Of a stretch of DNA of 58,003 bases, positions 1 through 58,003 are shown piece by piece. The notes under the pieces are model-generated. The model was not told the DNA's origin and did not search any database. It was given only the letters and a program-made list of their open reading frames with translations. Numbering within the stretch: the first letter of the stretch is position 1; the number at the start of each line of letters is the position of its first letter. The position numbers and the translations under genes were made by a program. This DNA comes from a virus: the IMG/VR virus record IMGVR_UViG_3300012988_000004, positions 1-58,003 of that record. One strand, 5' to 3'.

Positions 1-123
1 GTCTTGTTGATTAATCCAGGCACATCCTTCATTCCTATGATCTCTATGGCTGTGTTGGCCATGATCGCGTCCATATCCTCGCCATACATGGCACTGACCA
101 GGTTGAAGGAATTCACCAGCTGA
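1..123. repeat. terminal direct repeat, left copy
   Basis: These 123 bases are identical to 57881-58003. The repeat shows that the sequence closes into a circle of about 57,880 bp. It lies inside a gene that is continuous across the join, so it is most likely an assembly overlap rather than a biological terminal repeat. Confidence 0.95.
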
Positions 124-152
124 GTGACTATCTTATCGTCTTGCGCTTCCAT
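1..152 (-). CDS. hypothetical protein, N-terminal part of a gene crossing the window ends
   Basis: An ATG at 152 opens a frame (MEAQDDKIVTQL...) that runs off the left edge and continues in the same frame at the right end, stopping at 57742. The full protein is 96 residues. The frame start overlaps the end of the upstream gene by 20 bases, as in other tightly packed genes here. If the right end is read alone, only an internal GTG start is seen and 12 residues are lost. No family was recognised. It is the last gene of the leftward operon that begins near 3334. Confidence 0.75.
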   Translation of the reverse strand, partial: MEAQDDKIVTQLVNSFNLVSAMYGEDMDAIMANTAIEIIGMKDVPGLINK

Positions 153-366
153 TGCTCTTGTGGGAGATTTTAGGGCCTTCTGGTATCAGACTTCCTCTTT
201 TGTCGGGATCGAGATTGATGGTGATGGTAATCTTCTGTGTGAGATGTCGCACTCCAAGGAATTTTAATTTTGAACTTATTAATGGCAATTCCTTTGACAA
301 CCATTTCGCTATTTCAGAAGTAGTTGTTTCTTCATAGAATATCTTGGAAATGCTGCGCTTTGCCAT
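133..366 (-). CDS. hypothetical protein, 77 aa
   Basis: Small basic protein (MAKRSISKIFYEETTTSEI...) with a strand-rich middle (TQKITITINLD) and a polar, Arg-rich end. It sits 3 bases downstream of the HTH-like gene and overlaps the ring-spanning gene by 20 bases, so it belongs to the leftward early operon. No family was recognised and no function can be assigned. Confidence 0.6.
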   Translation of the reverse strand: MAKRSISKIFYEETTTSEIAKWLSKELPLISSKLKFLGVRHLTQKITITINLDPDKRGSLIPEGPKISHKSNGSARR

Positions 367-369
367 AAA

Positions 370-744
370 TCAGTACTTTATGTTAAAGTGGTCAAGTAAT
401 TGCTTTATCGTAGGCGTAATCCTCTTGTAGGATTCTATTTCCCCTGATAGTATCGCGAAAACCGTGCTGGCCGTGAATTTCTCGTTGGCCATACAGAAGA
501 TTAAAACGCCCCCATAATCGTTTAGCGCGTCCTGGAGCGAATTTCGTAACTCATCGGTAAATTGATCGGGTGCATTTGTAGAGTTCATCAGCGCCTCTAT
601 AACCACTAAATCTTGGCGTTCTGGCTTATGGGCATCGAGAACGTCCTTTTTGAGGGCATAGTAGTCGATATTAGCCAGCTTGGCGAATCGGGAATAGGTG
701 CCGAACTTTTTTTTGATTTCCTTCTTTAATTTCTCTTTTGTCAT
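370..744 (-). CDS. possible double helix-turn-helix regulator
   Basis: The 124-residue protein has two stretches that look like Cro/XRE-type helix-turn-helix units. The first covers residues 13-40 (FGTYSRFAKLANIDYYALKK); the second covers about 78-122 (ANEKFTASTVFAILSGEIES, then a helix and FNIKY). Both follow the pattern 'helix, short turn, recognition helix, next helix'. The start overlaps the stop of the previous gene by 4 bases (ATGA), so translation is coupled. A regulatory role in the early operon is an inference; it could instead be a structural or RNA-binding protein. Confidence 0.5.
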   Translation of the reverse strand: MTKEKLKKEIKKKFGTYSRFAKLANIDYYALKKDVLDAHKPERQDLVVIEALMNSTNAPDQFTDELRNSLQDALNDYGGVLIFCMANEKFTASTVFAILSGEIESYKRITPTIKQLLDHFNIKY

Positions 745-1013
745 GCTATTGGAGGGGTTTGGCTTGTGCCGTAAGTTTCTAATTCAAAATCTCGTATTTC
801 CTGCTCTATGTCCATGTGCGACTGTGCACCTGCGTATTTCTTAAAAAGATAGTTCCGAAGAAAATCTCTTGCGAACTCACGCACTGCCCGGTCAAACTCT
901 TCGAGTGGACGGTATTCATTATGCGTCAATGCAAAGTTGTCCTGAAGGATAGTTTTTAGTCTCGAATATTCGCTTGACTCAAGTAGGTCGTATGGTTGTG
1001 TGATCTTGCTCAT
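741..1013 (-). CDS. hypothetical protein, 90 aa
   Basis: Acidic, helix-rich protein (MSKITQPYDLLESSEYSRLK...) joined to both neighbours by 4-base overlaps. No conserved motif was recognised. It is a typical accessory gene of the early operon. Confidence 0.6.
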   Translation of the reverse strand: MSKITQPYDLLESSEYSRLKTILQDNFALTHNEYRPLEEFDRAVREFARDFLRNYLFKKYAGAQSHMDIEQEIRDFELETYGTSQTPPIA

Positions 1014-1501
1014 CCAGGGAAAGTTTTTTTTATAAATTCCTTAAGTTCATCGCGTTGTTTTGTTACCTCATAAAGCTCTTTTTGAAGCTTGCTGATTTTC
1101 CAACTCATATTTTGTTCTTCGTCAATGAATTCAGTTTTATTGTAACTTTCATCCTCTGGAGCATCAATCATTGGGCACCAATAAGTCACTTCAGATTGCG
1201 GGATCCGATACTCATCAAGTAAAACCCATTTTTTAGAAATATCCCACATACCTGTTGTGATGTGAAAATCTTCCTCTGGAATGAATACCAGAACGCTAAC
1301 ATTTTCTTCTGGTAATCGATCAGATGATTTTACCCATTTGTATTTTTCTGAAATCTCATTAGCCAATTCCCACAAAAGGCTAAGTTCATTTTCAGTTGCC
1401 TCTTGAAGAGTCGGAGTTACCGGACCATCTGTTGCCATGCAACGCGCTTCGATATTATCTATCAGACGATTGAATTTGTGAATTGTAGTATTTTTCATCA
1501 T
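1010..1501 (-). CDS. DUF551-domain protein
   Basis: Residues 56-115 carry the DUF551 pattern: a Trp followed by a polar stretch and 'DRLPEENVSVLVF', then a 'GMWDISKKW' strand pair, ending in 'VTYWCPMIDAPE'. DUF551 proteins are common in phages and prophages and have no established function. The C-terminal 45 residues are a predicted coiled coil (KISKLQKELYEVTKQRDELK), which is additional to the domain. It is coupled by 4-base overlaps to the genes on either side. Confidence 0.7.
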   Translation of the reverse strand: MMKNTTIHKFNRLIDNIEARCMATDGPVTPTLQEATENELSLLWELANEISEKYKWVKSSDRLPEENVSVLVFIPEEDFHITTGMWDISKKWVLLDEYRIPQSEVTYWCPMIDAPEDESYNKTEFIDEEQNMSWKISKLQKELYEVTKQRDELKEFIKKTFPG

Positions 1502-1692
1502 TGAAAGTATTTAAAGACTTCTTCCTCACTTTTGAAATCGGGGTACTCGTTGTTGTTTTTAAAATGACTGTAATCAGGCCTGACTACCGTAGCTCCATTT
1601 TTCTCTGGAACAAATTTAACTCCATCGATCTGCACGTAATACGATACTATCCTACCAAAATGGCGAACCGGAATGATTTTGTAGTCACACAT
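1498..1692 (-). CDS. hypothetical protein, 64 aa
   Basis: Small protein with a strand-rich first half (YKIIPVRHFGRIVSYYVQID) and a charged C-terminus (FKSEEEVFKYFQ). It overlaps the DUF551 gene by 4 bases. No family was recognised. Confidence 0.6.
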   Translation of the reverse strand: MCDYKIIPVRHFGRIVSYYVQIDGVKFVPEKNGATVVRPDYSHFKNNNEYPDFKSEEEVFKYFQ

Positions 1693-1723
1693 GTGAAGAA
1701 TAGTTTGTTTTCATAACTTGGAT

Positions 1724-2050
1724 TTATTGTTCGTAATTTCTTTCGCCTGATTCCCACCTTTGTAATTCTGTTTTCAATTCTTTAATCTCTTCCAGAAGTT
1801 GTTTATTAATTGCTTCCAACTTTGTGATTTGCTTGTCGCGATCTTCCAATGCTATTTCACAAGACAAGCGTAAATCTTTTTGTTGCTTCCATGCAGTCTC
1901 AGAAAGTCCTAAATCTTGTTTAAGTCTTTCGTTTTCTTCGAGAAGTTCAAAATGTTCATGCGCAAAATCAATAAGGTCTTGTTTTTTATTAGTAAAAAGC
2001 GAATCAATTATCTTATTTAGTCTCTTAATTTTTTCATCGATTTCGTTCAT
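1724..2050 (-). CDS. coiled-coil hypothetical protein
   Basis: Almost the whole 108-residue protein is heptad-like and highly charged, consistent with one long coiled coil. Leu/Ile residues recur at 3-4 spacing through residues 5-100. Nothing identifies a partner. It lies between the PD-(D/E)XK nuclease gene and the 64-residue gene in the leftward operon. Confidence 0.6.
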   Translation of the reverse strand: MNEIDEKIKRLNKIIDSLFTNKKQDLIDFAHEHFELLEENERLKQDLGLSETAWKQQKDLRLSCEIALEDRDKQITKLEAINKQLLEEIKELKTELQRWESGERNYEQ

Positions 2051-2083
2051 TTTGTTGGGTGTTTATTATTTGGGTGGAGGGGA

Positions 2084-2827
2084 TTAAAGTTTCAATGTTA
2101 AAGGGTAAATCAAATTAGCGGGGACATACCGTGGGTTCTCGGTGACCCAGATCGCCTGCGTATGCTTGAACACTTCGAACGACTGTTCCTTGCTTCTCTC
2201 GAACGTCTTGACCTGCCATCCCTTCCCTTGCATAATGTCTTTAGATAAATCAATCTTTTCTGTCCTAGTCGATGCCTTCAGCCATAGTATCCCAATCTTA
2301 TCGATTTTGCAGTCAGGATTGAATTCATCCCAAATCTTAGCATAAGCCGCAAGTTGCAGCTCATGTGTCGTGTGGATGTAGTTCGAGGTCTTGGTATCCA
2401 ATAGCCAATTTACTCCGTTTATTCTGAGCACCTGGTCAAGTGTACCACCAAATCCCAAGGATGGAGAACAAAGGCTTATCTCATTAGCCACCAGAACCGG
2501 CTTTATTTGCCCCCAGAACGAAGCAAACTTGCAGAGCATATTCCACTCCTCTATGGAGTAAGTGTCGTCCCATGCCAATTCTTCCCCGTCCTTAAGCCTT
2601 TCGGTGGCCTTATGTATTTTTATTCCAAGATCCCCAGCCCTCTCCACTATCTGCTCCGCGTTATTTCCAACATCCTTGAGCCATTGGTTAAATCCAAAGC
2701 CCTTGGGGTAAACCTCCAAGATCGTAGTCACGCTCGGGTAGAATACCAAGTCGTCCAAGGTATAGAAGCGTTGATCCTTGAAGGTGATCTGCTTGAGCTT
2801 GTCGTCAATGAAAATGGTTCTGTTCAT
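2084..2827 (-). CDS. PD-(D/E)XK family exonuclease (RecB/Cas4-like)
   Basis: The 247-residue protein has the ordered motifs of the RecB-type nuclease fold. There is a G-x-x-x-H-like motif ending in His72 (LGIKIHKA), Glu116, the metal ligand Asp131 in GGTLD, the D-x-K core Asp144/Lys146 in LLDTKT, and the helix HELQLAAYA at 156-164. Phage proteins of this type are 5'-3' or general DNA exonucleases used in recombination or host DNA degradation. The OB-fold-like protein encoded two genes upstream makes an exonuclease plus single-strand-binding recombination pair plausible, although no annealase was recognised. Confidence 0.75.
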   Translation of the reverse strand: MNRTIFIDDKLKQITFKDQRFYTLDDLVFYPSVTTILEVYPKGFGFNQWLKDVGNNAEQIVERAGDLGIKIHKATERLKDGEELAWDDTYSIEEWNMLCKFASFWGQIKPVLVANEISLCSPSLGFGGTLDQVLRINGVNWLLDTKTSNYIHTTHELQLAAYAKIWDEFNPDCKIDKIGILWLKASTRTEKIDLSKDIMQGKGWQVKTFERSKEQSFEVFKHTQAIWVTENPRYVPANLIYPLTLKL

Positions 2828-2973
2828 GATTCCTGTTTAAAGATGTCCAAATCAATTGTTTTCATGCAAGACTTAACCTCCTCATAAGTAAGCCCTGTTA
2901 ACTCCATGACTATGTCGATCTGAGTATAACCTTCAGGTTCATCCGAAATAAAACCAATCACAAATTCATCCAT
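2824..2973 (-). CDS. small acidic protein, 49 aa
   Basis: A 49-residue frame (MDEFVIGFISDEPEGYTQID...) fills the gap exactly. Its ATG lies 1 base after the stop of the OB-fold-like gene, and its TGA overlaps the ATG of the nuclease gene (ATGA). The middle (YTQIDIVMELTGLTYEEVKS) resembles a short helix-turn-helix-like helical pair. Function unknown. The coupling on both sides is the main support. Confidence 0.6.
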   Translation of the reverse strand: MDEFVIGFISDEPEGYTQIDIVMELTGLTYEEVKSCMKTIDLDIFKQES

Positions 2974-2974
2974 A

Positions 2975-3334
2975 TTATTTCTCGTTTAGGTAAGCAAAGA
3001 ATTTATCTCTGGTCTCATTGAGTTTATCTAAGGCAATGAGCTTATTGTTCGCCATTGATACCGCACACTCCAATGCCACTCTCTTCTTATCGAAAGTATA
3101 GTCTCTTGTAGCAAAGCCTTTTTTCTGTTCCTTAGCAACCACAAAAGAAGGATTGTATTGAGGATTGGAATTAGGCTTAATTTCTATTTCATATTCCTGG
3201 CCTACTTTCATTTCATTGAAGCTATCTCCTTTCCGTCCATCCTCAAGAGTGATCTCCCATATAGTCCATTTAGTACCATCATTCTTTTCTCCCTGCTTCT
3301 TAATAAGAGAGGATTTCACTTTTACCTTTTCCAT
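2975..3334 (-). CDS. OB-fold-like putative ssDNA-binding protein
   Basis: Starting at ATG 3334 the protein is 119 residues (MEKVKVKSSLIKKQGEKNDG...). The first 75 residues have alternating short strands with aromatic residues (KWTIWEITLEDGRKG) as in OB-fold nucleic-acid binders, followed by a helical C-terminus. An upstream ATG at 3361 would add nine residues, but it overlaps the -7-like box TAATGTTG, so I prefer 3334. It is the first gene of the leftward early operon, next to a recombination-type nuclease. The function is inferred from fold-like sequence and context. Confidence 0.55.
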   Translation of the reverse strand: MEKVKVKSSLIKKQGEKNDGTKWTIWEITLEDGRKGDSFNEMKVGQEYEIEIKPNSNPQYNPSFVVAKEQKKGFATRDYTFDKKRVALECAVSMANNKLIALDKLNETRDKFFAYLNEK

Positions 3335-3355
3335 AGTTGCTCTGTTTTGATAGAA

Positions 3356-3379
3356 CAACATTAGATATTATTTTTTGTA
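3356..3379 (-). promoter_or_regulatory. early promoter-like element
   Basis: Read on the minus strand, TACAAAAAATAATA is followed by TAATGTTG, close to the Bacteroidota -7 box TAnnTTTG. The same A-rich element occurs at 47800-47813, and a near copy at 40789-40806. It drives the leftward operon starting at 3334. Confidence 0.45.
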
Positions 3380-3390
3380 AAAAAAAATAG

Positions 3391-3418
3391 TTTGATAAAA
3401 TAATTTTTTATAGGTTTA
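3391..3418 (+). promoter_or_regulatory. promoter of the plus-strand accessory block
   Basis: TTTG at 3391 and TAGGTTTA at 3411, separated by 16 bases, resemble the Bacteroidota -33/-7 pair, with one base off in the -7 box and a shorter spacer than the classical 19. The first plus-strand gene starts 23 bases downstream. Together with the divergent minus-strand element this is a compact bidirectional control region. Confidence 0.45.
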
Positions 3419-3440
3419 CTTCATCAAACAAAAAAACAAT

Positions 3441-3572
3441 ATGAAAAAGAAACAACCCAAGAAGAAAGCACCGCTTAGAATTGTTCAAGCGACAGGCTCC
3501 ATCATCACCTCTAAAGGAACAGAAGTTCCTAGTGCTAGTAACGAGCCTGAGCCGTTTTGTAAGGTGTGTTGA
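3441..3572 (+). CDS. small basic peptide, 43 aa
   Basis: Starts MKKKQPKKKAPLRIV and ends with a Cys pair (PFCKVC). Seven of the first nine residues are basic, suggesting nucleic-acid binding or a disordered tail. The ATG follows a typical A-rich leader 23 bases from the promoter-like pair. No family was recognised. Confidence 0.5.
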   Translation: MKKKQPKKKAPLRIVQATGSIITSKGTEVPSASNEPEPFCKVC

Positions 3573-3597
3573 AGTTTATATTTAAACACAAAAATAT

Positions 3598-3801
3598 ATG
3601 ACATTCATTCAAGCGGTCGAACTAATGAAACAAGGCAAGAAGCTAACCCATCGATATTTCTCGGATAACGAATGGGTGACAATGCAAGGCAATCTAACCA
3701 TGATTTTTGAAGATGGCGTTAAATGCACACCTCAACAATTCTTAATGGATAGAACCGACTTAGTATGGGGCGAAGATTGGAGTGAGTTTGTTGGAAAATA
3801 A
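3598..3801 (+). CDS. putative Tad2-like (DUF2829) anti-Thoeris protein
   Basis: The 67-residue protein follows the DUF2829 layout: an N-terminal helix 'MTFIQAVELMKQGKKLTH', aromatic strands (NEWVTMQG, LTMIFEDG) and a C-terminal 'W-x-E-D-W' (VWGEDWSEF) in the place of the family's 'DLLAEDWE'. DUF2829 includes Tad2, which sequesters the signalling nucleotide of Thoeris immunity. The length is right for one domain. The match is by eye and the middle is divergent, so the family is probable and the function only possible. It lies in a plus-strand accessory block, where counter-defence genes would fit. Confidence 0.42.
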   Translation: MTFIQAVELMKQGKKLTHRYFSDNEWVTMQGNLTMIFEDGVKCTPQQFLMDRTDLVWGEDWSEFVGK

Positions 3802-3814
3802 ATCACTATGAAAT

Positions 3815-4147
3815 ATGAGAACAAAAATTTACGGTGCATCGGATGATTTAATTGAAATCGAAGGTGCTGTTACTGAAGAAGTAAATGTCTATCTAAAAGA
3901 AAATCAAAAAGTAAATTTCTTAGCCTCTGATGGCACAAGTGGCAAGATTAGTTACGATGGTGAATGGCATATAGAAGTTATCAATGCCGGAGATAAATAT
4001 AAAATCAGGACTACTTCTGTTGGTGATGATGCTGTGCATGGCGGGGACGCTGCCGGATGTAGTGGATATTCTGATGTGCTGATTCTAAATGATGGGATTG
4101 ATTGGGTGAAGATTGGTCGTAAAACATTTAAAAGGGGGATGAATTGA
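3815..4147 (+). CDS. conserved hypothetical protein (ASDDLIEIEG family)
   Basis: The N-terminus 'KIYGASDDLIEIEGAVTEE' and the end 'DVLILNDGIDWVKIG' match a small family I recognise from many bacterial genomes and phages. Those proteins share 'ASDDLIE-EG', a 'DGT...YDG-W' centre and a final 'WV.-G'. It is a small all-beta protein of unknown function. Here the central region is 'LASDGTSGKISYDGEWHIEV'. It starts 13 bases after the Tad2-like gene and is probably cotranscribed. Confidence 0.6.
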   Translation: MRTKIYGASDDLIEIEGAVTEEVNVYLKENQKVNFLASDGTSGKISYDGEWHIEVINAGDKYKIRTTSVGDDAVHGGDAAGCSGYSDVLILNDGIDWVKIGRKTFKRGMN

Positions 4148-4164
4148 AACAGTTATGAAAACAC

Positions 4165-4258
4165 GGGATAACGGCGATGGAGTGTTTTACCATTTGCCTA
4201 AGCAGCAGGGACTAACCTGACGGGCTGAATTGCGGGGTTCGATTCCCCGTTTATTCCA
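4165..4258 (+). tRNA. tRNA-like remnant
   Basis: Bases 4233-4249 form a perfect T-arm: a 5-bp stem with loop TTCGATT. The 3' strand TTATTCC (4251-4257) can pair with GGGATAA (4165-4171). However, one extra T separates the T-arm from the acceptor strand, the D-loop is far too long and no 17-base anticodon arm with U33 forms. I therefore read it as a decayed tRNA or a copied 3' half (as in an attachment site), not a working tRNA. A 21-codon frame (4155-4220) also crosses its 5' half. Confidence 0.3.
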
Positions 4259-4310
4259 CTAATTAAAGGAAGTATGAAAGACTATCAACAAAACTTAAAG
4301 AATTGACAAG

Positions 4311-4415
4311 ATGAGTACAGAGTATGCAATGGCCATAGCTTTCAGTTTGGCTTATTTAATAGGTCTTGTTTTATGCTTTATCGCATTGGTTCAAAATTAT
4401 AGAAGGAATAAATAA
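4311..4415 (+). CDS. single-pass membrane peptide, 34 aa
   Basis: MSTEYAMAIAFSLAYLIGLV continues into a second hydrophobic run and ends QNYRRNK, so one transmembrane helix with a basic cytoplasmic tail is expected. It lies between the tRNA-like element and the coiled-coil peptide gene. Function unknown; small membrane peptides of this kind occur in phage accessory blocks. Confidence 0.5.
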   Translation: MSTEYAMAIAFSLAYLIGLVLCFIALVQNYRRNK

Positions 4416-4438
4416 ACCTTTCGCTTACAATACAGACA

Positions 4439-4597
4439 ATGAACGCAAAAAGGAAATATCAGATAGCGCTTGAACGACAAAACAAAAGAGTTATTCAATT
4501 AGATAATCTGAAGAAACAGCATTCAAGACTTGCAGACAAACTACACAAACTTGAAATGAGAATCGAAAAGTTAAATTATAAAATTGAATACGAATGA
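4439..4597 (+). CDS. coiled-coil peptide, 52 aa
   Basis: A Lys/Arg/Gln-rich, heptad-like peptide (MNAKRKYQIALERQNKRVIQ...) predicted to be one helix. Its TGA overlaps the ATG of the next gene (ATGA), giving translational coupling. No function can be assigned. Confidence 0.55.
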   Translation: MNAKRKYQIALERQNKRVIQLDNLKKQHSRLADKLHKLEMRIEKLNYKIEYE

Positions 4598-5268
4598 AAC
4601 TACAATACCGAGAAACTAAATGGTTCGCTGGCGAAGTGCCTGAAGAACCTATTTGGCATGAAATTCCTGCTACTCCTGATAGTTCTGATTGGGAAATAAT
4701 CGATGAACAGAAGCAAGAGTATCAAGAAGCCCTTAAACTTGCCATATCTCAATTCAAAGAAATAGCGCCTCAAGATCAGGAGATAATACAACAATTTTAT
4801 TGTCAATCAGATAATATTAAATGGACTCCCGATCCCTCTAAGCTCTATGACTCAGGAGACTTGGTGTTTGAGTTGCAGCGGATAAGAGTGCCAAGTAAAT
4901 CGTTAGACTTGGTTGCTGAGTCAAAACAATATTGGACTTTGAAAGAAGTAAAGACAGTAAATAGCATCCGCACTGAGATGCCTGAAAAATTAAAAGAGGC
5001 ATATAATGTCCCCTCACTTCGTCAATTATGTTGGCGAATAGATCGTGAAATTTGGGCTAAAGTCGAAGTTCATGAAGCAACCCAATCTTGGGGTAGAGAA
5101 CAAACAGGATTATTAATACTCGATTTCTTAAAGGAAATTCAGACCGAGGAACAAAAAACAATTCAACAACTTCAATCACGCATAGCAGAACTAGAAGAAC
5201 AACGCGAAAGACTTATTGCTGAACTTATGAATGCTGAGGATAAATTGAAATCTAAGGAATCCAATTAA
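4594..5268 (+). CDS. hypothetical protein with C-terminal coiled coil, 224 aa
   Basis: Last and largest gene of the plus-strand block. Residues 1-180 are a mixed, Trp-rich region (ETKWFAGEVPEEPIWHEIPA near the start). Residues 183-224 are a clear coiled coil (IQQLQSRIAELEEQRERLIA). No known domain was recognised. It ends 19 bases from the oppositely oriented lysis operon, so transcription converges there. Confidence 0.6.
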   Translation: MKLQYRETKWFAGEVPEEPIWHEIPATPDSSDWEIIDEQKQEYQEALKLAISQFKEIAPQDQEIIQQFYCQSDNIKWTPDPSKLYDSGDLVFELQRIRVPSKSLDLVAESKQYWTLKEVKTVNSIRTEMPEKLKEAYNVPSLRQLCWRIDREIWAKVEVHEATQSWGREQTGLLILDFLKEIQTEEQKTIQQLQSRIAELEEQRERLIAELMNAEDKLKSKESN

Positions 5269-5287
5269 TAGGGAGGCGGTAATACCT

Positions 5288-5854
5288 TCACCCATGAAAG
5301 ACAATAATCAGCAAAGAAAGCAATCCTAAAGCCACTTCTCCGATAGTCCTATTAACAACCTTTCGAGTTAATTTAATTTCTATAATCTTATGGGCTGAAT
5401 CCATTTTTAGAGAATATTTGATAGTCTCATTTTTAACCCTTATCGCGCTATCTAAAGACTCATTAGCTTGATTGAGAGAATTTATCAGATTGCCTTGTGA
5501 TCGTTGCAGGGAATCGCAAATAACCCCTCTCTTAACCTCTTTAGTAATGGTTGTGGAATCGCTTTTGAAAACTGCAGCTATCTCTGCCTTTGTGACGGTG
5601 ATTGGCGAAATGTATTTACTCATCCAAAAGTCAGCAAGTCTTTTATGGTATTTGGCCGAATCCTCCCAGATCCTTGCTCGTTTCATCCAGAAAGAATCTT
5701 TTGGAGCTAGCTTAATAACCTTAGCCTCATCTTTCTTTAACTCTTGTTTTTCTAGCTTGATGGAGGCCGATTGCTTGCCCGTACATGAGTTTATTAAATA
5801 GCCTATGCCAAGGCCTACCAAAACAGAGATAAGCAAATGGTATGGCCTTATCAT
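5288..5854 (-). CDS. spanin-like membrane protein
   Basis: Using ATG 5854 (ATGA overlap with the endolysin stop), the protein is 188 residues. It has an N-terminal transmembrane helix (HLLISVLVGLGIGYLINSC), a long charged coiled-coil region, and a second hydrophobic helix at the C-terminus (IGEVALGLLSLLIIVFHG). Its position directly after the CHAP endolysin and this architecture suggest a role in disrupting the outer membrane. Two membrane anchors differ from the classical Rz, so a unimolecular spanin or another lysis accessory is equally possible. An upstream ATG at 5875 would add seven residues. Confidence 0.5.
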   Translation of the reverse strand: MIRPYHLLISVLVGLGIGYLINSCTGKQSASIKLEKQELKKDEAKVIKLAPKDSFWMKRARIWEDSAKYHKRLADFWMSKYISPITVTKAEIAAVFKSDSTTITKEVKRGVICDSLQRSQGNLINSLNQANESLDSAIRVKNETIKYSLKMDSAHKIIEIKLTRKVVNRTIGEVALGLLSLLIIVFHG

Positions 5855-6324
5855 CCTATAAGATTTATAAAGCAATCTACATTCGCCAGATTTCTTTGTC
5901 TTTTCTGCACCTGTCCTCCATTTGAATCATTGCCAGCGCTTGTATTGCCTTCTATGGTGTAAAAAAGTCCTGCTGTTTTATCCATCCATTCCACGAATAT
6001 CCCGACATGATCTGGGGCTTTATCATGATTCCAATCGAATAAAACCAAATCTCCTGCTTTTGGATCTTGTGTGATTTTATCCTTCCAAATATTCTTTCCA
6101 AAAGGAACGCTTGCAAATCCTTTAATGAAATCAGTTTTGTATTTTGGATGTCCTATGGGTATTCCTGCCTGATCGTAAACCCACGAACAGAAAATAGCGC
6201 ACCATTCAGCACCATCGAATCCAAACCACTGTCCGAACTTCTGCTTATTAGATCCTGCAGGATTCTCAGTTACGCCTATTTCGTGCTTGGCTACTTGAAT
6301 AATTCGCCATCTTATATCTTCCAT
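5851..6324 (-). CDS. CHAP-domain endolysin
   Basis: The 157-residue protein is a single CHAP (NlpC/P60-fold) amidase/peptidase. The catalytic Cys42 lies in 'EWCAIFCSWVY', His106 in 'APDHVGIFVEW', and the polar third position is in 'YTIEGNTS' (125-129). 'AGDLVLFDW' is the usual strand before the His. It has no signal peptide, so it should need a holin to reach peptidoglycan. The neighbours are holin-like membrane proteins upstream and a spanin-like gene downstream, a complete lysis cassette. Confidence 0.88.
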   Translation of the reverse strand: MEDIRWRIIQVAKHEIGVTENPAGSNKQKFGQWFGFDGAEWCAIFCSWVYDQAGIPIGHPKYKTDFIKGFASVPFGKNIWKDKITQDPKAGDLVLFDWNHDKAPDHVGIFVEWMDKTAGLFYTIEGNTSAGNDSNGGQVQKRQRNLANVDCFINLIG

Positions 6325-6639
6325 TTATTTTTTCTTTGGTATAAAAAATTCAATAAATCGTTCGGCATTCACTTTATACAAAGCATAAGATCCAATCTTT
6401 TCTCCTGATATTGTTATGATCGCGATAGCCAGTGGTTGCCAATGTTCTGCTACTTCATCCATAATCCAAGGAGCGAATAGGTAGGCCGATCCTATACCGC
6501 AGATAAAAGAAATGACAATCTGCTTAATAGTCACATTCTCTTTTCTACTTAGAATCGCAAGTTTAACACTCAGTCCCATAAGCGCAGGTAAAAGTATTTT
6601 AATGAATAGGGCTTTAAGTTCTTTCCACTCGTCTGTCAT
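6325..6639 (-). CDS. putative holin
   Basis: The 104-residue protein has about three hydrophobic segments: LFIKILLPALMGLSVKLAIL, IVISFICGIGSAYLFAPWI and PLAIAIITISGEKIGSYALY. It ends in a basic tail (FFIPKKK). Size, topology and position immediately before the endolysin fit a class I-type holin. It overlaps the next upstream membrane gene by 26 bases. Which of the membrane proteins here forms the lesion cannot be decided from sequence. Confidence 0.6.
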   Translation of the reverse strand: MTDEWKELKALFIKILLPALMGLSVKLAILSRKENVTIKQIVISFICGIGSAYLFAPWIMDEVAEHWQPLAIAIITISGEKIGSYALYKVNAERFIEFFIPKKK

Positions 6640-6973
6640 GATTGTAGATTATAAATGAAGTACAAATGGCAATTATTCCAATAATGACGTCCGTGTAAAT
6701 GTAGTATGTGATCTTAAAAATTGCTTTGTCAATTACACTTCCAAAGATCATTACTCCTAGAAAACAAAGGAATGCCTTAGTCAATCCATTGGTATTATAA
6801 AACCCTATCATGCAAAAGAGAAAGAACATAATCTCATAAACCACATTACGAGCTGCATAGAATTTGACATACTCTCCACAATCATTCAGATCATAGATAT
6901 ACCTGATTGTAGAATTGCCAAAATAAAGCAAAATCAAGACTACAGACATCGCTATCATTATTGCCCTTTTCAC
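6614..6973 (-). CDS. membrane protein, about four TM helices
   Basis: The 119-residue protein starts at GTG 6973, which overlaps the stop of the preceding tiny gene (GTGA). Hydrophobic segments lie near residues 4-20, 45-62, 67-85 and 93-112. It belongs to the lysis block and could be an antiholin or holin partner; no family was recognised. Confidence 0.55.
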   Translation of the reverse strand: MKRAIMIAMSVVLILLYFGNSTIRYIYDLNDCGEYVKFYAARNVVYEIMFFLFCMIGFYNTNGLTKAFLCFLGVMIFGSVIDKAIFKITYYIYTDVIIGIIAICTSFIIYNHDRRVERT

Positions 6974-7059
6974 TTCTTTGGTGGAGGTGGATCAGGATTA
7001 ACAGTATCTCTCTTGATCGGCTTCTTAATCGGTTTTTTAGCTTTCTTTTTCTTTGCCAT
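6970..7059 (-). CDS. small Lys/Pro-rich peptide, 29 aa
   Basis: The frame MAKKKKAKKPIKKPIKRDTV ends in a proline run (PDPPPPKK). Its ATG is 1 base after the upstream stop and its TGA overlaps the next GTG start. The tight fit supports translation. The sequence is low complexity and probably disordered. Confidence 0.5.
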   Translation of the reverse strand: MAKKKKAKKPIKKPIKRDTVNPDPPPPKK

Positions 7060-7060
7060 A

Positions 7061-7420
7061 TTATTGAAGTTTATCGTTTACTTTTTTCTCTGCAAATACT
7101 ACTGCCTTTCCTAAAGCCCCATAAACTAATCTCTGTCCAGCATAACCTAAAATTAAAGCTATTCCGAATGACACTAAGTTGTAATATTGCCATTCAGTTA
7201 TGCTTTTAGGAGCGTAATCTAAAACTATATAATGTGCCACTAAGTTTAATCCAATAATTAATCCAGAAATGAAAAGAGTGATCTTGTCTGTTTTCCAGAA
7301 AAGTTTCATTACATCTCCAAGACTATCATCAGGAGAAAGTTTGTCTAATTCTAAAACTTTTTCGCCTACATGGAATCCAATTCCAAGTAATTGAAGAATG
7401 AAGATTAAAGCATATTCCAT
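7061..7420 (-). CDS. membrane protein, three TM helices
   Basis: The 119-residue protein has hydrophobic stretches at residues 3-18, 48-66 (ITLFISGLIIGLNLVAHYIV) and 80-98, with a basic C-terminus. It lies two genes before the holin-like gene and could be part of the lysis set. No family was recognised. Confidence 0.55.
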   Translation of the reverse strand: MEYALIFILQLLGIGFHVGEKVLELDKLSPDDSLGDVMKLFWKTDKITLFISGLIIGLNLVAHYIVLDYAPKSITEWQYYNLVSFGIALILGYAGQRLVYGALGKAVVFAEKKVNDKLQ

Positions 7421-7422
7421 AG

Positions 7423-7758
7423 CTATTTCTTTTTAGGTTTAAGTATTCCATCAATTCCTTCTTTCGTTACTATCAGGCTATCCCCTTTATCACTCAGCCT
7501 TTGTATTGGTATTTTTCTTGACTGATATATGCGACTTACAAATTTTTGATGCTCTTCTCTTCGAATTGCAATAGCCTGATTGAATAAATCAACCTGTATT
7601 TTTGCTTGTTTTTCAAACTCATCATTGTCTTGAAACGTCATTTTTTCAAGTTCAGTAAATTCGATATGGAACTTTGAAGAATCAATTGGTTCAGATTTCT
7701 TTTGCGCGAAAGCCATCGAGCAAAATGAAATAAGTAAGAGTGTGGGTAGTGTTTTCAT
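7423..7758 (-). CDS. exported hypothetical protein, 111 aa
   Basis: A classical Sec signal peptide (MKTLPTLLLISFCSMAFAQ, cleavage after AFA) precedes a helical, charged mature region of about 92 residues rich in Glu, Lys and Gln, ending in KPKKK. It is one of three consecutive genes with export signals. A periplasmic lysis or superinfection role is possible but not shown. Confidence 0.6.
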   Translation of the reverse strand: MKTLPTLLLISFCSMAFAQKKSEPIDSSKFHIEFTELEKMTFQDNDEFEKQAKIQVDLFNQAIAIRREEHQKFVSRIYQSRKIPIQRLSDKGDSLIVTKEGIDGILKPKKK

Positions 7759-7762
7759 TATT

Positions 7763-9322
7763 CTAATCTTTATATCCTGCTGCTAAAAGTAATCCGTAAG
7801 CTATTCCGTGGCCCTTGTTTGAATTGGAATTCCATCCGTGCATTTTTGAGAAACCTAATTCAGTAGGATGGACAAAAAAAGCGTCTAAAATAAAATCCCC
7901 TTGTTGCGGCAGTAATGTGTTATACATTGCGACACGAACAAATTTTACACCCATTTGACTGAGTTGTACCCATCCCTTTCGCCATCGCCAATTGTTCATG
8001 CTCTGCATTTGTGCATCTCTTGTAGGGCCTGAAAAACGAGCATTGTTTTCTTCTATGAAAACAAATCTAAGTGATGGTTTTAAGTTATAATAAGTCATGA
8101 CGAGAGTAGTAAAATCAGACTGTTGTGTAACGTCTGGAAGATTATTAACACCCAACATTATGACAATTATATCGGGATCATACGCAGCCATATACGTTGC
8201 TGGTGTTGACGCTCCATTTGATCCAATAATAAAATCCATAAATGAAGTTCCCCCATATCCAGCATAATAACCCATTGGGAAAGCTGAATTAAATACCGGC
8301 CCTTTAAAGCTCATATTACTGATGCGGGAATCGTTCAAGAGCATATTATAGCAGCCCAATCGCCAACTATTATGTGGTGTCCCTCCAATAGTACGGCTAT
8401 CTCCAATAAATAGCACATCTAATGCCCCTGCCGTATTTGGAAGGGCTGGTAAAATTGGATCAACATCACTTATTCTTTCAGCAGGATTATACCTTGCATA
8501 AAAAGGAATATTCGTAGTTGATGATGATGCACTACTTGCACGAGTAGCAACTAATCCGCCTACTGCATCTGTCCAAGTCGATCCGGCATCGCTTGCTTTG
8601 AATAAAGTTACTGTATTTGTAGCCTGTGAATAAACATCATTTAAAAGAGCTTGGTAATGTGATTCTATCTGAGAATCAGTAAGTCCTGTTGAACTAATCC
8701 CACACGCAATTATACCGCTTTGATAAGGGTAAAAATTACTTGAATTAACAAAAGCAAACGATCCAATCGTAAGCCCTTTGGTAGAGCTTATGAATGACAT
8801 TGTAGTAGCGTTCATCGTAAATCCATTATAAGAACGTACCCCATTCTTATACATGTAAATTTTACCATGTCTAACTACTCCATGAATAACTTGTATTTTC
8901 CCTACTTCGTCCCACGTTGAAGCGATTGCGTTTACTTTTGTAACAGTATCATTATCATTACGAATGAATGTGCCACCAACGAACATTGAAGTCTCTCCCT
9001 GAAACTGACAAAATCCCCAACCAACTTTATTGGCATTGTGGTTGGTCTTCCCAAAAATTAACTGGGTATCATTTGTTGGAATTGCGGGATAGTTTGCAGT
9101 CACTACAACCCAAGCACTAAACCCTACCGAATCAGCTTGTCTTCCTGTTCCATCACCAGTATAATAGTTTTGTGAATTGGAAAAACCAGTAACAACAGAA
9201 ACGGGAATATTCTTTTCTGAAACGAAATGTCCTACCTGCGAAGCGCTGATTTTAGGATCGGTGCATCCAATTAAAAATAGAACGTATAGAAGTAAATATA
9301 TTAATCTCATAATTATTTCCAT
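7763..9322 (-). CDS. lipoprotein with LamG-like and SGNH/GDSL hydrolase domains
   Basis: Residues 5-20 are a lipoprotein signal ending in a lipobox-like LIGC. Residues 40-235 look like a concanavalin/LamG-type binding domain (FSAWVVVTANYP; KIYMYKNGVRSYNG). Residues 300-515 are an SGNH hydrolase: block I 'DVLFIGDSR' (Ser309), block III 'IVIMLGVNN', and block V 'D480-AFFV-H485-P'. Such enzymes remove acyl groups from polysaccharides or lipids. It follows the fibre gene, so a depolymerase-like or acetyl-esterase tail component, or a surface-modifying enzyme, is plausible. An alternative start is ATG 9310. Confidence 0.72.
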   Translation of the reverse strand: MEIIMRLIYLLLYVLFLIGCTDPKISASQVGHFVSEKNIPVSVVTGFSNSQNYYTGDGTGRQADSVGFSAWVVVTANYPAIPTNDTQLIFGKTNHNANKVGWGFCQFQGETSMFVGGTFIRNDNDTVTKVNAIASTWDEVGKIQVIHGVVRHGKIYMYKNGVRSYNGFTMNATTMSFISSTKGLTIGSFAFVNSSNFYPYQSGIIACGISSTGLTDSQIESHYQALLNDVYSQATNTVTLFKASDAGSTWTDAVGGLVATRASSASSSTTNIPFYARYNPAERISDVDPILPALPNTAGALDVLFIGDSRTIGGTPHNSWRLGCYNMLLNDSRISNMSFKGPVFNSAFPMGYYAGYGGTSFMDFIIGSNGASTPATYMAAYDPDIIVIMLGVNNLPDVTQQSDFTTLVMTYYNLKPSLRFVFIEENNARFSGPTRDAQMQSMNNWRWRKGWVQLSQMGVKFVRVAMYNTLLPQQGDFILDAFFVHPTELGFSKMHGWNSNSNKGHGIAYGLLLAAGYKD

Positions 9323-11013
9323 GCCGGTATATAAGCAGTTGAGCCATCAGAAGTTGTTATTTGAACCCATGTATATGGGGCGGTGTTTGTAGTTGCTGGT
9401 GAATTTGTTCCTAACAAAGCACTTCCCCCTCCAGTAGTATTGGTACCTCCGAACTTTATAACACGATTAAATGTCCATAGACTACTTGAGACAGTATAAA
9501 TATCATTCGTGCCGTCATTAAAAGTATATACATCAACATTCGTTGCACGATGCCGCCATGCTTTTGTACCACCTGTATTAAACACTATAACATCAACATT
9601 TGTACCTGAACTACTAAATGTACTGGCAGGGGAGCGAAGAGCTATTGTGGATGAACCTGTAAAATCGGCAGTAGTTCCACTCTGGAATAAATCTCCATTA
9701 TATCTAATTCTAAATCTATCTGAAGATGCTGATTGCAAATGCATTAAATAATCGGCCGATCCTGTTGTACTCCATGTTGGATTTGTACTAATAAGCTCCC
9801 TTCCTTGCATCCCAACTGGAAAAGTTGATGTTAAATATAACGATCTGGCAACCTGAGCACTTGTACCTGATCCAACAACAAAACTTCCGCCAATTTCAAA
9901 TAGATTATAAACATCAGCATTTCCTCCACTTCCGTTTGATCTTCCGGTAATCGTTGGATTTATTATAAAATGATCTTGTCCTGAAGCTGTCCCGGTCCAG
10001 CTTCCTCCCATCGATGAACCTTGAGTATTTAAAACCCAACTGATTGTATTGTTTGCCTCACTATAAGAACTTGCTCCAAAAATTATACTCCCTTTGGTTG
10101 CATGAGAAGTTGATGAAAGCGTTAAATTATTACCCGATGCTGTTCCGCCAATTACACTTTGTCCTCCTGATTTTCCGGTTGAAAGATCTGCTGTTAACGT
10201 TCCTGATGTGTTGGTTAGACCAGTACTGATTGTTAATGTCAGAGCATCTACATAACCTGTGGTTGCAATTGTACCATTATTAGTCCCAGGTGGTTGTGTT
10301 GTTGCTGTCATCCCATTCGCTAAAGCACCTGCATTGATAGAAGCGGCTGGCAATCCTGTTGCATTAGTCAAGGTTAGGCTAGATGGTGTTCCACCTGAGC
10401 CGTTAAACAAAACAGGAGCACCAGCACTACCAATGTTTACTCCTAATGCAGTTTGAACACCCGTGCCGAAAGTGATTGTTGATTGTTTAGCATTTAAGGC
10501 TGTTTGTAAATCAGTTTGATTTGAAAGTGTACCCGTAATAGAACCCCATGCTCCGCCTGAACTACCTAAGAAAATTTGAAATATATTATTAGGCTGATCA
10601 TACCAAACTTTCAATACCTGATTGGCCTGAATATCTCCTGACGAAAGTGCTGTATAAGATCCGCTTACTAGCTTCTGAAGATTTACTGCTCCATAACCAT
10701 TAATATTCAGTGTTGAAGCTCCGCTATTGCCATTCTGAAATTGGATCTCAAACAGACAATTGGAGTAACTTGTTATCGCTGAAGATGTAGAAACATAAGT
10801 ATTGGTCCCTGTCGCTACTAAAGGCAATACTGATAGCTTACTATAAGCTAAATCATTAAAATCTCCACCAATTCGTGCAGCAGTGTTTTGTCCGGGCCCA
10901 GCACTGATTACAGTATTACCATTGGCTATAAGTTGTGCATCTGTCTTTGCCTGACCAAAGCATGCCAACGAGATAAAAGATAAAATTCCAATCAATATTT
11001 TTTTCATAATCAC
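9313..11013 (-). CDS. large secreted fibre-like protein
   Basis: The 566-residue protein begins with a Sec signal peptide (MKKILIGILSFISLACFGQ; probable real start ATG 11007). A low-complexity Gly/Ser/Thr/Asn beta-rich body follows, as in tail fibres (TLNINGYGAVNLQKL; FGTGVQTALGVNIG), ending in a compact aromatic tip (TWVQITTSDGSTAYIPAWK). No peptidase S74 chaperone was seen. It lies after the head genes and before the SGNH lipoprotein. A receptor-binding fibre is likely, but the signal peptide is unusual for a virion protein and would also fit a secreted decoy or surface protein. Confidence 0.6.
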   Translation of the reverse strand: MIMKKILIGILSFISLACFGQAKTDAQLIANGNTVISAGPGQNTAARIGGDFNDLAYSKLSVLPLVATGTNTYVSTSSAITSYSNCLFEIQFQNGNSGASTLNINGYGAVNLQKLVSGSYTALSSGDIQANQVLKVWYDQPNNIFQIFLGSSGGAWGSITGTLSNQTDLQTALNAKQSTITFGTGVQTALGVNIGSAGAPVLFNGSGGTPSSLTLTNATGLPAASINAGALANGMTATTQPPGTNNGTIATTGYVDALTLTISTGLTNTSGTLTADLSTGKSGGQSVIGGTASGNNLTLSSTSHATKGSIIFGASSYSEANNTISWVLNTQGSSMGGSWTGTASGQDHFIINPTITGRSNGSGGNADVYNLFEIGGSFVVGSGTSAQVARSLYLTSTFPVGMQGRELISTNPTWSTTGSADYLMHLQSASSDRFRIRYNGDLFQSGTTADFTGSSTIALRSPASTFSSSGTNVDVIVFNTGGTKAWRHRATNVDVYTFNDGTNDIYTVSSSLWTFNRVIKFGGTNTTGGGSALLGTNSPATTNTAPYTWVQITTSDGSTAYIPAWK

Positions 11014-11021
11014 TTTAATTT

Positions 11022-11687
11022 TTAAGGAAACGAATTATCAAAACTACTGTCAAATATTCTACTACTCGAAGCTCCTACTACCCACAAATAACCACGATCA
11101 GTCTCATCAAGTTTCCACTGCGTATAAAGTACATTCAAAGGTCTCGCCAAACTTCCAAGATCATTGTTCTCTGGTACCTTAACCGATAACACCAACCTCC
11201 CCATCACAGAACTCTCCGCATCTATTCTCTTCTGGTCCGGGTTCGCTATCTGAAGCCCTTCCCAATGTCTATTCATTATAAATCCTGGAGGCGTGTTAAA
11301 CCCCAAAGTCTTGTACCCCGAGTATTCAATGATCGATCTCACCACGCCCATTAACCTCTGTAACTTCGCCATCGCGAACTGATCTCCAGGTCCATTATTC
11401 TTACTCGTCTTGGCTCCCACATAACAATCCACATAATACCGGTACGTTCCGTCACTCTGTATCTGTGTCTGTCCTCCGTAGTTACCCTCCGCAAGTTGCA
11501 CGTTAACTGATGGATACTCTGTCTCCAAATCAAAAGGCACAAACCTCTCTATCCACACGTTCGCCTTCAGGTTAATATCATAGTTCAACTGGAACTGTGT
11601 CAATAACTCCTGAGCCAATATCCTTCCAACCCGATCTCTGACTATCTCAAAAGCCTGTGGTCCTATGGGAACATTTATAGCACTCAT
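11022..11687 (-). CDS. putative tail terminator/neck protein
   Basis: The 221-residue protein follows the head-completion protein, the place where lambda-type genomes carry neck or tail-terminator proteins. Its body (ILAQELLTQFQLNYDINLKA; VWIERFVPFDLETEYPSVNV) has the alpha/beta pattern of such proteins, but no family is certain. The last 13 residues (SRIFDSSFDNSFP) closely match the end of the gp46-like baseplate protein at 24174 (SRTFDSSFDDSFL). It overlaps the previous gene by 4 bases. Confidence 0.45.
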   Translation of the reverse strand: MSAINVPIGPQAFEIVRDRVGRILAQELLTQFQLNYDINLKANVWIERFVPFDLETEYPSVNVQLAEGNYGGQTQIQSDGTYRYYVDCYVGAKTSKNNGPGDQFAMAKLQRLMGVVRSIIEYSGYKTLGFNTPPGFIMNRHWEGLQIANPDQKRIDAESSVMGRLVLSVKVPENNDLGSLARPLNVLYTQWKLDETDRGYLWVVGASSSRIFDSSFDNSFP

Positions 11688-12061
11688 TCAAAATCTCCTA
11701 ACATGCAAACCAAAAGTCCTAACGCCTCATCCGGGTAAATTTCTCTTATCACATACTGCTCAACTATCCCCATACTGTCAATCACGGCCACCCTATTATC
11801 TTTAATTATGAGCTTGCCATTTGAATCCCTTACCGGATAACCTACATCTGACAAAGAACTCTCTGCGAAAGAAATATGGATCTTTCTGGTATTAACAAAC
11901 TCTCCCTGATTATCTACCCCTAAATGAATGACCGATGACATCCCTCTGATAATCGCGGTGGTGATGCCATCTGCTGCCGTAAACTGAATAGTCTTGGTAA
12001 ATCCATTCGGATCTGTTCTTATCCTCTTCACTGCCGCTTGTGCTGTTTCTATCATTCCCAT
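11684..12061 (-). CDS. head completion/head-tail joining protein (gpFII-like)
   Basis: The 125-residue, mostly beta protein includes ITTAIIRGMSSVIHLGVDNQ and YPVRDSNGKLIIKDNRVAVI. The gene lies directly after the capsid gene, as FII does in lambda. The length is close to lambda FII (117 residues). The protein is expected to sit at the portal exit and accept the tail. The assignment rests on position, size and strand-rich character rather than on a strong motif. Confidence 0.5.
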   Translation of the reverse strand: MGMIETAQAAVKRIRTDPNGFTKTIQFTAADGITTAIIRGMSSVIHLGVDNQGEFVNTRKIHISFAESSLSDVGYPVRDSNGKLIIKDNRVAVIDSMGIVEQYVIREIYPDEALGLLVCMLGDFE

Positions 12062-12063
12062 AT

Positions 12064-12097
12064 AAAAAGTTTAGCCTGCGTTTACCAGGCGCAGGCT
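12064..12097 (-). terminator. hairpin terminator after the capsid gene
   Basis: On the minus strand AGCCTGCG pairs with CGCAGGCT (8 bp, 9-base loop), followed by AAACTTTTT. It lies between the major capsid gene and the head-completion gene and would lower expression of the later genes relative to the capsid. Confidence 0.65.
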
Positions 12098-12156
12098 ATT
12101 ACCCTAATCCAAATTATAACCGACCAATCAAAAAATGCCTGTCTAAATAATATTTT

Positions 12157-13254
12157 TTAAGCAGCTCCTCTGAAGGTATAAATCTGATCCACTGCCACCG
12201 GAATCGCGATAGGAGCTGATTGAACTGCCATCTGATGCTTTGCCAACCATTCATCGATCATATCCGAGAAGTTATACTCTCCCTGGATAGGAACTTGACC
12301 GGGAGCTCCAATCAATCGTGGTGTTGCGCAGCATACCAGCTTGAAGCGTGGATTGCTAGGGAACATCACCACTTGGTTCACCGGCACATAAGGAGTGCTA
12401 GTATATGTAGGTGTCCATGAAAGACTTGTTGGTGTATTGCCAGCCGCATCGTTCACAGGAAGATCGTAGAACTGTGGATAAGACCACAACTGTACGCGAT
12501 ATGATCCCGCAGTAATGCTTCCTAAGAATACCATGCCCTCAGCTTGACGTACAGGCATGATAGCATCATCGAACTTAGCCTGGAACATCTTCTGTGTGTC
12601 GATGAACTTAGCATTGTTACGAAGGTCATTCCATGCAGTCGTTCCAATAATAGCATTGAACGTCCCATCGAAAGACTTACCTATCTTTCTCAAGAAATCA
12701 CAACCTTTCACGAACACTGGATATGGATCCGTTACCGTGGCGAAATAGTCACCTGCGACATCTGAAATTGATGATGTCTTGCGCTTGAAGTCAATATTGA
12801 CCCCCTGTGTCATCGTTACAATACCTTGATTGAAAAACACCTGAGCACACTGAAGTTCTCTTGCACGTCTGATTTTGTCGATCAGAATATCCATCCGGTC
12901 TGCTACTTCATTCACAAATGAAATGAATAGCGGTTCTTGTGCGTTGCCTTGTGATCCCAATACGCGATCATAAAGATCGAGATGGGTCAAATCCATATAC
13001 TCCCTGAAATAAGGAGGCTCAAACATCTTTTGCGAACTGCGGCTGAAAGTATTACGGTTACCTTCCGTTCCTCTTACCACATCGGTAGCCACCTTCTCCC
13101 CCATACGTTCCACTTCAATGTAAGTGGACTTGGTAGGAACTACCTGCGTAGGAAAGAATGACTGAAGGAAAGGGGTAACCTTCGGCCTCTCGCGATAAAC
13201 ATCCACTAACGTGGTGGTGAAAAGTCCCCTGATGTCTGCGGTTGAAATACTCAT
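12157..13254 (-). CDS. major capsid protein, lambda gpE family
   Basis: The 365-residue protein matches the gpE-type capsid family in length (lambda E is 341) and layout. The N-terminus LFTTTLVDVYRERPKVTPFL leads into the 'FFPTQVVPTKSTYIEVERMG' strand region, a long spine helix (VNEVADRMDILIDKIRRARE), and the C-terminal 'FPSNPRFKLVCCATPRLIGA'. It forms the icosahedral shell with the decoration protein encoded just upstream. A poly-A leader (AAAAAAAAATAAAG) precedes the ATG. The strong terminator behind the gene fits high capsid output. Confidence 0.88.
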   Translation of the reverse strand: MSISTADIRGLFTTTLVDVYRERPKVTPFLQSFFPTQVVPTKSTYIEVERMGEKVATDVVRGTEGNRNTFSRSSQKMFEPPYFREYMDLTHLDLYDRVLGSQGNAQEPLFISFVNEVADRMDILIDKIRRARELQCAQVFFNQGIVTMTQGVNIDFKRKTSSISDVAGDYFATVTDPYPVFVKGCDFLRKIGKSFDGTFNAIIGTTAWNDLRNNAKFIDTQKMFQAKFDDAIMPVRQAEGMVFLGSITAGSYRVQLWSYPQFYDLPVNDAAGNTPTSLSWTPTYTSTPYVPVNQVVMFPSNPRFKLVCCATPRLIGAPGQVPIQGEYNFSDMIDEWLAKHQMAVQSAPIAIPVAVDQIYTFRGAA

Positions 13255-13283
13255 ATTGCGTTCGCTTTATTTTTTTTTAATTC

Positions 13284-13730
13284 TTAATTGTCGTAATCGG
13301 TCATCTCCGTACGGCCTCTCAATACAATTCCTGCTGAGTCTGCCTGTAATCTGTCACGATACCTACGTCCGGCCACAACCGTATCCAGCGTATCTCCGAA
13401 AGTGAATATCAAAAGAGGAGCAGAAATATCTCCAGCGATACAGATTGCACATTGTTGCGTTTGTCCTGCTGCCAGGTTTACCACATCTCTGGCAAGGACT
13501 CCTATAGGAAATTGACTACCATCTACTGCCGAAGCAGTCGAAGGAATCAATACTCCAGTGCTTGCCACTCGACCCATTACCGTACCGGCTAACAGCGTAA
13601 TGGTGGAATAACTGAAGTTATTCACATAGTTGTCGTTCTCATATCGGTTGCCCCATAAGAACAGTTTCTCCAGATTGTACTGGGTAGTAATCTGTTGGCC
13701 TGTATTGATCGTAATGGTTGCTGAACTCAT
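13284..13730 (-). CDS. head decoration protein (gpD-like)
   Basis: The 148-residue protein shows the family's order of motifs: 'LLAGTVMGRV', 'VDGSQFPIGVLARDVVNLAA' (DGSQ-x-P-x-G-x-L is the hallmark) and 'AICIAGDISAPLL'. Trimers of this protein should cap the capsid three-fold sites. The gene lies between protease and capsid, as lambda D does. Confidence 0.82.
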   Translation of the reverse strand: MSSATITINTGQQITTQYNLEKLFLWGNRYENDNYVNNFSYSTITLLAGTVMGRVASTGVLIPSTASAVDGSQFPIGVLARDVVNLAAGQTQQCAICIAGDISAPLLIFTFGDTLDTVVAGRRYRDRLQADSAGIVLRGRTEMTDYDN

Positions 13731-13765
13731 ATCGTTGATCTTTTAAAAATCTTTTTTTCTTTTTT

Positions 13766-14764
13766 TTATGCTGTTGCCCGAACGCCTCTCTCGAAACCCA
13801 TAATCACATCACTTTCTGATTTGTCTTTGAGATTCAAAGAAGCACGAATGCTCTTTGTGAAAGTATCCAATTCTGGATTGGGCTTGTCTTTCTTTCCATC
13901 ATCTGTTTGTGTGGTGGGAACTGTTTTAGCTGCGCTTGCAGCCAATTCTTCTGCCGCTTTAGGGCTCATTGCCTTTAGTGCAAATTCCGCTTGCTGAGTA
14001 GCCGTCATTGGCTTACCAGAAGCGATAATTGCTTTCACTCCTTCTGGATCAAGATGATTGAAAACCAAAGCTGCACCAACACGGTCACGCTCTGCGTTAA
14101 CTCCGGCTTTTGCTCCAATGTCAAAAATTTCATCGTAAAGCGCAGGATGTTGTGCGCGAAGTTCTTGAATGTTCATAAGTTTTTTAGTTTTATCGTCTTG
14201 CTGTTGTTGTGCACTCGATGCTGCAATCTTTTCAAACATGGAACCCATAGCTTCCATCTCGATAGGAGTCAATTCGACTATTTCATCGACAAGTCCTATG
14301 GCTTTCATTTCTTTGGCCGATAGAATTACATCGACTCTTTTTTCTGGATCGAAGATTTGATCCATCGTAACTCCCTTCAGTTTTTCAAGTTTTGCGACAT
14401 TTATCTTTGATTCGAGTTGTGCTCTCAAATCTTTGTTGCGTGCATTAAGCCACTCTTTTTCTACTGCCGTGGTGGCATACATGTCCGCTCTGTGCAGAAG
14501 TCCACTTGAAACACTTAATGCAGTTACTTTTTTGGCATAAGGAAGAAGGAAAAATCCTGCTGAATTTGCTGCGCCATCGATTTGAATATTCACGTTACCA
14601 TGTTCCTTCATCTTTGCAGCTATACCCCACATGGATAAAGGATTTCCACCTGGTGTGTTCATCCTCATGTTCACAGTTGAACCCATATTATCCTCCATCT
14701 TCGAGATCAAGTTCTCTGCGATGTAGTCGTAGATTCCTGTATAGAGGTAAATTTCCTTAGCCAT
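13766..14764 (-). CDS. ClpP-fold prohead protease with C-terminal scaffold
   Basis: Residues 1-165 are a ClpP-like serine protease. 'MNTPGGNPLSMWGIAAKM' is the oxyanion-loop region, the nucleophile Ser68 sits in 'GAANSAGFF', and His91 in 'SSGLLHRADM'. Residues 190-332 are helical, Ala/Lys/Asp-rich and scaffold-like, as in lambda C/Nu3. Met at 14176 (MNIQELRAQHP), behind the A-rich stretch ACTAAAAAACTT, could start a separate scaffold of about 136 residues. The enzyme should mature portal and scaffold in the prohead. Confidence 0.82.
   Translation of the reverse strand: MAKEIYLYTGIYDYIAENLISKMEDNMGSTVNMRMNTPGGNPLSMWGIAAKMKEHGNVNIQIDGAANSAGFFLLPYAKKVTALSVSSGLLHRADMYATTAVEKEWLNARNKDLRAQLESKINVAKLEKLKGVTMDQIFDPEKRVDVILSAKEMKAIGLVDEIVELTPIEMEAMGSMFEKIAASSAQQQQDDKTKKLMNIQELRAQHPALYDEIFDIGAKAGVNAERDRVGAALVFNHLDPEGVKAIIASGKPMTATQQAEFALKAMSPKAAEELAASAAKTVPTTQTDDGKKDKPNPELDTFTKSIRASLNLKDKSESDVIMGFERGVRATA
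14176..14764 (-). other. protease domain, upstream of a possible internal scaffold start
   Basis: This is the part of the prohead protease gene upstream of the in-frame ATG at 14176. Translation from that ATG to the stop at 13766 would give a free scaffold protein in addition to the fusion, as lambda Nu3 is made inside gene C. The A-rich leader is the only local support. Confidence 0.35.
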
Positions 14765-14800
14765 TTCGTAACCAAAAATCCCATAGAGAAGTATATTATA

Positions 14801-14825
14801 AAAAATTTAGTATCAAATTGGGGAA
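14801..14825. promoter_or_regulatory. shared late-region element, copy A
   Basis: This 25-bp segment matches 29203-29227 at 23 of 25 positions; its core reads GTATCAAATTGGGGAA. It lies 36 bases upstream of the protease start and 18 bases upstream of the oppositely oriented ribbon-helix-helix gene. It is a candidate late promoter or operator. Confidence 0.5.
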
Positions 14826-14830
14826 ATAAT

Positions 14831-14838
14831 TAAATTTG
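14831..14838 (+). promoter_or_regulatory. -7-like box before the ribbon-helix-helix gene
   Basis: TAAATTTG is an exact TAnnTTTG box on the plus strand, only 5 bases before the ATG at 14844. If used, the mRNA would be leaderless or nearly so. No clear -33 box is seen at the right distance. Confidence 0.35.
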
Positions 14839-14843
14839 AGTCT

Positions 14844-15035
14844 ATGAGCAAAAAAACATATCCCTCATGGCAATTACCTGAAATAAAATTTACGGTAGCC
14901 AATGAATATCATCAGCAAATTTCAAACATATCGCATAATACAGGCGAATCAATTGCCAGCCTCATGCGACCCAAAGTGCGGGAAATAATCAATAGCTATC
15001 CTGAAGAAACCAGGAATATTAGAAAAAAACTTTGA
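14844..15035 (+). CDS. ribbon-helix-helix DNA-binding protein
   Basis: The 63-residue protein has the Arc/CopG pattern: a short strand (EIKFTVANEY), a first helix (HQQISNISHNTG), a turn, and a second helix (SIASLMRPKVREIINSY). Such dimers bind DNA through the strand. It is the only plus-strand gene within the 38-kb leftward late region, placed between portal and protease with no overlapping frame. Its 5' side holds the shared 25-bp element. It is therefore a candidate regulator of the late promoters and of itself, which is an inference from position. Confidence 0.65.
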   Translation: MSKKTYPSWQLPEIKFTVANEYHQQISNISHNTGESIASLMRPKVREIINSYPEETRNIRKKL

Positions 15036-15041
15036 TTGATT

Positions 15042-16742
15042 TTATTGACTTACATTGACCGTCTCGGTCGTCTCAGGTGGCAGTTCTATGCCAAGTTTCT
15101 TTATGTTCTCCATCTCCTGAGCAAACTGCTCTGCATTGTGATCACTATCTCCACCATTTAATGTTTCCGTAGCTCTCTCAACTGTAGTCAGAGGAGCAGT
15201 AGCACCTACAGGCCCTAGCTTCTCTCTCTCTGCCTGAACTTCTTTCATGGGATCGATATGAGGTACTGGAGCTCCGGTCCATCTACACGTACGGTAAGCA
15301 CTCAGAACCATGTAGTCATTCGTAACCTGACGTGCTATGAGATAACCTGGTGCCTGTATTCTATTGTTCAGAATCTCTATATCCAACCAGAAATCATAAA
15401 CGTTCTGAAGAAACTGCCTTCCGAAATCAGTTCTCTTGATGGTCAAAGTATTCTCCCAATCTTTGATAGCTGCACGGCTGGCTGAATAGTTCTCGTTGTA
15501 TTTCGACATCGCTACATCGGGAGGAATTTCAATAGTGGCGCAAACAATGTCGTTGTTCTTGTCTATGAAGTCTGCATAATATAGTTTGTCCTTATTTTCG
15601 CGCAAGGTCTTTACCTCCGATCCTTGTGGCATGTTGATCGTCTGCTTATTGGTAGATGCCTGTACACGATTGGCTAAAGCTATTCCTTGAATGTCTCTTG
15701 GAATATCACCGCTGTCCATAGGATCCCATTGATAAGCCTTCGCTACTTGTTCACTGAAAGGATTCTCCCCGGATGCTCCAAGTTGATGAGTGATCTGATA
15801 GGCAATCTTGGCTTGTTCTTCAGCTGCTGCCAAAGTAGCCTCATCATAGCGTTCCATTTTCTTCAGCTTCTCAAGCACTGTAGTAAGCAAAGGAATTCCT
15901 CTATGAGTGTCTAATCTATACTCCATGCCATAAACAAGAAAAGCTGATACAAGTCCTGCTTTTGCTTCTGCTGTGGATTTGGCGGGAATACGTTCTACAT
16001 CGAAGCTCATGAAAAGATTCAATGAATCAACCGGCTTTCTGACGTAGAACGCTACATGCTCACCACGTTCTGAAATCTCTACGCCATTGACAATCCTATT
16101 CCCATTAGCTGCAATCATTGGCCACCATTCGGATCCGGCCAAAGGACTGGAAAGATGTGCTCCATCAATGAACTGTATCTTTAATCCTTCATCTTTTAGA
16201 TAACGAAGAACAACAAGTGTATCCCCACCTACGAGAGAATCAATGTGAAGTTTAAATGCTTTGCGGTGAAGATTATCTCTGTTGCTCCAATCGCATTGTT
16301 TTGACTCTGCCCACACTTGCCAGCGTGCTTCTACATCTTCGGAAAACTTTTTAAGATCAGGATTGATTTTTCCTAGTAATGCCTGACTTGGTTCTGATTG
16401 AAGTTTTAAGCCTTTACCAACTACCCAAGCACCAAACTTTTTGATTACTGTTAATCCGGTAGCACTTTCGATAAATGCCTGCCATGATCTGAAACGTAGT
16501 CCAACATAATCCATGAAGTAATACCTCATCGGACCTAGTTCGCCTAAGTTCTTTTCACCGTTGAAGTTGGATGGATAGACTGGTTGATATGTACCAGGAG
16601 TAGTAAAGAGGGCTTTTGGAGAATATTTTCTCATGACTGCCTGACCAAAATCCCCCGCTAATGCACGATCAGCAAAGCGTTCATCATGTGATCTTTTCTG
16701 TTGATCCACATTATATTTCCTTAATTCGCTACCAGATGCCAT
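15042..16742 (-). CDS. portal protein, lambda gpB family
   Basis: The 566-residue protein has the size and features of phage_portal_2: an N-terminal 'YSPKALFTTPGTYQPVYPSN', 'GPMRYYFMDYVGLRFRSWQA', and the wing/stem segments 'GGDTLVVLRYLKDEGLKIQF' and 'DVAMSKYNENYSASRAAIKD' (the SYSSARAA-like signature). Twelve copies form the vertex channel for DNA entry and tail attachment. It overlaps the gpW-like gene by 14 bases. Confidence 0.88.
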   Translation of the reverse strand: MASGSELRKYNVDQQKRSHDERFADRALAGDFGQAVMRKYSPKALFTTPGTYQPVYPSNFNGEKNLGELGPMRYYFMDYVGLRFRSWQAFIESATGLTVIKKFGAWVVGKGLKLQSEPSQALLGKINPDLKKFSEDVEARWQVWAESKQCDWSNRDNLHRKAFKLHIDSLVGGDTLVVLRYLKDEGLKIQFIDGAHLSSPLAGSEWWPMIAANGNRIVNGVEISERGEHVAFYVRKPVDSLNLFMSFDVERIPAKSTAEAKAGLVSAFLVYGMEYRLDTHRGIPLLTTVLEKLKKMERYDEATLAAAEEQAKIAYQITHQLGASGENPFSEQVAKAYQWDPMDSGDIPRDIQGIALANRVQASTNKQTINMPQGSEVKTLRENKDKLYYADFIDKNNDIVCATIEIPPDVAMSKYNENYSASRAAIKDWENTLTIKRTDFGRQFLQNVYDFWLDIEILNNRIQAPGYLIARQVTNDYMVLSAYRTCRWTGAPVPHIDPMKEVQAEREKLGPVGATAPLTTVERATETLNGGDSDHNAEQFAQEMENIKKLGIELPPETTETVNVSQ

Positions 16743-17049
16743 GTCGTCTAAAGTTTTTTGAATCTACTAACCTATGAACACGACCATTAAGTCGATTGAC
16801 ATATTTCTGTTTTAACATCTCCATGCTCTCCAATGCAGCCGTAATACCCTTGGTTCCACGGTAAACTTCTCGGATAATAGTTTGTCCATCATTGAGTTGA
16901 TATTCGCTGATGTTGTCATTTCCCGATGAAGCTGGCGTAAGCAATTGAGCTTCTAAAACAGCAATAACATTATCAAGCGCAATAATCTTTGCTTCTAGTG
17001 TCGTGCAAGATTGAAGGTATTTTCCTGCCGTATCGTAATAAACAGCCAT
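16729..17049 (-). CDS. gpW-like head-tail joining protein
   Basis: The 106-residue helical protein has a central 'YQLNDGQTIIREVYRGTKGI' strand pair and a helix pair on each side, as in gpW and DUF6148 proteins. It lies immediately upstream of the portal gene, where lambda W lies. It should bind below the portal. Exact family uncertain. Confidence 0.55.
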   Translation of the reverse strand: MAVYYDTAGKYLQSCTTLEAKIIALDNVIAVLEAQLLTPASSGNDNISEYQLNDGQTIIREVYRGTKGITAALESMEMLKQKYVNRLNGRVHRLVDSKNFRRHGIW

Positions 17050-17058
17050 ATATCAAAA

Positions 17059-17154
17059 TTAAGATTTTATTCTGAATATTTTTTCTTTCACAAAATAGTA
17101 TCCAACTCGAATGACTGCAACCATCAATTTCATAAATGATTTTCCTATGGACAT
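17059..17154 (-). CDS. small hydrophobic/basic peptide, 31 aa
   Basis: MSIGKSFMKLMVAVIRVGYY followed by FVKEKIFRIKS fills the gap between the spike and gpW-like genes. Its start overlaps the spike stop by 10 bases. A short membrane-associated helix is possible. The tight fit is the only evidence. Confidence 0.4.
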   Translation of the reverse strand: MSIGKSFMKLMVAVIRVGYYFVKEKIFRIKS

Positions 17155-17672
17155 AAGTGGTTATTTAGCTTGGCTCCTGATATGTCACCCGTAGAATGAG
17201 AAGCGTTAGTCGTTGGAATAGCCGAGGTGCCTCCTCCTGTTTGAACACCGGAATGTACATGGGAATTGAATTTATCTACCAATACATCAAAGTCCGATTT
17301 TAATTGATTGTAGGCTGTCTGTAGGCCTTCAAACTGTGCAAGGTGGTTATCCTTGCCATTGAACTCACAAGTGCCGTCAGAATGAAGCCAAATGTAAAAT
17401 TGGACGTTCCCGTTGGCATCGGTAGAATAAATCCTCTTTTCTCCTACATCCGCTAGTTGCTGTTTGTTAATGTATCCGACAATGACTTTATTCTTGCGGC
17501 TACTGAGTTCAAGATAAACGGCATCCATTCCGGCAATTGGGTTTGAATCTTCTCCATAAGGCATCGCTTCTTTACCGGTTACAGTATCATCTTTTCCATA
17601 GCGCGAAACCTTAACTGTTCTAATTAAGTTAGTTATTGCTGTCGATATGGTTTTGACTAAGGCTTGCATCAA
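17145..17672 (-). CDS. baseplate spike (Mu gp45/P2 gpV-like)
   Basis: The 175-residue protein has an OB-like start (AMPYGEDSNPIAGMDAVYLE), a strand array (GEKRIYSTDANGNVQFYIWL), the linker helix 'QTAYNQLKSDFDVLVDKFNS' and a His138-x-His140 pair in 'SHVHSG'. In Mu and P2 spikes such an H-x-H at the tip binds iron. The 'FNGKDNHLAQFEGL' segment also matches gp45. The spike pierces the outer membrane during contraction. It follows the hub gene with a 4-base overlap. Confidence 0.82.
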   Translation of the reverse strand: MMQALVKTISTAITNLIRTVKVSRYGKDDTVTGKEAMPYGEDSNPIAGMDAVYLELSSRKNKVIVGYINKQQLADVGEKRIYSTDANGNVQFYIWLHSDGTCEFNGKDNHLAQFEGLQTAYNQLKSDFDVLVDKFNSHVHSGVQTGGGTSAIPTTNASHSTGDISGAKLNNHLCP

Positions 17673-18808
17673 TGAAGGTTAATCCCGGCCCAGATATAAG
17701 TAGGTTCACTACCATCATAAACCGATTTTGGAACACAATGTAACTTTGAAGTAAAACTTTTCTGATTGCCTCTAAGTTCAACTTCTTCAATAAAGAATTC
17801 TGTTTTCTTGAAAATATAAATCTCAGGATTTATTATCGAAACTGTATTGCCAGGCTTTATCACATCCCCATTCTTGTCCTCCCATCGATCAAGCGAAATT
17901 CCTAACCCTACCGCACGAAGTTCATTAGCTCTAGCATTCCTAGCCGCGAGAAGAGTATCTACATCTGTACCTGAGTTTTGGATTATAGTTCTCGGCCTAA
18001 ATACAAAAGGCACGAATGGATTGCTTACCGTATTCTCCGCTGCATTTTCTTCATCACCGTCCTTTTCCTTAAAGACTGTGATCTGTGAGTGCATCACCTG
18101 TCCATTAAATCCTAGATCAAATTCTACTCCTGGTATGGTTTCACTGTTTTGAACATTAAAATCTAGTATTGGAACCAATCTGGTAGATACTCTTGTGAAT
18201 ACCACGTTCCCAAATTGATTGTGAGTAATTACAATATTCTTTTGTGCGGCAAGATCAGTGAGATAATTTGCAATGCTTTCAGTAGGCTTAGCGGTTGTCT
18301 CTTCAAAAACTTCATCCATTAAAGAACTTACTACTGGATCTATGACTATACCCAACTTGAAAGGCGCTAAAATCTTTTCTGCAATCTGTCTTAAACTCAA
18401 TCCACTATTCTCAAGTGAATAACCATAAGGCCTTGGTATTGCTGTTTTCCATTTTAAATTACCAACTTCATCTATTGCAGTATCGACCGATTGATTAGTT
18501 GCAATGTTACAATCATTGAGAAAGCCAGGAAGAGAATATCCCGAGATACTTACTAACTGTTTAACCTTCTTGGAATGAAATTTTATCGAAATGATATAGC
18601 CTGTAAGCAAAATAACTCCATTGTGGTATAGATAGCAGATGTGGTAATGCCCTATGCAAGACATTTCCTTAGTCTCAGTAACATTTGGATTATAGTAATA
18701 ATCAAGTTGAAAATTACTGGAAATACTGTTGAACTTCAGGTGCAATACGAATTCATTGAAGAATTCAACTTTCCTATTCCTGATTCTATCATATATTACT
18801 AACTCCAT
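17669..18808 (-). CDS. baseplate hub protein (Mu gp44/gpP-like)
   Basis: The 379-residue protein matches tail hub proteins of the gpP/gpD class in size and order: an N-terminal beta region (CIGHYHICYLYHNGVILLTG), a middle 'SLRQIAEKILAPFKLGIVID' helix, 'ANYLTDLAAQKNIVITHNQF', and a C-terminal swap domain ending near 'GDVIKPGNTVSIINPEIYIF'. It joins the tube end to the spike. It lies between the circularisation-type protein and spike genes, the same order as in Mu. Confidence 0.75.
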   Translation of the reverse strand: MELVIYDRIRNRKVEFFNEFVLHLKFNSISSNFQLDYYYNPNVTETKEMSCIGHYHICYLYHNGVILLTGYIISIKFHSKKVKQLVSISGYSLPGFLNDCNIATNQSVDTAIDEVGNLKWKTAIPRPYGYSLENSGLSLRQIAEKILAPFKLGIVIDPVVSSLMDEVFEETTAKPTESIANYLTDLAAQKNIVITHNQFGNVVFTRVSTRLVPILDFNVQNSETIPGVEFDLGFNGQVMHSQITVFKEKDGDEENAAENTVSNPFVPFVFRPRTIIQNSGTDVDTLLAARNARANELRAVGLGISLDRWEDKNGDVIKPGNTVSIINPEIYIFKKTEFFIEEVELRGNQKSFTSKLHCVPKSVYDGSEPTYIWAGINLH

Positions 18809-20082
18809 CAGATATAGAATAACAATTGTCTACCCTTCGAAATCTGAATAAGTTCATTTAAAGCAATGTTGTTGTTTTTGATGACAGTGTCGATAGTTGA
18901 ATCATCAACAAGCAACCCATAATATTTATGTGCCTGAATAACAACATTGGTATCCTCTGTCACTAATACGACCCTTTCCTGCTTGGAACTCAAAGCAATG
19001 TTAGTGAGATTAGTTATAGTAAAACTGATGAGTTGATCGAGCGCCTGCAATGATCCCGCATCTGGGATATAACTTGTTTCCAATCCTCCGTTCGTTGTCT
19101 GTAGTTGATCTAATAGCGCCAGGAACGCATTATACATCGCTTGTATTTGAGTGATGACATTCAAGACATCCTGCCTTGTAGCATAATCCGGGAAAACTGT
19201 TCCGACAACAACTCTTCCGTTAGAATCATAACTGGTAACCGAAGTTACTGCCACAGACGAAACTAATGTATTTCCTGTCGCTTCAAAATTCCTTTTGTCG
19301 TTAATACTGAAAATTTTATTCACTTGCCCCGATAGTGAATTGAATTGCGACTGTATTGTAGACATCCTGTTCTTAATCGAATCAACGAATTGACTTGGAT
19401 AGTTAATGACTGTCTGAAAATCCTGCATCGCCAAGATAGGATTGGAAGCCAGCGATTGTATAGACGCATTTGCTGCATTGAAGGCATTGAAATAATTTCC
19501 TGCATCTTCCGTTAATTTAACAGTCTTTGCGCCTATGTCATAAATTAACTTATTGAATCCGGTAAGTGTGTTTACATCTTTGATGCCTGGCTTTAACTGA
19601 GTTATTTGAACTTGGTATGCTTCTGCAACCAATTCGTCCATTTGTTGCTTTTGGAATAAGATGTCAGTCCTTGGGTCTTTGGTAATCTTTGGACCACCGA
19701 AAGTAATTGTTTCCAAAAGAGTACCTGTGACTACTGTAGTATTAAAACCTGATGGATCGAATTTGAGTGATACCGGCTGAACTGTTATTGTACCATAGAT
19801 AGGGTGTTGAATTGTCCAAGGTCTGGGATCATTCGCACTATCTTCAAATTGGTCAGCATTATCGAAATTGTCATCGCCTTGAAAGATAATGTGAAGATTA
19901 AATTTTCTCGCTTTGTTAGTTCCCCTAAAAATAAGCGAACCCTGTATATTAGGGAAATCAAACTCAGTAGTGTTATAATCAAGTTCCTTTATGCAATCAT
20001 TTTTCCAGAGCAAATCTGAATAGATAACTCCGTCACCAGTAATGATTATGAATGGATTCTGTACTTTGTCTCTCCAACTCAT
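18808..20082 (-). CDS. tail/DNA-circulation N-terminal family protein (Mu gp43-like)
   Basis: The first 140 residues fit the 'DNA_circ_N' domain of Mu-like tails: 'FDFPNIQGSLIFRGTNKARK', 'LHIIFQGDDNFDNADQFEDS' and 'DPRPWTIQHPIYGTITVQPV'. The rest is mainly helical. Despite the domain name these proteins are baseplate or distal-tail components. The gene lies directly before the hub gene with a 1-base overlap, as gp43-gp44-gp45 do in Mu. Confidence 0.7.
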   Translation of the reverse strand: MSWRDKVQNPFIIITGDGVIYSDLLWKNDCIKELDYNTTEFDFPNIQGSLIFRGTNKARKFNLHIIFQGDDNFDNADQFEDSANDPRPWTIQHPIYGTITVQPVSLKFDPSGFNTTVVTGTLLETITFGGPKITKDPRTDILFQKQQMDELVAEAYQVQITQLKPGIKDVNTLTGFNKLIYDIGAKTVKLTEDAGNYFNAFNAANASIQSLASNPILAMQDFQTVINYPSQFVDSIKNRMSTIQSQFNSLSGQVNKIFSINDKRNFEATGNTLVSSVAVTSVTSYDSNGRVVVGTVFPDYATRQDVLNVITQIQAMYNAFLALLDQLQTTNGGLETSYIPDAGSLQALDQLISFTITNLTNIALSSKQERVVLVTEDTNVVIQAHKYYGLLVDDSTIDTVIKNNNIALNELIQISKGRQLLFYI

Positions 20083-20840
20083 TTCGCATATTTATTAATC
20101 CAGAACTCGGCTTGATTAATATAAAAATCATTTGCCTTCTTAGTAGAATCCATTGAAGCCTCGCGCATGAATGATGTTTCTTTTACAGCCACCTTGCGTT
20201 TTTTGCTATAGCTGTAAAGAGGTGTCAATCTGAATTTCTTTTTACCATCATCTTCCAACAATGATTCTACTCTCCACAAAAGATTTTCTCCGAGCACATT
20301 GCTACCTAGAACATAACCACCAACACCAGCCTTGAAAATAGCTTTGACAAACTTTTGTTTCTTGGAATCCCCACTCAGGTTCCTTGCAATTACAAGTTTG
20401 TTCTGAGGTAAAATTCTTGTCAAACGATTCGCTGGCTTTACAAGCGTATTATATCCTCCGGTCCTTGCAGTGTCCAAAGGAATAAATGATTTACCTCCGA
20501 TCTTGCCTCCATGCTCCTGTTGTTCCAAGTCTTTTACTGCGAAGTTATCTGCTGGATTACCCTTATCCGAACGAAGGTTATTTGAAAAGAACCCAACTGT
20601 CGAACGCATAGAGTTAACTTGATTACCAGTTGCCATTTCAACCCCGCTATTGGCCTTAAAGAAATTCGGAGAGCGTTTTACGAATTGCGTGTGCGCATGA
20701 GCTGGCATAGTTCTTTGTTTGACATCAAATGCCAGATCGTTCAAAGTACCGCGAACTGCATTCGGTAATGCAGATTTCCTCAGTTGTTCAAGCCTAGCTG
20801 AATGTTTAACAAGCGCATCAGTATTGATGTTTAAAATCAT
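20079..20840 (-). CDS. minor tail protein Z-like
   Basis: The 253-residue protein starts with a helix pair 'LVKHSARLEQLRKSALPNAV' and 'RGTLNDLAFDVKQRTMPAHA', typical of the gpZ/tail-completion class. It also has a 'QEHGGKIGGKSFIPLDTART' segment and a basic C-terminal third. In lambda, Z acts in tail completion. Here the gene lies among the baseplate genes, so its place in the particle is uncertain. It overlaps both neighbours by 4 bases. Confidence 0.55.
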   Translation of the reverse strand: MILNINTDALVKHSARLEQLRKSALPNAVRGTLNDLAFDVKQRTMPAHAHTQFVKRSPNFFKANSGVEMATGNQVNSMRSTVGFFSNNLRSDKGNPADNFAVKDLEQQEHGGKIGGKSFIPLDTARTGGYNTLVKPANRLTRILPQNKLVIARNLSGDSKKQKFVKAIFKAGVGGYVLGSNVLGENLLWRVESLLEDDGKKKFRLTPLYSYSKKRKVAVKETSFMREASMDSTKKANDFYINQAEFWINKYAK

Positions 20841-21439
20841 GATATATATTCAACAATTAGATACCCTCTATTGAAGGGAGTAGAATCGTAATCAGTGCTG
20901 TCAAATACACCCGTGGCAAATCTACTAAGATCAATTGTTGTTCCACCAGCTGACCAACTAAGTTGTCCACCAGAACCAAGAACATCTCCATCACTAAAAA
21001 TAAGTGGCAAAATTCCATTCGGGCCAGACTCAGGAATAATGTATGCTTGGGCTCCTCTTATTTTCGAAGCTGTAAGCCCATGAGCGATACTGACACTACC
21101 TGTAGTATCCATGTTCCAATCACCAATATTTATCAATTTTCTCCTTAATCCACCATTAAGATTATCCGTTATTTGTGCAGCTATTATTGCTGATAATTTA
21201 TTAATGAATAAACCAAGGGCATTATTCAATTGGAACCCGTCATATTCATTCTCCGGCAACTCATTTGGAGTGAGGTTGGCATCCTTCATTAATTGACTGA
21301 AGAACTGATGAAAGTCTCCATAGACTTGTTCATCAACCGGAGTTCCCTTTGTTCCCGATCCATCATCATCTTGTATTCTTCCATGAGGATAAGTAGATGT
21401 TGGAGCTAATACCTGTGGTTTGTTCTTAAGCGATATCAT
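20837..21439 (-). CDS. tail fibre-type protein, 200 aa
   Basis: Starts with an extended region 'YPHGRIQDDDGSGTKGTPVD', then a helix 'EQVYGDFHQFFSQLMKDANL' typical of short baseplate-attached fibres in Bacteroidota phages. A C-terminal beta domain follows (GSVSIAHGLTASKIRGAQAY ... YLIVEYIS). It probably attaches to the YmfQ-like protein encoded upstream and may bind receptor or carry a larger fibre. Confidence 0.55.
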   Translation of the reverse strand: MISLKNKPQVLAPTSTYPHGRIQDDDGSGTKGTPVDEQVYGDFHQFFSQLMKDANLTPNELPENEYDGFQLNNALGLFINKLSAIIAAQITDNLNGGLRRKLINIGDWNMDTTGSVSIAHGLTASKIRGAQAYIIPESGPNGILPLIFSDGDVLGSGGQLSWSAGGTTIDLSRFATGVFDSTDYDSTPFNRGYLIVEYIS

Positions 21440-21451
21440 AATGAATCAAAT

Positions 21452-23020
21452 TTAAACAAAGTTTACGAGTAGAAGCACAGTGATGTTCACTGGCTTTATT
21501 TTTAAAATCAATTGACGGAATGCAGTCTCTTGTTCTTTTGGAATATTCACGAAAGTTCCTGCAGGACATCCACCAATGAAAATTGTATCACTGTAATCGC
21601 CTGGATCAAAACTGTCATCAACACTTGGATCAACCGAATTAGCAACAATAATTCCACTCCTACTTAAATATCCATGCCTCTGTTGACCGTGCAATAATGT
21701 GCTGATATGACGTACTAATCCTGTATTAGCAAATTGAACGTATGTTTTATAAAAATAGGAACCAAATGTACCCCTCATTACATTATTTGGGTAACCAGTA
21801 ACCGCAGCAGCCACGAATAAACTATTGCCATAGACAATACAAGACCATGAATTATCCGCAGGACTATTTTGAATTGTCCAAGTGATTCCATCCGGTGATG
21901 TCATGATTCTATTTCCTGCACCAGAATTTGAAACAGCAACAAATAAACCATTACCATAAGTTATAGCAGACCAATCATTATCTGCGGCTGAAGCTCGCGA
22001 AGTCCAAGTAATTCCATCAGGACTAGACATAACTCGATTACCTACACCTGAATTAGATACTGCTACAAATAGACCTCCTCCATAGGTGACCGAAACCCAA
22101 TTGTTACTTGATGATGCAGTACGATCAGTCCAAGTGATACCATCGGGTGAGGTCATCACTTGAGTAGGCCCACCACTTGCAATGGCTACATACAAAGAAT
22201 TTCCATAAGTAATACTCCTCCAGATACTTCCAGTAGAAGCACGTCCGGTCCATGTAATGCCGTCCGGACTCGTCATAACTGGAGTAGGACCACCACTACT
22301 ACTTACAGCGACAAATAGACCTGCTCCGTATGTAACAGATTCCCAACTACCACCTATATCTGTTCGGGCGGTCCATGTTATTCCATCGGGGCTAGTCATA
22401 ACCTTATGTAATCCTGTCTCGCTTACAACAACAAATAAACCATTACCATAAGCAATGGAACTCCATGAATTATTTTCCGCAGCAGTTCTTGCGGTCCATG
22501 TAATGCCATCGGGACTCGTCATAACCTGATTCCCTCCTGAACTTGCAACTGCGACAAATAATCCTCCTCCGTAAGCAATCGATGTCCATGTGTTTAAAGA
22601 TGTACCGCTATATAAAGTCCATGTAATTCCTGGTGTTATAAATAAATTCTCATGAACACATATATTATATCCAGCTGCCTGCAATACATCTTGAATGTAA
22701 TCCAGTGCCGCTTTTGCAGGATTAGTGCCAGGCCAATTCAATTGTACTTTGATTGCGTCCATTCTTTGATTTAATGGAATACCGGTTCCATCCGCAAGTC
22801 CTAGCCTCTTCTCCCATGCGCTTGCATCGTCAACTGTAAAATTTGGATTATCTGGAAGTGAACTATCAAGAATAGAAACCGCATTATTGTAAGCCCTGAT
22901 CTCGGATGCCAACAATCCATTGACAAACTTTTCCTTTATGCTACCCGGATTAATGCGCCAAACTCTTCCAGTCGGGAAGAGTTGTTTGGTGAGGGCTTTT
23001 ATTTTATCATCAATTGCCAT
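21452..23020 (-). CDS. YmfQ-like baseplate protein with inserted seven-repeat propeller
   Basis: From ATG 23020 (overlapping the gpJ-like stop, TAATG) the protein has 522 residues. The first 120 match Mu gp48/YmfQ (DUF2313): 'ALTKQLFPTGRVWRINPGS', 'SAWEKRLGLADGTGIPLNQR'. The C-terminal 30 residues complete that fold (EQETAFRQLILKIKPVNITV). Between them are seven repeats of about 41 residues with consensus 'W-S-I-x-YG-x-GLFVAV-S-x-G-x-VMTSPDGITWT'. The last repeat lacks the final strand, which is supplied by 'TPGITWTLYSG' before repeat 1. This is the closing pattern of a beta-propeller. The insert probably binds a surface glycan or receptor. Confidence 0.75.
   Translation of the reverse strand: MAIDDKIKALTKQLFPTGRVWRINPGSIKEKFVNGLLASEIRAYNNAVSILDSSLPDNPNFTVDDASAWEKRLGLADGTGIPLNQRMDAIKVQLNWPGTNPAKAALDYIQDVLQAAGYNICVHENLFITPGITWTLYSGTSLNTWTSIAYGGGLFVAVASSGGNQVMTSPDGITWTARTAAENNSWSSIAYGNGLFVVVSETGLHKVMTSPDGITWTARTDIGGSWESVTYGAGLFVAVSSSGGPTPVMTSPDGITWTGRASTGSIWRSITYGNSLYVAIASGGPTQVMTSPDGITWTDRTASSSNNWVSVTYGGGLFVAVSNSGVGNRVMSSPDGITWTSRASAADNDWSAITYGNGLFVAVSNSGAGNRIMTSPDGITWTIQNSPADNSWSCIVYGNSLFVAAAVTGYPNNVMRGTFGSYFYKTYVQFANTGLVRHISTLLHGQQRHGYLSRSGIIVANSVDPSVDDSFDPGDYSDTIFIGGCPAGTFVNIPKEQETAFRQLILKIKPVNITVLLLVNFV
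21758..22636 (-). repeat. seven tandem 41-residue repeats in the baseplate gene
   Basis: About 125-bp repeat units, most ending in a copy of 'SPDGITWT' (DNA on the plus strand reads like GTCCATGTAATGCCATCGGG with changes). The copies have diverged at third positions, so they are old, but the 'VMTSPDGITWT' core is nearly invariant. Confidence 0.85.
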
Positions 23021-24177
23021 TAAGGAAATGTCATAGTTGATAACCAAGGAATATCCCCATTCAAAAACTGAAACGATGCCACAGGTGATGAATTAACATT
23101 TAAAGTGATCGCTCCAAATACACTTCCTGGCACTGTATTCAAAATTACAGAAGCAATATTGTTAGTGCTAAAGACATCGTTTTTGTTAGCCAATGCGTCC
23201 GCTCCGGCCACGAATGGCCTTACTGTTGCAAGATATTCAGTCATGGCAGTAGTTATCGCTGCTTTTTGATCTGCGGTGAAAGTACTTCCTGCTACTGAAA
23301 TATCGATCTGTTTAATTGTTACTGGTAAATAATTTACAATCGCCTGTAATGGCCTTCTTCCAAGTCCGGTTTCTGGATCTGCATCCACATCTGCTTTCAC
23401 AGCATCAAGAATAGCCTGAGTAGGTGTTCCTTTACCATCGGTAGAGTCTATCAGTATAGCTTCGACATAAAGATTTATCTGATTTGGGAATCCAGATACA
23501 GAATAGATATACGACTGTTGAACGCCTTGCGCTTCTGATGCCCAAATTCGATAATCACTTGCTGATCCCCCGGTAGGTGTCAATCTAAATGACTGTAAAG
23601 CCACCGCCCGATATTCTTCTATTGTCTCCGCTTCAAGAGGTGGTATGTTTTCCGAATTTACGGTTACACTTGAATTCACATTGGCGATCGGTGAAGTAGC
23701 CGTTAAATTATCACCATTGGAAAGTTTACTTGCAATACCGGCAGTAAGTGCTCTTATGACTATCGTGTCTGTGCTAGATGTTAGTGTGTGGCTATTATCC
23801 AATATGAATAACATACCAGGACTTGTCGAGTCATCATTGCTTTTGAAAGTTTGTGAGGATTTTATAATAGCTCCAGCAACTCCAGTTACCACTACCTGAT
23901 ATTGGCCGGCAACTGCAGGGAAAGGATTACGCCCAAGTTTTATTCTTCCCCATCTTTCTAACGTACCTCCGGCTGCTTCTGGATCAGCTATATCCACGAA
24001 TACATTCTTCTGAACATTTCCTAGAACGAGATAATAAAGTTTCAATCTAACTGCCTGCACCATAGCCGATGCCCTAAGAAAGTTTTTTCCAACAGTTGGA
24101 ATACCACTTCCAAATTGAGATTGCAAGTCATTTAAAATTGCATTGTATAATTGCGATATGGTTTGGATATCTGTCAT
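23020..24177 (-). CDS. baseplate wedge protein, gpJ-like (Mu gp47)
   Basis: The 385-residue protein shows the Baseplate_J pattern: 'ADPEAAGGTLERWGRIKLGR' near residue 64, a gp47-type beta domain, then 'AETIEEYRAVALQSFRLTPT' followed by 'GGSASDYRIWASEAQGVQQS' and 'YVEAILIDSTDGKGTPTQAI'. It forms the wedge ring that triggers sheath contraction. It overlaps the gp46-like gene by 4 bases. Confidence 0.88.
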   Translation of the reverse strand: MTDIQTISQLYNAILNDLQSQFGSGIPTVGKNFLRASAMVQAVRLKLYYLVLGNVQKNVFVDIADPEAAGGTLERWGRIKLGRNPFPAVAGQYQVVVTGVAGAIIKSSQTFKSNDDSTSPGMLFILDNSHTLTSSTDTIVIRALTAGIASKLSNGDNLTATSPIANVNSSVTVNSENIPPLEAETIEEYRAVALQSFRLTPTGGSASDYRIWASEAQGVQQSYIYSVSGFPNQINLYVEAILIDSTDGKGTPTQAILDAVKADVDADPETGLGRRPLQAIVNYLPVTIKQIDISVAGSTFTADQKAAITTAMTEYLATVRPFVAGADALANKNDVFSTNNIASVILNTVPGSVFGAITLNVNSSPVASFQFLNGDIPWLSTMTFP

Positions 24178-24701
24178 AAAAACGAGTCATCAAAGCTGGA
24201 GTCGAAAGTTCTTGAAATAATTGGTAACGTAACATTATTGTTTAACCTTGCGATCAATTCTTGTTTAGTGGCATCCCATACATAAGAAAAATTCTGTGCG
24301 GAAGTAGCGGGTTGTTGGAGTTTAACATCAATGTCTATTCTATCCACGCCAGTTATTGACACATTCACGTTTACAGTTCCTATTGCCGTCAAATAATTAA
24401 GATCGTCTTTAACTGCTTGTTCTATTAGCGCACGTCCTGCACTCGTCAATGGAATAGTGTTAAGGCCTCTTTCCGTCTTGGAATTGAACTGCACACTTTT
24501 GTCATTAGGATGCAATAAATTATTTCCCCAAAAACTAAGGTCTAATTCCAATGGGTTTCTTTTTTGTGTTGTATCCTCCGCAACGTTACCTCCGAAGAGT
24601 GCAATATATACTTCATTCTCAAATCCATAGATTACCGAAAGATCGTTTGTGGTCTTTATCAATTCTCCTCCATCACCTTGTTCTACGAGTTCCAGATCCA
24701 T
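24174..24701 (-). CDS. baseplate protein, Mu gp46/gp25-like
   Basis: The 175-residue protein has the gp46 layout. An acidic start 'MDLELVEQGDGGELIKTTND' and 'LSVIYGFENEVYIALFGGNV' are followed by a 'LSFWGNNLL' motif in place of the RRGWWGD loop, and a helix with 'ALIEQAVKDDLNYLTAIGTV'. It links wedge and sheath initiation. The C-terminal tail SRTFDSSFDDSFL is nearly repeated at the end of the neck protein at 11022. Confidence 0.72.
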   Translation of the reverse strand: MDLELVEQGDGGELIKTTNDLSVIYGFENEVYIALFGGNVAEDTTQKRNPLELDLSFWGNNLLHPNDKSVQFNSKTERGLNTIPLTSAGRALIEQAVKDDLNYLTAIGTVNVNVSITGVDRIDIDVKLQQPATSAQNFSYVWDATKQELIARLNNNVTLPIISRTFDSSFDDSFL

Positions 24702-24702
24702 A

Positions 24703-26598
24703 TCAGTAAGAAGGTGTTAAGTAAAAAGAAGCATCTGATGTCGATTTAACTTTAGGCATAATATTAGGAGTTGAACTCTTTATGTTTGTTCCTACCGGAA
24801 CATTGCTGAAGTCAACCGCTATATTCCCCTGTAGCATTTGCATTAAATTTTGTTGCTCTGTAGCCTTTGGATTAACGAGTGGTGCGTTCTTATCAAACAT
24901 TCCTTGATCGTTAAAATAATCCCGAGTTAATTGTGCTGCTCTATCAAAGTTTTTAAATCCCTGCATGCCGGTGATAGAATACATAAGCTGAGCCATTTGT
25001 TGTAATGGTGTCAAAAGCCATTCAAAAATCGCAATCCCTATTTGTTTTATACCTGCCAAAAATCCTTCAGTAGTGAAAGCCTTGGTTATCTTTTCCCAAT
25101 GCTTTGAAATCTCAACCAGGAGACTAATAAACATTCCCAATGGTCCAAGCAAGAATAGAACAGATGCACCCCATTTATCATAACTTTCAATAGCTAATAA
25201 AATTACTGAAATCAATAATAAAATTCCCGCCACTACAAGTCCAATTGGATTAGCTAACATAGCTGCGTTAAATAGCCACATTGCTGCAGTTGCCACGTAT
25301 GTTAATCCGGTCCATACAACTATCAGTGCATTGTAAATTCCAAGTGCTATGTTAAATGCAATAAGAACTACTTTTGCCGCCAATAAAGCTCCGGCCACAT
25401 ATCCTATCCACTTCACCCATACCAAATATTTTCTTGCTGCATCTGTTACACTCGAATTCATTCTTACCAATTGTTCCCTTGCCGCTTGGGTATCGGCCAT
25501 CATTAAAAGCATAGCAGTAGCTATCTGAACTATATTTTTCAAAGAATGCGCAATTGGGCCTTGTCCGGTCTCAATGCTCAAAATAAATTCCTCCCATGCC
25601 GACTTCATTAACTTAACACTTCCATTGAAAGTTTGTAGTTGTTTTCTGGCAAGATCCTCTACATAGTTCTCTGGTGCGTTTTTGATCTTCTCAACCAAAG
25701 TCTTTATACTTTCAAGCTGATGCGCGAATTCTACCGCTGATACGACACTTCTCTTTCCAAACTTATTGTAAGCATAAATCACAGCATTATTGCTATTGGC
25801 TACTTTCTTAATAGCCGTATCGAAATCCATTCCTCTCTTACCAGCATCTATAAGGATGTTCTTGAGTGAGGTTGCACCGGTAGCTGTATGAATTTGTACG
25901 TTCCGGAGCGTACCAAGATATGCTAGCACTTGTTCATAACTCTGACCTGAAAGTTTAGCTACTCTATTAACGATCGGAAGCTGGGTGGCAAATGACTCAA
26001 AATCTGCTGCTGTCAGGTTTGCAGCATAAGCCAGCTTATTGATCACATCTTTTGTCTGAGATGAATCCTTTTCGTAGGATAGTAAAATACCAGCAGCAAC
26101 TTCTGAAACTCGCTCTGGTGAAGCATTAAACGCTCTTGCACCCGCTATAATCGCAGGTGTCATATTAAATATCTGCTCTCCTCCGAATCCCATCTTAGCT
26201 AAGGCTGTCTGAACCTTAAGAATGTTGGGAGCCAACTCACCATAAGTTACCGCAAGCGTTCTGGCTTGAGTAGTGAGTTTTGACATGAGCGGAATCGAAT
26301 TATCTTGTAGGACCACCGAAAGATCCACTTGTGCTTGTTCGAATTCAGCAAATGTATTTATCGCACTTCGCAAGACTCTTATCAATCCATAAAGACCGAC
26401 ATAAAACCCCAATCCCATAAGCATGTTGTTGAGCGAGGTAATTGGAGCCACCAGCTTACTAAATCCTTGATTTGCCCAATTCAATGCCCTTTGTGATCGC
26501 GCAGCGAAAGCCTCCATGTTCGAAGTCATTCTCTTCATGGGTGCCGAGAACTTATCTATGGCCGTAAATACTGAAGGTATAACTAATGGCGCTGACAT
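24703..26598 (-). CDS. tape measure protein
   Basis: The 631-residue protein has the phage_min_tail core at residues 110-300 (YGELAPNILKVQTALAKMGF; SPERVSEVAAGILLSYEKDS; LPIVNRVAKLSGQSYEQVLA). Three to four hydrophobic helices follow at about 395-480. It sets tail length and is ejected first. By the usual 1.5 Angstrom per residue rule the tail would be roughly 95 nm. It starts directly at the end of the frameshifted chaperone extension (TAATG overlap). Confidence 0.88.
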   Translation of the reverse strand: MSAPLVIPSVFTAIDKFSAPMKRMTSNMEAFAARSQRALNWANQGFSKLVAPITSLNNMLMGLGFYVGLYGLIRVLRSAINTFAEFEQAQVDLSVVLQDNSIPLMSKLTTQARTLAVTYGELAPNILKVQTALAKMGFGGEQIFNMTPAIIAGARAFNASPERVSEVAAGILLSYEKDSSQTKDVINKLAYAANLTAADFESFATQLPIVNRVAKLSGQSYEQVLAYLGTLRNVQIHTATGATSLKNILIDAGKRGMDFDTAIKKVANSNNAVIYAYNKFGKRSVVSAVEFAHQLESIKTLVEKIKNAPENYVEDLARKQLQTFNGSVKLMKSAWEEFILSIETGQGPIAHSLKNIVQIATAMLLMMADTQAAREQLVRMNSSVTDAARKYLVWVKWIGYVAGALLAAKVVLIAFNIALGIYNALIVVWTGLTYVATAAMWLFNAAMLANPIGLVVAGILLLISVILLAIESYDKWGASVLFLLGPLGMFISLLVEISKHWEKITKAFTTEGFLAGIKQIGIAIFEWLLTPLQQMAQLMYSITGMQGFKNFDRAAQLTRDYFNDQGMFDKNAPLVNPKATEQQNLMQMLQGNIAVDFSNVPVGTNIKSSTPNIMPKVKSTSDASFYLTPSY

Positions 26599-27202
26599 TA
26601 TTTTTTATGCATTAAGGTTTTTGTTTCTGCGTTCATTTGTAAGGCATCATCAAACCAATAAAGAAGTCCCATATAATCTATTCTATCAAAAAAAAAGCCG
26701 CCAATTTCACTTGGAGGCCAGTTGTAAGTTCTCGCTATCGTCTTTACTACTGAATCAAAACCGAGCACCTCTCCTTTTTCATTCGTCAGATAAAAAAAAA
26801 CACTATGGCCTGCATTACCTTCCTGTCAGTACCAGAATCCAAAGCATTCAAGATATTCTTTGGTTGATCGGTCGCTGCCGCTGCATACGCAAGGAACACT
26901 CCGAAAGCATCTGAAGGCGACACTCCCTTAAGGTAAGGTTGTATCATCTTATCGTTCAATCGCTGCTTATAAGTAAGATCACGAATGGCCAATGAATTTT
27001 CTCCCAATGGAAAAACAAGATTATGCTTCAATGTGCCATCATCATTCACTTCAATAACTCCTTGCATGATGAATCCGATCATGTCTTCAATATTCTGCTT
27101 GCCTGCATCGCCTTCTCTCACAGATTGAAATACTTTCTTCTGATCGAGCCAAGCGTTGAATTCTGCCTCCGCAGCTTCTCTTGAAATCTTAGGCTTATCC
27201 AT
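26598..27202 (-). CDS. tail assembly chaperone, full -1 frameshift product (gpGT-like)
   Basis: The zero frame (27202-26786, 138 residues) ends 'AIVFFFI-stop' on a run of nine T (26800-26792 on the minus strand). A -1 slip there reads 'FFFYLTNEKGEVLGFDSVVK' and continues for 64 codons in an open frame to a TAA that overlaps the tape-measure ATG (26598). The extension has protein-like sequence (TIARTYNWPPSEIGGFFFDR). This is the classical G/GT arrangement between tube and tape-measure genes, giving about 201 residues for the fusion. Confidence 0.8.
26786..27202 (-). CDS. tail assembly chaperone, unshifted product (gpG-like)
   Basis: The 138-residue helical protein (MDKPKISREAAEAEFNAWLD...) lies directly before the frameshift site. 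It starts at the stop of the tube gene (1-base overlap). In lambda and Mu the short form is made in excess and coats the tape measure together with the fusion form. The alternative, that the homopolymer length is a sequencing error and only the fusion exists, cannot be excluded. Confidence 0.8.
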   Translation of the reverse strand: MDKPKISREAAEAEFNAWLDQKKVFQSVREGDAGKQNIEDMIGFIMQGVIEVNDDGTLKHNLVFPLGENSLAIRDLTYKQRLNDKMIQPYLKGVSPSDAFGVFLAYAAAATDQPKNILNALDSGTDRKVMQAIVFFFI

Positions 27203-27612
27203 TAGATAATCTTATCGAGTTTCTGTCCACCTGCGAACTTAATAGGAATTGTTGCGGCAAGTCCATCGCCTTTTACATCTCCTACTACCGTTCCAAGACC
27301 TTTATAAACAGCACCACTAACATGCGAAATGGTAAACGTAGCATCTACTGCCTGACCAGAAATATTGTTCAATGTTTCCAATTCTTGACGAATGTTGTTA
27401 TCCCAGGCAATAACTACATCAAGACTCCAACGTGCGCGCGTAAGCTGTTTGATCATAGCTCCAGAACCATCGACACCTTGGGCATCATCATTACTTCTAA
27501 AGCCACCAGGATCGAACGAAGATGTTTCGCCTGCCTTGGGATAAAGAACTCCTGACCCCAAGGTTGGATGACTCCATTTGATTTCTGTTACATCTCCACC
27601 TACTGCGCTCAT
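27202..27612 (-). CDS. tail tube protein
   Basis: The 136-residue protein lies between sheath and chaperone, the position of the tube gene in Mu-like tails. It has a beta-rich sequence with an N-terminal 'VTEIKWSHPTLGSGVLYPKA' and a central 'RARWSLDVVIAWDNNIRQEL' typical of tube monomers. A helix-loop 'TLNNISGQAVDATFTISHVS' follows. Hexamer rings of this protein form the inner tube. Confidence 0.75.
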   Translation of the reverse strand: MSAVGGDVTEIKWSHPTLGSGVLYPKAGETSSFDPGGFRSNDDAQGVDGSGAMIKQLTRARWSLDVVIAWDNNIRQELETLNNISGQAVDATFTISHVSGAVYKGLGTVVGDVKGDGLAATIPIKFAGGQKLDKII

Positions 27613-27629
27613 ATTATTAATTCAAAGTT

Positions 27630-29156
27630 TTATGATCCGAAAAAGAAGCCTGCCTCTGCCGTTGTGCTTGCAATGCGTGCAAATCCACTGCGCTGATAGC
27701 GGAAGAATGTTTCCAACCGATCAGGATTGGATTGTCCTATGTTTACCACAATACTAGCTTTCATGAAATCAGGATTGGTAATCAATGCCCTTGTCGCAAG
27801 ATCGTTCGCATACTCATTCAAGATACCGGTCCATTCCTTTGGCTTAATTACCCTATCCGCAGTCACCGTATCGCTGTCATTCGCGATAGAATGATCCTGA
27901 ACATACAATGCCTCAAGTAAATGATACCCGAACTTAACATTGTTGTCAATATTCAAATTACGGCAGTAACGATATTGTGCAGGGTTCTCTCCCAAAGGAT
28001 GATAAGTAGTAACGAAATCTTCTACCTTGAATTGACCGCTGACCAGATTAACAGTTGAGCATCCTTTCTTCACAATTGCATCACGATTGGTATAAACCGC
28101 CATTGTAGCTGTAGCCCATGATGCAGCTGTAGGCACTGGCATATCTGGATAATATTGACCAGAAACATCCAGATTCACATTATTCTGGAATTGCAATGCA
28201 GCCAAATAAGTCATGTTTGCTGCCGCCTCCAAAGACAATCCAAGACTACCTGGTGCCGGAGCAATAGCAATAGTCACATCATTCAGGTAAGTATCTGTGA
28301 TCGAACTTGGATCGTCTGCGGTTGATCCTGTGATTGCAATAAATGGTTTGAAGATAATACCCACAAACCGTCCTGTTGGATTGGTTGGATCAGGGATACC
28401 ATTGAATGACATCAATGACTGAATAGTAGTTGTCTCTGTTCCGTAAGGATTGACTACGATCGTATTCCAATCGTTCTGGAATAAATTCAATGAAGATGCA
28501 ATACTTGGTGTACCTGAACCAGCTTGAGGGCTGTTTAACGTATATGTAACACCAGCTGCATTTGTACCAGCATCTACCGATACCGTCAAAGCATCTGCGG
28601 TAAGGCCACTCCACTTACTTGTCAGGATTGCTTCATACGTATCCTGGTTGGCGCTGAATGGCGATCCAAGAATTCCATTGACTGCATTTACAATCTTTTG
28701 AAGAATTGTTGGAGTTGTGTCACCAACTACTATGTTGATGGCGTAATAGTTGTTATCGATGCTTTCTCTGCCTGCTATTTTAAGATAGTGAGTAACATTC
28801 GCAGTAGCTACACCAGTTGGTTGTATGCGCCAAATCTTTGTTGTGGCGCCAGCTGCTTTTGCTTGTGGGTATACCCAAACCGGAATGCCACCAATACCAT
28901 CTCCATTGTAAGGAAACAGAATACGGGACATCATGTGGATAGGTGAACCATATCCAAATAAAGTACCGGCTTGTTGTGATGTTGTAATTTGTGTTGGGGC
29001 ATTGACTGTCAGACCCGATTGATTGGCATCATTGGCCTCTCCCAACATTGCTATGCGCTGAGGGAGATTAGGAGAAACAAGATTGAAAAATCCTTTTGTT
29101 ATTTTATAGCCTACAATGCGGGAAATTCTGTCGAGCGTAACAGCGTTTGAGGACAT
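27630..29156 (-). CDS. contractile tail sheath protein
   Basis: The 508-residue protein matches Mu gpL-type sheaths in length and order: 'GYKITKGFFNLVSPNLPQRI' at the start, a central variable beta domain, then 'FVGIIFKPFIAITGSTADDP', 'NDVTIAIAPAPGSLGLSLEA' and a conserved C-terminal part 'DRVIKPKEWTGILNEYANDL' with 'FFRYQRSGFARIASTTAEAG'. It is the first gene of the tail operon and proves a myovirus. Its leader contains copy B of the shared 25-bp element. Confidence 0.88.
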   Translation of the reverse strand: MSSNAVTLDRISRIVGYKITKGFFNLVSPNLPQRIAMLGEANDANQSGLTVNAPTQITTSQQAGTLFGYGSPIHMMSRILFPYNGDGIGGIPVWVYPQAKAAGATTKIWRIQPTGVATANVTHYLKIAGRESIDNNYYAINIVVGDTTPTILQKIVNAVNGILGSPFSANQDTYEAILTSKWSGLTADALTVSVDAGTNAAGVTYTLNSPQAGSGTPSIASSLNLFQNDWNTIVVNPYGTETTTIQSLMSFNGIPDPTNPTGRFVGIIFKPFIAITGSTADDPSSITDTYLNDVTIAIAPAPGSLGLSLEAAANMTYLAALQFQNNVNLDVSGQYYPDMPVPTAASWATATMAVYTNRDAIVKKGCSTVNLVSGQFKVEDFVTTYHPLGENPAQYRYCRNLNIDNNVKFGYHLLEALYVQDHSIANDSDTVTADRVIKPKEWTGILNEYANDLATRALITNPDFMKASIVVNIGQSNPDRLETFFRYQRSGFARIASTTAEAGFFFGS

Positions 29157-29202
29157 ATTGACTGAATTTTTGAATAAAAATTGTCTTTATCCTCATTACA
29201 AA

Positions 29203-29227
29203 AAAAATTTGGTATCAACTTGGGGAA
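29203..29227. promoter_or_regulatory. shared late-region element, copy B
   Basis: It matches 14801-14825 at 23 of 25 positions (core GTATCAACTTGGGGAA). It lies 46 bases upstream of the sheath start, in the only gap between the glycosyltransferase cassette and the tail operon. It is a candidate late promoter or operator. Confidence 0.5.
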
Positions 29228-29238
29228 TAAATTGGCCT

Positions 29239-29985
29239 TCAGGAAAAAATTTCTGAAAGTCCAAATCGATCCGATACTTCTACAAGGGTTCTATTCCAGT
29301 TAGCAAGAAAATATCCTGGCCCGAGTTCGGATGAATTGTAATCCTTCATTATGACCGAGTTTTTAATTATTCCCTGAGCACTGGAATTTCTTGCCTTGAG
29401 CATAATGTCTTTCCTTACCCATGAGAAATGGTGCATGAAGAAAGGAAGTTCTATTACATCCGATTGATTGATTGCTCTGGTTGGATCTACATAGAATTTG
29501 TATGAAGAACTGCCTGACCTAGTATCTTCATTAAGTTCATGGATAAAAGGCACGTAATAATCCTCTGGGCGGTCGAATATTAATGTTGGCTTCTTAAAGT
29601 AGGTTTGCATACGACATACGCTTCCTTTTGCTCCTGATTGGAAATAAAGTCTTTTGCATTCTCCAAAGTCCTCGTAGAATTCGTCCACATCCATTCCAAT
29701 AAAATGAGTGCAGTGATTATCGCGGGCGAAGTCTATTCCAAGGTTCCGTTTGGCTCGTTCATTCAGTTGACCTCCCCATTCGATTGTGGGATCATATTTG
29801 ACAAGGATTGTTTTATCATACGAAAGATGCTCTATCTCAGGAAGCGGACTCCACTGCTCACCAAAGTTGGAAATGGTCTGATAGACTATGATGATAAGAT
29901 CACAATGATCATAGATTTGCTCGATAGATTTTTCTAAAAGCTCAACTCCATCGTAGCAGTTATAAATTGCCGCGAGTTTAGTCAT
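29239..29985 (-). CDS. glycosyltransferase (GT-A, family 2-like)
   Basis: The 248-residue protein has a nucleotide-sugar-binding start 'MTKLAAIYNCYDGVELLEKS', the Asn/Arg helix 'QLNERAKRNLGIDFARDN' and a metal-binding D-x-D at 99-101 in 'FIGMDVDEFYED'. These are the marks of a GT-A glycosyltransferase. The substrate is unknown. It is the last gene of the cassette and overlaps the previous gene by 4 bases. Confidence 0.7.
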   Translation of the reverse strand: MTKLAAIYNCYDGVELLEKSIEQIYDHCDLIIIVYQTISNFGEQWSPLPEIEHLSYDKTILVKYDPTIEWGGQLNERAKRNLGIDFARDNHCTHFIGMDVDEFYEDFGECKRLYFQSGAKGSVCRMQTYFKKPTLIFDRPEDYYVPFIHELNEDTRSGSSSYKFYVDPTRAINQSDVIELPFFMHHFSWVRKDIMLKARNSSAQGIIKNSVIMKDYNSSELGPGYFLANWNRTLVEVSDRFGLSEIFS

Positions 29986-30695
29986 TGCATTCTTGTATAG
30001 ATGTTATCAGTCATTGGAAATTTTATGTCCTCCGGCTTCAAATCGAAATTCCTTTTCTTGCGCTCTATGAAATTCATTTTGCCCTCTTCGAAGGTTGCAT
30101 CATTCCTTTTGTTAAGGTCATCTTTTGGGATTGACTCGCATAGATGCCTGAAATCTAAATTTGTTCCTGAACTACATAATTGACACCATCTGCCAGTCAT
30201 TTCGGCAACGCATGTAAGTTCAGTATCACAAAACATGTGCTTGTAGGAAGGATGATAAACGTATCCGAATCGGTTGTAATACTTCCATCCCATGATAGGC
30301 ATAGTTATAATCCATACCTGTATACCATCAAATATATGGTAACATCTATCCTCTTCTTCACCGATGGATTGTTTAAGTGTCTTACCCCAATCTTGCGGAC
30401 AATCAAAGTCATCTGATATTACTATCAGGAAATCGCCAGGCTTTCCGCGATGCTTGGAATAAAATTCAGCTGCAACATTTATTGCTTCAATTGCTGATTT
30501 GTTTTGATTGATGAGCTTAGTGAAATTGAGACAAGGAAATTTAAAAGAATAATTCCAGAGTTCCGAATCATCCGAATCAAGACTCATTACATATTCGAAC
30601 TCATCTTGATCTAATCCTATTCGTTCAATCCATTTTTTTGCTGTGGCAATCGCCAATTGTGGACGGCTTCTGCTTGGATGGATTATAGTGATCAT
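29982..30695 (-). CDS. glycosyltransferase-like protein, paralogue of 36249
   Basis: The 237-residue protein begins 'MITIIHPSRSRPQLAIATAK', has an acidic cluster 'SLDSDDSE' (38-45) and a GT-A type 'VISDDFDCPQDW' (92-103). A conserved 'YHPSYKHMFCDTELTCVAEM' block recurs in the protein at 36249 as 'YHPAYKSFSCDAESFYVAMM'. The two are therefore paralogues. It is expected to transfer a sugar from a nucleotide donor; the acceptor is unknown. Confidence 0.65.
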   Translation of the reverse strand: MITIIHPSRSRPQLAIATAKKWIERIGLDQDEFEYVMSLDSDDSELWNYSFKFPCLNFTKLINQNKSAIEAINVAAEFYSKHRGKPGDFLIVISDDFDCPQDWGKTLKQSIGEEEDRCYHIFDGIQVWIITMPIMGWKYYNRFGYVYHPSYKHMFCDTELTCVAEMTGRWCQLCSSGTNLDFRHLCESIPKDDLNKRNDATFEEGKMNFIERKKRNFDLKPEDIKFPMTDNIYTRMQ

Positions 30696-31186
30696 GATTC
30701 CAAAAGTTTTGTCACATCAATATGATCGCTCATGGCCGTAGCCCATGCTCCGGGAGTTTCAAAGTCGAGATGATATTTGTATTTGTTGATCTCCGGCCTC
30801 ATCTGATAACCGTGTTCGGCAGCCGGTTCAGTATCATGTGCTATGATAATTTGTGCATGATGTAGTAAAGGCAATCTTATTTTACGGTCCTCGCCTGGCG
30901 CATGATCCACAAGTACAACTCCATAATCCTTTCTCAATGGTAATGTGTCCCAATTTTCAATGTATATGCTATCATTTTCCTTAGCATATTCCATCTTGTC
31001 ATCATACGTGATGAACTCCAATCCTTCATCTTTGCAGTATTGTCTAAGTACCGCAGTTGATCCCATTCCTGAGCCAAGTTCCAATGTAGGCAATTTAAGA
31101 TGCTTGGTTGCCTCAAGAGATGCCCATAACAACATTAGATGTGAGTTCCAATTTCCGAATACTTTTAAGAATTCTACTTTTGTCAT
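30692..31186 (-). CDS. class I SAM-dependent methyltransferase-like protein
   Basis: The 164-residue protein shows motif I 'LELGSGMGST' (residues 36-45), an acidic residue after the second strand (FITYDDKMEYA) and 'VVLVDHAPGEDR' as the fourth strand. It is shorter than many family members. The acceptor is unknown; in a glycan cassette O-methylation of a sugar would fit. Confidence 0.6.
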   Translation of the reverse strand: MTKVEFLKVFGNWNSHLMLLWASLEATKHLKLPTLELGSGMGSTAVLRQYCKDEGLEFITYDDKMEYAKENDSIYIENWDTLPLRKDYGVVLVDHAPGEDRKIRLPLLHHAQIIIAHDTEPAAEHGYQMRPEINKYKYHLDFETPGAWATAMSDHIDVTKLLES

Positions 31187-31191
31187 ATAAA

Positions 31192-31683
31192 TTAAATTAA
31201 GTCTTTAACTTTTCCTCTTCTACTAAAAGCGTTTATAACATTTTTTCCTTTTAATGGAAGATTGTCGGTCAACAATCTCAAATCTTCTTTTGAGATCATG
31301 TAGCGATACTCGTCCTTTATTTCCACCGGTTCTCCTTTCGCGATTTTATTTCTGAGGAAATTTATAAATGTATTGGGATTTGTGTCAAAATCTATATTTC
31401 CTATACGAATGATATTGTAGTTCTCCCAAATGTCATCAACCATTGTTTCCATAATCATTTTGTGGGTGAAGTATGGAGTTTCTTTTTCAAATAACTGAAT
31501 GCTACTGAAATAGAAAAGGCACTTATCGCGAGGTTGATCCAACAAGAGAAGATATTCTCTTTCAAATGCTTTGTGATCGGTTTCGCCACTATTGGAAACT
31601 CCGCTGGCAAAGAATATAGCGCCTTCACGGTCATTAAGTATTCGGGCGATATTTCCATTCCCCACAATCATTTCAATATCCAC
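31192..31683 (-). CDS. SDR-type (NAD-dependent epimerase/dehydratase-like) small protein
   Basis: The 163-residue protein has a nucleotide-binding start 'MIVGNGNIARIL', a strand 'AIFFASGVSNSG', an active-site-like 'YFSSIQLF' and Tyr71-x-x-x-Lys75 in 'YFTHK'. That Ser/Tyr/Lys layout is the extended-SDR catalytic pattern, but the length is half the usual 300 residues. It could be a minimal or reduced sugar-nucleotide-modifying enzyme. It overlaps the FkbM-like gene by 16 bases. Confidence 0.55.
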   Translation of the reverse strand: MDIEMIVGNGNIARILNDREGAIFFASGVSNSGETDHKAFEREYLLLLDQPRDKCLFYFSSIQLFEKETPYFTHKMIMETMVDDIWENYNIIRIGNIDFDTNPNTFINFLRNKIAKGEPVEIKDEYRYMISKEDLRLLTDNLPLKGKNVINAFSRRGKVKDLI

Positions 31684-32252
31684 AAACTATCCCAATAATT
31701 AAATCCAACTCCATGCTGAGAAGTGTAATCGTGCTTTATTGCTTCGTAACCCAATGCCTTCAGCTTATCTTCCATCATAGTCATCTCCGTTTGTCCGTAG
31801 ATTCCAGTGTGCAGATGAAACTCGATAGATAGCTGTTTAGCAGGCGCTTTGTCCAATGACATGATGACTTCATATTCCGATCCTTCAATGTCCAATTTTA
31901 TTAAATCCCAAAATTTAACATCGTAATAAACTGAAAGAGCCTTCAATGTTGTGCACTGAATTTCATAATCAGTTTTTGGTTGCTTTTGAATTCGGGTGGC
32001 TTGCTTGTCATCTGATTTTACTAAGTAGCCGGTGCCTATGAAATCACTGAGTGCAACCATGTCGTATGGTCCGCCTTCTAATTTATCGGCATCTATACAC
32101 CATACTTTGCATTTTAACTTAGCCATTCCTTCAGCGAATTCAAAGCCTCTGCATCCTGCATCCAAAACATTAGCTCCATCGTAAGGGAATATTCCACCGA
32201 AGCTGTAAGGGATGAAAGAATGTTCAGCAATTGTTAGTATTTCGCAATTCAT
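31668..32252 (-). CDS. FkbM-family methyltransferase
   Basis: The 194-residue protein carries SAM motif I 'VLDAGCRGFEFAEGM' (residues 29-43), an acidic 'VWCIDADKLEG', and the FkbM hallmark 'WDLIKLDIEGSEYEVI'. The C-terminus 'ALGYEAIKHDYTSQHGVGFN' is also typical. FkbM enzymes O-methylate sugars and polyketides. This makes sugar methylation the most likely role within the cassette. Confidence 0.72.
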   Translation of the reverse strand: MNCEILTIAEHSFIPYSFGGIFPYDGANVLDAGCRGFEFAEGMAKLKCKVWCIDADKLEGGPYDMVALSDFIGTGYLVKSDDKQATRIQKQPKTDYEIQCTTLKALSVYYDVKFWDLIKLDIEGSEYEVIMSLDKAPAKQLSIEFHLHTGIYGQTEMTMMEDKLKALGYEAIKHDYTSQHGVGFNYWDSLWILK

Positions 32253-32454
32253 ATTCGTAGTAAAAATTACTTATGACTGATTTGGCAATTATTTCCGATG
32301 TAGATGATTTCATAGTCTCGCCAGCACCAAGACCACATTTAGCGCACATGGGAACATGAAATTGCGCAGTCCAAGTTTGATATACTTTAACTGCAACTTT
32401 ATTGCTTCCACAACGAGGACAATTTTTATCAATGGTGGTTTCGTAATCTTCCAT
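32224..32454 (-). CDS. zinc-ribbon small protein
   Basis: The 76-residue protein has two Cys pairs, 'NCPRCGS' and 'MCAKCGLG', separated by 22 residues of strand-rich sequence, as in a zinc ribbon. The layout is similar to Lar-type restriction-alleviation proteins, but the tail is not, so no function is assigned. The end overlaps the FkbM-like gene by 29 bases. Confidence 0.55.
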   Translation of the reverse strand: MEDYETTIDKNCPRCGSNKVAVKVYQTWTAQFHVPMCAKCGLGAGETMKSSTSEIIAKSVISNFYYEYELRNTNNC

Positions 32455-33113
32455 TATTTAAAATGTTCCTTGCGAAACATTGGTTTATCTGCTATGCAAT
32501 AACGCACTTTATAGGCATCAGTTGGCTCATGGCCATTCAGATATATCGCTGCTGCCATGCAACTCTCATCATTCCTGTGGCCGTTTATAAGCTCGCTGGA
32601 GGCTTCATATTGGCTTCCGAACATTCCGCGAAGTTCTGATTGCTTCCATATTTGAAATATCTTCTGTGTCAATTCAAAGTCGAAATCGAAGTAATACATT
32701 GACCCTCCCACAAGTCTCCAATCTTTCTCCACCATCTCTTCTTTTTCGATATTGAAGTATTTCCGAGCTTTTTCCGAGATTAATCCGACAAGTTTGTTGT
32801 CATCCTTGATTGCCACCATTCGGAATTTGAATAGGTCGTCAATCTTGTCGGCAAGTATCATGGCAGGATCGAGCCAAATGATTTTTGTGAATCCATTCTT
32901 CCTTGCCTGCTCAATTGCATGAACTTTCAAGCCGTAAAGCGATATGTGGAAAGGGCGCGCGCCATCAGGCAATGTGTTGGTGTAGAAAAGTAAGTTCGCA
33001 TCTGGATAAATTGCTAGTATGGACTGCTTTAATCTTTCTTGTTGTTCCAAATAGCGATCATCACCATAATTGAACTTGCCGAAAGCCTGGCATACGAAAC
33101 AAACGTCATTCAT
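32454..33113 (-). CDS. glycosyltransferase-like protein
   Basis: Started at ATG 33113 the protein has 219 residues (MNDVCFVCQAFGKFNYGDDR). The middle 'GLKVHAIEQARKNGFTKIIW' followed by 'LDPAMIL' is the GT8/GT-A region where a D-x-D usually lies; here it reads D-P-A, so metal binding may be altered. 'RLVGGSMYYFDF' and 'GHRNDESCMAAAIYLNGHEP' resemble later GT8 motifs. An upstream ATG at 33167 would add 18 residues but overlap the preceding gene by 62 bases. Confidence 0.55.
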   Translation of the reverse strand: MNDVCFVCQAFGKFNYGDDRYLEQQERLKQSILAIYPDANLLFYTNTLPDGARPFHISLYGLKVHAIEQARKNGFTKIIWLDPAMILADKIDDLFKFRMVAIKDDNKLVGLISEKARKYFNIEKEEMVEKDWRLVGGSMYYFDFDFELTQKIFQIWKQSELRGMFGSQYEASSELINGHRNDESCMAAAIYLNGHEPTDAYKVRYCIADKPMFRKEHFK

Positions 33114-33321
33114 GATTGTAAATATTTTCTGCTTCCATAATATTATTGGCCTTATGCCATGTTCCATCTTTTTTTAGACAGATTAAATAATCAACACATT
33201 GTATATTTTGAAAAACTAATTTAGCATCAAAAAATGAATTGACTCCAATAACAAATTTATCGTCAGAACTTATGACCGTAGCCATTTTAAAGTTTTTTCC
33301 GTAAAAAGGAATTGCATTCAT
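33106..33321 (-). CDS. hypothetical protein, 71 aa
   Basis: Small mixed alpha/beta protein (MNAIPFYGKNFKMATVISSD...). It is coupled by a 4-base overlap to the upstream glycosyltransferase gene and by an 8-base overlap to the next. No family was recognised. Confidence 0.55.
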   Translation of the reverse strand: MNAIPFYGKNFKMATVISSDDKFVIGVNSFFDAKLVFQNIQCVDYLICLKKDGTWHKANNIMEAENIYNHE

Positions 33322-34121
33322 TGTAGTGCGTTTTTAAATTGTTCCGTATAGTCAGCAAACCATGTATGGTCATCGTGAGGGAAAACTGATGCCAGCATTC
33401 GCATGACCTTCATAAAGGTTTCGTCATTAGAATATATATCGTGAGGCAGGTGGCAGTCAATTGGATTAGGGTGGTAAGTAGCCCACGCACTCCTGTCAAT
33501 TCTTCCAATCGGGTATCCATTCGTAAGAACGCCACGATGAACAAATTCTTTTTCAAATTGTACTTCATTTATTCTTTTGGTTATTAGTCTCTGATCTGTG
33601 CACCATCTTTCAATTTGATTTCCGTTTTCGCGCGCATCTGGCATGTCGTCCAAGTCTCTCTTTATTAATTCGAGTGCATTATTAGTATAGATTCCCATTA
33701 CCTCTCTCCATCGTTCCGCCATCATTCCAATGTAGCATATCGGGATCTGTTGGTATCCTGTTAAGTCGTGACCCCAAACAGTTATTTTTTTTGGATCAAA
33801 TTTCCAATAATCACTCAAGGCCATCATGTCTGCATCGCCAGTCATAATATAATCACCATTTCCAGTAAAGCAGGCAGCATAAAGTCTTGAAACTTGTGCG
33901 ATTGTGTCAGAGCGATAGTTTTCAATATTAACAAAAGGAATTCCTTGCACATTAAAATTTTTAATTGCTTGTGCCACCACAAACATTGTGTCCAATGATC
34001 CTTTGCAGTTCTGCAAAACCATCACATCCCATCCTATTCTTTTCCATGACCATACAACCAATGGAAGAGTGAATTGGTAAATTGGATTCTCGTTAATTGA
34101 AAGGACGATTACTTTTCTCAT
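33318..34121 (-). CDS. glycosyltransferase (GT-A fold)
   Basis: The 267-residue protein starts 'MRKVIVLSINENPIYQFTLP' and has a clear D-x-D at 96-98 in 'YIMTGDADMMAL'. An acceptor-region signature 'RWCTDQRLITKRINE' and His-rich C-terminal segments follow (FPHDDHTWF). The 'GDADM' motif and the W-rich strand before it place it with GT-A enzymes of unknown substrate. It is probably cotranscribed with the other cassette genes. Confidence 0.65.
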   Translation of the reverse strand: MRKVIVLSINENPIYQFTLPLVVWSWKRIGWDVMVLQNCKGSLDTMFVVAQAIKNFNVQGIPFVNIENYRSDTIAQVSRLYAACFTGNGDYIMTGDADMMALSDYWKFDPKKITVWGHDLTGYQQIPICYIGMMAERWREVMGIYTNNALELIKRDLDDMPDARENGNQIERWCTDQRLITKRINEVQFEKEFVHRGVLTNGYPIGRIDRSAWATYHPNPIDCHLPHDIYSNDETFMKVMRMLASVFPHDDHTWFADYTEQFKNALQ

Positions 34122-34267
34122 TTTTGTTTCTTTTCAAGATCATCTATTCTTTCAAGCAGCATAAATATCATTTCCATTAAATAAGCAGTCGTAGTAGGAT
34201 ATTCGTGCTTTGATTTAGCCTTTAATCTAGCTGTATTAAAGAATATTTGTTTTTCCTCGAATGTCAT
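34118..34267 (-). CDS. small helical protein, 49 aa
   Basis: The frame MTFEEKQIFFNTARLKAKSK continues to a Lys-rich end. It is locked between two glycosyltransferase genes by ATGA overlaps on both sides (34264-34267 and 34118-34121). A single amphipathic helical hairpin is likely. Function unknown. Confidence 0.6.
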   Translation of the reverse strand: MTFEEKQIFFNTARLKAKSKHEYPTTTAYLMEMIFMLLERIDDLEKKQK

Positions 34268-35061
34268 AACCACCACCAGAATAGTTTAGGAAATTGTTTT
34301 TCTATCGCCTCGAACTTGCTTGGTTCTTTCTCAAATCTTATAAAGAAGCGAATTGTTTCCATCTCGTTCATACCCGGACTCCCAATAAATTGTGAGCACA
34401 AGTTAGATTCCCATAGCATTGGACGTACTTGTGGAAGTGGCGCTTGAGAGTATGAATCTGGAATTTCTTCGCCCAATGGTCCTCCAGACCAAAGTAAATC
34501 GTCCTTAATTCGCGGTAGAACCTTTGTATTCATCCAAACCTGATCTGATCCATGCTGAGATAAATCTAATCCACTAATCATTTGTTCCCAACTATTCACT
34601 TCCATGCAGGATCTAAACCATGCACAGTCAAACGAAACCATGCCACCCATCAATCCAGAATGTGCTCTATTGTCGAGTATGGCATGGCACTTCTTTGGGC
34701 TTTCCAGCCACTTTTGAACTACTAAGGCTTCCCGGTAGCTGCTGAGTGCATCTGCGTCCCTGCACAAAATATGAGTTACATTCTGGTCGAAGATTGGCTT
34801 CATCCTACGGAGCATTCCTTCACATCGCTTTGGCTTGTTTTCTTCGTTGACACTAATACTTAAGTTATTGTTAGCAACCAACCAATCGAATAGTCCCTGA
34901 AATTCTGAGTAAAGATCGCGCGATATTTCAAGATGAGTCTGCCAATCGGGGAACACAAATGAGTTCATCCTACAATTCCAGTACATTCCCCTTATGTAGA
35001 AAAGTTTCTCGAAGTTCTGTGTGCCTTCGGAGTTAAACAGGGAATAACATATTTTCTTCAT
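34264..35061 (-). CDS. glycosyltransferase-like protein
   Basis: The 265-residue protein has a metal-site-like 'HILCRDADAL' (98-105), a Gly-rich 'HSGLMGGMVSFDCAWF', and 'QHGSDQVWMNTKVLPRIKDD', a combination seen in sugar-transferase-like proteins with a GT-A fold. It ends in an aromatic tail (FWWWL). Substrate unknown. Confidence 0.58.
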   Translation of the reverse strand: MKKICYSLFNSEGTQNFEKLFYIRGMYWNCRMNSFVFPDWQTHLEISRDLYSEFQGLFDWLVANNNLSISVNEENKPKRCEGMLRRMKPIFDQNVTHILCRDADALSSYREALVVQKWLESPKKCHAILDNRAHSGLMGGMVSFDCAWFRSCMEVNSWEQMISGLDLSQHGSDQVWMNTKVLPRIKDDLLWSGGPLGEEIPDSYSQAPLPQVRPMLWESNLCSQFIGSPGMNEMETIRFFIRFEKEPSKFEAIEKQFPKLFWWWL

Positions 35062-35588
35062 AAAGCGTATAGTGAATGACCTTTTATTAAGGTATTGTTA
35101 ATAATAGCGTTTCTAATAGTTTTTTCAGATGCTCGAAAATATTTAGAGCATTCTTTTTTGGATACAAATTCAATCAATGAGCAATCCTGAATAGCAATAA
35201 TGGCATGACGATGTTTTGTGAATCCATTCTCTATTGAATGATTTGTATTTTCTTTTGGAGTTGTCCATTCTAATTCACTTGCACGACAATCCTTTTTATT
35301 ACCTTTTTTATGATTGACTTCTTTTTTGTTTTCGGGGTTTGGTATAAAATGTTCAGCTACAAGTCGGTGCAATAGAAATCTTTTTTCTACCTGTTCCACT
35401 TTAAGCATTACTGACAAATATCCATTCTTATAATGAGCAGTCGCTTTTTTCAATTTACTCTTGCAGAATTTGAATGATCCATAAAAAGGAACAAATCGAT
35501 CAATACTCCTAACTCTTCCAAGATCAGAAATCTCATAATGATTTTCATAACCTACGATTGGTTTCCATCTTTCAATTATTTCACTCAT
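35058..35588 (-). CDS. HNH homing endonuclease (NUMOD4-HNH-NUMOD1)
   Basis: Residues 5-30 are NUMOD4 (RWKPIVGYENHYEISDLGRV). Residues 70-112 are an HNH_3 nuclease (RLVAEHFIPNP, EVNHKKGNKKDCRASELEW, TTPKENTNHS). The C-terminus is a NUMOD1-like DNA-binding helix (SKKECSKYFRASEKTIRNAI). It is a free-standing homing endonuclease. It joins both glycosyltransferase neighbours by 4-base ATGA overlaps, so it has become part of the operon. Confidence 0.85.
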   Translation of the reverse strand: MSEIIERWKPIVGYENHYEISDLGRVRSIDRFVPFYGSFKFCKSKLKKATAHYKNGYLSVMLKVEQVEKRFLLHRLVAEHFIPNPENKKEVNHKKGNKKDCRASELEWTTPKENTNHSIENGFTKHRHAIIAIQDCSLIEFVSKKECSKYFRASEKTIRNAIINNTLIKGHSLYAL

Positions 35589-36166
35589 AATTCATGCTTG
35601 GGGTTACCGGCATAATAATAATAGATAATTTCTGGAATTGGATATTCCGTTTTAAGAACTCCTGCTTTTTGTAAAGCAATACTGTATTGACCATCCTCTC
35701 CCACTGTAATATCAGGATATTTTATGTCTTTGACTTTATCTAATCTCAAAAAATTAAGATGGTTTGGATTTCGATAGAACATTTGCGCATCCTGATACCA
35801 ATGATCATATTTCAATGAATGGTGAAATGGATTGTTCTTTTTACCATTCTCATAATATTGCCCAAACAATTCACCGCAATCTAATCCACTTTCAGCAACC
35901 TCAAGTCCTCGCTTAATGTAAGTTGGCCCCGGAAGATCGTCATCATCATGGAAGGCAATGTATTCGCATTTTCTTTCGACTGCCATCTGAATAAGGAAAT
36001 TCCTTTTTGCTCCAGTAGTCCACTCTTTATTATCGCGATGCCAAATAAAACAAACATCTTTTCCTTCAGGATCAACTTCATTCATTTGCTTGGTGAGTTC
36101 ACCTGTCAATCTGTTAAAAAGATCAACTCGCTCATCAAGGGTTGGGATTAAAATTCCTAATTTCAT
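35585..36166 (-). CDS. glycosyltransferase family 2
   Basis: The 193-residue protein starts 'MKLGILIPTLDERVDLFNRL', a GT2 N-terminus, and has 'IAFHDDDDLPGPTYIKRG' with the D-x-D at 74-77, then 'VGEDGQYSIALQKAG' as the acceptor-binding ED region. All three marks are standard GT2. The protein is short, consisting of just the catalytic domain. Confidence 0.72.
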   Translation of the reverse strand: MKLGILIPTLDERVDLFNRLTGELTKQMNEVDPEGKDVCFIWHRDNKEWTTGAKRNFLIQMAVERKCEYIAFHDDDDLPGPTYIKRGLEVAESGLDCGELFGQYYENGKKNNPFHHSLKYDHWYQDAQMFYRNPNHLNFLRLDKVKDIKYPDITVGEDGQYSIALQKAGVLKTEYPIPEIIYYYYAGNPKHEL

Positions 36167-36252
36167 TTTTTATTTTTTTGAAGTGATAGACAATAAAGCT
36201 GAATGATTGCTAAATAAATTCCTATGATAATCCAAAAATAAAATTCCTTCAT
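36163..36252 (-). CDS. single-pass membrane peptide, 29 aa
   Basis: MKEFYFWIIIGIYLAIIQLY is one transmembrane helix followed by a basic tail (LQKNKK). ATGA overlaps with both neighbours show that it is coupled into the glycosyltransferase operon. Function unknown. Confidence 0.6.
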   Translation of the reverse strand: MKEFYFWIIIGIYLAIIQLYCLSLQKNKK

Positions 36253-36965
36253 AAAAATTTTTGTAATTCAGTTCTTGCTTTTAAAATTTCGTGGCCGCTT
36301 GGCTCATCAAAATAACGCTTTAGTCTTTCGAAGTAAACTCTAACATCATGGTCTGTATGCAAAGAGTTCGCACGATAGGTCTCATCATTAGGAGCTGGGC
36401 TATTGGCCGGATGTTGATGCTTTGCCAATACCTGATCGAAATAATGATACTTTCCTCTCATCATTGCTACGTAGAAGCTCTCTGCATCGCAGGAGAACGA
36501 TTTGTAGGCAGGATGGTAAATATACGAGTCACGTTCGTAATACTCGCGTCCTATGACGCTCATGGTGCAAAGCTGATCGTGGGTATAACCATCCGAGAAA
36601 TGCAAATAGCAGTCGAGAGAACCGTTCCAAACGTCTTTTATGAGCTGCCTGATTACGTTGTCCCAGCCTGGCTGGATAAAGAAGAAGTCATCGCTCATGT
36701 TCACCAAAATGTCCCAATTTTCAGGCATGTGCCGGTTGATAGCGTCAACTTTAGTTTCGTGTGGTCCTGAGCAAACATCAATTTTTGGATTAGTGCGATA
36801 AAACTCTTTCATCTTATCCGAGTGCATTGTAAAATCGTCATCATCTATGCTCACCGAGATTATGTAGTTATCATCATGGATAGTGTTCATGATGTTGGAG
36901 ATGGCCTTCACAAAGTATTGAGGGCGATGGCGAGTGGCATATTTTATGAGTATGCGTTGGCTCAT
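36249..36965 (-). CDS. glycosyltransferase-like protein, paralogue of 29982
   Basis: The 238-residue protein contains 'SIDDDDFTM' (39-47) and 'VNMSDDFFFIQPGW' (88-101), matching the two acidic sites of the 29982 protein. The 'YHPAYKSFSCDAESFYVAMM' block is shared as well. This points to an old duplication within the cassette followed by separation over 6 kb. Confidence 0.65.
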   Translation of the reverse strand: MSQRILIKYATRHRPQYFVKAISNIMNTIHDDNYIISVSIDDDDFTMHSDKMKEFYRTNPKIDVCSGPHETKVDAINRHMPENWDILVNMSDDFFFIQPGWDNVIRQLIKDVWNGSLDCYLHFSDGYTHDQLCTMSVIGREYYERDSYIYHPAYKSFSCDAESFYVAMMRGKYHYFDQVLAKHQHPANSPAPNDETYRANSLHTDHDVRVYFERLKRYFDEPSGHEILKARTELQKFL

Positions 36966-36966
36966 A

Positions 36967-37116
36967 TCAATTATCGTGAAATCTTGTTTCCATTCCTAAA
37001 TTAATCCCGCATCTTTTGCAATGATAAAACTCATAGCTTATAGCCCAACATTTTTTGTCGCTTTTTTCAACCATCACTTTATTATGGCCGAATATTTTAC
37101 AAAGTAATTTTTTCAT
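36967..37116 (-). CDS. zinc-binding small protein (DUF1660-like), 49 aa
   Basis: From ATG 37116, coupled to the upstream stop by ATGA, the sequence is MKKLLCKIFGHNKVMVEKSD with a later 'YHCKRCGINLG'. The order Cys-x4-His ... Cys-x2-Cys is the pattern of DUF1660 prophage proteins, which are likely zinc binders of unknown function. A longer frame from 37182 would overlap the methyltransferase gene by 70 bases. Confidence 0.55.
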   Translation of the reverse strand: MKKLLCKIFGHNKVMVEKSDKKCWAISYEFYHCKRCGINLGMETRFHDN

Positions 37117-37667
37117 GGCTTTCGGAAAACCGCAGTAATCCACTTTGAATGATTTGGCTGCTTGAATAACTGTTTCTCCCATTCTGCCAAAAGTTCTTCT
37201 GCTTCTTTGGTGTAAGGGAAATCTTCCTGCCCAAAATTGTCTATGATGATATAGCCTCCTTGCCTGACTCGATCAAAAGAGTTTTGTAAGCATTCCAAGC
37301 GCCATGCTCCGTCAATTATGATGCAATCAAATTCATGTTGTTCTCCTTCAGCTTTCTTTAATTGTCTTGTGATTATGGATTCAAGTGTCGAAGTATAAAA
37401 TTTTGCTTTCGTAATGTAGTCTTCTTTTTCCTCCTCAAGATTTGCTCCCATCGCGCGTGCCCATGATGGATTGTTTTCTACGCTATAAATCATTAAGCAA
37501 TTGAGACGAAACCAAATAGTAGAGTAGCCACATCCAAATTCCATGATGACCCATCTGCTGATGTCCTGCTTCTTTAACCATTCCAAACAAGGAGTTGTAA
37601 ACCACGGTAAAATTAGACCGGATTCAGTGTCAATCGATTGCCACGGCATGTTTGCTCCGACAATCAT
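37113..37667 (-). CDS. class I SAM-dependent methyltransferase
   Basis: The 184-residue protein has motif I 'IMEFGCGYSTIWF' (41-53), an acidic 'YSVENNPSW' after strand 2, and 'FDCIIIDGAWRLECLQNSFD' with 'GGYIIIDNFG' as strands 4 and 5. It is a complete Rossmann methyltransferase. The acceptor is unknown. It is the first enzyme gene after the amphipathic small protein and one glycosyltransferase. Confidence 0.7.
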   Translation of the reverse strand: MIVGANMPWQSIDTESGLILPWFTTPCLEWLKKQDISRWVIMEFGCGYSTIWFRLNCLMIYSVENNPSWARAMGANLEEEKEDYITKAKFYTSTLESIITRQLKKAEGEQHEFDCIIIDGAWRLECLQNSFDRVRQGGYIIIDNFGQEDFPYTKEAEELLAEWEKQLFKQPNHSKWITAVFRKP

Positions 37668-37894
37668 GCAACCTTTTCCTTTTTGTCGGATTGCTTCTTA
37701 ATATCCTTTTCATTTTTTGAAGCATCAAAAAGAGAAGGTTCTTTTTTCTTTTTATTGGTAATCTCTTCGACTATTTCCTTAGTCTGTTCTTTAAGTTGAC
37801 TTTCGATAGCGCTGCGAACTACTGTCTGCTGCATTTGGAAATATGCGTCAATAAGTTCGCATAGTTCTACAAGTTTTTTTTCGGTCTTTGTCAT
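37664..37894 (-). CDS. charged helical protein, 76 aa
   Basis: Lys/Glu-rich protein (MTKTEKKLVELCELIDAYFQ...) with a coiled-coil N-terminal half and a disordered, Lys-rich tail (KKKKEPSLFDASKNEKDIKK). It overlaps the methyltransferase gene by 4 bases. No family was recognised. Confidence 0.55.
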   Translation of the reverse strand: MTKTEKKLVELCELIDAYFQMQQTVVRSAIESQLKEQTKEIVEEITNKKKKEPSLFDASKNEKDIKKQSDKKEKVA

Positions 37895-37913
37895 TTTGGT
37901 ATTGAATTAAGGT

Positions 37914-38099
37914 TTAAAGCACTTCTCCGTCTGCTAAATCTTCTGTCGCTTCACCGACATCATCAGCAGCAGATTGTAATAATTCTTTGGTTGCTTCCGG
38001 TTCTTCACCAGTGACAACATTAACTGCATCCTTAGCGATTGCAATGGGTGTTAAAGCAACCTTCACAACTGAACTAAACATTCCTCCTAAAAATCCCAT
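37914..38099 (-). CDS. small amphipathic/membrane-associated protein
   Basis: From ATG 38099 the 61-residue protein is MGFLGGMFSSVVKVALTPIA, then 'KDAVNVVTGEEPEATKELLQ' and an acidic helix. I recognise similar 'MGFLS...KDVVNVVTGEE' small proteins from other phages, where the function is also unknown. An ATG at 38150 would overlap the preceding gene by 47 bases and is less likely. Confidence 0.55.
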   Translation of the reverse strand: MGFLGGMFSSVVKVALTPIAIAKDAVNVVTGEEPEATKELLQSAADDVGEATEDLADGEVL

Positions 38100-38103
38100 A
38101 GTT

Positions 38104-38784
38104 TTATTTTTTAAAGTAGTTGTCGTAAAATTCGAAACTTTCTGCGTCAAGTGTCTCTTTTAAAAATCCATTGTCGAGATGGATGTAGCGCAGCTTCACG
38201 TAATCGTCATCGTGGATTCGGTGGCCTCCACCGTCAATAGTCTTGCCCTGGCCGTGTTTAATGCCTATGGAATACCATTTGTCCGGCATCCAGATCATCC
38301 GGTTAGGTATTGTCTTCCAAAGATGAAGATCGAGATAAGGTTCAAGGTCAACAGGCCATATGAAGTCCATATCAGGCTTAATGAAGGTGTTCATGGCGCT
38401 GGAGCGGTTGTGGTGCTCCATGATGTAGTAAGCCTTCAGTTCGATATGGTAGTACATAGTCTTGGCGGTACCAAAAAGATCAGGTCTGCCAAGTTTATCC
38501 CATTGCGCTAGCATTACTTGGAGATAATTTGGTGAGTACCAATCGTCCGATTCCATGAAGGCAATCAAATCAACTCCTTTGTTTCTGAAATAATTGTAGC
38601 CAGTACGATATCGAGGCGTAATGTCCACATCATTGTCCTTCGGAGGATATAAAACCAAGTGAACCTCCATATCAATATTAACCGGAGAATCTTTTTCCTG
38701 AGCATTGATCATTCGAAGGCAGTTCTCCAAAAATCTTGGGCGATCACCGCGATCGGGCACAACAATTCCTAATTTTAAGTCCAT
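38104..38784 (-). CDS. glycosyltransferase family 2
   Basis: The 226-residue protein starts 'MDLKLGIVVPDRGDRPRFLE', a GT2-type N-terminus, and carries 'LIAFMESDDWYSPNYLQVML' with the metal-site S-D-D at 79-81. The second half is rich in His, Trp and Asp (GGGHRIHDDDYVKLRY). First glycosyltransferase of the cassette. It overlaps the homing endonuclease gene by 10 bases. Confidence 0.7.
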   Translation of the reverse strand: MDLKLGIVVPDRGDRPRFLENCLRMINAQEKDSPVNIDMEVHLVLYPPKDNDVDITPRYRTGYNYFRNKGVDLIAFMESDDWYSPNYLQVMLAQWDKLGRPDLFGTAKTMYYHIELKAYYIMEHHNRSSAMNTFIKPDMDFIWPVDLEPYLDLHLWKTIPNRMIWMPDKWYSIGIKHGQGKTIDGGGHRIHDDDYVKLRYIHLDNGFLKETLDAESFEFYDNYFKK

Positions 38785-39350
38785 AAAAATCCTCCTGCTG
38801 TTTTTCTTTTTTTATTGATGCAATCACCTATGTGGTGCCTCTTTATGCCAGTTGATATTGCTGCTTTAGCTATAGAATCAAATGTCTTAATTAACTCACC
38901 TGTTATTTTTCTTTGAGTGGCTTGCGTTCTGTTAAAAATTCTTCCAGTAACAGATGGTTTTCTTTTAAGAACATCATAAGAGTGCTGAACATTCTCTGAT
39001 GGAGTTGTCCATTCAAGATTTTTGTAATAATTGTTCAATCTATCTCCATCCTTGTGATTAACATGCGGCTTGCTGAATTTATTTTCAACAAATACTTCCG
39101 CAACTATTCGATGAGTAGAAAATGTAGTCCTGATTAAATTTTTTGTGAGAATTATCAAATGATAACCCATCCGCAAAGTGAATTTCAAAATTCTTGGTTG
39201 AGTATTGCAAACTCCACCGTGATGTAAATTGAATGCCTTCGGATAACTTTTAAACCTACCAAAAGAACTTACTTGATAAAGCCCTTCATAATTTGGAATA
39301 TCTTTCCAAACCTCAACTTCTCCTTTTTCCGGTCTTATTCCTAGTTTCAT
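38775..39350 (-). CDS. HNH homing endonuclease (NUMOD4-HNH-NUMOD1)
   Basis: Residues 13-40 are NUMOD4 (EVWKDIPNYEGLYQVSSFGR). Residues 80-127 are an HNH_3 nuclease (RIVAEVFVENK, HVNHKDGDRLNNYYKNLEW, TTPSENVQHS). The C-terminal part is NUMOD1-like (FDSIAKAAISTGIKRHHIGD). The first residues 'MKLGI' match the usual start of the cassette's GT2 proteins, suggesting the element entered near the start codon of the glycosyltransferase gene now beginning at 38784. Confidence 0.85.
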   Translation of the reverse strand: MKLGIRPEKGEVEVWKDIPNYEGLYQVSSFGRFKSYPKAFNLHHGGVCNTQPRILKFTLRMGYHLIILTKNLIRTTFSTHRIVAEVFVENKFSKPHVNHKDGDRLNNYYKNLEWTTPSENVQHSYDVLKRKPSVTGRIFNRTQATQRKITGELIKTFDSIAKAAISTGIKRHHIGDCINKKRKTAGGFLWT

Positions 39351-39430
39351 ATTTTCATTTTAAAAAACCGCCCTACCTGATAGGCGGTATCATTCCTTTT
39401 AAAACTTTCTAAATTAAACCTAATCATCAT
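39347..39430 (-). CDS. possible leader peptide, 27 aa
   Basis: A 27-codon frame (MMIRFNLESFKRNDTAYQVG...) runs through the terminator hairpin at 39361-39388 and ends with a TGA overlapping the ATG of the HNH gene. The coupling suggests ribosomes could pass through the hairpin region and affect termination. It may equally be chance. Confidence 0.3.
   Translation of the reverse strand: MMIRFNLESFKRNDTAYQVGRFFKMKI
39361..39388 (-). terminator. rho-independent terminator before the glycosyltransferase cassette
   Basis: On the minus strand ACCGCC pairs with GGCGGT (6 bp, 10-base loop) and is followed by six T. It separates the terminase block from the cassette. Confidence 0.75.
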
Positions 39431-39467
39431 GTAAACTACTTTTTGAACGTGTTCAGGTAATTATCTT

Positions 39468-39671
39468 TTATCCGAAAACTTTTTCGATTTTGTCATACAG
39501 TTTCACAAGCTCCCTTCGCTCCTCAAGAGTGAGTGCATCATCGGTGGCCACCATCTTCAGAACTCCATCGGCCTGCTGATGCTTGTATTCTAGGTTCTCG
39601 TGCGCATCCAGTGAGTGAAAAACTTTTGCGTATTCTTCAAAGGATAGTTTTTTTGATGGTGTCTTTGCCAT
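39468..39671 (-). CDS. hypothetical protein, 67 aa
   Basis: Helical protein (MAKTPSKKLSFEEYAKVFHS...) with an acidic, amphipathic C-terminal helix pair (ALTLEERRELVKLYDKIEKV). It is followed, after about 80 bases, by the terminator, so it is the last gene of the terminase transcription unit. No family was recognised. Confidence 0.55.
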   Translation of the reverse strand: MAKTPSKKLSFEEYAKVFHSLDAHENLEYKHQQADGVLKMVATDDALTLEERRELVKLYDKIEKVFG

Positions 39672-39673
39672 GA

Positions 39674-40012
39674 TTATTTCTGATAAGTGCCTTGTACCCC
39701 ACGAAGTTTACGATCATCCGCACGTTTCTGAATCCACATCAATGCTTCATCCAGTTTTGTAATAACCATTGAAGTCTCGCGAGTCGCCATTGAGCCAACA
39801 TTAACGCTTTCCAAATATTGCTTGGCTGTTTGGATTAACGTCTCTGTGAAGAATCCTTCTTGTCGGAGAACTGTTTCATCTTCTTTGTTGCCTTTGCAGA
39901 AAACTATTTGTGTTCCGGCACCATCTTCGATGCCTTCATTTGTTACTTTGAAAGTAGGAACTTTATAAGTTGCTCCTTCAATTACTGTTTCGATTTGTCT
40001 TGGATTATTCAT
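39674..40012 (-). CDS. putative Acb2/Tad1-like nucleotide-sponge protein
   Basis: The 112-residue protein ends in a helical hairpin with the pattern 'RETSMVITKLDEALMWIQKR' then 'ADDRKLRGVQGTYQK', which I recognise from the Acb2/Tad1 hairpin family of phage proteins. Acb2 and Tad1 bind cyclic oligonucleotides and gcADPR and so block CBASS and Thoeris immunity. The N-terminal 50 residues are a beta region not found in minimal Acb2. Family assignment is by eye; ligand binding is an inference. Confidence 0.45.
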   Translation of the reverse strand: MNNPRQIETVIEGATYKVPTFKVTNEGIEDGAGTQIVFCKGNKEDETVLRQEGFFTETLIQTAKQYLESVNVGSMATRETSMVITKLDEALMWIQKRADDRKLRGVQGTYQK

Positions 40013-40013
40013 T

Positions 40014-40355
40014 TTAGTTTATGTTTGGTATGTCTGCATTTTTTCCTGAGTGAAGTCCGCGCATCCTTGCGGTTTCATATTCCATGAAGTCATCATAAAT
40101 CCCGATTGATTCTATCCTCACTTGAACTCCCATTGGTTCTTTAAACCAACTAGCAACATCGTAATGAAGATAAATTTCTTTGCCTCCTGGCATGGTTACA
40201 AAATGCCTAGCTTCCTCACAAAAATCTTTAATGTGTCTATTTTTATAAAGAGTTTTTTCAGTATGATCAGCGACTTTGTGATTTCGCTTCAATATTTTCC
40301 ATAGCTTATAAAATATTGGGTCGTGCTTAAAAAATTCTCTCTTGAATTCTGTCAT
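40014..40355 (-). CDS. hypothetical protein, 113 aa
   Basis: Lys/Arg/aromatic-rich N-terminal half (MTEFKREFFKHDPIFYKLWK...), then a 'GKEIYLHYDVASWF' strand pair and a basic end. It ends 1 base before the Acb2/Tad1-like gene. No family was recognised. Confidence 0.55.
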   Translation of the reverse strand: MTEFKREFFKHDPIFYKLWKILKRNHKVADHTEKTLYKNRHIKDFCEEARHFVTMPGGKEIYLHYDVASWFKEPMGVQVRIESIGIYDDFMEYETARMRGLHSGKNADIPNIN

Positions 40356-40360
40356 TTGTT

Positions 40361-40777
40361 TTATGATTTTAATTCAAGTTCTTCTCCGGTTAATGCGAAA
40401 AATAAATTCTGTAGTTGGTGAACATATTGAGCTAATGGACGAATAAAAACAGTTAGGTGTTTATTGGTCGAATATTGATCTCCAATTGTTAAGATGTTAT
40501 CACCATCATTCATTAATGTCACGTAAATAAAATGCAAACTAAGTTCACCTAATGCGATTTGAAAACAATCTTTAGCATATGTTGAATTGAATCCTAATTT
40601 CAAAAGCCATTCTTCAGTGAGCGGTATGCCTTCAAAATTATCATCCATCAAAAAATCATCGTTAAGATTAGAATCAATTTTATTTTTTTCCAACCCAGTT
40701 ACAAAACCATTTAATATGGTTCCTTCGTTTCCGGTTTTACGAATCCAATTTCCTATTCTTAATTCTTGTGCTTTCAT
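40361..40777 (-). CDS. conserved Bacteroidota phage protein (VHQLQNL family)
   Basis: The pattern 'MKAQELRIGNWIRKTGNEGT' ... 'GIPLTEEWLLKLGF' ... 'YVHQLQNLFFALTGEELELK' is a family I know from many Bacteroidota genomes and prophages. All three blocks are present in order. Its function is unknown. It is preceded by a promoter-like element and may be expressed separately from terminase. Confidence 0.75.
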   Translation of the reverse strand: MKAQELRIGNWIRKTGNEGTILNGFVTGLEKNKIDSNLNDDFLMDDNFEGIPLTEEWLLKLGFNSTYAKDCFQIALGELSLHFIYVTLMNDGDNILTIGDQYSTNKHLTVFIRPLAQYVHQLQNLFFALTGEELELKS

Positions 40778-40785
40778 TACTTCGA

Positions 40786-40806
40786 CATAGGTACTATTAT
40801 TTTTTA
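40786..40806 (-). promoter_or_regulatory. promoter-like element
   Basis: Minus-strand TAAAAAATAATAG is followed by TACCTATG, one base from TAnnTTTG. Seventeen bases (40789-40805) are identical to 47794-47810. It lies 9 bases before the gene at 40777. Confidence 0.45.
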
Positions 40807-40828
40807 CAAATCACAATACTTTTCAAAA

Positions 40829-42871
40829 TTATTTAGGAATTATTTTTTTTACGAAGTCCTGCCACGTTCCTTTCTTGATGCCAAACTCCTTTAAGGTCTG
40901 ATCTACAATGATGTCGCGAAGAGCACAGTTATAAATTTTCACATCCCACATGTGGTTTTGTGCATTGGAGTTTACCTTCACCCACCGGAAGCCAATTACC
41001 TCACCGTCCTTAGTCTCGGAGACCTTATGCTCTGACTGAAAATGCTCGAAGTAGTTTTGGTAGAGATAAAGTCCTTGCGATGGAGTGGGGAAGTTCATGA
41101 AGCCGAACGGCTGCTTCTCATTGCCTCGATCCCAGGTCAGCTTCATCGCCTCCGCAAGTCCATCCTTCAGAAAGTTTACATCCAGTAGGTAAAGATCGCC
41201 TCTCTCCTTACTCGGTTTGAACGAGGGCGAGTCCATATCGAACTTCCGGTACTTGCTTTCCTTGTCTCCTTTGATTCCAATTACTCGCTTGTGGTTGTTA
41301 TCGATGAACTCATAGGCGAATTGGGTGTAATGACCGGTATCCACGCCAACTAAAGCTATTCTCATAGGTCTGCCGACATTCCTAATATCATTGGGCAATG
41401 GGAAGGCGGTATCGGTTTTATAGACTTCACTGATGATTTTCTTCAGCTCGGGCCATACGCTCTTATCCTTGTAATGAAAATAAGTCCACCTTTCCCGGTC
41501 CTCTTTTACTTTTTTAGTGGTTTCACGTGGAACGAAGGTGCCTATCGACCCATGTTTCACGCTGTAGGATACTCCGCTCTCGCTCCAGGCCACAATCTCG
41601 TAATCCAAGCGTGCATCTTGCTCGGTGCCGTTTAGATCACATGCACATGTGAGTAAAACGATCTTTCCATTGCCATCGCTGACTGAAAGTGACTCGGGGA
41701 GAACTCCCACCTCGTAACCACGTATGTTTTTCTGTAAAATAGAGGCTTCTGGGGCTTCTCCGCTGGGTTCATACGTCAATCCAAGGTTCAAATTGATGAA
41801 AGCTTGATACTTTTGTTCTGATTTCTTGCCATTTGTAGGGCATGCTTCAAGCCATTCTCGCACATAATACTCCCAATCATACGTCCCCGGAGGTGCATAA
41901 AGGCTGGAAATGTGATAAGAATAGTACCCAATTTGGCTCGGTTCGGCTCCTGGAATCCATTCTCCGGCAAGATTCATCTCGTATTTTAGGCTGTCATCGA
42001 AGAATCCAGAGCACTTTTGGCATACATAACCCACCGTTCCATCGATCAAACGACCACTTTCGTCTGTTTTCCATGTGATTCCTCCCTTCTCACGTCCTTC
42101 TGTGCCGTCTATTTCTATTTCCCAATAGAGTGGTATTAGTTCTCCGCAGCATGGGCATGGCACGTGGTATCTGCGTTGGTCCCCAAGGAGGAATACAGGC
42201 TCTATGTTGGAACTTGCCTTCAACTCGGGTGTGGAGATGTAGTAAAGTTTCATCTTGTCATAGTAGGCTGCAAAACGGCCTTGAATCATCGACCGAGTGT
42301 TACCCGACTTCTTACTTTGCTTCTCAACCGAGTCAAAGTCATCTATAAATCCGTACTGTATGGACCTCTGCCGGAGTAGAAGGTGATTTGAGGCGCTGCC
42401 TGCAGTCAGGGATCCACCTGGAAACTCCTTGGCCTTGCTTGTATCACCGGTTCTTTGGTTCTTTTTGCGCAGAATTGAAGGCCTTATGAGCGATCTAAGC
42501 CCGCAGGAGTCGATCATCTGGTCGATTTTCTTGTTCATGGACTCTTCCGCAAGCAGTTCATGGCCGCTCATAAACAGGATATTGCCAGGGTTTTGAGAGA
42601 TAATCCACCCTATTCCGTTCTCAATTACACCTGTAGAGAACCCTATTTGAGCACCTTTCATGACCGCAACAATGCGAGCTGGGTGCGAAGGACTCAAACA
42701 GTCCACTACTTCGCGCATGTAAGGGGTCATTTTGAAGCTGAAAGGCCCTGGCCATGGGGTGACATCGGAGGTCATAACCCGGTTCTGCTCGGCCCACAGG
42801 GAAGGCTTGATGTCGGAAAGAAGATATTTGGAGGAGTCTAGTATCTCCTCAAGTTTATCCTCGATGATCAT
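40829..42871 (-). CDS. terminase large subunit, lambda gpA family
   Basis: The 680-residue protein matches phage_terminase GpA. There is a Walker A-like 'VMKGAQIGFST' (70-80), Walker B-like 'YGFIDDFDSV' (173-182), a 'YISTPELKASSN' coupling motif, and a zinc-binding insert 'VPCPCCGELIP' with 'YVCQKCSGFF'. The C-terminal nuclease half includes 'LTCACDLNG' and 'LVGVDTGHYT'. It cuts and translocates DNA into proheads. The lambda type suggests cos-site cutting, but no cos site could be located. Confidence 0.9.
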   Translation of the reverse strand: MIIEDKLEEILDSSKYLLSDIKPSLWAEQNRVMTSDVTPWPGPFSFKMTPYMREVVDCLSPSHPARIVAVMKGAQIGFSTGVIENGIGWIISQNPGNILFMSGHELLAEESMNKKIDQMIDSCGLRSLIRPSILRKKNQRTGDTSKAKEFPGGSLTAGSASNHLLLRQRSIQYGFIDDFDSVEKQSKKSGNTRSMIQGRFAAYYDKMKLYYISTPELKASSNIEPVFLLGDQRRYHVPCPCCGELIPLYWEIEIDGTEGREKGGITWKTDESGRLIDGTVGYVCQKCSGFFDDSLKYEMNLAGEWIPGAEPSQIGYYSYHISSLYAPPGTYDWEYYVREWLEACPTNGKKSEQKYQAFINLNLGLTYEPSGEAPEASILQKNIRGYEVGVLPESLSVSDGNGKIVLLTCACDLNGTEQDARLDYEIVAWSESGVSYSVKHGSIGTFVPRETTKKVKEDRERWTYFHYKDKSVWPELKKIISEVYKTDTAFPLPNDIRNVGRPMRIALVGVDTGHYTQFAYEFIDNNHKRVIGIKGDKESKYRKFDMDSPSFKPSKERGDLYLLDVNFLKDGLAEAMKLTWDRGNEKQPFGFMNFPTPSQGLYLYQNYFEHFQSEHKVSETKDGEVIGFRWVKVNSNAQNHMWDVKIYNCALRDIIVDQTLKEFGIKKGTWQDFVKKIIPK

Positions 42872-43059
42872 TTACTCAACGATTCAATTTCATCCTTCAT
42901 TTCCTTTAGTTTTTTAATTACCGCAGGCCTTATAAAGTTGTTTTTCTGATATTCTTCATCTCTCATTATTTTTTCATAGGGCCGACCAAAAGCATAGGCT
43001 AACGTCATGCAGTATTCATATTCCTTTGCAATAATGTTTTTGATTTTTTCAGTAATCAT
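42868..43059 (-). CDS. hypothetical protein, 63 aa
   Basis: Helical protein (MITEKIKNIIAKEYEYCMTL...) lying between the small and large terminase genes with 4-base overlaps on both sides. It could assist packaging. No family was recognised. Confidence 0.55.
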   Translation of the reverse strand: MITEKIKNIIAKEYEYCMTLAYAFGRPYEKIMRDEEYQKNNFIRPAVIKKLKEMKDEIESLSK

Positions 43060-43703
43060 TTCCTTGTCTGTGAATATTCATGTACGATATGCGCCAGCGA
43101 CCGCTTGCTCTCCGTTATCCCATCCTCGATCGCTCGGTTGATGATGGTCACCAGCTGCCCTCTGAGTTCGGCCTGATCGTTCCTGGCTATCTTGGCTTTC
43201 TTACCGAATTCCACCGCTATGAGGTCCGCAGCTTGCTTGAAAGTGAGCGTAACACTCTTAAAATGCTGCGCGAATAGGTTCTTTACCATGTCAGTAGGGA
43301 TTAATTTGCCCAATAGTTTCTCTTCCTGCAGGCGGGCAAGCCTCATTTCCTGATCCAATCGCTCAATCTCCTTCTGTTTCTTCTCATAGTCGATGTCCAT
43401 CTTCTTGAGGGCACGGTCTGTGATGTTGACAGTATGGGTGTTTTCCCGGGAAAACTCTTCATTTTCGAGGTTTTTTGAGTTCGATGAGGGAGGATCTGGT
43501 GGTGTAATATCCGACTTGGTGTGGACTTCAACCTGTTTTTTTGGCTTATTCAGGCATTTGGTCTTGAAGGCGCGATTAATTTCATTGGTGTCGTCTATCA
43601 TTTCATTCTCGACTAACACTTTCTTGCGCTGAATGTATACAGACAAATCCTTTGTCCTTATTCCACATAGTTCACTGAATTCTTTTTTAGTCAATAGCGC
43701 CAT
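43056..43703 (-). CDS. terminase small subunit-like protein
   Basis: The 215-residue protein has an N-terminal helix-turn-helix (LTKKEFSELCGIRTKDLSVY), a Ser/Pro-rich linker, a coiled coil (EKKQKEIERLDQEMRLARLQ) and a helical C-terminus. This is the Nu1-type layout. The position just before TerL supports DNA recognition during packaging. Confidence 0.65.
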   Translation of the reverse strand: MALLTKKEFSELCGIRTKDLSVYIQRKKVLVENEMIDDTNEINRAFKTKCLNKPKKQVEVHTKSDITPPDPPSSNSKNLENEEFSRENTHTVNITDRALKKMDIDYEKKQKEIERLDQEMRLARLQEEKLLGKLIPTDMVKNLFAQHFKSVTLTFKQAADLIAVEFGKKAKIARNDQAELRGQLVTIINRAIEDGITESKRSLAHIVHEYSQTRK

Positions 43704-44503
43704 GGTCTGATAGGTACGTTCATTTCGACTAATTTTTGTTGACGGGCATAATGCGCCTTTTCTTTTGTTTGGAAACGTCCGGCATCGAGGAGCTTACCTT
43801 TATGCTTTATTCGGGCGCGCCATTTATTGACCTTTGGATCCCAAACAACGCTAGGATACCCGCTAGTGTTATCTTTCCTAAGAATATTATAACCATTGGG
43901 AATGGTTGTTTTGACTTTTGCTTTTTTGATTCTAACTGGAGGTCGTTGGCATAGACACTCACGTTTTTTTATTTCTCTCTCAGTGCAACTTCTGGTTTTT
44001 CCACAGTTCTCACACTGATAATGATTTTTCTTTTTTCTACTAATTCCTTCTCCAAATAAACCGCACGCTAAGAGAATATAGGAATTGATTTTATTTTTAG
44101 GAGGTTTGATTCTCCCCAAATGCATTTGATGCCTAATTTCAGATGACATTTTCCATCCGCGATTTCTATTCTTTAGTTCTCTTTTATTCCTAGCTGCTTC
44201 AGTCCACTTTCTACCGAGTGTATTACCCGCCTTTTTGCAGATATTGAATGATGGTTGTAGTGAATCAATAAAGAATTGTTCTCTCATCAAAAGTGATTCA
44301 ACTGGACATCTCTCAATAATTTCGAATTTCAAATCAGATATACTATACTTTTTGATGTGACCGAGCAAAAGGTAATTGATGTGCTTGCCTCTTCTGAATT
44401 GATTCCAATGTTGCTGTTGTCGTTTTCTTAAATCCACCGCACTGCCAACATAAATGCGATCTGGATGGCTTAAAGATGTGATTTTATAGATGCCCGATTT
44501 CAT
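43691..44503 (-). CDS. GIY-YIG homing endonuclease with NUMOD3, zinc finger and AP2-like domain
   Basis: From ATG 44503, the catalytic domain has Gly4-Ile-Tyr, Tyr18-Val-Gly, Arg26 and Glu75 (LLMREQFFID). NUMOD3 follows (AGNTLGRKWTEAARN), then a zinc finger (YQCENCGKTRSCTEREIKKR; CLCQ) and an AP2-type DNA-binding region 'SGYPSVVWDPKVNKWRARIK'. It is a free-standing homing endonuclease beside the terminase genes, a known target of such elements. A frame from 44608 would add 35 residues with no GIY-type sequence. Confidence 0.82.
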   Translation of the reverse strand: MKSGIYKITSLSHPDRIYVGSAVDLRKRQQQHWNQFRRGKHINYLLLGHIKKYSISDLKFEIIERCPVESLLMREQFFIDSLQPSFNICKKAGNTLGRKWTEAARNKRELKNRNRGWKMSSEIRHQMHLGRIKPPKNKINSYILLACGLFGEGISRKKKNHYQCENCGKTRSCTEREIKKRECLCQRPPVRIKKAKVKTTIPNGYNILRKDNTSGYPSVVWDPKVNKWRARIKHKGKLLDAGRFQTKEKAHYARQQKLVEMNVPIRPWRY

Positions 44504-44795
44504 TGTAGTCACCAAAAATAAGCAATCAACTACAATCTGACTACAACATTTCAAAAAAAAGGTGAGCGAAGTTTTTTGCCGGAGCTTCGCATATGTGCCG
44601 AGCGGCAATTGAAAAAGTGGGGAGTACCTTGAACTTATTTGGATTCTGTTATGGCGTATCCCCTTCGCTTAATTCAACGATCAATGTATTGAATGAGTAT
44701 GGATAGGTCTATTATTCACTTGTCTGTAATGCAAGCTAATGCGTTCATAAGCTATTGTGGATAACTTGTGTGATTGTGGGTTAATATGTGGGCAA
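44504..44795 (-). promoter_or_regulatory. intergenic control region before the packaging genes
   Basis: About 290 bases without a convincing gene. On the minus strand TTTG (near 44550) is followed after 19 bases by TAGTTGAT, a weak match to the -7 box, and 'GTAGT-GATTG' is repeated in tandem next to it. This is the only space for a promoter between the early terminator at 44796 and the terminase operon. Confidence 0.35.
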
Positions 44796-44828
44796 ATAAA
44801 AACCCCGACCTTTGTATTGATCGGGGTT
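44796..44828 (-). terminator. strong terminator at the end of the early operon
   Basis: On the minus strand AACCCCGA pairs with TCGGGGTT (8 bp, 12-base loop), followed by TTTATT. It lies 33 bases after the last early gene and ends the early operon. Confidence 0.8.
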
Positions 44829-44860
44829 CGTTGGTTGTTGGAAGTATTGCTATGTGGGTG

Positions 44861-45133
44861 TTAGCTTGTCATGTAGTATAATTGCTCCTCATCGTCTAGT
44901 ATTCTCTTTATGTGTTCGCGTTTTAGTGTGTGTGTTCCAAAGTGTATGTGGGCACGCTCGTGTAGAGGTAGTTGGTTGGGCACTATCACCGGCATGGGTG
45001 TTACTAGGCAATGGGTGAATATGAGGGAATGAAAGCGGGGTATTGTCTGGCTTTTGGTTTCTATCTCCTTTAGTTGCTTGCGGGCCTCTGTTATTATGAG
45101 CATCCGGTTATTTGATGTTGTGCGCGTTTTCAT
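44861..45133 (-). CDS. hypothetical protein, 90 aa
   Basis: Small protein with many Arg, Thr and His residues (MKTRTTSNNRMLIITEARKQ ... HERAHIHFGTHTLKREHIKR). It is the last gene before the early terminator and overlaps its neighbour by 4 bases. No family was recognised. Confidence 0.55.
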   Translation of the reverse strand: MKTRTTSNNRMLIITEARKQLKEIETKSQTIPRFHSLIFTHCLVTPMPVIVPNQLPLHERAHIHFGTHTLKREHIKRILDDEEQLYYMTS

Positions 45134-45393
45134 GAAATTAATTGCTTTTCTGGATATCGCGTGTGCTGCTCAACCTTTAATCTCTCCAGTTCATTTAAAC
45201 CGTCTGCAATAGCTTGGGCGTTTTGTTTTGCGCCTTTATAGGGATGGCAATAATCGTAGCCGCCTTCAGTTGTAAAGAATTGGATACTAGATTTAATCTC
45301 AGTTCGATTTAAATGCGTTTCCCCTTCAATGACAACTACAATATACCCGTCTGTCTTATTGCGCCATTGTTCCTCGATAATGTAGTTTTTCAT
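45130..45393 (-). CDS. hypothetical protein, 87 aa
   Basis: From ATG 45393 (MKNYIIEEQWRNKTDGYIVV), avoiding a longer overlap with the lipoprotein gene. A strand-rich middle (TEIKSSIQFFTTEGGYDYCH) and helical end are seen. No family was recognised. Confidence 0.55.
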   Translation of the reverse strand: MKNYIIEEQWRNKTDGYIVVVIEGETHLNRTEIKSSIQFFTTEGGYDYCHPYKGAKQNAQAIADGLNELERLKVEQHTRYPEKQLIS

Positions 45394-45403
45394 ATTTAGT
45401 TGA

Positions 45404-45835
45404 TTAAAATTCAAACTTTTTGTAACCGGCCACAATTGTGAGACTATCCGAGCGCATGACCAGAAAATAGGGCTCGCGTTTCATGTTGCCCACGGTTACA
45501 GTCCAAAGTACATTGTGCAGGTCTTTGCCTTCTGCTATGTTGGGACCAATGAAATACAGCTTTGGTATGGTGATATTATGGGCAGAGTCGGAATAGTGCA
45601 GGCTTGAATAAGTCCAAGCAAATTGAATGTGTTGTTTTGAATAGCTGATAATTTGCTGATTGTGTAGATAAGTTACTGTAAAGTCGGCCTGAAGTTGGTG
45701 AGGTATGGGGGTTGCACACGAGGTCAGGATAATAGATCCTGCCAGGGCAAAGGAGAGCATGAATAGCAAGTAAGTGCGCATTAAGTGCTTTTGTGTGTTT
45801 GCATCCTCTTTGGTGTATTGGTTGGCTGTTTTCAT
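45404..45835 (-). CDS. phage-encoded lipoprotein
   Basis: The 143-residue protein has a hydrophobic signal and lipobox (LLFMLSFALAGSIILTSC, then ATPIPHQ). The remaining about 100 residues are strand-rich. The start at 45835 overlaps the upstream stop (ATGA); an ATG at 45781 would give a shorter, more typical signal peptide. Early phage lipoproteins often block superinfecting phage at the receptor (T5 Llp type), which is only a hypothesis here. Confidence 0.62.
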   Translation of the reverse strand: MKTANQYTKEDANTQKHLMRTYLLFMLSFALAGSIILTSCATPIPHQLQADFTVTYLHNQQIISYSKQHIQFAWTYSSLHYSDSAHNITIPKLYFIGPNIAEGKDLHNVLWTVTVGNMKREPYFLVMRSDSLTIVAGYKKFEF

Positions 45836-46170
45836 AGTCCTTTTGCTTTATTAATTAAATTTTCAACCTGTTCAGGTAATGTAAATGCAGTTTCATCTTG
45901 CAATTGAGATAGTTTAGGCAAAATCCTTTCGAGCATTTCAAGCATTTCAGGAGAGCAAACAATTATGTGCGCGTTTGCTTCAAATTCATCTTTTTGCAGT
46001 TTTTTAGAATCGCCTAAAATATTAGTCTTTTTGTAAATAACATTTGCAATTAATCCAAATCCTTTAGACGAATAGATTCCAGTGCTTTGCTCAATGCCTC
46101 CTCCTAATTCTAATTCATTCTTTTCAGTCCTGACTAAATGCCAAGGTCCGGGCGTATGTTTAGGCTTCAT
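45832..46170 (-). CDS. conserved phage protein (HTPGPW family)
   Basis: The start 'MKPKHTPGPWHLVRTEKNEL', the central 'GLIANVIYKKTNILGDSKKL' and 'ANAHIIVCSPEMLEMLERI' are the signature of a family found throughout phages and prophages. No function is established. It overlaps the lipoprotein gene by 4 bases. Confidence 0.7.
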   Translation of the reverse strand: MKPKHTPGPWHLVRTEKNELELGGGIEQSTGIYSSKGFGLIANVIYKKTNILGDSKKLQKDEFEANAHIIVCSPEMLEMLERILPKLSQLQDETAFTLPEQVENLINKAKGL

Positions 46171-46375
46171 AAACAGCTTTTTTTAATTGAGCAAACTTTG
46201 CGCGTGCTTCAGTGAGGGTATCAAAAGAATGCCATTCATTGTGCATTCTGACGTGAAAAGTATTGTGTTCTTTGTACATCCAAATATCACCCTTTGGTGT
46301 TTGCTTTTCTCTTTGAACGTATCCACAAGAAAAGCCATATTCAGATAATTGGCCGTTTTTTAAATGCGTGTTCAT
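46160..46375 (-). CDS. hypothetical protein, 71 aa
   Basis: Strand-rich protein (MNTHLKNGQLSEYGFSCGYV...), ending in a helix (SFDTLTEARAKFAQLKKAV) as in many small ssDNA- or RNA-associated folds. It is preceded by the A-rich leader AAAAAACGACAAACT. No family was recognised. Confidence 0.55.
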   Translation of the reverse strand: MNTHLKNGQLSEYGFSCGYVQREKQTPKGDIWMYKEHNTFHVRMHNEWHSFDTLTEARAKFAQLKKAVYEA

Positions 46376-46416
46376 AGTTTGTCGTTTTTTGTTTTGTGCC
46401 GTGACTTTGTTTTTTT

Positions 46417-46463
46417 AAAACCCATCCCCCACGAAATCACGACAAAACGTGGAGGAGGGTTTT
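46417..46463. terminator. large stem-loop, probable terminator
   Basis: AAAACCC and CCACG on one side pair with GGGTTTT and CGTGG on the other (12 bp in two blocks), flanked by A/T tracts on both sides. It could stop transcription in either direction. It divides the early operon between 46470 and 46375. Confidence 0.6.
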
Positions 46464-46469
46464 GGGCTA

Positions 46470-46709
46470 CTAGCCAAAATCTTCAATTGGTTTGCAATCT
46501 TCAAAAGGTATAATCGGCACAATACTAAAGGTAATAGGATTACTACCAGTTACAAAAATGTATTGGCCATATTCCCATCCTTTATGAAAGCCACCACTAG
46601 AAACTGAATTTCTGAAATCACATAGGCCGTATCCACATATTGCGCATACTTGTAGACCATCTTCGCCCATCTGACCAGCTTTGTGCCTTATTGCAATTGG
46701 TGGATTCAT
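46470..46709 (-). CDS. hypothetical protein, 79 aa
   Basis: The N-terminal third contains 'QVCAICGYGLCDFRNS', three Cys that may bind metal, followed by aromatic and Gly-rich sequence (GGFHKGWEYGQYIFVTG). It overlaps the upstream gene by 4 bases. No family was recognised. Confidence 0.55.
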   Translation of the reverse strand: MNPPIAIRHKAGQMGEDGLQVCAICGYGLCDFRNSVSSGGFHKGWEYGQYIFVTGSNPITFSIVPIIPFEDCKPIEDFG

Positions 46710-46954
46710 ATAATTGATATTTTACGGCCTGTTAATTCAGTGTTAAACCAATTTTCCTCTACTTCAATTATTGAATCCGGGAAACTATAAGGATGTCCTG
46801 TTATATCCTTTCTTTCTCTTTTAGTTTGCTCTATTTTGTATTTACGATCGGAGTTTTCAGGATTCAAATCAACTGCAAATATTTTACCTATAAATGAATC
46901 AGTGGTTTTATCAAATGTTACCTTGAACATTTGACCAACGGTTGGAATATTCAT
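46706..46954 (-). CDS. hypothetical protein, 82 aa
   Basis: Small beta-rich protein (MNIPTVGQMFKVTFDKTTDS...) with an SH3/OB-like alternation of strands and charged turns. It overlaps both neighbours by 4 bases. Function unknown. Confidence 0.55.
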   Translation of the reverse strand: MNIPTVGQMFKVTFDKTTDSFIGKIFAVDLNPENSDRKYKIEQTKRERKDITGHPYSFPDSIIEVEENWFNTELTGRKISII

Positions 46955-47313
46955 TTTGTAAGATGGTTACGTAACTGTCTCATTTCCCAAACCTGATCCT
47001 GACCAGCACAATAGCTAAAATAAGCCTCTCCATTACGCACTTGTTTATATGAAGATAAAAGGAATCGGGCAATAGCCCAATGTTGAGGCTTAGAAAACCT
47101 CAAGGTATTGTAAGTTCTTACTTTGGTTTGCGCACGGCCTCCAGCAGTTTCTGCGATTGTGGATATAATAGATTCCCGCAATTCGTCCGATATTTTAACA
47201 TTTGTCCAGCCCTTACCTTCTAAATAGGTTCTGCCATTTAGTAATTCTTGAGCTGTTACTTGATGTGGTTTAGTTGCCTCAAAAACCTCATTTAAATTCT
47301 TAAATGTTCTCAT
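46951..47313 (-). CDS. hypothetical protein, 120 aa
   Basis: Mixed protein (MRTFKNLNEVFEATKPHQVT...) with a helical middle 'ELRESIISTIAETAGGRAQT' and an aromatic C-terminus. It is preceded by the leader AAAAAAACGCGACATG, nearly the same as that of the gene at 47748. No family was recognised. Confidence 0.55.
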   Translation of the reverse strand: MRTFKNLNEVFEATKPHQVTAQELLNGRTYLEGKGWTNVKISDELRESIISTIAETAGGRAQTKVRTYNTLRFSKPQHWAIARFLLSSYKQVRNGEAYFSYCAGQDQVWEMRQLRNHLTK

Positions 47314-47332
47314 GTCGCGTTTTTTTAATGGT

Positions 47333-47437
47333 TTACCAAATAAATACTATAAAGATGTCTACTAACGCAATTACATAGCCTAGCTTTGCATTGCGCGCAA
47401 TAAGTTTCTTTGCTATTGTTTCGATTTTGTTTTTCAT
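47333..47437 (-). CDS. single-pass membrane peptide, 34 aa
   Basis: MKNKIETIAKKLIARNAKLG, then a hydrophobic helix 'YVIALVDIFIVFIW' ending at the stop. It fits the gap between two genes and has a basic N-terminus, giving an inside-start orientation. Function unknown. Confidence 0.5.
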   Translation of the reverse strand: MKNKIETIAKKLIARNAKLGYVIALVDIFIVFIW

Positions 47438-47441
47438 AATC

Positions 47442-47630
47442 TTAACTGAAGGCAATGAATAAAACCATTTCAAATAATTCCTTTCTATCTATCCATTCAT
47501 GCGAATATTGCTCGCGTAACCAATTAGCAAATTTATATTGATCATTGGATGAGAATTTATTTGCCTCTGATCTAACAAATTTTCTATTGCCATTAATCCA
47601 ACTTTCGAATAATTCTTCAAATCTTTCCAT
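47442..47630 (-). CDS. hypothetical protein, 62 aa
   Basis: Helical protein rich in Phe, Trp and Glu (MERFEELFESWINGNRKFVR...). A hydrophobic end (FEMVLFIAFS) follows. No family was recognised. Confidence 0.5.
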   Translation of the reverse strand: MERFEELFESWINGNRKFVRSEANKFSSNDQYKFANWLREQYSHEWIDRKELFEMVLFIAFS

Positions 47631-47634
47631 GGCC

Positions 47635-47748
47635 TTAAAATTTAACTGTGTTAAAGATCATTGTAATGGCAGTCATTGAACCAATGAAGTTAATAACTCC
47701 CCAACATAACATTGGGTAATTTTCGAAGATGTTTTTTAAAGTTTTCAT
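47635..47748 (-). CDS. small membrane protein, 37 aa
   Basis: From ATG 47748 (MKTLKNIFENYPMLCWGVIN), with one hydrophobic helix (WGVINFIGSMTAITMIF). The ATG is directly behind AAAAAAACACGAC, a leader shared with the gene at 47313, which decides the start over an upstream ATG at 47832. Confidence 0.55.
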   Translation of the reverse strand: MKTLKNIFENYPMLCWGVINFIGSMTAITMIFNTVKF

Positions 47749-47790
47749 GTCGTGTTTTTTTAGTTGTTTTTTAGTGTCTAATTGACATAT

Positions 47791-47813
47791 CAAAGGTACT
47801 ATTATTTTTTGTA
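47791..47813 (-). promoter_or_regulatory. promoter-like element
   Basis: Minus-strand TACAAAAAATAATAG followed by TACCTTTG, an exact TAnnTTTG box. No TTTG is found at -33. Copies of the A-rich part occur at 3366-3379 and 40789-40806. Confidence 0.5.
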
Positions 47814-47829
47814 TTTCATAATATACAAG

Positions 47830-48122
47830 CAAAATATTTTCAATTATTTTTTGATGGCTGCAAGGAGTTTGAACTGGTATGGATCCCTATAAAAACCTTT
47901 CAAATTAATTGGCTTTTAATGCCTTGTTTGTGGATAGGCTTTAAAATATCCTGAATTCAAAACCTTTGATTTTTGGCCCTTTGAAAACGGCTTCATTAAA
48001 TCGTTTATGAGCCACTTTCTTTAATCGGGAGTAGGAATGTATGCCTGGCTTTTTGGGCTCGCCACGCGCGAAACCTATGGCCTACGTTTTGAGAATTTAT
48101 AGACTATTCAGAGGGGGGGGTA
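47830..48122. other. gene-free stretch of about 290 bp
   Basis: No frame longer than a few codons fits on either strand. It is AT-rich with inverted-repeat fragments and ends in a run of eight G (48113-48120). It may be a regulatory or origin region, but I see no direct evidence of either. Confidence 0.4.
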
Positions 48123-48428
48123 TCAAAAATGGCCTCCCAATTTTTTTTGCATCTTTTCTGACAATTGATTCAATTTCATGGCGGCTTCATAACCACAGAA
48201 AATGTGCGAATAAATAATTATTGCTCTCTCAGGAGAATCTAGTTGATAAAACTTCCTTTTTTGAATAATTGCGAGAGCTTCTTCCAGCGTTAATCCTCCA
48301 CGTTCATTCAATCGGCTGAGTGATTGCGAATGATTTATCTGAGCCCATTCTTCATTCAGCAATCCATCGGGAATTTCTGAAGGACATCCATTTATTTTAC
48401 GACATCGGCAAGCGGAGTGTAATTGCAT
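48123..48428 (-). CDS. hypothetical protein, 101 aa
   Basis: Helical protein (MQLHSACRCRKINGCPSEIP...) with several Cys near the start and a basic C-terminus (LSEKMQKKLGGHF). The eight-G run begins 3 bases after its stop. No family was recognised. Confidence 0.55.
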   Translation of the reverse strand: MQLHSACRCRKINGCPSEIPDGLLNEEWAQINHSQSLSRLNERGGLTLEEALAIIQKRKFYQLDSPERAIIIYSHIFCGYEAAMKLNQLSEKMQKKLGGHF

Positions 48429-48452
48429 AATCTCAATTTCAAAATCCTGATT

Positions 48453-48701
48453 TCAAATGCCATTACTTTTTTCGGAACTAGGTACTACCAAGGTACTATT
48501 TGGCCAATATTTTAAAATTGGTTGTTTACTGTTTGCCTTAAAAATGAACCGGTACATCGCGAGCTCTTCTGCTTGATTGTACTCAGCTCCATTCAAAAGC
48601 TCTTGTAGGCGCTCCTCTGTGATCTTCATACTCCAACTCATCTCCAAGTGAGAAATGGTGTCGTTCTTCAATGCATGCGCGAAGGCTTGGTTTAATGTCA
48701 T
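48453..48701 (-). CDS. possible HTH-like small protein, 82 aa
   Basis: Residues 10-55 form three predicted helices (KNDTISHLEMSWSMKITEER; LQELLNGAEYNQAEELAMYR), similar to an XRE-type DNA-binding unit. The rest is unstructured. It overlaps the next upstream gene by 4 bases. Confidence 0.45.
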   Translation of the reverse strand: MTLNQAFAHALKNDTISHLEMSWSMKITEERLQELLNGAEYNQAEELAMYRFIFKANSKQPILKYWPNSTLVVPSSEKSNGI

Positions 48702-49054
48702 GAGGCAAGCGGAGTAAATGTATAACTTAAAACTCTGGAGAAATCAATAGGCGATGTATCCCATTTTACATCAATGCGACCTAACAGCTTATCATTATAT
48801 TCAAATAAAAACCAAGTCGAATCTTCAAAATATTTAATTGTACACAACTTTGCATCATCTTCAGTTGCTTCTCTTCCAAGATGTTTTTGTAAAACATTTT
48901 TTATCAATTGCTCACGGTAAGCACAAGCAATTGTATAAATGTGATCAGAAATGGATGGATACTTCGGCATACCAAATTGTTTCAACAATTCAGATGCTTT
49001 TTGAATATCTTCAATAGTCACCGGAGTACGCTTAATACCTTTTGTAGTTGTCAT
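48698..49054 (-). CDS. hypothetical protein, 118 aa
   Basis: From ATG 49054, coupled to the upstream stop by ATGA, the sequence is MTTTKGIKRTPVTIEDIQKA. An N-terminal helical pair precedes a beta sheet (YFEDSTWFLFEYNDKLLGRI). A longer frame from 49162 would overlap the upstream gene by 112 bases and is rejected. Confidence 0.55.
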   Translation of the reverse strand: MTTTKGIKRTPVTIEDIQKASELLKQFGMPKYPSISDHIYTIACAYREQLIKNVLQKHLGREATEDDAKLCTIKYFEDSTWFLFEYNDKLLGRIDVKWDTSPIDFSRVLSYTFTPLAS

Positions 49055-49317
49055 TCGATAGATACAATTATTTTTTTGCGCATTCTTTCCCGTGCAACTT
49101 TCAAGAATTCTTCTCTTCCGTTTTCTTTGAGATAAACTAGGTGATCGCATATTTTTCTCCAATTCAAATCAAAAGAAAGCAATGCTTCATTTATCTCTTC
49201 CTCTGTGGCATTTGGGGGAATTTCCAATTTATCGACTTGTTCAAGCAATTGCGTGAATTTTCGTTCAGCATAATGACTTTCTTTTTTTATGGCCTTTTCT
49301 CTGTCGGTGAATTTCAT
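49051..49317 (-). CDS. hypothetical protein, 88 aa
   Basis: Charged helical protein (MKFTDREKAIKKESHYAERK...) with a Lys/Arg-rich end. 4-base overlaps on both sides. No family was recognised. Confidence 0.55.
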   Translation of the reverse strand: MKFTDREKAIKKESHYAERKFTQLLEQVDKLEIPPNATEEEINEALLSFDLNWRKICDHLVYLKENGREEFLKVARERMRKKIIVSIE

Positions 49318-49439
49318 AACTCCAAATTTTCTTCTGACATTCTTTTAGATCTTTGCTTCAATTGAAGCAATCTCATTTTAGATTTATCTACGAATATTTC
49401 TTTAATTATTGCGTAAATAAAATTTTTAATCTTTCTCAT
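49314..49439 (-). CDS. small basic protein, 41 aa
   Basis: MRKIKNFIYAIIKEIFVDKS followed by a basic helix (LLQLKQRSKRMSEENLEL). ATGA overlaps link it to the clamp-motif protein upstream and the 88-residue gene downstream. Function unknown. Confidence 0.55.
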   Translation of the reverse strand: MRKIKNFIYAIIKEIFVDKSKMRLLQLKQRSKRMSEENLEL

Positions 49440-49987
49440 TGTGTGAAGTTGGTTTCGAGTTTGGGTTCGGTCGGGAATAGTTGCAATTGATTATCGTCAT
49501 AGTCCGATTTGCCGTTGAGGTATAACCAGGTTTCTTCAATGATGGCCTCAATTATTTCGCTCATCTTCTCTGCATCCTCGAATCTGTTCTCTTCATCCAT
49601 TTGCGGGTACATTGTCACCTGGGAGGTTTTCATGATGGCTACTTTGCCCGTTCTTTTGACTTCCTTGGCAAGCGTCATAATTACCCTGGATTTCTTTAAT
49701 AGATAGTCTCCGGAGATGCTCACGGCCTGTACTGTCCATTTGGGGAGGTCTTTGGAGTCAACTTCAATTTCATTTACTGCAAGCGCATATTTGCGCAATT
49801 TCTTCATTAGGTCAGTAAGATCCTTGTGAGGGCTGATTTTTCCGGTGATGGAGTATTTGTGGCCTTTTATTTGGTTCTCTTCTTCGCCTTCGATGATTTC
49901 TCTTGTGGTGATGGTTTCAAAGGTGAGTTTTACTTCATCCAGATCGGGTGAGATGCGGATGGAACGAAATTGTTTTTCAGATGTCAT
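49436..49987 (-). CDS. hypothetical protein with possible clamp-binding motif
   Basis: The 183-residue protein is mixed alpha/beta, with 'ITGKISPHKDLTDLMKKLRK' and a charged C-terminal region. Near its end 'DDNQLQLFPTEP' contains Q-L-x-L-F, the bacterial sliding-clamp-binding consensus. It lies in the replication/recombination block between the RuvC-like gene and small proteins. A host clamp interaction is a testable inference. Confidence 0.5.
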   Translation of the reverse strand: MTSEKQFRSIRISPDLDEVKLTFETITTREIIEGEEENQIKGHKYSITGKISPHKDLTDLMKKLRKYALAVNEIEVDSKDLPKWTVQAVSISGDYLLKKSRVIMTLAKEVKRTGKVAIMKTSQVTMYPQMDEENRFEDAEKMSEIIEAIIEETWLYLNGKSDYDDNQLQLFPTEPKLETNFTQ

Positions 49988-49991
49988 TGAA

Positions 49992-50441
49992 TTATGGGTT
50001 TATGGTTAATTGTAAATCTTGTAGTGCTAATTGATAAAGGATGATAGCATCTGCTTCATCATCTGAGGCCACTGAAGGATTATATTTTTTCGCAGCCTCA
50101 ACCATTCCTTCTTTTTTTGCATTACCTTTTCCTGTACCAAATTTCTTAATGACAGTAGGCGCATAAGATTTGTGTTCAATGTTGTTTTCCTCACAAAATA
50201 ATTTTAAAACTCCCTGCATCTCAGCGCCAACGAAATTAGGAAATTTACCATAAGTAGCAAGCTGTTCGAAGACAATTAAATTTATCTTTTCCATCTCACA
50301 TATCTCCCTGAGCTTGGCTTTGAATCTAACCAAGCGCATTCCACGCGATTCATCTTTCTTAGGTGTTAAGTTCCAGCTTCCAGAAGCGGTTTGTGTACAG
50401 AAACCCGTCTTTGTTGCGATGTCTAATGCTAGTAAGTTCAT
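49992..50441 (-). CDS. RuvC-like Holliday junction resolvase/nuclease
   Basis: From ATG 50441 (ATGA overlap) the 149-residue protein begins MNLLALDIATKTGF with catalytic Asp7. It also has Glu59 in 'LIVFEQLATYG', and Asp128/Asp131 in 'ASDDEADAIIL'. These are the four acidic residues of the RuvC nuclease. Phages use such enzymes to resolve branched DNA before packaging. It is the C-terminal part of a longer frame whose upstream 64 codons overlap the HNH-like gene and are not part of the domain. Confidence 0.75.
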   Translation of the reverse strand: MNLLALDIATKTGFCTQTASGSWNLTPKKDESRGMRLVRFKAKLREICEMEKINLIVFEQLATYGKFPNFVGAEMQGVLKLFCEENNIEHKSYAPTVIKKFGTGKGNAKKEGMVEAAKKYNPSVASDDEADAIILYQLALQDLQLTINP

Positions 50442-50881
50442 GGTTTTGGGGTTACAAGTAATCCTTTCTCTCGTCTCTCGGCTGCTGAAAGTTTTGTCTC
50501 CACGATGTCGTGGCAGTAGATGCAAGCTGTTTTGAACCATTCCTTTTTTGCCAGGTTCTTTCCGCGCTTCGCCACGTGATGTATAGTATTGGTTTTTCTG
50601 TCGTTCTGACATCCTACCAATTTTATCTGGCAATCAGGGTGCTCTTTAAGATGTTCACGCTTGGCTTTGACATAGTCGATCATTGCAGTCTTGAGTCCTT
50701 CGCTAATCTTAGGGATTTTGTAGGTGGCTTTCTTTTGGTTCTTTGCTTCAAGTTTTTTAGAATCGCGTTCGAACTTCCGTTGCCTTGCATTACATGAGGC
50801 ACACATATCATTGGCCTCAATTTTTTCATTGCCACATATTTTGCAGCCATAATGCTCAATTGGTGTGATTATGCAACTCAT
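50438..50881 (-). CDS. HNH-type zinc-binding nuclease (NinG-like context)
   Basis: The 147-residue protein has an N-terminal zinc site (YGCKICGNEKIEANDMCASC) and a basic linker. A nuclease-like end follows, with 'TIHHVAKRGKNLAKKEWFKT' and 'ACIYCHDIVETKL'. The 'IHH' and 'YCH' pair resembles HNH/Rap-type recombination nucleases. The RuvC-like gene overlaps its end by 4 bases and the NinB-like gene is just upstream, a lambda nin-region-like set. Confidence 0.6.
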   Translation of the reverse strand: MSCIITPIEHYGCKICGNEKIEANDMCASCNARQRKFERDSKKLEAKNQKKATYKIPKISEGLKTAMIDYVKAKREHLKEHPDCQIKLVGCQNDRKTNTIHHVAKRGKNLAKKEWFKTACIYCHDIVETKLSAAERREKGLLVTPKP

Positions 50882-50884
50882 GAT

Positions 50885-51331
50885 TTAAAATCCAGAGAAG
50901 ACTCTTTCGTATTCATTTTCAATTTGAATGTATTGAAGATATGTTGCATCCTCTTGGCGAGGAACTATTACTTCTGGAAATTCTTCGCGGCCCCATTGCA
51001 ATTGCTGATTGATAAGTGAAGTCATTTCTGAGGTGTCACAATCCTTACTGGATTTGTAACGCTTTGTTTGTTTGCCACGCTTATCTTCAAAAACTGTATA
51101 AAATCCTATCTTATCGTAAAATTCCTTTTTCAGTTCATCAATGTAGTGCCCGGTGTGAGAAGCGTAGATATTCCAAACCATGTGAAAGTAAGCATTCTGC
51201 CCCAGCGATCGCACTGGCCTGTTCTTTGAGATTTTAATGACGTAGGAGCCCTCAGGCATGCTGGCAAGCTCTTTACCTACCATCCTATGAGATGTCTCGT
51301 CATTGGCCTTATATAGAAGGATTTTAGGCAT
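50885..51331 (-). CDS. NinB/Orf-like recombination protein
   Basis: The 148-residue protein has the NinB-type central block 'VRSLGQNAYFHMVWNIYASH' followed by 'IDELKKEFYDKIGFYTVFED', and the C-terminal 'LINQQLQWGREEFPEVIVP'. Lambda Orf/NinB binds ssDNA and aids recombinase loading. The position next to nin-type genes supports this. The match is by eye. Confidence 0.6.
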   Translation of the reverse strand: MPKILLYKANDETSHRMVGKELASMPEGSYVIKISKNRPVRSLGQNAYFHMVWNIYASHTGHYIDELKKEFYDKIGFYTVFEDKRGKQTKRYKSSKDCDTSEMTSLINQQLQWGREEFPEVIVPRQEDATYLQYIQIENEYERVFSGF

Positions 51332-51603
51332 TATGAACCACTTTGAATAAAATCATAATCGTCTGCCCAATCAAGTTTAACACCTGATAAATTTTCTCCG
51401 CAAGATGGGCACCAACGTTCAACGCCAGTGCCTTTACATTCTGGGCACTTTCGTTCTGATTCGCCAGGATAAAAGTTTATTGGATCATCTTCCGATTCAT
51501 CAATATATCCATCCTCACACCAATTAATACAATCGCGTGAATGTAAAGGTGAATGTCCACATTTTGGACAATGCACATTATCTTCAATGTCGTAATCTTC
51601 CAT
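51331..51603 (-). CDS. zinc-finger protein, DnaJ-like Cys pattern
   Basis: The 90-residue protein has four Cys pairs: 'HCPKCGHSPLHSRDCINWC', 'KCPECKGTG' and 'WCPSCGEN'. The C-x-x-C-x-G-x-G spacing resembles the DnaJ zinc finger, and two zinc sites are likely. It overlaps the NinB-like gene by 1 base. Function unknown. Confidence 0.6.
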   Translation of the reverse strand: MEDYDIEDNVHCPKCGHSPLHSRDCINWCEDGYIDESEDDPINFYPGESERKCPECKGTGVERWCPSCGENLSGVKLDWADDYDFIQSGS

Positions 51604-51614
51604 GATTTATTTTT

Positions 51615-51797
51615 TCATCTTCGTTCTTCCAAGTAATCTGAAACTCCTTTTTCTACTTCAATGAGTTTGGCTGTGGCCTCCTGAATTAGTTTCACAGCAT
51701 TTGTTATTTCGGGCTCATCGGTGATCTTTCCGAGAATCAATTGAAGCGAGCCAAGGTCGGCTATTGCATTGGAAAGTGCTAATTGTTTGTAAATCAT
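51615..51797 (-). CDS. hypothetical protein, 60 aa
   Basis: Acidic helical protein (MIYKQLALSNAIADLGSLQL...) ending in Glu/Arg. It overlaps the upstream gene by 4 bases. No family was recognised. Confidence 0.5.
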   Translation of the reverse strand: MIYKQLALSNAIADLGSLQLILGKITDEPEITNAVKLIQEATAKLIEVEKGVSDYLEERR

Positions 51798-52027
51798 ACA
51801 AAGGACCGATATGGCCGGTTAATTCTAACATACATGCTTTTCTCTTGGCACCAATACTCGGTAGTTGATTTAATAATTGTCGGGCATACTATCATGTCAT
51901 CCTCTGTTATACAGACTGTTCGGAAGGTGTTCTCGTCCTTTCTGTAGAGAATGCAGGGGAGATGATCTTTGAGCATACCGTCTATTTCGGTGAGTTTCAA
52001 TAAGCGGAGGTCTTTGGGATCGATCAT
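51794..52027 (-). CDS. hypothetical protein, 77 aa
   Basis: Mixed protein (MIDPKDLRLLKLTEIDGMLK...) with a strand-rich second half (NTFRTVCITEDDMIVCPTII). It overlaps the methyltransferase gene by 4 bases. No family was recognised. Confidence 0.5.
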   Translation of the reverse strand: MIDPKDLRLLKLTEIDGMLKDHLPCILYRKDENTFRTVCITEDDMIVCPTIIKSTTEYWCQEKSMYVRINRPYRSFV

Positions 52028-52746
52028 GCGAATAGTTTTTGTTGCGATTGATAATTTGCAAATCTCAATTCTTCATCATTGAAATAATCTTTATTGATTT
52101 CAGACGCCCAAAAATCAAACTCACATTCTGCAGCTGCTATCCTATTGCTTCCACTACCTAAATGACTATCCCAAATTTTTAACTTCAACTTCAAATCACA
52201 GAATTTTCTATACATCCATTTGTAGATAAAAACTGGCTTTTGAGTTGGATGTATTTTTTTCTCAGAGTTAGCCCCTCCAGTATTTGAATATCTCACTATT
52301 TTGCTCGGCATATCGAATGATGTCCAGGCTAATTCAACCTGAGAAAAGTTTTCCCAAGGCTGCATTTTATCCCACACAACCCAACAGCGCGAAGTAGGCA
52401 AAGGAAAATAATTGCCTCCCCATATAATTTGGTTCTTTGAAATCCTAAAAAGCTCTTCAAAGTATTCTGACGATGGAATTTCATTATCCCATCCAATGTC
52501 CGATTTATTCAATAATCTGTTCTTGAGTTTACCTGACCCTTGATTCAATCTTCCCTTTAATTTGACGGCTGTACTAACTCCGGCTGATCCGAAGCCATCA
52601 TTTCTACTTCTGTTTGGATTGCTCCCCATTTGCATATTCGCTGCATTGATTCCATAAGGGGGATCAACGATCGCCAAATCAAAAAAATCATCCGGGAATT
52701 CCTTCATCATAATCATGCAATCGACATTTCGGACATCGCTTATCAT
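52024..52746 (-). CDS. DNA N6-adenine or N4-cytosine methyltransferase
   Basis: The 240-residue protein has the catalytic 'VDPPYGINAAN' motif at residues 27-37 and the SAM-binding 'WDSHLGSGSNRIAAAE' near residue 195. The order with the catalytic motif first is the beta-class arrangement. 'HPTQKPVFIYKWM' between them matches the family. No restriction enzyme is nearby, so it probably protects the phage DNA or marks it. The recognition site is unknown. Confidence 0.85.
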   Translation of the reverse strand: MISDVRNVDCMIMMKEFPDDFFDLAIVDPPYGINAANMQMGSNPNRSRNDGFGSAGVSTAVKLKGRLNQGSGKLKNRLLNKSDIGWDNEIPSSEYFEELFRISKNQIIWGGNYFPLPTSRCWVVWDKMQPWENFSQVELAWTSFDMPSKIVRYSNTGGANSEKKIHPTQKPVFIYKWMYRKFCDLKLKLKIWDSHLGSGSNRIAAAECEFDFWASEINKDYFNDEELRFANYQSQQKLFA

Positions 52747-52937
52747 TTCTCGAAATGTTTTTCTGTTGTCTCTAAAATCAGTTTGTCTCCGTTCTTCAAT
52801 CTTATCTTCACTTTAGTTCCGTTTTTGTTGTAATACTCTATTGCCTTAAAGCATTCATCTACTATTGCTCCGGCAACGAACTTCTCTTTCTTGCCAAGAA
52901 AATTGTCATGCTCGTCATATATTTCAAGTACGAACAT
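52743..52937 (-). CDS. hypothetical protein, 64 aa
   Basis: Small alpha/beta protein (MFVLEIYDEHDNFLGKKEKF...) with two strands at each end. It is coupled to the ATPase gene and the methyltransferase gene. No family was recognised. Confidence 0.5.
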   Translation of the reverse strand: MFVLEIYDEHDNFLGKKEKFVAGAIVDECFKAIEYYNKNGTKVKIRLKNGDKLILETTEKHFEK

Positions 52938-54013
52938 TAAAAAGGTAATTTATCCGTTTCAACTTTTTTGCTTTGATCGAAAAGAGAAGATTGTGTTTGA
53001 AGCCCGCTCTTCAATGAGCCATCCACGACATCAACTCCGTTAAAATAATATCTCCTCTTCTTGAAATCAAACTCTATTTTTTGATCTTCACCGACCGTTC
53101 CCTTATTCACTCCTACGATCTCAAACTGTCGCTGCTTTAGGTTGTGAAATTTAACAAAAGGATCGCGTGGTTCCAAGTGTGAATTAGGTCTTTCGATGGA
53201 ATATTGTACGTCCATTTTGTTGTCCCAAGCTGCTCCTCCTGACTGCATGAACTGATTGACTACTTTGTATGGCGAATGCTTCTCCGAGCTTGCCTTGACC
53301 TCCTTTAGGCTTCTGGGATGGCTTATGATGTTGAAGCACGAATTCGTGAGCATGGCGAATTGCTTAACATCTATGAAGGCATCGGTCAGCATCTCGTCTG
53401 CGCGTTTCATGTTGTCCATCTTGACCACGTTCCAGGGATCGATCAGAAATCCGTCAAGGTTATTAAATCTTTCATTAAGTGATTGAAAGTTGTCGAGTAT
53501 TGATTCTATGGTCCTGTCGGAAGGATGGATGACAAAGAAATGCTTAGTGACAAACTCAAGAGCTTCCTTGCTTTCTTCCTTCGTCATCATTTGGCAATTG
53601 TGCTTCTCGGAGAATTGTCGGTTCCACGTACGCCCGGAATATATCCAAGCCAGGTTCCAGTAGATTCGATCAGCCTTGATTTTCAGTTTGCCATTTTCTA
53701 CTGAAGCATTCATTTCCTCGGGAGAGTAGATGCCCCAACGCCAGCCATCTCGGATAGACTTCACCATCATCATATAGGAGATAAATAAGCTCTTGCCAGC
53801 TGACGGCCAGCCATACCATGCACTCACAAATCCCCTCATCCAGGCCATGTGGTCTTTGAGTAGGTCTATGCGACATGTCTCCCCAGATTGGACATACTCC
53901 CCATGTTCTCCCAATGCTACCTCAAGATCCAAAGGAATGTAGTTATCCTTTTTTTCCTCCTTTGGCTTCTGGCCATCGAGCATGAAGTCACGTACCGATT
54001 TAATTCTTTCCAT
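52937..54013 (-). CDS. RecA/DnaB-like ATPase, replicative helicase candidate
   Basis: The 358-residue protein has a Walker A 'GWPSAGKS' at 68-75 and a Walker B-like 'LDGFLIDPWN' with Asp192. A 'SHPRSLKEVKA' segment follows, matching the conserved His of DnaB-type ATPase domains. No N-terminal DnaB domain is present. The end 'TQSSLFDQSKK' contains Q-S-S-L-F, close to the clamp-binding consensus. As the only replication ATPase in the genome, it is the best helicase candidate. Confidence 0.72.
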   Translation of the reverse strand: MERIKSVRDFMLDGQKPKEEKKDNYIPLDLEVALGEHGEYVQSGETCRIDLLKDHMAWMRGFVSAWYGWPSAGKSLFISYMMMVKSIRDGWRWGIYSPEEMNASVENGKLKIKADRIYWNLAWIYSGRTWNRQFSEKHNCQMMTKEESKEALEFVTKHFFVIHPSDRTIESILDNFQSLNERFNNLDGFLIDPWNVVKMDNMKRADEMLTDAFIDVKQFAMLTNSCFNIISHPRSLKEVKASSEKHSPYKVVNQFMQSGGAAWDNKMDVQYSIERPNSHLEPRDPFVKFHNLKQRQFEIVGVNKGTVGEDQKIEFDFKKRRYYFNGVDVVDGSLKSGLQTQSSLFDQSKKVETDKLPF

Positions 54014-54317
54014 GTGGCATCAAAAGGAAATATTGATCTGTATGTAGATTAACTGCGAAAGATTCAACCATAGCGTCCTGAGCCATTTCTAGTGCCTTGT
54101 TGTTGATCATTGCCATCTTCAAAGCGTTTCTGAGGTTATTGATTTCGTTTACTGCTTCTTCGTGCATTTCAATGAGACAGTTCAAATGGAATTCTTTGGT
54201 TTTGACAAATTGTGAAGCGATACCGTATTTCGTTTTCATCTTCTCAAGTTCCTCCTGCATAGCAATGATTACTCGGGATCCGTTATCAATTACATTTTTG
54301 AATTCAGCTTCGGTCAT
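54000..54317 (-). CDS. coiled-coil hypothetical protein, 105 aa
   Basis: Helical, Met/Glu-rich protein (MTEAEFKNVIDNGSRVIIAM...) with heptad-like residues 10-70. It overlaps the ATPase start by 14 bases and might assist it. No family was recognised. Confidence 0.55.
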   Translation of the reverse strand: MTEAEFKNVIDNGSRVIIAMQEELEKMKTKYGIASQFVKTKEFHLNCLIEMHEEAVNEINNLRNALKMAMINNKALEMAQDAMVESFAVNLHTDQYFLLMPHGKN

Positions 54318-54577
54318 TACTCCACAATTTTTCCAATAAACATAACGTCCAAATGCTCAATGACTGAGACGTTATATGTTTTTGAAATACCGAACTCTAT
54401 TTTTTCAATCAAGAAATATCCACGTTTATTTTCGATGTCCCATTTTGCGGGAATACCATTTTTAACATCACACCAAACTTTGTCTCCAACCGAGAACGGC
54501 TGGCATGGTGATTCAATGCTGAAGAACTCCTCATTTTGTTCTTCATCGGTGTAAAATCTTAGTGTTATTTCTGTCAT
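54317..54577 (-). CDS. hypothetical protein, 86 aa
   Basis: Strand-rich protein (MTEITLRFYTDEEQNEEFFS...). Possibly a small beta-barrel; 'GDKVWCDVKNGIPAKWDIEN' has an SH3-like alternation. It overlaps the ASCH gene by 4 bases. No function can be assigned. Confidence 0.5.
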   Translation of the reverse strand: MTEITLRFYTDEEQNEEFFSIESPCQPFSVGDKVWCDVKNGIPAKWDIENKRGYFLIEKIEFGISKTYNVSVIEHLDVMFIGKIVE

Positions 54578-55074
54578 ATAAATTCTATTTTTTCAAATTG
54601 CTCGTCTGTAAGAAATCCAATGCCTTGTTTGCCTTTGAATGGGAACGGTTTGATGCGCTGCATGTTCTCGAAATGAAGTCCCCAAAGTTGGTGCTCATCG
54701 ACAATAATTTCTTCAAACCAATCAATATCCTCTTTTCCCATTCTTACCATCTCAGCATTAATGTCCACGTATGCTTTCCCAAGATTATTAAATCCAAGAG
54801 GTTGAACCATCCATAAATCACCGATACAAAGTGCATATCCATTCAAGGTGCTTGTTTCTTCGCGTGTGATTATATTTCTAGCAGATTGGTAATAATCTCC
54901 AGCAAGTCTTTTAAAACTTTCAACTGAATATGATTTCTTAGTGGAGTAGATTAAATATTTTCCTAATGGGAATGGGGGCTTTTTTTCAACTGCCACCCAC
55001 CGGCTTTCAATCTTGCCGTGAAGCATCAAAGAAGCATAAGGTTGGTAAAGTCCGAGTGTTCTTATTTTTTCCAT
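54574..55074 (-). CDS. ASCH-domain protein
   Basis: From ATG 55074 the 166-residue protein starts MEKIRTLGLYQPYASLMLHG and continues 'KIESRW', the ASCH/PUA-like RNA-binding signature. Strand and helix blocks follow, ending 'GLHFENMQRIKPFPFKGKQG'. ASCH domains bind RNA or modified nucleotides. The length fits one domain plus extensions. A start at 55080 adds two residues. Confidence 0.75.
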   Translation of the reverse strand: MEKIRTLGLYQPYASLMLHGKIESRWVAVEKKPPFPLGKYLIYSTKKSYSVESFKRLAGDYYQSARNIITREETSTLNGYALCIGDLWMVQPLGFNNLGKAYVDINAEMVRMGKEDIDWFEEIIVDEHQLWGLHFENMQRIKPFPFKGKQGIGFLTDEQFEKIEFI

Positions 55075-55385
55075 CACCAAATAGGTTTTAAAATTTCGTA
55101 TCCTTTTTCTGTTTTCTTTATCAATCTCAAGTTCCTGAAGATATTCTGTATGCCTTCTCTCTCATTGTACTCCATCTCGCAGGTCTGCATCTTCAACACC
55201 ACAAACTCTATGGCCTCTGGTGACACGTTGGCGTTCTCCAATACTCTCGCCCACTCTAATATCTCGATCTCGCTGAGAGGAAATGATCGCAGCATGGAGA
55301 ACTTAAAGACGGCCTTCTGTATCTCACCTTTGGGCAAAGTCGCTATGGTGCTCTCCTGCCTTTTGGATAATCCTTTTTCTTCCAT
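55074..55385 (-). CDS. small replication-block protein, 103 aa
   Basis: The protein begins MEEKGLSKRQESTIATLPKG and has a core 'FPLSEIEILEWARVLEN' similar to short replisome-associated proteins. It overlaps the previous gene by 62 bases when started at 55385; an internal ATG at 55295 gives 73 residues and no overlap. Position beside the loader-like gene suggests a replication role. Confidence 0.45.
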   Translation of the reverse strand: MEEKGLSKRQESTIATLPKGEIQKAVFKFSMLRSFPLSEIEILEWARVLENANVSPEAIEFVVLKMQTCEMEYNEREGIQNIFRNLRLIKKTEKGYEILKPIW

Positions 55386-55812
55386 TCTGTGTTTTTATTT
55401 CCTCTATGATTGAATCAAACTTAGCTGCCAGCACATTCAACGTCTGGTTTTTGTAGAACTCCGGCAGCTTCTTGCAAAAGTGCCGGAAGAAGTTCTCAAA
55501 GTAGTTTTTGTCTATGACCACCGGTATATGGTTGCTTGGGTTGGCAATCCACAATTGCATTTTGTTGATGATGGAGTTGATCGCAGCTCCATCTATTGCA
55601 GTAAATCCCCACCCTGGATGAACTTCTTTGAGCCAGATGTCAACCATTGATTTATAAAGCTCCGATTGCTCTTTGGGCTTTTTGCTTTTCTTGAAGCTCG
55701 CGTGGTAGGCGATCGCCATCTTGCAGGCTTCTGACCATTCCATCATTTGAAGGGGAATGATGCCAAGCTCGGAGGCTGATTCAATTAGGCGGGATTGCTG
55801 CTGTTTGGTCAT
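55324..55812 (-). CDS. helicase-loader/replication-initiator-like protein
   Basis: The 162-residue protein's C-terminal 85 residues (GWGFTAIDGAAINSIINKMQ; FFRHFCKKLPEFYKNQTLNV; LAAKFDSIIEEIK) match the pattern 'YxFxGxDxxAIxxLI ... WY ... LxxIxSxFNxII' that I associate with replisome organiser and helicase loader C-termini. The N-terminus is short and lacks the usual winged helix. It is encoded near the start of the replication block, upstream of the helicase-like gene. Confidence 0.4.
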   Translation of the reverse strand: MTKQQQSRLIESASELGIIPLQMMEWSEACKMAIAYHASFKKSKKPKEQSELYKSMVDIWLKEVHPGWGFTAIDGAAINSIINKMQLWIANPSNHIPVVIDKNYFENFFRHFCKKLPEFYKNQTLNVLAAKFDSIIEEIKTQNGRKRIIQKAGEHHSDFAQR

Positions 55813-56038
55813 ATTTTTTTATTCTTTTAAGCGATTCAAGTGCTTGATTAAATTGACAGAACCATCCAGATTCCCCAATTCTATATTCACCTGTCCATCC
55901 TTTGTTATCAATATAAATTTCGTGGAGATATTGCCATGAAGTCCAAAAGAATAAAAACTTTCTTTGTCTCATTGAGATATGATAAACTTTATTACAACAA
56001 TGGCCTTCTTTTGAAACTAACATGAATTGTTTAGTCAT
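55781..56038 (-). CDS. hypothetical protein, 85 aa
   Basis: Aromatic-rich protein (MTKQFMLVSKEGHCCNKVYH...) with Cys and Trp residues scattered. It overlaps the loader-like gene by 32 bases. No family was recognised. Confidence 0.5.
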   Translation of the reverse strand: MTKQFMLVSKEGHCCNKVYHISMRQRKFLFFWTSWQYLHEIYIDNKGWTGEYRIGESGWFCQFNQALESLKRIKKYDQTAAIPPN

Positions 56039-56176
56039 AACTTATTTCTTTTTAAGTGACTTCATGAACTTATCAATTTAAAAAACTAAGGAGCGCCTAT
56101 CAAAGTCCTACGATGGTTCTCTAGCGCACGCTTTGGCTATCTTTCAGCATCGACCACACACCGTTTTACTGCGAAT
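56039..56176. other. gene-free stretch between small early genes
   Basis: No frame above 20 codons runs through this 138-bp segment on either strand. Three 8-base palindromic pieces (GGAGCGCC and similar) are present but do not form one strong hairpin. Confidence 0.3.
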
Positions 56177-56335
56177 TCAAAAGGGGATTTTTTTCGTACG
56201 AATATAATCCCTGTACTTCTTCGAGCCGAGTTTCAACGTAACCATACCGTCACCATTCCAAAATGAAATGATGCTACGCTTTTTTCTTGGCGCTTTTCTA
56301 GCCGCTCGTTCTCGCTTTCCCGCATGTCTTTTCAT
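56177..56335 (-). CDS. small basic protein, 52 aa
   Basis: The frame MKRHAGKRERAARKAPRKKR continues to 'FWNGDGMVTLKLGSKKYRDY' and 'RTKKIPF'. The first 20 residues are strongly basic, suggesting nucleic-acid binding, followed by a two-strand region. It fills most of the 368-base gap between neighbouring genes. Confidence 0.55.
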   Translation of the reverse strand: MKRHAGKRERAARKAPRKKRSIISFWNGDGMVTLKLGSKKYRDYIRTKKIPF

Positions 56336-56406
56336 GCTCTTTTAATCCGTTGGATGTGTTCTCTCTTCTGCCTACTTTTGATGCGCGACTCCCTAGTTTT
56401 TATTTC

Positions 56407-56664
56407 TTAAACAAGAATTCCGATTTGCTCAAAATTCACAGCGCAATAACCAGAGGTTTTTGTGCCTGCTGAATCAAATTGAGCATGACCATTTGCCACT
56501 ATTCTGAAAACATAAGCCCCAACATTTTGGAGTAACAAATGCTTCAAATGTGGAAGTGCATCATCGAATTCCAATTTTGATTGACCCGATAGCGAGTCAC
56601 TGTACTTGTTCATGGCATCAACCAATTTATCTGGTGTACCAACGTATTGTATTGACCAACTCAT
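56407..56664 (-). CDS. conserved hypothetical protein, 85 aa
   Basis: The start 'MSWSIQYVGTPDKLVDAMNK' and 'LSGQSKLEFDDALPHLKHLL' match a small family I know from phages and bacteria ('MAW-x-I-x-x-VG ... GQSK-x-E-x-DDA-x-P'). The end is a strand pair. Function unknown. Confidence 0.65.
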   Translation of the reverse strand: MSWSIQYVGTPDKLVDAMNKYSDSLSGQSKLEFDDALPHLKHLLLQNVGAYVFRIVANGHAQFDSAGTKTSGYCAVNFEQIGILV

Positions 56665-56704
56665 TTTTATATCTGTTCAGATCGTCTGTCCCCACGTTTA
56701 TTTT

Positions 56705-57091
56705 TTATACCATTATTGTTTGTGGGCAAGGAATTCTTTCTTTCTGCGGTCTCCACAAGTGAAGCACGTAATCGTGTATGTTAACATAATCCACTTCCTG
56801 CGGATGAATCTGCATCACCACTTCATCTTTATCAAAGAAGAAATCTTTTATGAAGCACATCTCGGCCCAGAAAGGAGTTCGTTGAACAAAGTAATTTTCA
56901 TCTGCGTATTTATGCTTTCCTCTTGATCGAATACAAACGCTTACGTGATCCCAATCCATTCCTGTTCCTACAATCACTTGGAAATAATATTCTCTGATCT
57001 TGTGGTGAGGAATTGCGTAAGCTCCATTCCAATTGTCAAGTTCTCTGCCTTGCATTTTGAATCTACTAAACTCTGATTTCCATTGTCTCAT
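56705..57091 (-). CDS. conserved phage protein (DUF7694-like)
   Basis: The 128-residue protein has the pattern 'DHVSVCIRSRGKHKYADENY', 'RTPFWAEMCFIKDFFFDKDE' and 'VVMQIHPQEVDYVNIHDYV' followed by 'LHLWRP', which I recognise from the DUF7694 family in phages and prophages. Function unknown. It overlaps the HNH gene by 4 bases. Confidence 0.65.
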   Translation of the reverse strand: MRQWKSEFSRFKMQGRELDNWNGAYAIPHHKIREYYFQVIVGTGMDWDHVSVCIRSRGKHKYADENYFVQRTPFWAEMCFIKDFFFDKDEVVMQIHPQEVDYVNIHDYVLHLWRPQKERIPCPQTIMV

Positions 57092-57324
57092 ATTCTTATA
57101 AATTCATGAAGTATTTCAGTTCCCTTTTCTTGATTGCATTTTTTGCAAAGCGTTATCAAATTATTCTCCCTATTAGTCCCTCCCTTTGCTAAGGGAATAA
57201 CATGATCGATAGTCAGCCATTCAGTATCCCCACATTTGCGACATTTATATCCATCACGTTCATAAATCTTCTTTCTTATATGTCTTTCAATTTTTCGTCT
57301 ACCATATACCTGATAATTCTTCAT
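57088..57324 (-). CDS. HNH endonuclease
   Basis: From ATG 57324 the 78-residue protein (MKNYQVYGRRKIERHIRKKI) is a single HNH domain: 'ERDGYKCRKCGDTEW' (zinc Cys pair), 'LTIDHVIPLAKGGTNRENN' (catalytic H) and 'LITLCKKCNQEKG' (second Cys pair). Such small nucleases nick DNA and can act as homing or packaging enzymes. Here it is the first clear gene of the early operon. A longer frame from 57399 overlaps the leader. Confidence 0.8.
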   Translation of the reverse strand: MKNYQVYGRRKIERHIRKKIYERDGYKCRKCGDTEWLTIDHVIPLAKGGTNRENNLITLCKKCNQEKGTEILHEFIRI

Positions 57325-57328
57325 TACG

Positions 57329-57700
57329 TCAATCAATTGCAGAGAATAGGAAACGGTAGGAAAGAAGGTGTAAGAAAGCAAGTTTCCCCCTACCCCCAAA
57401 GGAAGAAACTTGTTTCACACCATTGCATCGAATGAGGTAACCGTATAGTTTAAGTGAGGCTGGAATCGGGAAGCAAGTTTGTGAAAGCCCGTCTATTCCA
57501 TTTAAGTGATTTGTAACAAACCCTTCGATCAGGGGAGTGCATCTTTGAGTGGCAGCGGTCATAAGTGCTTCGTAAAGACCAAAAAAAGAACCCCTGACTT
57601 TAGGAGCTGCCTTTCCCGCAATCAGAGGTCTTAAGTTTTTGAAACCCGAAGTAAAAGTATTACTTTTTTTCGGATAGGCAGCAGATTCTTTAACAAACAT
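57329..57700 (-). CDS. open reading frame in the early leader, coding doubtful
   Basis: A 123-codon frame (MFVKESAAYPKKSNTFTSGF...) covers the region. Its ATG lies inside the -7 box TATGTTTG of a consensus promoter and so would not be transcribed from that promoter. It also runs through a hairpin followed by a T tract. The residues are protein-like, so it could be a real gene with another promoter, or a chance frame over a structured leader RNA. Confidence 0.3.
   Translation of the reverse strand: MFVKESAAYPKKSNTFTSGFKNLRPLIAGKAAPKVRGSFFGLYEALMTAATQRCTPLIEGFVTNHLNGIDGLSQTCFPIPASLKLYGYLIRCNGVKQVSSFGGRGKLAFLHLLSYRFLFSAID
57375..57412 (-). other. leader stem-loop
   Basis: CAAGTTTC pairs with GAAACTTG (8 bp) around a G-rich loop. 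A further AAACTTG lies upstream (near 57475), so two alternative hairpins could form. This suggests a switching leader in the early mRNA. Confidence 0.4.
57582..57629 (-). terminator. hairpin with T tract in the early leader
   Basis: On the minus strand CCTCTGA pairs with TCAGGGG (7 bp) around a 24-base loop, followed by TTCTTTTTTT. Flanking AAGACC and GGTCTT can form a competing stem around the T tract. Together with the promoter at 57694-57724 it defines a transcript of about 110 nt. Confidence 0.5.
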
Positions 57701-57724
57701 AATCTTATTTTTTAATGATGCAAA
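57694..57724 (-). promoter_or_regulatory. consensus Bacteroidota promoter of the early operon
   Basis: On the minus strand TTTG (57724-57721) is followed after exactly 19 bases by TATGTTTG (57701-57694). This matches TTTG-N19-TAnnTTTG at every fixed position. The -33 box lies inside an inverted repeat ATGAT-TTGC-ATCAT, a possible operator. Confidence 0.75.
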
Positions 57725-57741
57725 TCATCGTTTTTAAAAAG

Positions 57742-58003
57742 TTATACACATTTCTTCAACAATTCCACTTCCTTCTGCATTTTCTCCTCATTGAATACCC
57801 ACCAGAACAAGCATGCTTTGACGTTATGGGCCATTATCCCATCGCAATCCGTGAGCAGAAGTATGCCTCTCTCGAAGAAGGTCTTGTTGATTAATCCAGG
57901 CACATCCTTCATTCCTATGATCTCTATGGCTGTGTTGGCCATGATCGCGTCCATATCCTCGCCATACATGGCACTGACCAGGTTGAAGGAATTCACCAGC
58001 TGA
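57742..58003 (-). CDS. C-terminal part of the gene crossing the window ends
   Basis: The frame enters from the right edge and continues (NSFNLVSAMYGEDMDAIMAN...) to a stop at 57742. It is the 3' part of the 96-residue protein that starts at 152 in the left copy. The protein has an even mix of helices with a hydrophobic middle (ACLFWWVFNEEKMQKEVE). No family was recognised. Confidence 0.75.
   Translation of the reverse strand, partial: QLVNSFNLVSAMYGEDMDAIMANTAIEIIGMKDVPGLINKTFFERGILLLTDCDGIMAHNVKACLFWWVFNEEKMQKEVELLKKCV
57881..58003. repeat. terminal direct repeat, right copy
   Basis: Identical to bases 1-123; see the left copy. Confidence 0.95.

Follow-up and report, generated by a model that had tools for sequence, protein, structure and literature searches.

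Export signals on a fibre-like protein, a lipoprotein with a putative SGNH-type domain and a small neighbour in a contractile-tailed phage

Tailed phages are held to assemble entirely in the cytoplasm. The window analysed here, a stretch of 58,003 nucleotides from virus record IMGVR_UViG_3300012988_000004, contains three adjoining genes at 7423-11013 (minus strand), each with an export signal at the N-terminus. This raises the question of whether their products act on the infected cell or whether some of them reach the virion by a route outside the cytoplasm. The phage is contractile-tailed and the hosts of its nearest named relatives are Bacteroidota. On one side of the block is the last of the head-neck genes, on the other the lysis cassette.

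The gene block and its export signals

11022-12061, minus strand: head-neck/tail-completion genes, upstream of the block
11684-12061, minus strand: Hc1 gene, head-neck/tail-completion
11022-11687, minus strand: phrog_4671 gene, head-neck/tail-completion, the anchor used to find relatives
9313-11013, minus strand: fibre-like protein of 566 aa, type I signal peptide, Q at +1
10954-11013, minus strand: signal peptide of the 566-aa protein from the GTG start, predicted cut before Q21
10549-10896, minus strand: mature N-terminal domain of the 566-aa protein, about residues 40-155, common to signal-bearing proteins of relatives
7763-9322, minus strand: lipoprotein of 519 aa with a lipobox and a putative C-terminal SGNH/GDSL-type domain (about 305-490, weak PF13472 match)
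7423-7758, minus strand: 111-aa protein, type I signal peptide, Q at +1
5288-7420, minus strand: lysis cassette of five genes, downstream of the block
7061-7420 and 6614-6973, minus strand: membrane proteins of the lysis cassette
6325-6639, minus strand: holin-like gene of the lysis cassette (phrog_5883)
5851-6324, minus strand: CHAP endolysin of the lysis cassette
5288-5875, minus strand: two-TM protein of the lysis cassette

An earlier note on this DNA had described three adjacent genes with export signals. This was borne out, as the ORFs lie at these coordinates on the minus strand and their N-termini fit. The 566-aa protein starts with MIMKKILIGILSFISLACFG followed after the cut by QAKT, a type I signal. 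The 519-aa protein starts with MEIIMRLIYLLLYVLFLIG followed by CTDP, a lipobox with LIG before the Cys. The 111-aa protein, the small neighbour for which a Sec signal had been claimed, does carry one of type I (MKTLPTLLLISFCSMAFA followed by QKKS, with AFA before the Q). Signals were called with a heuristic home-made detector, and six of the 73 window genes of at least 100 aa scored. Besides the three genes of the block, the detector flagged two genes for membrane proteins in the lysis cassette and one for a small lipoprotein (45404-45835). Among the 29 window genes of at least 200 aa only those of the 566-aa and 519-aa proteins, which are mutual neighbours, had a positively charged n-region and a hydrophobic stretch.

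According to PMC5837995 and PMC10653852, a Q at +1 marks out type I signal peptidase substrates in Bacteroidetes. The Q-rule pattern of charged n-region, hydrophobic core, small residue and +1 Q was found in the 566-aa and 111-aa proteins by a heuristic. Export as type IX secretion cargo was also considered and was not supported, as no C-terminal sorting-domain model was among the matches for the 10 proteins checked, the block's three included.

The 566-aa protein had no family in Pfam or PHROGs and no PDB match by sequence. It was called fibre-like because residues 148-312, approximately, form a module common to fibre-like genes of other phage contigs, and because it has one short motif in common with Cellulophaga phage proteins annotated as structural. 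The motif recurs in phiSM gp08 and in gp085 of phi38:1/phi40:1, and its 23 residues are the protein's one tie to an MS/MS-detected protein. The fibre-like 566-residue protein with a Sec signal of the earlier note was recovered as to the signal, with the label coming from module and motif. The C-terminal part used as a query matched only the near-identical record L002. Neither sequence searches of the PDB nor tblastn queries with the 566-aa or the 519-aa protein in annotated phages gave a match. Structure prediction without an alignment gave a mean pLDDT of 34 for the 566-aa protein and 32 for the 519-aa protein, and these models were of no use.

In SGNH/GDSL hydrolases the catalytic Ser, Gly, Asn and His sit in conserved blocks. 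Putative blocks in the 519-aa protein are GDS at 307-309, GVNN at 391-394 and H485 with D480. They depart from the consensus in having GVNN rather than GxND and an Asp five rather than three residues before His485. PF13472 matched with an E-value of 3.9e-6 and 27.9 bits, under the Pfam cut-off of 32.9 bits. Of the SGNH hydrolase with a lipoprotein signal proposed earlier, the signal stood, as lipobox LIGC with Cys20 fits [LVI][ASTVI][GAS]C after a hydrophobic core, and the domain is retained as a match below threshold. Surface-exposed lipoproteins of Bacteroidota have an acidic export motif shortly after the Cys. No acidic cluster was seen by eye in CTDPKISAS, so surface exposure is not claimed. 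The 111-aa protein had no family match in Pfam or PHROGs. A test of whether it is related to the small lysis proteins known from other phages yielded no support.

Signal-bearing genes in related phages

Five phrog_4671 loci with the window's gene order and enough downstream sequence were counted; L096 was left out because its sequence ends there. A large Q-type signal-bearing gene lay soon after the anchor in four (L094, L095, L097 and L098) and was absent from the more distant L099. The mature N-terminus of the 566-aa protein aligned with the proteins of L094, L095 and L097, three of the four positive loci. The signals of these proteins had only 5-9 identities with that of the 566-aa protein over 15-18 positions, and the +1 Q was invariant in the alignment. 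Divergent signals with a constant +1 Q are the pattern expected if the segment is selected for cleavage under the Bacteroidetes Q-rule. The mature N-terminal domain is a candidate virion-attachment domain.

The holin-like gene was also used as an anchor, and a large Q-type signal-bearing gene was present at 7/10 of its loci. Large-gene signals were counted by a test without any cleavage criterion, which labels the 519-aa protein as Q through a chance SQ although it is a lipoprotein. At the eight loci without the FCL-2 type, a small residue and Q ended 7/7 signal-type segments compared to 3/34 large genes without a signal (Fisher p 5e-6, or 1e-4 once duplicates were collapsed to five). The phrog_5883 profile gave no match in 4 or in 395 genomes, controls included, and was uninformative. 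With PF04865 as the anchor, 385 genomes from the phylum of Pedobacter yielded mostly long frames of about 1,000 residues or more; these resemble injection systems rather than phages, so it was dropped. A Pedobacter protein of 947 aa had no tblastn match in annotated phages.

Evidence for virion membership comes from MS/MS notes in GenBank records for four cultured Cellulophaga phages, where 12 proteins with signals are assigned to the virion (phiSM gp08, phi18:3 gp085-087, phi10:1 gp091-094 and phi19:1 gp101-104). The +1 Q was present in 11 of the 12. In the viewed parts of these four phages, of three morphotypes, 12 of 14 large signal-bearing proteins were so noted. The signal-bearing phiSM gp09 (SGNH) and phi10:1 gp095 carry no MS/MS note. 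Some of the noted proteins match PHROGs named tail or tail fibre, names that may stem from the same records.

The gene arrangements can be compared. Phages phiSM/phi38:2 (KC821616/KC821629) belong to the same lineage as the window phage (sheath 47%, phrog_4671 34%). As in the window, signal-bearing gp08 (MS/MS-noted) adjoins signal-bearing GDSL-domain gp09 and lysis genes follow. Their block differs in its position, with the portal gene on one side and the protease gene on the other, the signal of gp09 is of type I and not a lipobox, and gp08 has just the short motif in common with the 566-aa protein. In phi18:3 (KC821620) gp085-gp087 are likewise consecutive large Sec-signal genes, three in number and all with +1 Q; downstream lie genes for membrane proteins and an endolysin, and small Rz-like genes. 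Unlike the window phage phi18:3 is a podovirus, all three proteins are MS/MS-noted and none is a lipoprotein. Phages phi10:1, phi19:1, Nekkels and Ingeline resemble the window in that their tail genes are followed by signal-bearing proteins in tandem, either structural or pectate lyases, and differ in their long non-contractile tails. The "signaling peptides" of the Nekkels and Ingeline lyases are remarked on in PMC8776804, the discussion of which places such enzymes usually in the tail and leaves the signals aside. Porphyromonas gingivalis prophages (proposed Nixviridae) also have phage genes with Q-type signals. There are five, with no function assigned and no tie to virions made in the passages of PMC10367356 that describe them. 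Both the kindred arrangement in relatives and the reported presence of some of their tagged proteins in finished particles suggest that the tail may be completed in part beyond the cytoplasm.

Possible roles of the exported proteins

The block is proposed to be the phage's receptor or polysaccharide module, exported in this lineage, with the fibre joining the virion outside the cytoplasm and the SGNH enzyme staying anchored in the envelope. We regard this proposal as evenly balanced between right and wrong. Judging by gene order, the three genes would be expressed late, beside the lysis genes. Their sequences and the published Q-rule point to export of all three proteins by host Sec. Cutting by signal peptidase I would leave the 566-aa and 111-aa proteins with an N-terminal Q, to be turned into pyroglutamate by host glutaminyl cyclase, and the 519-aa protein would be lipidated at Cys20. 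The fibre would collect on the surface or in the periplasm. Virions may acquire it outside the cytoplasm, at lysis or later, and its conserved mature N-terminal domain is the probable point of attachment. In the weakest step, the SGNH lipoprotein might remain on the envelope and de-esterify surface or wall glycans, which could reduce re-adsorption of progeny and superinfection or ease release.

The earlier note had set an exported-fibre route against coating of the cell. The relatives favour the fibre route for the 566-aa protein, because 12 signal-bearing Cellulophaga phage proteins are noted in virions and divergent signals keep the +1 Q. Coating is retained for the SGNH lipoprotein because the comparable phiSM gp09 has no MS/MS note. 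It is rather unlikely that all are true exports acting only on the infected cell, by receptor masking, acetyl or sugar removal, superinfection block or easier release, with the relatives' MS/MS signals coming from co-purified envelope material. The lipoprotein signal of the 519-aa protein fits such a role, as do the two Cellulophaga phage proteins without an MS/MS note, and exported proteins could co-purify with virions on membrane fragments. The authors of PMC10367356 propose, in the passages on the P. gingivalis prophage genes, that these may be outer-membrane modifiers. The 12 of 14 proteins noted in virions across three morphotypes argue against it, as do the tail and tail-fibre PHROG matches, subject to the possible shared origin of those names.

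The earlier note had named uncleaved proteins in virions as the sign that the signals are not used. Only the virion half of this was found, through the relatives' proteins. It is improbable that the hydrophobic segment is unused as a signal and serves docking or membrane contact after cytoplasmic assembly. The relatives' virion membership would then require no new route, but the segment diverges among homologues and yet keeps its charge, hydrophobic core, small residues and +1 Q, which is predicted by processing and not by docking. A dual fate, in which some copies of the protein are exported to cover the cell and others are built unprocessed into virions in the cytoplasm, would reconcile MS/MS detection with functional-looking signals. 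It is very doubtful, since translation of a signal-less form has no likely start site within the first 62 codons. In-frame ATG, GTG or TTG codons in the first 100 are at 1, 3, 7, 16 and 63 (TTG), so such a form needs codon 63 or a later start; every likely start keeps the signal in the product.

Occurrence and significance

Signal-bearing fibres are not universal, and several Bacteroidota phages are without them. FCOV-F14 and FL-1 had a signal in 0/55 large genes, and no signal-bearing fibre was found in MS/MS-annotated phi40:1 or in the viewed part of phi14:2. A tape-measure-anchored survey, in which several regions were short or GC-rich, covered 27 Bacteroidota regions (one of 28 matches had too little downstream sequence and was left out). 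These had 76 large genes, seven of them signal-like and three with Q, and gave one clear phage case. Twenty Pseudomonadota regions, one match each from 20 of the 51 genomes with a match, had 51 large genes and one was signal-like. Overall the survey was of little help.

More widely, receptor-binding proteins and polysaccharide enzymes of many Bacteroidota phages with contractile, long non-contractile or short tails may be synthesised as precursors for Sec. Host signal peptidase and glutaminyl cyclase would process them in the periplasm, and virions complete but for these proteins would take them up outside the cytoplasm as the cell lyses. Assembly of these tailed phages would then span two compartments. 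This is advanced tentatively, as slightly less probable than its opposite. If receptor-binding proteins are exported first, assembly would gain a second step, in the envelope or outside the cell. The phages would count Sec, signal peptidase and glutaminyl cyclase among their host factors, and receptor masking could be a further role of exported fibres. In laboratory work on Bacteroidota phages, fibres made without signals and a processed N-terminus might then fail. Two-step assembly would already be testable in cultured phage-host pairs with Cellulophaga baltica.

The phage and its signal-bearing genes

The minus strand carries PHROGs labels for tail sheath, tube, tape measure, baseplate genes, portal, protease, decoration protein, major head protein and Hc1; the window, a virus record of IMG/VR, is therefore from a phage with a contractile tail. 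The sheath search gave 128 records with relatives among annotated phages, the best being Flavobacterium phages (~49% identity). It also matched loci in Pedobacter, Allomuricauda and Christiangramia genomes and one contig labelled as a Gammaproteobacteria MAG. Relatives of the phrog_4671 protein in annotated phages were mostly from Cellulophaga phages. The host is therefore likely a member of the Bacteroidota. Small to medium genes fill the terminase-to-sheath interval (29239-39350). One (29982-30695) matches a PHROG named glycosyltransferase, and the run is a possible sugar-modification island.

The earlier note described three adjacent genes with export signals, and examination of ORFs and N-termini bore this out. 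Signal calls throughout are heuristic.

7423-7758, minus strand, 111-aa protein, type I signal followed by Q
7763-9322, minus strand, 519-aa protein with a putative SGNH/GDSL-type domain, lipobox
9313-11013, minus strand, 566-aa fibre-like protein, type I signal followed by Q

Upstream of the block are Hc1 and phrog_4671. Downstream are membrane proteins, a holin-like protein, a CHAP endolysin and a two-TM protein. The window has 29 genes with products of 200 aa or longer, and just two of them, the 566-aa and 519-aa genes, encode a charged and hydrophobic N-terminal segment. In-frame start-type codons within the first 100 codons of the 566-aa gene are at positions 1, 3, 7, 16 and 63, so its main product should carry the predicted signal. 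The C-terminus of this protein (9313-9357) resembles a "MiiA motif-containing surface protein" model below the threshold (14.7 vs 24 bits, E 0.018), probably by chance. A small predicted lipoprotein (45404-45835, signal MRTYLLFMLSFALAGSIILTS|CATPIP) is encoded at a distance from the block.

Signals in related loci

Relatives were sought through the neighbouring phrog_4671 and not through the fibre. This gave 21 loci, including a near-identical phage (L002). L094, L095, L097 and L098 have the window's gene order and visible downstream sequence, and each encodes a large protein with a signal and Q at +1 slightly downstream of phrog_4671; small genes may intervene. L095 had three consecutive genes of this kind (522, 1066 and 461 aa) followed by an endolysin-like gene. 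The L096 sequence stops after the anchor. L099, more distantly related and with the same gene order as the window, had no large signal-bearing gene near phrog_4671. Among loci with the gene order of Cellulophaga phage phiSM, L100 had signal and +1 Q genes of 389 and 256 aa (by eye, unflagged by the test) and L103 had one of 407 aa, while L106 and L108 had no large signal-bearing gene there. In the remaining loci the region was out of view or the N-terminus cut.

Of the four close relatives, L094, L095 and L097 could be aligned with the 566-aa protein at its mature N-terminus. Direct blastp matched the 566-aa protein to L094 at E 1e-10 and to L097 at E 1e-9, and connected the L095 protein to both. 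The signals shared just 5-9 identities across 15-18 positions, with Q invariant.

Anchoring on the holin-like protein gave 10 loci, seven with a large signal-bearing gene nearby; two Flavobacterium FCL-2-type loci and L032 were without one. In the eight loci other than FCL-2 type, 7 of 41 genes of at least 200 aa had a signal-type segment. A small residue plus Q ended the segment in 7/7, compared to 3/34 genes without a segment (pair at residues 15-26; Fisher p 5e-6; 1e-4 once the duplicates are collapsed to 5). Signal-type segments were found in 0/55 large genes of the FCOV-F14 and FL-1 controls, 0/20 of a Vibrio phage of the same sheath family and 1/24 of Bacteroides phage B40-8, the last without Q. 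A Pedobacter prophage had the order last tail gene, 947-aa signal-bearing protein (DUF4886), membrane protein and probable muramidase (by eye).

Reported virion membership in Cellulophaga phages

GenBank records of Cellulophaga phages contain MS/MS proteomics notes. In the parts of the records covered, these marked phiSM gp08, phi18:3 gp085-gp087, phi10:1 gp091-gp094 and phi19:1 gp101-gp104. Each of the 12 proteins starts with a signal-type segment, and +1 Q is present in 11 (the phiSM gp08 N-terminus was taken from the identical phi38:2). phiSM gp09 and phi10:1 gp095 have signals and no MS/MS note. The pattern was not found in the first 50 kb of the MS/MS-annotated phi40:1 and phi14:2. At its N-terminus phi18:3 gp086 has 118 residues, including the signal, that show 82-83% conservation in the siphoviruses phi10:1 and phi19:1 and likewise in phi19:3 and phi13:2 (Pachyviridae), with no alignment to these four beyond. 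This is the pattern of a shared N-terminal module.

This module and its signal are common to siphovirus and podovirus types among cultured Cellulophaga phages. Four of these have 3 to 5 consecutive signal-bearing structural/lyase genes (L017 10892-16584, L067 4748-11779, L068 5455-11592 and L072 5041-11449). The crAss-like phage phi14:2 encodes an OmpA-domain protein, gp002, with a lipoprotein-like N-terminus (L022 283-1278).

Assembly, function and distribution

Functional-looking signals together with virion membership make export the simplest account: the fibre would leave the cytoplasm, be processed and join the virion outside it, with lysis, which mixes the two compartments, as the most likely moment. 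The observations behind this proposal are that signals are present and conserved, that they are followed by +1 Q, and that database records state virion membership for relatives. From these we infer cleavage, location, the joining step and that the same holds for the window's protein. In the main competing explanation, which keeps some probability, the exported proteins coat the infected cell and virion detection reflects co-purification; this would suit the fibre less well than the SGNH lipoprotein. The SGNH domain of the lipoprotein keeps the GDS and His, and its predicted activity is uncertain because two blocks depart from the consensus.

PMC5837995 and PMC10653852 describe the Q-rule, which is limited to Bacteroidetes, and PMC10367356 reads Q-rule genes in P. 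gingivalis prophages as possible outer-membrane modifiers. Signal peptides of the Nekkels and Ingeline lyases are mentioned without interpretation in the sections of PMC8776804 that were covered. Signal-bearing virion fibres did not appear in the passages covered of PMC6199706, PMC5723332, PMC4615864, PMC3338817 and PMC3517404, or in the titles and abstract openings listed by literature searches of a collection with a minority of subscription papers.

Signal-bearing relatives matched beta-helix, alpha/beta-hydrolase, BNR, DUF4886 and GDSL domains and collagen repeats, several below Pfam's cut-offs; this predicted set is consistent with proteins that recognise and modify glycans at the surface. 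The fibre module of the 566-aa protein also occurs without a signal-type N-terminus (L007 6657-8951; L011 and L012 7923-10088). The tape-measure survey shows that the signal-bearing fibre trait is not general among the sampled Bacteroidota prophages. Fibre-like genes with signal-type N-termini are present in L004 (2941-6602), L005 (4495-9823), L008 (3021-8930) and L009 (3089-3865), in tandem in the first three. As these contigs are of 45-57% GC with unassigned hosts, the trait may extend beyond the Bacteroidota.

Follow-up and report, generated by a model that had tools for sequence, protein, structure and literature searches.

A phage gene cassette that probably glycosylates the virion, with one tyrosine each in tail sheath and head decoration protein as candidate attachment sites

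Phage glycosyltransferases (GTs) are common in metagenomes, and their targets are almost never known. Virion glycosylation has been described in the mycobacteriophages Che8, Corndog and Myrna (Freeman et al. 2023, via PMC11652166, PMC12363180, PMC12619734 and PMC4351075): virion glycoproteins are proven for Che8 (PMC12363180), an O-methyltransferase and three GTs are found among the virion genes of Corndog (PMC4351075), and glycans are reported at the C-terminal ends of the capsid and tail tube proteins (PMC12619734) rather than in turns. Tyrosine O-glycosylation has been described in the S-layer proteins of Paenibacillus alvei (SpaA) and Thermoanaerobacter (PMC2943079), where a lipid-linked glycan is believed to be handed over by an oligosaccharyltransferase as the protein is secreted. 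To our knowledge, tyrosine-anchored modification of the particle of the kind proposed below has not been described in any other phage.

The window analyzed here (the whole 58,003-nucleotide stretch of virus record IMGVR_UViG_3300012988_000004) contains a 10-kb cassette of 19 ORFs at positions 29239-39350, all on the minus strand. As in Che8, Corndog and Myrna, soluble phage-encoded GTs and an O-methyltransferase are linked to virion genes, with head and tail proteins modified (here a prediction), and the arrangement resembles that of Corndog. Among viral models, the signature GT of the cassette, R, is close to a GT of phage Che8, with likeness at the fold level only and no sequence homology found to the Che8 or Corndog enzymes. 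The locus differs from the mycobacteriophage system in phage and host phylum, in its predicted acceptor (a turn tyrosine of the sheath and of a gpD-like decoration protein), and in being larger, exchangeable and present at two sites. In the S-layer system a self-assembling surface protein carries its glycan in O-linkage on specific tyrosines, a linkage that is only inferred here; the cassette, by contrast, shows only soluble enzymes, which presumably act on cytoplasmic virion proteins. The cassette and its flanks were annotated as follows.

27630-29156, minus strand: tail sheath (phrog_165), flanking the cassette; proposed acceptor
29239-29985, minus strand: A, GT-A-like protein with DxDEFY; second in frequency among cassette genes
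29982-30695, minus strand: B, glycosyltransferase, PHROG 14945
30692-31186, minus strand: C, putative methyltransferase, resting solely on a glycine-rich motif (GxGxGST); no Pfam match
31192-31683, minus strand: D, mini short-chain dehydrogenase/epimerase-like protein (half-size SDR)
31668-32252, minus strand: E, FkbM methyltransferase (Pfam PF05050, above cut-off)
32454-33167, minus strand: G, GT-A-like protein with an invariant Asp within a WxD motif
33318-34121, minus strand: I, GT8-like transferase with an invariant DxD; weak profile match to J
34264-35061, minus strand: J, GT-A-fold transferase with an invariant RDxD (AF2 pLDDT 89)
35058-35588, minus strand: K, NUMOD4/HNH homing endonuclease, passenger
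35585-36166, minus strand: L, GT2 glycosyltransferase (Pfam E 4e-5, above cut-off; PHROG 14775)
36249-36965, minus strand: M, glycosyltransferase, PHROG 14945, paralogue of B, with an invariant SDD
37113-37667, minus strand: O, Methyltransf_24-like methyltransferase (Pfam E 3e-5, slightly under cut-off)
38104-38784, minus strand: R, GT2-type, GT-A-fold glycosyltransferase
38775-39350, minus strand: S, NUMOD4/HNH homing endonuclease, passenger
39367-39388, minus strand: terminator-like hairpin immediately upstream of the cassette (consensus scan only)
40829-42871: TerL, the other flank

The original prediction had described eight GT-A-like proteins, an FkbM and two other methyltransferases and a half-size SDR between packaging and tail genes. 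Both the content and the location (TerL to sheath) held, with support that is uneven by gene; the two homing endonucleases had been overlooked, and the claim that the genes mostly join by ATGA overlaps failed, as such 4-base overlaps occur at only 6 of the 18 junctions. A structure search, one of the checks it had proposed, found the GT-A fold for the AlphaFold models of R and J. The model of R (AF2, pLDDT 88.6) adopts a nucleotide-diphospho-sugar-transferase/GT-A fold with SpsA and other GT2 enzymes as top PDB matches, its D80 and D81 (the acidic metal/sugar-nucleotide motif of the fold) are invariant, and its match to Pfam GT2 (E 0.003) is below cut-off. Foldseek matches of J include nucleotide-sugar transferases and also nucleotidyltransferases, and a PDB profile search with I likewise matched a nucleotidyltransferase. 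PHROG glycosyltransferase families were matched by three genes (29982, 36249 and 35585), and the assignment of A (29239), G (32454) and I (33318) rests on DxD-type acidic residues conserved across diverged homologs. Profiles of A, G and D gave no convincing match to the PDB; D retains GxGxxI and YxxxK in 6 of 6 homologs, and all of its family profile matches were non-significant (Pfam RmlD, E 0.26). Homologs of L occur in Mycobacterium and Gordonia phages, and M has a distant homolog (about 25% identity) in the Streptomyces phages Gilson, Samisti12 and their kin (PHROG 14945), in which R was not found. A tblastn search with R against 50,697 phage records (E 1e-3) returned no match, and no R-bearing phage of this lineage is known to be in culture.

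Twelve cassette genes keep their order in four relatives at 38-65% identity, and the cassette is therefore more than a chance assembly, although three of the twelve are missing in one of the four; K and S are missing from the syntenic relatives. We then surveyed 50 TerL-sheath intervals from a sheath-based sample of this Bacteroidota-type myophage lineage, across which the cassette is discretely present or absent: the interval is empty in 21 and filled with 2.7–9 kb in 27, and R is present in 24 of the 27 filled blocks. The recognizable genes of the relatives' cassettes are almost all glycan-type enzymes, including acetyltransferases, amidotransferases and deacetylases, and the proteins are almost all soluble, with no candidate transmembrane (TM) segment in 244 of 248. 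Blocks occur in either orientation, or alternatively at a hub–portal site. Late expression had been argued from the position before the tail operon; this argument is weak, because in 16 of the 24 R-bearing filled relatives the block runs in the orientation opposite to that of TerL and sheath, so that position says little about timing. Orientation changed at least 3 times on the tree. An invertible phase-variation element was considered and ruled out, since the block lacks flanking long inverted repeats and its orientation is stable on the tree. The frequency of a Bacteroidota-type promoter motif was not above chance expectation. The Ficleduovirus kin Flavobacterium phage FCV-1 and Cellulophaga phage phiSM share the sheath, hub, portal and capsid families, have the head module before the tail module, and carry neither cassette nor R.

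In the alignments of 12 virion and packaging proteins (4,574 columns in all), just two columns depended on the presence of R, and both are tyrosines:

28635-28637, minus strand: codon for Tyr174 of the sheath, where a glycan is proposed to be attached
13284-13730, minus strand: lambda gpD-like head decoration protein (Pfam HDPD, E 3e-9), proposed acceptor
13608-13610, minus strand: codon for Tyr41 of the decoration protein, where a glycan is proposed to be attached

Sheath Tyr174 was present in 18/18 phages with R and 0/17 without, and decoration Tyr41 in 18/18 with R and 0/16 without (all Gly); none of 200 random labelings yielded any R-dependent column. In a larger sheath set, Tyr174 was found in 39/39 sequences with R and 0/20 without, the sole outlier among 4,012 columns. 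The pattern recurred in held-out contigs for the sheath tyrosine (5/5 vs 0/11; 16/16 agree; p 2e-4) and the decoration tyrosine (10/11 vs 0/10; 20/21 agree; p 3e-5), and an alignment-free loop check agreed with it. On an independent tree built from seven other proteins, R and the two tyrosines each changed 7 times, congruently, and all 6 well-supported independent contrasts agreed (sign p 0.03 each). R is the only gene whose distribution matches the tyrosines; FCV-1 and phiSM have Gly/Ala at the sheath position and Gly at the decoration position. Both sites are short turns with otherwise variable neighbors. Both tyrosines depend almost perfectly on R. Capsid and tube proteins showed no R-dependent column and no R-dependent change in length, and Ser/Thr-rich C-terminal tails of capsid or tube, considered as acceptors, were not found. 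Among R-bearing phages, four virion columns depended on A, weakly. No PDB relative of the decoration protein was found.

Five contigs with the TerL-sheath interval in view (L113, L145, L148, L173 and L166) have the sheath tyrosine and no R, the interval of L166 being filled; the tyrosine also occurs in additional short fragments that do not show either junction completely. All of these tyrosine-without-R contigs are fragments lacking the hub-portal site. After inspection, L113, L145, L148 and L173 were set aside because the latter three group with phages that bear R at the hub-portal site (the placement of L113 is loose); counted as R-negative, they change the larger sheath comparison to 39/39 vs 4/24. 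One contig (L177) carries R with Gly at decoration position 41. Tight R–sheath co-evolution was rejected, as their distances correlate only weakly (rho 0.21); for the strong correlation of R with hub distances (0.69), the hub–portal group is the probable cause. There are no biochemical data.

We consider it likely that the cassette sugar-coats the phage particle and that R is a protein-tyrosine priming GT acting at Tyr174 and Tyr41, the modification itself and the activity of R on tyrosines being inferred. R, as a cytoplasmic GT-A enzyme, would take the first sugar from a host nucleotide sugar and place it on the two tyrosines, in turns (presumed exposed) of two abundant proteins. The remaining GTs would lengthen this sugar, and the methyltransferases, joined in relatives by acetyltransferases, amidotransferases and deacetylases, would decorate the glycan, giving a lineage-specific glycan on head and tail. 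The tyrosine O-glycoside product, the order of steps and any benefit are likewise inferred. On a bolder reading, which we consider fairly likely, R represents a phage protein-tyrosine O-glycosyltransferase family acting on two unrelated virion proteins, the contractile tail sheath and the gpD-like decoration protein, at turn tyrosines that come and go with the enzyme, with swappable partners giving each phage its own particle glycan. Virion glycosylation had been the favored of three options in the original prediction, which named no target; the comparative evidence supports that choice and points to the sheath and decoration protein, via tyrosine.

The second of the three options was that the cassette remodels host capsule or LPS, for superinfection exclusion or serotype conversion, with the tyrosines as unrelated lineage markers. 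Phage GTs with a host-surface role are well known, the cassette genes (GTs, acetyltransferases, amidotransferases, FkbM) recall O-antigen loci, and an integrase was found in 4 of 27 records searched. Against this, the cassettes yielded no recognizable GT of the membrane-bound or polyprenyl type and no recognizable flippase, polymerase or ligase, the scarcity of TM segments noted above applies, no integrase was found in the window, and two virion tyrosines that change seven times along with R are left unexplained. The hallmarks of Gtr-type serotype conversion (membrane GT, bactoprenol GT, flippase, temperate phage) were not found, and we regard this option as unlikely.

Two further alternatives appear very unlikely. 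R might modify the same tyrosines with a non-sugar group, for example by nucleotidyl transfer, the other enzymes serving otherwise: nucleotidyltransferases share the GT-A fold and are among the matches of J, and tyrosine nucleotidylation is an established protein modification, but the top matches of R are GT2 glycosyltransferases and R travels with other GTs. Alternatively, the tyrosines might be not acceptors but receptors or contacts for another particle component encoded with R, with R and the tyrosines co-selected by host or environment. The association is indeed correlative, with only seven independent changes; however, no gene other than R has a matching distribution, tyrosine supplies the free hydroxyl that a GT requires, and both sites are short turns amid variable neighbors.

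The remaining option, glycosylation of hypermodified DNA bases in the manner of T4-like phages or phages with Tet/JBP, has in its favor that DNA-hypermodifying phage GTs exist and that a Tet_JBP gene occurs in one relative (G047), but is all but excluded, as genes for a thymidylate-synthase-family hydroxymethylase, Tet/JBP or TAGT were not found in the window (perhaps slightly incomplete) and are missing in nearly all relatives searched, and the tyrosines would stay unexplained.

Genome comparison alone thus points to a probable enzyme, to its two probable acceptors and to the individual residues, and makes the long-standing question of what phage GT cassettes target directly testable by mass spectrometry. 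If virion glycosylation by this cassette is confirmed, the phenomenon would reach beyond actinobacteriophages, to myophages that are kin of Flavobacterium and Cellulophaga phages, tyrosine would be added as an attachment residue, and R would be a small, soluble tool for adding sugars to short loops. Looking for residues whose presence and absence follow those of an enzyme gene could also reveal the targets of other phage-encoded modifiers.

The phage record, from IMG/VR (window size 58,003 bases), carries on its (-) strand, in order, TerS, TerL, the cassette, sheath, tube, tape measure, baseplate, hub, portal, protease, decoration protein and capsid. The features discussed here are:

43691-44608 (-): double homing endonuclease (GIY-YIG plus HNH), adjoining the small-terminase gene
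40829-42871 (-): TerL
29239-39350 (-): the cassette
38104-38784 (-): R, signature gene of the cassette, a GT2-type GT-A-fold glycosyltransferase (GT)
27630-29156 (-): tail sheath, with Tyr174
21452-23047 (-): baseplate-wedge-like protein, 531 aa against ~235 aa in relatives owing to a mid-protein insertion of 'MTSPDGITWT' repeats (EPTP/DUF6242, propeller-like)
13284-13730 (-): lambda gpD-like head decoration protein, with Tyr41
7763-9322 (-): protein behind the head/fibre genes with a GDSL/SGNH-hydrolase domain and a signal-peptide-like N terminus, possibly an esterase acting on host polysaccharide

The sheath shares 49% identity with its counterparts in Flavobacterium columnare phages (FCV-1, for example) and 46% with that of Cellulophaga phage phiSM; FCV-1 and phiSM are without the cassette, and their head module precedes the tail, whereas in the window it follows. 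Comparison of 12157-42871 with related contigs (L002, L005, L156, L257, L261) placed the head module after the tail in the window lineage, and several R-negative relatives share the FCV-1 and phiSM order. We interpret this difference as an ancestral module swap.

Of the cassette's 19 ORFs, eight encode GT-A-type proteins, three methyltransferases, one a mini-SDR and two NUMOD4/HNH homing endonucleases; the rest encode small proteins, two of them zinc-ribbon-like. The order of twelve genes, R-O-M-L-J-I-G-E-D-C-B-A (O, E and C, methyltransferases; D, mini-SDR; the others GT-A-type), is kept in relatives at 38-65% identity, a range like that of the structural genes (48-68%); one relative, L096, is without G, E and D. 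Neither the endonucleases nor the small ORFs occur in the order-keeping relatives; they are passengers. Four GTs were named by Pfam or PHROG profiles (L, R, B and M; L by both libraries), and AlphaFold models of J and R (pLDDT 89 each) matched nucleotide-sugar transferases and GT2 enzymes. Even in diverged homologs, each family retains its acidic motif (R, D80-D81; J, RDxD; I, DxD; L, DDD plus ED; B and M, SDD; A, DxDEFY; G, WxD). The original prediction of eight GT-A-like proteins held, with the reservation that these motifs are the sole basis for assigning A, G and I, save a weak I–J profile match.

The block is a discrete unit that can be exchanged. Distribution was assessed in a survey seeded by sheath and blind to GTs (70 non-redundant loci; TerL and sheath both in view in 50). 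The TerL–sheath interval was empty (≤421 bases) in 21 of the 50, ~1 kb in 2 and filled (2.7-9 kb) in 27; R was present in 24 of the filled intervals, with its block running in the same direction as TerL and sheath in 8 and in the opposite direction in 16. Two phages with an empty site have R between hub and portal instead, and the state of the TerL–sheath site changed at least 10 times on the sheath tree. Portal-adjacent R was observed in L022, L023, L024, L029, L031 and L177, between hub and portal wherever both were in view; in L029 and L023 its sole companion is a 540-582 aa protein (no Pfam match in L029). In L127, L144 and L166 other genes fill the TerL–sheath interval and R was not seen (sheath residue Thr in the first two, Tyr in fragment L166). 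Recognisable unassigned cassette genes of relatives are mostly glycan enzymes again (hexapeptide acyltransferases, amidotransferase/asparagine-synthase-like proteins, FkbM and other methyltransferases, PIG-L deacetylases, further GTs). R had no match among 50,697 records of cultured or deposited phages; where it has close matches in bacterial genomes, these are phage-like contigs belonging to MAGs of Bacteroidetes, Chitinophaga and Phycisphaerales. The 134-kb phage contig L088 carries the sub-block B-L-J-I..C with no gene of the window's structural module seen, and parts of the glycan set therefore move between unrelated phages; L034, inside the lineage, has a rearranged version.

Virion-protein residues were scanned for dependence on R, and sheath Tyr174 was the sole standout of the first scan. 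The aligned position is Tyr in all R-bearing phages and Gly, Thr, Ala, Pro, Ser, Asn, Asp or Leu in R-negative phages, the single outlier of 4,012 columns (39/39 with R versus 0/20 without; next best difference, 0.61). A further scan, started from R-negative sheaths, supplied a held-out set (16 unseen contigs, no exclusions) in which Tyr was found in 5/5 with R and 0/11 without. The matching stretch of solved sheaths is a variable-length loop in which Tyr is absent at that place. When full-length records were used to bring in the head proteins, a second R-tracking column emerged, decoration Tyr41. Across 35 records, 12 proteins and 4,574 columns, exactly two columns were R-dependent, Tyr41 (18/18 versus 0/16, R-negatives all Gly) and Tyr174 (18/18 versus 0/17), and 0/200 random labelings yielded any. 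Outside the discovery set, Tyr41 was present in 10/11 records with R and 0/10 without, the lone exception (L177) having R but Gly. On a tree from seven other proteins, R and the two tyrosines each change seven times, always jointly, and 6/6 well-supported independent contrasts agree; records with both docking sites (TerL–sheath and hub–portal) in view gave no exceptions. Both tyrosines sit in short turns with otherwise variable neighbours and a frequent (S/T)-x-Tyr-(D/E) pattern.

In four fragments (L113, L145, L148, L173) the sheath residue is Tyr, the TerL–sheath site is empty and R is not in view. Three group closely with phages having R at hub–portal and do not reach that site; L113 is placed loosely. 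All four were excluded post-inspection, and counting them as R-negatives gives 39/39 versus 4/24. L166 combines a filled interval and Tyr with R not in view; Tyr also occurs in further short fragments that do not show the junctions. Several R-negative full records were picked with the sheath residue already known, so the blind test there covers the decoration site only.

Two rival readings were considered (ALTERNATIVES). Host-envelope remodelling is unlikely: no likely TM segment was found in 244/248 cassette proteins, no membrane GT or flippase was recognised, the window has no integrase, and the tyrosines are left unexplained. DNA modification is also improbable, with base hydroxylase or hydroxymethylase absent from the window and the tyrosines again unaccounted for. 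One R-bearing relative (G047, related to L119) has a Tet/JBP dioxygenase gene far from its cassette (C1:42029-42391), and this phage might modify its DNA in addition.

Virion glycosylation, which the original prediction favoured, is established in mycobacteriophages, where it affects capsid and tail proteins (PMC12363180, PMC11652166); in Corndog, three GTs and an O-methyltransferase are encoded among the virion genes (PMC4351075). S-layer proteins provide examples of glycans linked to tyrosine (PMC2943079); to our knowledge, no phage virion is known to be modified on tyrosine. The window cassette differs from the mycobacteriophage type in site and sequence homology, and is therefore counted as a variant working like that type, not a member.

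The simplest account, which we consider likely, is R-primed glycosylation of the two virion tyrosines with the other enzymes building on top; the evidence linking R to the tyrosines is association, not biochemistry, and modification, chemistry and donor sugar are all inferred. R would act in the cytoplasm, either ahead of assembly or while it proceeds, glycosylating sheath Tyr174 and decoration Tyr41; the remaining enzymes would extend and methylate a lineage-specific glycan on R's sugar. Such modification may serve particle stability, adsorption, or masking from host proteins or defences.

What the first reader, a model, noticed from the sequence alone, without database searches (positions are those of the whole stretch)
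57582..57724. Consensus promoter driving a terminated RNA of about 110 nt
TTTG-N19-TATGTTTG matches the Bacteroidota promoter fully, and 65 bases beyond the expected start a hairpin with a T tract ends transcription. The long frame here would begin inside the promoter box, so it is unlikely to be the product. Two readings remain: a phage small RNA, or an attenuator of the main early operon, supported by competing stems (AAGACC/GGTCTT) around the T tract and alternative AAACTTG hairpins further on.
Basis: partly seen in the sequence, partly recalled or inferred. Interest (0 to 1): 0.65.

Follow-up and report, generated by a model that had tools for sequence, protein, structure and literature searches.

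The report
Phage leader RNA with self-kissing terminator
A Bacteroidota phage makes a roughly 108-base RNA whose stop signal (a hairpin) base-pairs through its loop with the RNA's own beginning; the same undescribed design recurs, with different but still matching letters, in front of genes of many other phages of this bacterial phylum, so it is probably a new kind of built-in transcription brake.

Summary
On the minus strand there is a full Bacteroidota promoter (TTTG-N19-TATGTTTG, 57724-57694), a start near 57689 and an intrinsic terminator whose seven-T run is 57587-57581, giving an RNA of about 108 nt. The long frame over it looks non-coding. A 5' segment, GCTGCCT (57682-57676), is complementary to the 8-nt apical loop of the terminator (AAGGCAGC, 57613-57606). 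The same layout occurs in FCV-1 (twice), FCL-2, sniff9-2 (twice), the Lillamy and Mumin phages, Cellulophaga phi10:1/phi19:1, Polaribacter P12002S/L, Flavobacterium 11b and an IMG/VR contig, always with different letters. In one homologous set 5 of 8 kissing pairs change on both sides and all pairs are kept. A scan blind to promoters found these loci, and almost all carry an exact TAnnTTTG box about 10-14 nt before the 5' segment. About 2 Mb of other DNA gave no such case, and Rfam has no match. In most relatives a start codon follows within about 20 nt of the T run, so I read it as a cis-acting attenuator leader with a kissing-locked terminator; a stand-alone small RNA is the main rival. Family: strongly supported. 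Mechanism: inferred.

The parts
57715..57728 (-). perfect 5-4-5 dyad ATGAT-TTGC-ATCAT overlapping the -33 box; possible operator
   Evidence: sequence; only exact copy in the window; a short dyad, weak evidence
57721..57724 (-). -33 promoter element TTTG
57694..57701 (-). -7 promoter element TATGTTTG (consensus TAnnTTTG)
   Evidence: consensus and position from PMC9723704
57581..57689 (-). predicted leader or small RNA of about 108 nt
   Evidence: promoter position and terminator; no transcript data
57676..57682 (-). 5' segment A (GCTGCCT), complementary to the terminator loop; pairing extends to GCTGCCTATCC/GGAAAGGCAGC with one mismatch
57645..57674 (-). linker hairpin TCCGAAAAAAAGTAATACTTTTACTTCGGG, particular to this member
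57588..57632 (-). terminator hairpin: lower stem 57632-57620 with 57599-57588, upper stem GGGA/TCCT (57617-57614 with 57605-57602)
57606..57613 (-). 8-nt apical loop AAGGCAGC holding A' (AGGCAGC 57612-57606)
57581..57587 (-). T run of the terminator (7 T)
57329..57561 (-). unresolved 77-codon frame whose ATG lies about 20 nt after the T run, where relatives have their gene start; codon usage non-coding-like
   Evidence: no relative (on the longer frame)
57088..57324 (-). small HNH endonuclease gene (78 aa), first recognisable gene downstream
   Evidence: PF14279/PF01844 and PHROG HNH hits; start at ATG 57324

Best explanation
The locus belongs to an undescribed family of leader RNAs of about 85-110 nt in phages of Bacteroidota. 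A host-type promoter starts transcription 5-10 nt before a 5' segment, usually displayed in the loop of a small 5' hairpin. An AU-rich linker follows, then an intrinsic terminator with a split stem (long lower stem, internal loop, 4-5 bp upper stem) whose apical loop pairs with the 5' segment over 7-11 bp (a kissing loop or pseudoknot). Shown: promoter, terminator, complementarity and covariation in relatives. Inferred: the kiss forms as the loop leaves RNA polymerase, closes the RNA end to end and holds the terminator in its stop form, so by default only the short RNA is made and the downstream gene or genes are kept low. Read-through, when some infection-stage factor prevents or bypasses the kissing-locked terminator, would express them: in the window the small HNH gene and the genes behind it, perhaps with the 77-codon frame first.
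For: Architecture with different letters in FCV-1, sniff9-2, phi10:1, phi19:1 and a distant relative of this phage (L133) by a promoter-anchored descriptor: all hits in about 2 Mb (4.0 Mb both strands) are phages, none in the reversed control. A promoter-blind scan of 0.89 Mb adds P12002S/L, 11b, FCL-2 and a second sniff9-2 copy; every member found has a TAnnTTTG-type box 10-14 nt before A (all exact but phi10:1 with 5/6); chance of an exact box in a 5-nt window about 0.004; 0.91 Mb of Bacteroidota genome contigs and 1.16 Mb of other contigs: 0 with an exact box. Covariation in five homologous RNAs: 30 pairs, 100% of cells paired, 13 pairs changed on both sides, 5 of them in the kissing helix, 0 of 500 shuffles as high, sliding by 1-3 columns destroys it. 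Gene start 0-20 nt after the T run in FCV-1 (both copies), FCL-2, sniff9-2 copy a, P12002S, 11b, mumin. FCV-1 against FCL-2: promoter, RNA and HNH gene are absent together. Window: terminator 7/1000, A..A' domain 5/1000 in shuffles.
Against: No transcript, termination or expression data. No close relative of the window locus exists in the searched sets, so covariation is shown for relatives, not for this copy. Its 7-bp complementarity alone has P about 0.03, its 5' hairpin is weak, and an extra linker hairpin is present. The first recognised gene starts 257 nt after the T run. In L133 the RNA is antisense to late genes with no gene behind it, and in Lillamy against Mumin phages the RNA is kept while the downstream gene changes, which also fits a stand-alone RNA.
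Confidence: 0.6

Rival explanations
1. A stand-alone phage small RNA acting in trans. The 5'-3' kiss makes a compact, exonuclease-resistant RNA that targets host or phage factors; the position before genes is incidental.
For: RNA kept in Lillamy and Mumin phages although the downstream gene differs; L133 copy has no gene behind it; in the window the HNH gene is 257 nt away; own promoter and terminator.
Against: In most relatives the start codon sits 0-20 nt after the T run, which a stand-alone RNA does not need; both loops are occupied by the intramolecular kiss and differ between copies in one phage, so no common seed for a target is visible.
Confidence: 0.25
2. A two-state switch: the 5' segment pairs with A' in an exclusive antiterminator fold (riboswitch-like), and a ligand or protein chooses between that fold and the terminator.
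For: In the window the alternative with extended pairing is close to the minimum (-28.0 against -29.7 kcal/mol) and is the minimum for transcripts of 88-94 nt; it sequesters AAGACC; A..A' domain z -3.3.
Against: In most relatives the exclusive fold is about 4-15 kcal/mol worse than the terminator fold; close only in the window, P12002S and 11b, so the conserved pairing is better read as coexisting with the terminator.
Confidence: 0.1
3. Ordinary 3' end of the upstream operon with a promoter nearby: the hairpin only ends transcripts of the gene stopping at 57742, and the complementarity is chance.
For: Same-strand gene ends at 57742; window-only tests of the pairing are modest (P about 0.03).
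Against: Full-consensus promoter lies between that gene and the terminator; the same rare combination recurs in about nine sequence-unrelated phage loci, with covariation where it can be tested.
Confidence: 0.04
4. The 57700-57329 frame is translated from a leaderless mRNA and the RNA features are fortuitous.
For: Frame open for 123 codons; its 3' part ends 4 nt before the HNH start.
Against: Start codon overlaps the -7 box; codon score non-coding-like; no family or homolog.
Confidence: 0.01

Closest known systems
Intrinsic-terminator attenuator leaders (trp/pheA type, riboswitch expression platforms, r-protein leaders)
   Same: promoter, structured leader, intrinsic terminator directly before a gene
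   Different: no leader peptide (no ATG before the terminator), no Rfam aptamer, no conserved antiterminator; instead the terminator's own loop kisses the RNA's 5' end
Lambdoid late leader pR'-tR' (6S RNA, released by Q) and HK022 put RNAs (from general knowledge)
   Same: phage promoter giving a short terminated RNA at the head of genes, read-through possible through a phage factor
   Different: no kissing helix in those; no Q or put homologue was looked for here; many copies before different genes
T-even homing-endonuclease hairpins (I-TevI, segB, mobE; review PMC2988022)
   Same: RNA structure just upstream of phage homing-endonuclease genes that keeps expression low
   Different: those sequester the ribosome site; here the structure is a transcription terminator and it also precedes non-endonuclease genes
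Type III toxin-antitoxin leaders (ToxI, AvcI; from general knowledge)
   Same: promoter, pseudoknotted RNA, terminator, then a protein gene
   Different: no tandem repeats; the pseudoknot includes the terminator itself; the downstream genes vary
RT-14 RNA (RF02921)
   Same: weak match of its 3' part to the FCV-1 copy (26.3 bits, E 0.056)
   Different: below the gathering score of 48.1; only the terminator half; the window copy does not match

Membership tests
Kissing-terminator leader RNA of Bacteroidota phages (defined here) | TAnnTTTG -7 box ending about 10-14 nt before segment A | tested here: met
   window: TATGTTTG, 11 nt
Kissing-terminator leader RNA of Bacteroidota phages (defined here) | intrinsic terminator with split stem and 8-13 nt apical loop, T run 80-105 nt after the box | tested here: met
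   window: loop of 8 nt, T run at +103
Kissing-terminator leader RNA of Bacteroidota phages (defined here) | perfect complement of at least 7 bp between A and the apical loop | tested here: met
   GCTGCCT/AGGCAGC
Kissing-terminator leader RNA of Bacteroidota phages (defined here) | segment A shown in the loop of a 5' hairpin (most but not all members) | tested here: inconclusive
   window 5' hairpin only -0.7 kcal/mol; absent in L133 too
Kissing-terminator leader RNA of Bacteroidota phages (defined here) | covariation of A and A' | tested here: inconclusive
   met in relatives; no homolog of the window copy to test
Transcription attenuator | terminator between promoter and a gene on the same strand | tested here: met
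   HNH gene 257 nt downstream, 77-codon frame 20 nt downstream; 0-20 nt in most relatives
Transcription attenuator | regulated read-through | not testable with these tools
   needs transcription assays
Any Rfam 15 family | score at or above gathering threshold | tested here: not met
   window and relatives
Leader-peptide attenuator | short open frame before the terminator | tested here: not met
   no ATG between 57689 and the terminator
Type III toxin-antitoxin RNA | tandem pseudoknot repeats | tested here: not met
   no repeat array in 57300-57760

The most novel reading that the evidence does not exclude
A new, widespread class of phage riboregulator: an intrinsic terminator whose apical loop kisses the transcript's own 5' end, placed between promoter and start codon of early, replication and homing-endonuclease genes, with the kissing letters made different in each copy so that copies do not cross-pair, and perhaps read by one phage or host factor that recognises the shape.
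Probability: 0.5. Interest if true: 0.85.

Novelty: new variant of a known kind. Interest (0 to 1): 0.72.

Why it matters
The RNA control of phages of Bacteroidota, the dominant phages of the gut and of marine particle-degrading bacteria, is almost unexplored. A covariation-supported leader family in many of them, not in Rfam, gives a concrete handle on how these phages time early genes and restrain homing endonucleases, in culturable systems (Flavobacterium, Cellulophaga). It also raises a new physical question: whether a kissing interaction between a terminator loop and the 5' end tunes intrinsic termination.

Tried and rejected
AAGACC/GGTCTT competing stem: GGTCTT comes after the T run and would not break the terminator. 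Homologs by sequence: none in phages, plasmids or IMG/VR. IMG/VR relatives of the terminase are fragments; the largest (35.7 kb) and most of the others show no match to the window's early genes. IMG/VR and genome patterns for the window kissing letters gave only chance hits. HNH-specific role: a terminator or this RNA precedes HNH genes in the window, FCV-1 and sniff9-2, but other copies precede primosomal, replication-region or unknown genes, so it is not HNH-specific. Protein product of 57700-57329: non-coding codon score. Rfam: no match. MAFFT could not align the unrelated members together, so covariation was counted only within the homologous set. The model R1 in 395 Bacteroidota genomes gave one hit without the kissing pair, between two housekeeping-like frames, taken as chance. 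FCV-1/FCL-2 11.95 kb and 11b 30.2 kb model hits show no kissing pair. A first promoter-blind scan timed out and was rewritten.

Full report
OBSERVATION. The minus strand reads TTTG-N19-TATGTTTG (57724-57694), the only full Bacteroidota match with spacer 18-21 in the 58 kb. In F. psychrophilum the TAnnTTTG box lies at -12 to -5 (PMC9723704), which puts the start near 57689. The RNA then carries GCTGCCT (57682-57676), a linker hairpin (57674-57645), a terminator hairpin (57632-57588) and seven T (57587-57581). The terminator folds better than 993 of 1000 shuffles and the stretch from GCTGCCT to its complement better than 995 of 1000. The contig is circular (123-bp terminal repeat) and belongs to a myovirus related to Cellulophaga phiSM and Flavobacterium FCV-1 (terminase 41%, sheath 49%).

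NOT A PROTEIN. The 123-codon frame starts in the -7 box, scores -0.027 against 0.036 for the 5th percentile of the phage's genes and has no relative. One reservation: its 3' part from ATG 57561 starts 20 nt after the T run and ends 4 nt before the HNH start (ATG 57324), an operon-like fit, but its codon score (-0.047) is also poor. Unresolved.

THE KEY FEATURE. GCTGCCTATCC and GGAAAGGCAGC (57616-57606) are complementary but for one mismatch; the second lies in the terminator's upper stem and its 8-nt loop. Alone this is modest evidence (35 of 500 shuffles have such a repeat; P 0.03).

RELATIVES. FCV-1 has a full promoter with the same 19-nt spacer, a short RNA and a terminator just before an HNH gene, and again the 5' segment matches the terminator loop (GTAGTGC/GCACTAC). 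FCL-2, of the same genus, lacks promoter, RNA and HNH gene together there. A survey of promoter-terminator pairs found sniff9-2 with GTGAGACG/CGTCTCAC. Its relatives morran (GTGAGAAG/CTTCTCAC) and snusmum/mumin/mymlan (GTGGAACG/CGTTCCAC), and Cellulophaga phi19:1/phi10:1 (GTACGAC/GTCGTAC), keep the pairing with changed letters. A descriptor (promoter, A, terminator loop with A', T run) over all loci then held (about 2 Mb, both strands) returned only these phages, the window and L133, and nothing on reversed sequence. On one million further bases, half of it a Bacteroidales genome, the same descriptor gave one hit without an exact box, in a genome contig (L207), which I take as chance.

COVARIATION. 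With FCV-1's second copy (35.87 kb, GTAGAGAG/CTCTCTAC) five homologous RNAs align. All cells of 30 pairs are standard; 13 pairs change on both sides, 5 of them in the 8-bp kissing helix; none of 500 shuffles reaches this and sliding partners by 1-3 columns removes it (four-sequence version).

PROMOTER-BLIND TEST. A scan for terminators whose apical loop complements a segment 70-112 nt upstream, with no promoter required, gave 29 rows in 0.89 Mb of phage DNA. Every distinct locus of the family among them (window, FCV-1, FCL-2, two in sniff9-2, morran, snusmum/mumin, phi10:1/phi19:1, P12002S/L, 11b) has a TAnnTTTG box 10-14 nt before A (phi10:1 with 5/6), while the weak remainder does not. An exact box falls in a 5-nt window with probability about 0.004. 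Reversed sequence gave 5 weak hits; 0.91 Mb of Bacteroidota genome contigs gave 28 structural hits and 1.16 Mb of other contigs 12, none with an exact box. The family is therefore real and, in this sample, confined to phages of Bacteroidota. Rfam has no match, and a model of the homologous set found no convincing copy in 395 Bacteroidota genomes.

ANATOMY. Box; about 4 nt; start; usually a 5' hairpin of 4-7 bp with A in its loop; AU-rich linker; terminator with long lower stem, internal loop, short upper stem and a loop carrying A'; T run; start codon. The kissing duplex is worth -8.6 to -15.8 kcal/mol. The window copy has the box, A, A', split stem and 8-nt loop but only a weak 5' hairpin and an added linker hairpin, so it is a divergent member.

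MECHANISM. The start codon lies 0-20 nt after the T run in FCV-1 (both copies), FCL-2, sniff9-2 copy a, P12002S, 11b and mumin, and about 45 nt in sniff9-2 copy b and phi19:1, so a cis-acting attenuator is the best reading. Downstream genes include HNH endonucleases, a primosomal protein and small unknown proteins; T4-type phages also restrain homing endonucleases by 5' structures, there at translation (PMC2988022). In most relatives an exclusive A:A' fold is about 4-15 kcal/mol worse than the terminator fold, so the pairing should coexist with and lock the terminator rather than compete with it; the window itself is closer to balance (-28.0 against -29.7). Two copies in one phage use different kissing letters, as expected if each must pair with itself only. 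What relieves termination is unknown. The rival, a stand-alone RNA, is kept alive by the L133 copy (no gene behind it) and by Lillamy/Mumin phages, which keep the RNA and change the gene.

VERDICT. Observation confirmed; interpretation partly supported; the locus is a member of a new, covariation-supported RNA family of Bacteroidota phages. Shown: anatomy, recurrence, covariation in relatives. Inferred: transcription start, termination in vivo, attenuation, and any regulation.

Noticed in passing
window 57715-57728: Perfect dyad ATGAT-TTGC-ATCAT overlapping the -33 element, a possible operator.
   Followed up: partly
window 3598-3801 (+): Tad2-like (Thoeris anti-defence) domain, below the Pfam cut-off (E 2e-4), first gene of a short plus-strand group.
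   Followed up: no
window 4205-4260 (+): What looks like the 3' half of a tRNA (CGGGGTTCGATTCCCCG then TTTATTCCAC) with no whole tRNA found; could be an attachment-site remnant.
   Followed up: no
window 39351-39410 (-): Strong terminator (ACCGCCTATCAGGTAGGGCGGTTTTTT) directly before a second HNH gene, 38775-39350.
   Followed up: partly
L124 11940-12076 and L156 11930-12063: Consensus-like promoter and very stable terminator before the head protease gene of FCV-1/FCL-2, without the kissing pair: a leader with terminator of another make.
   Followed up: partly
L160 13637-13682; L165 about 241-284; L168 about 551-597; L163 about 10339-10384; L169 about 654-700: Conserved leader AATAGTTRTAGGTAATCTTWAAACCTT..ATTATG between the T run and the start codon in Flavobacterium and Cellulophaga phages and, without the upstream RNA, in a crAss-like phage.
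   Followed up: no
L154 14213, L155 28602, L158 433: Other Bacteroidota phage promoters followed by a terminated RNA of about 90-110 nt right after a gene end, without the kissing pair.
   Followed up: partly
window 1-123 and 57881-58003: 123-bp direct terminal repeat: the contig is a closed circle of 57,880 bp; a gene runs across the joint.
   Followed up: yes
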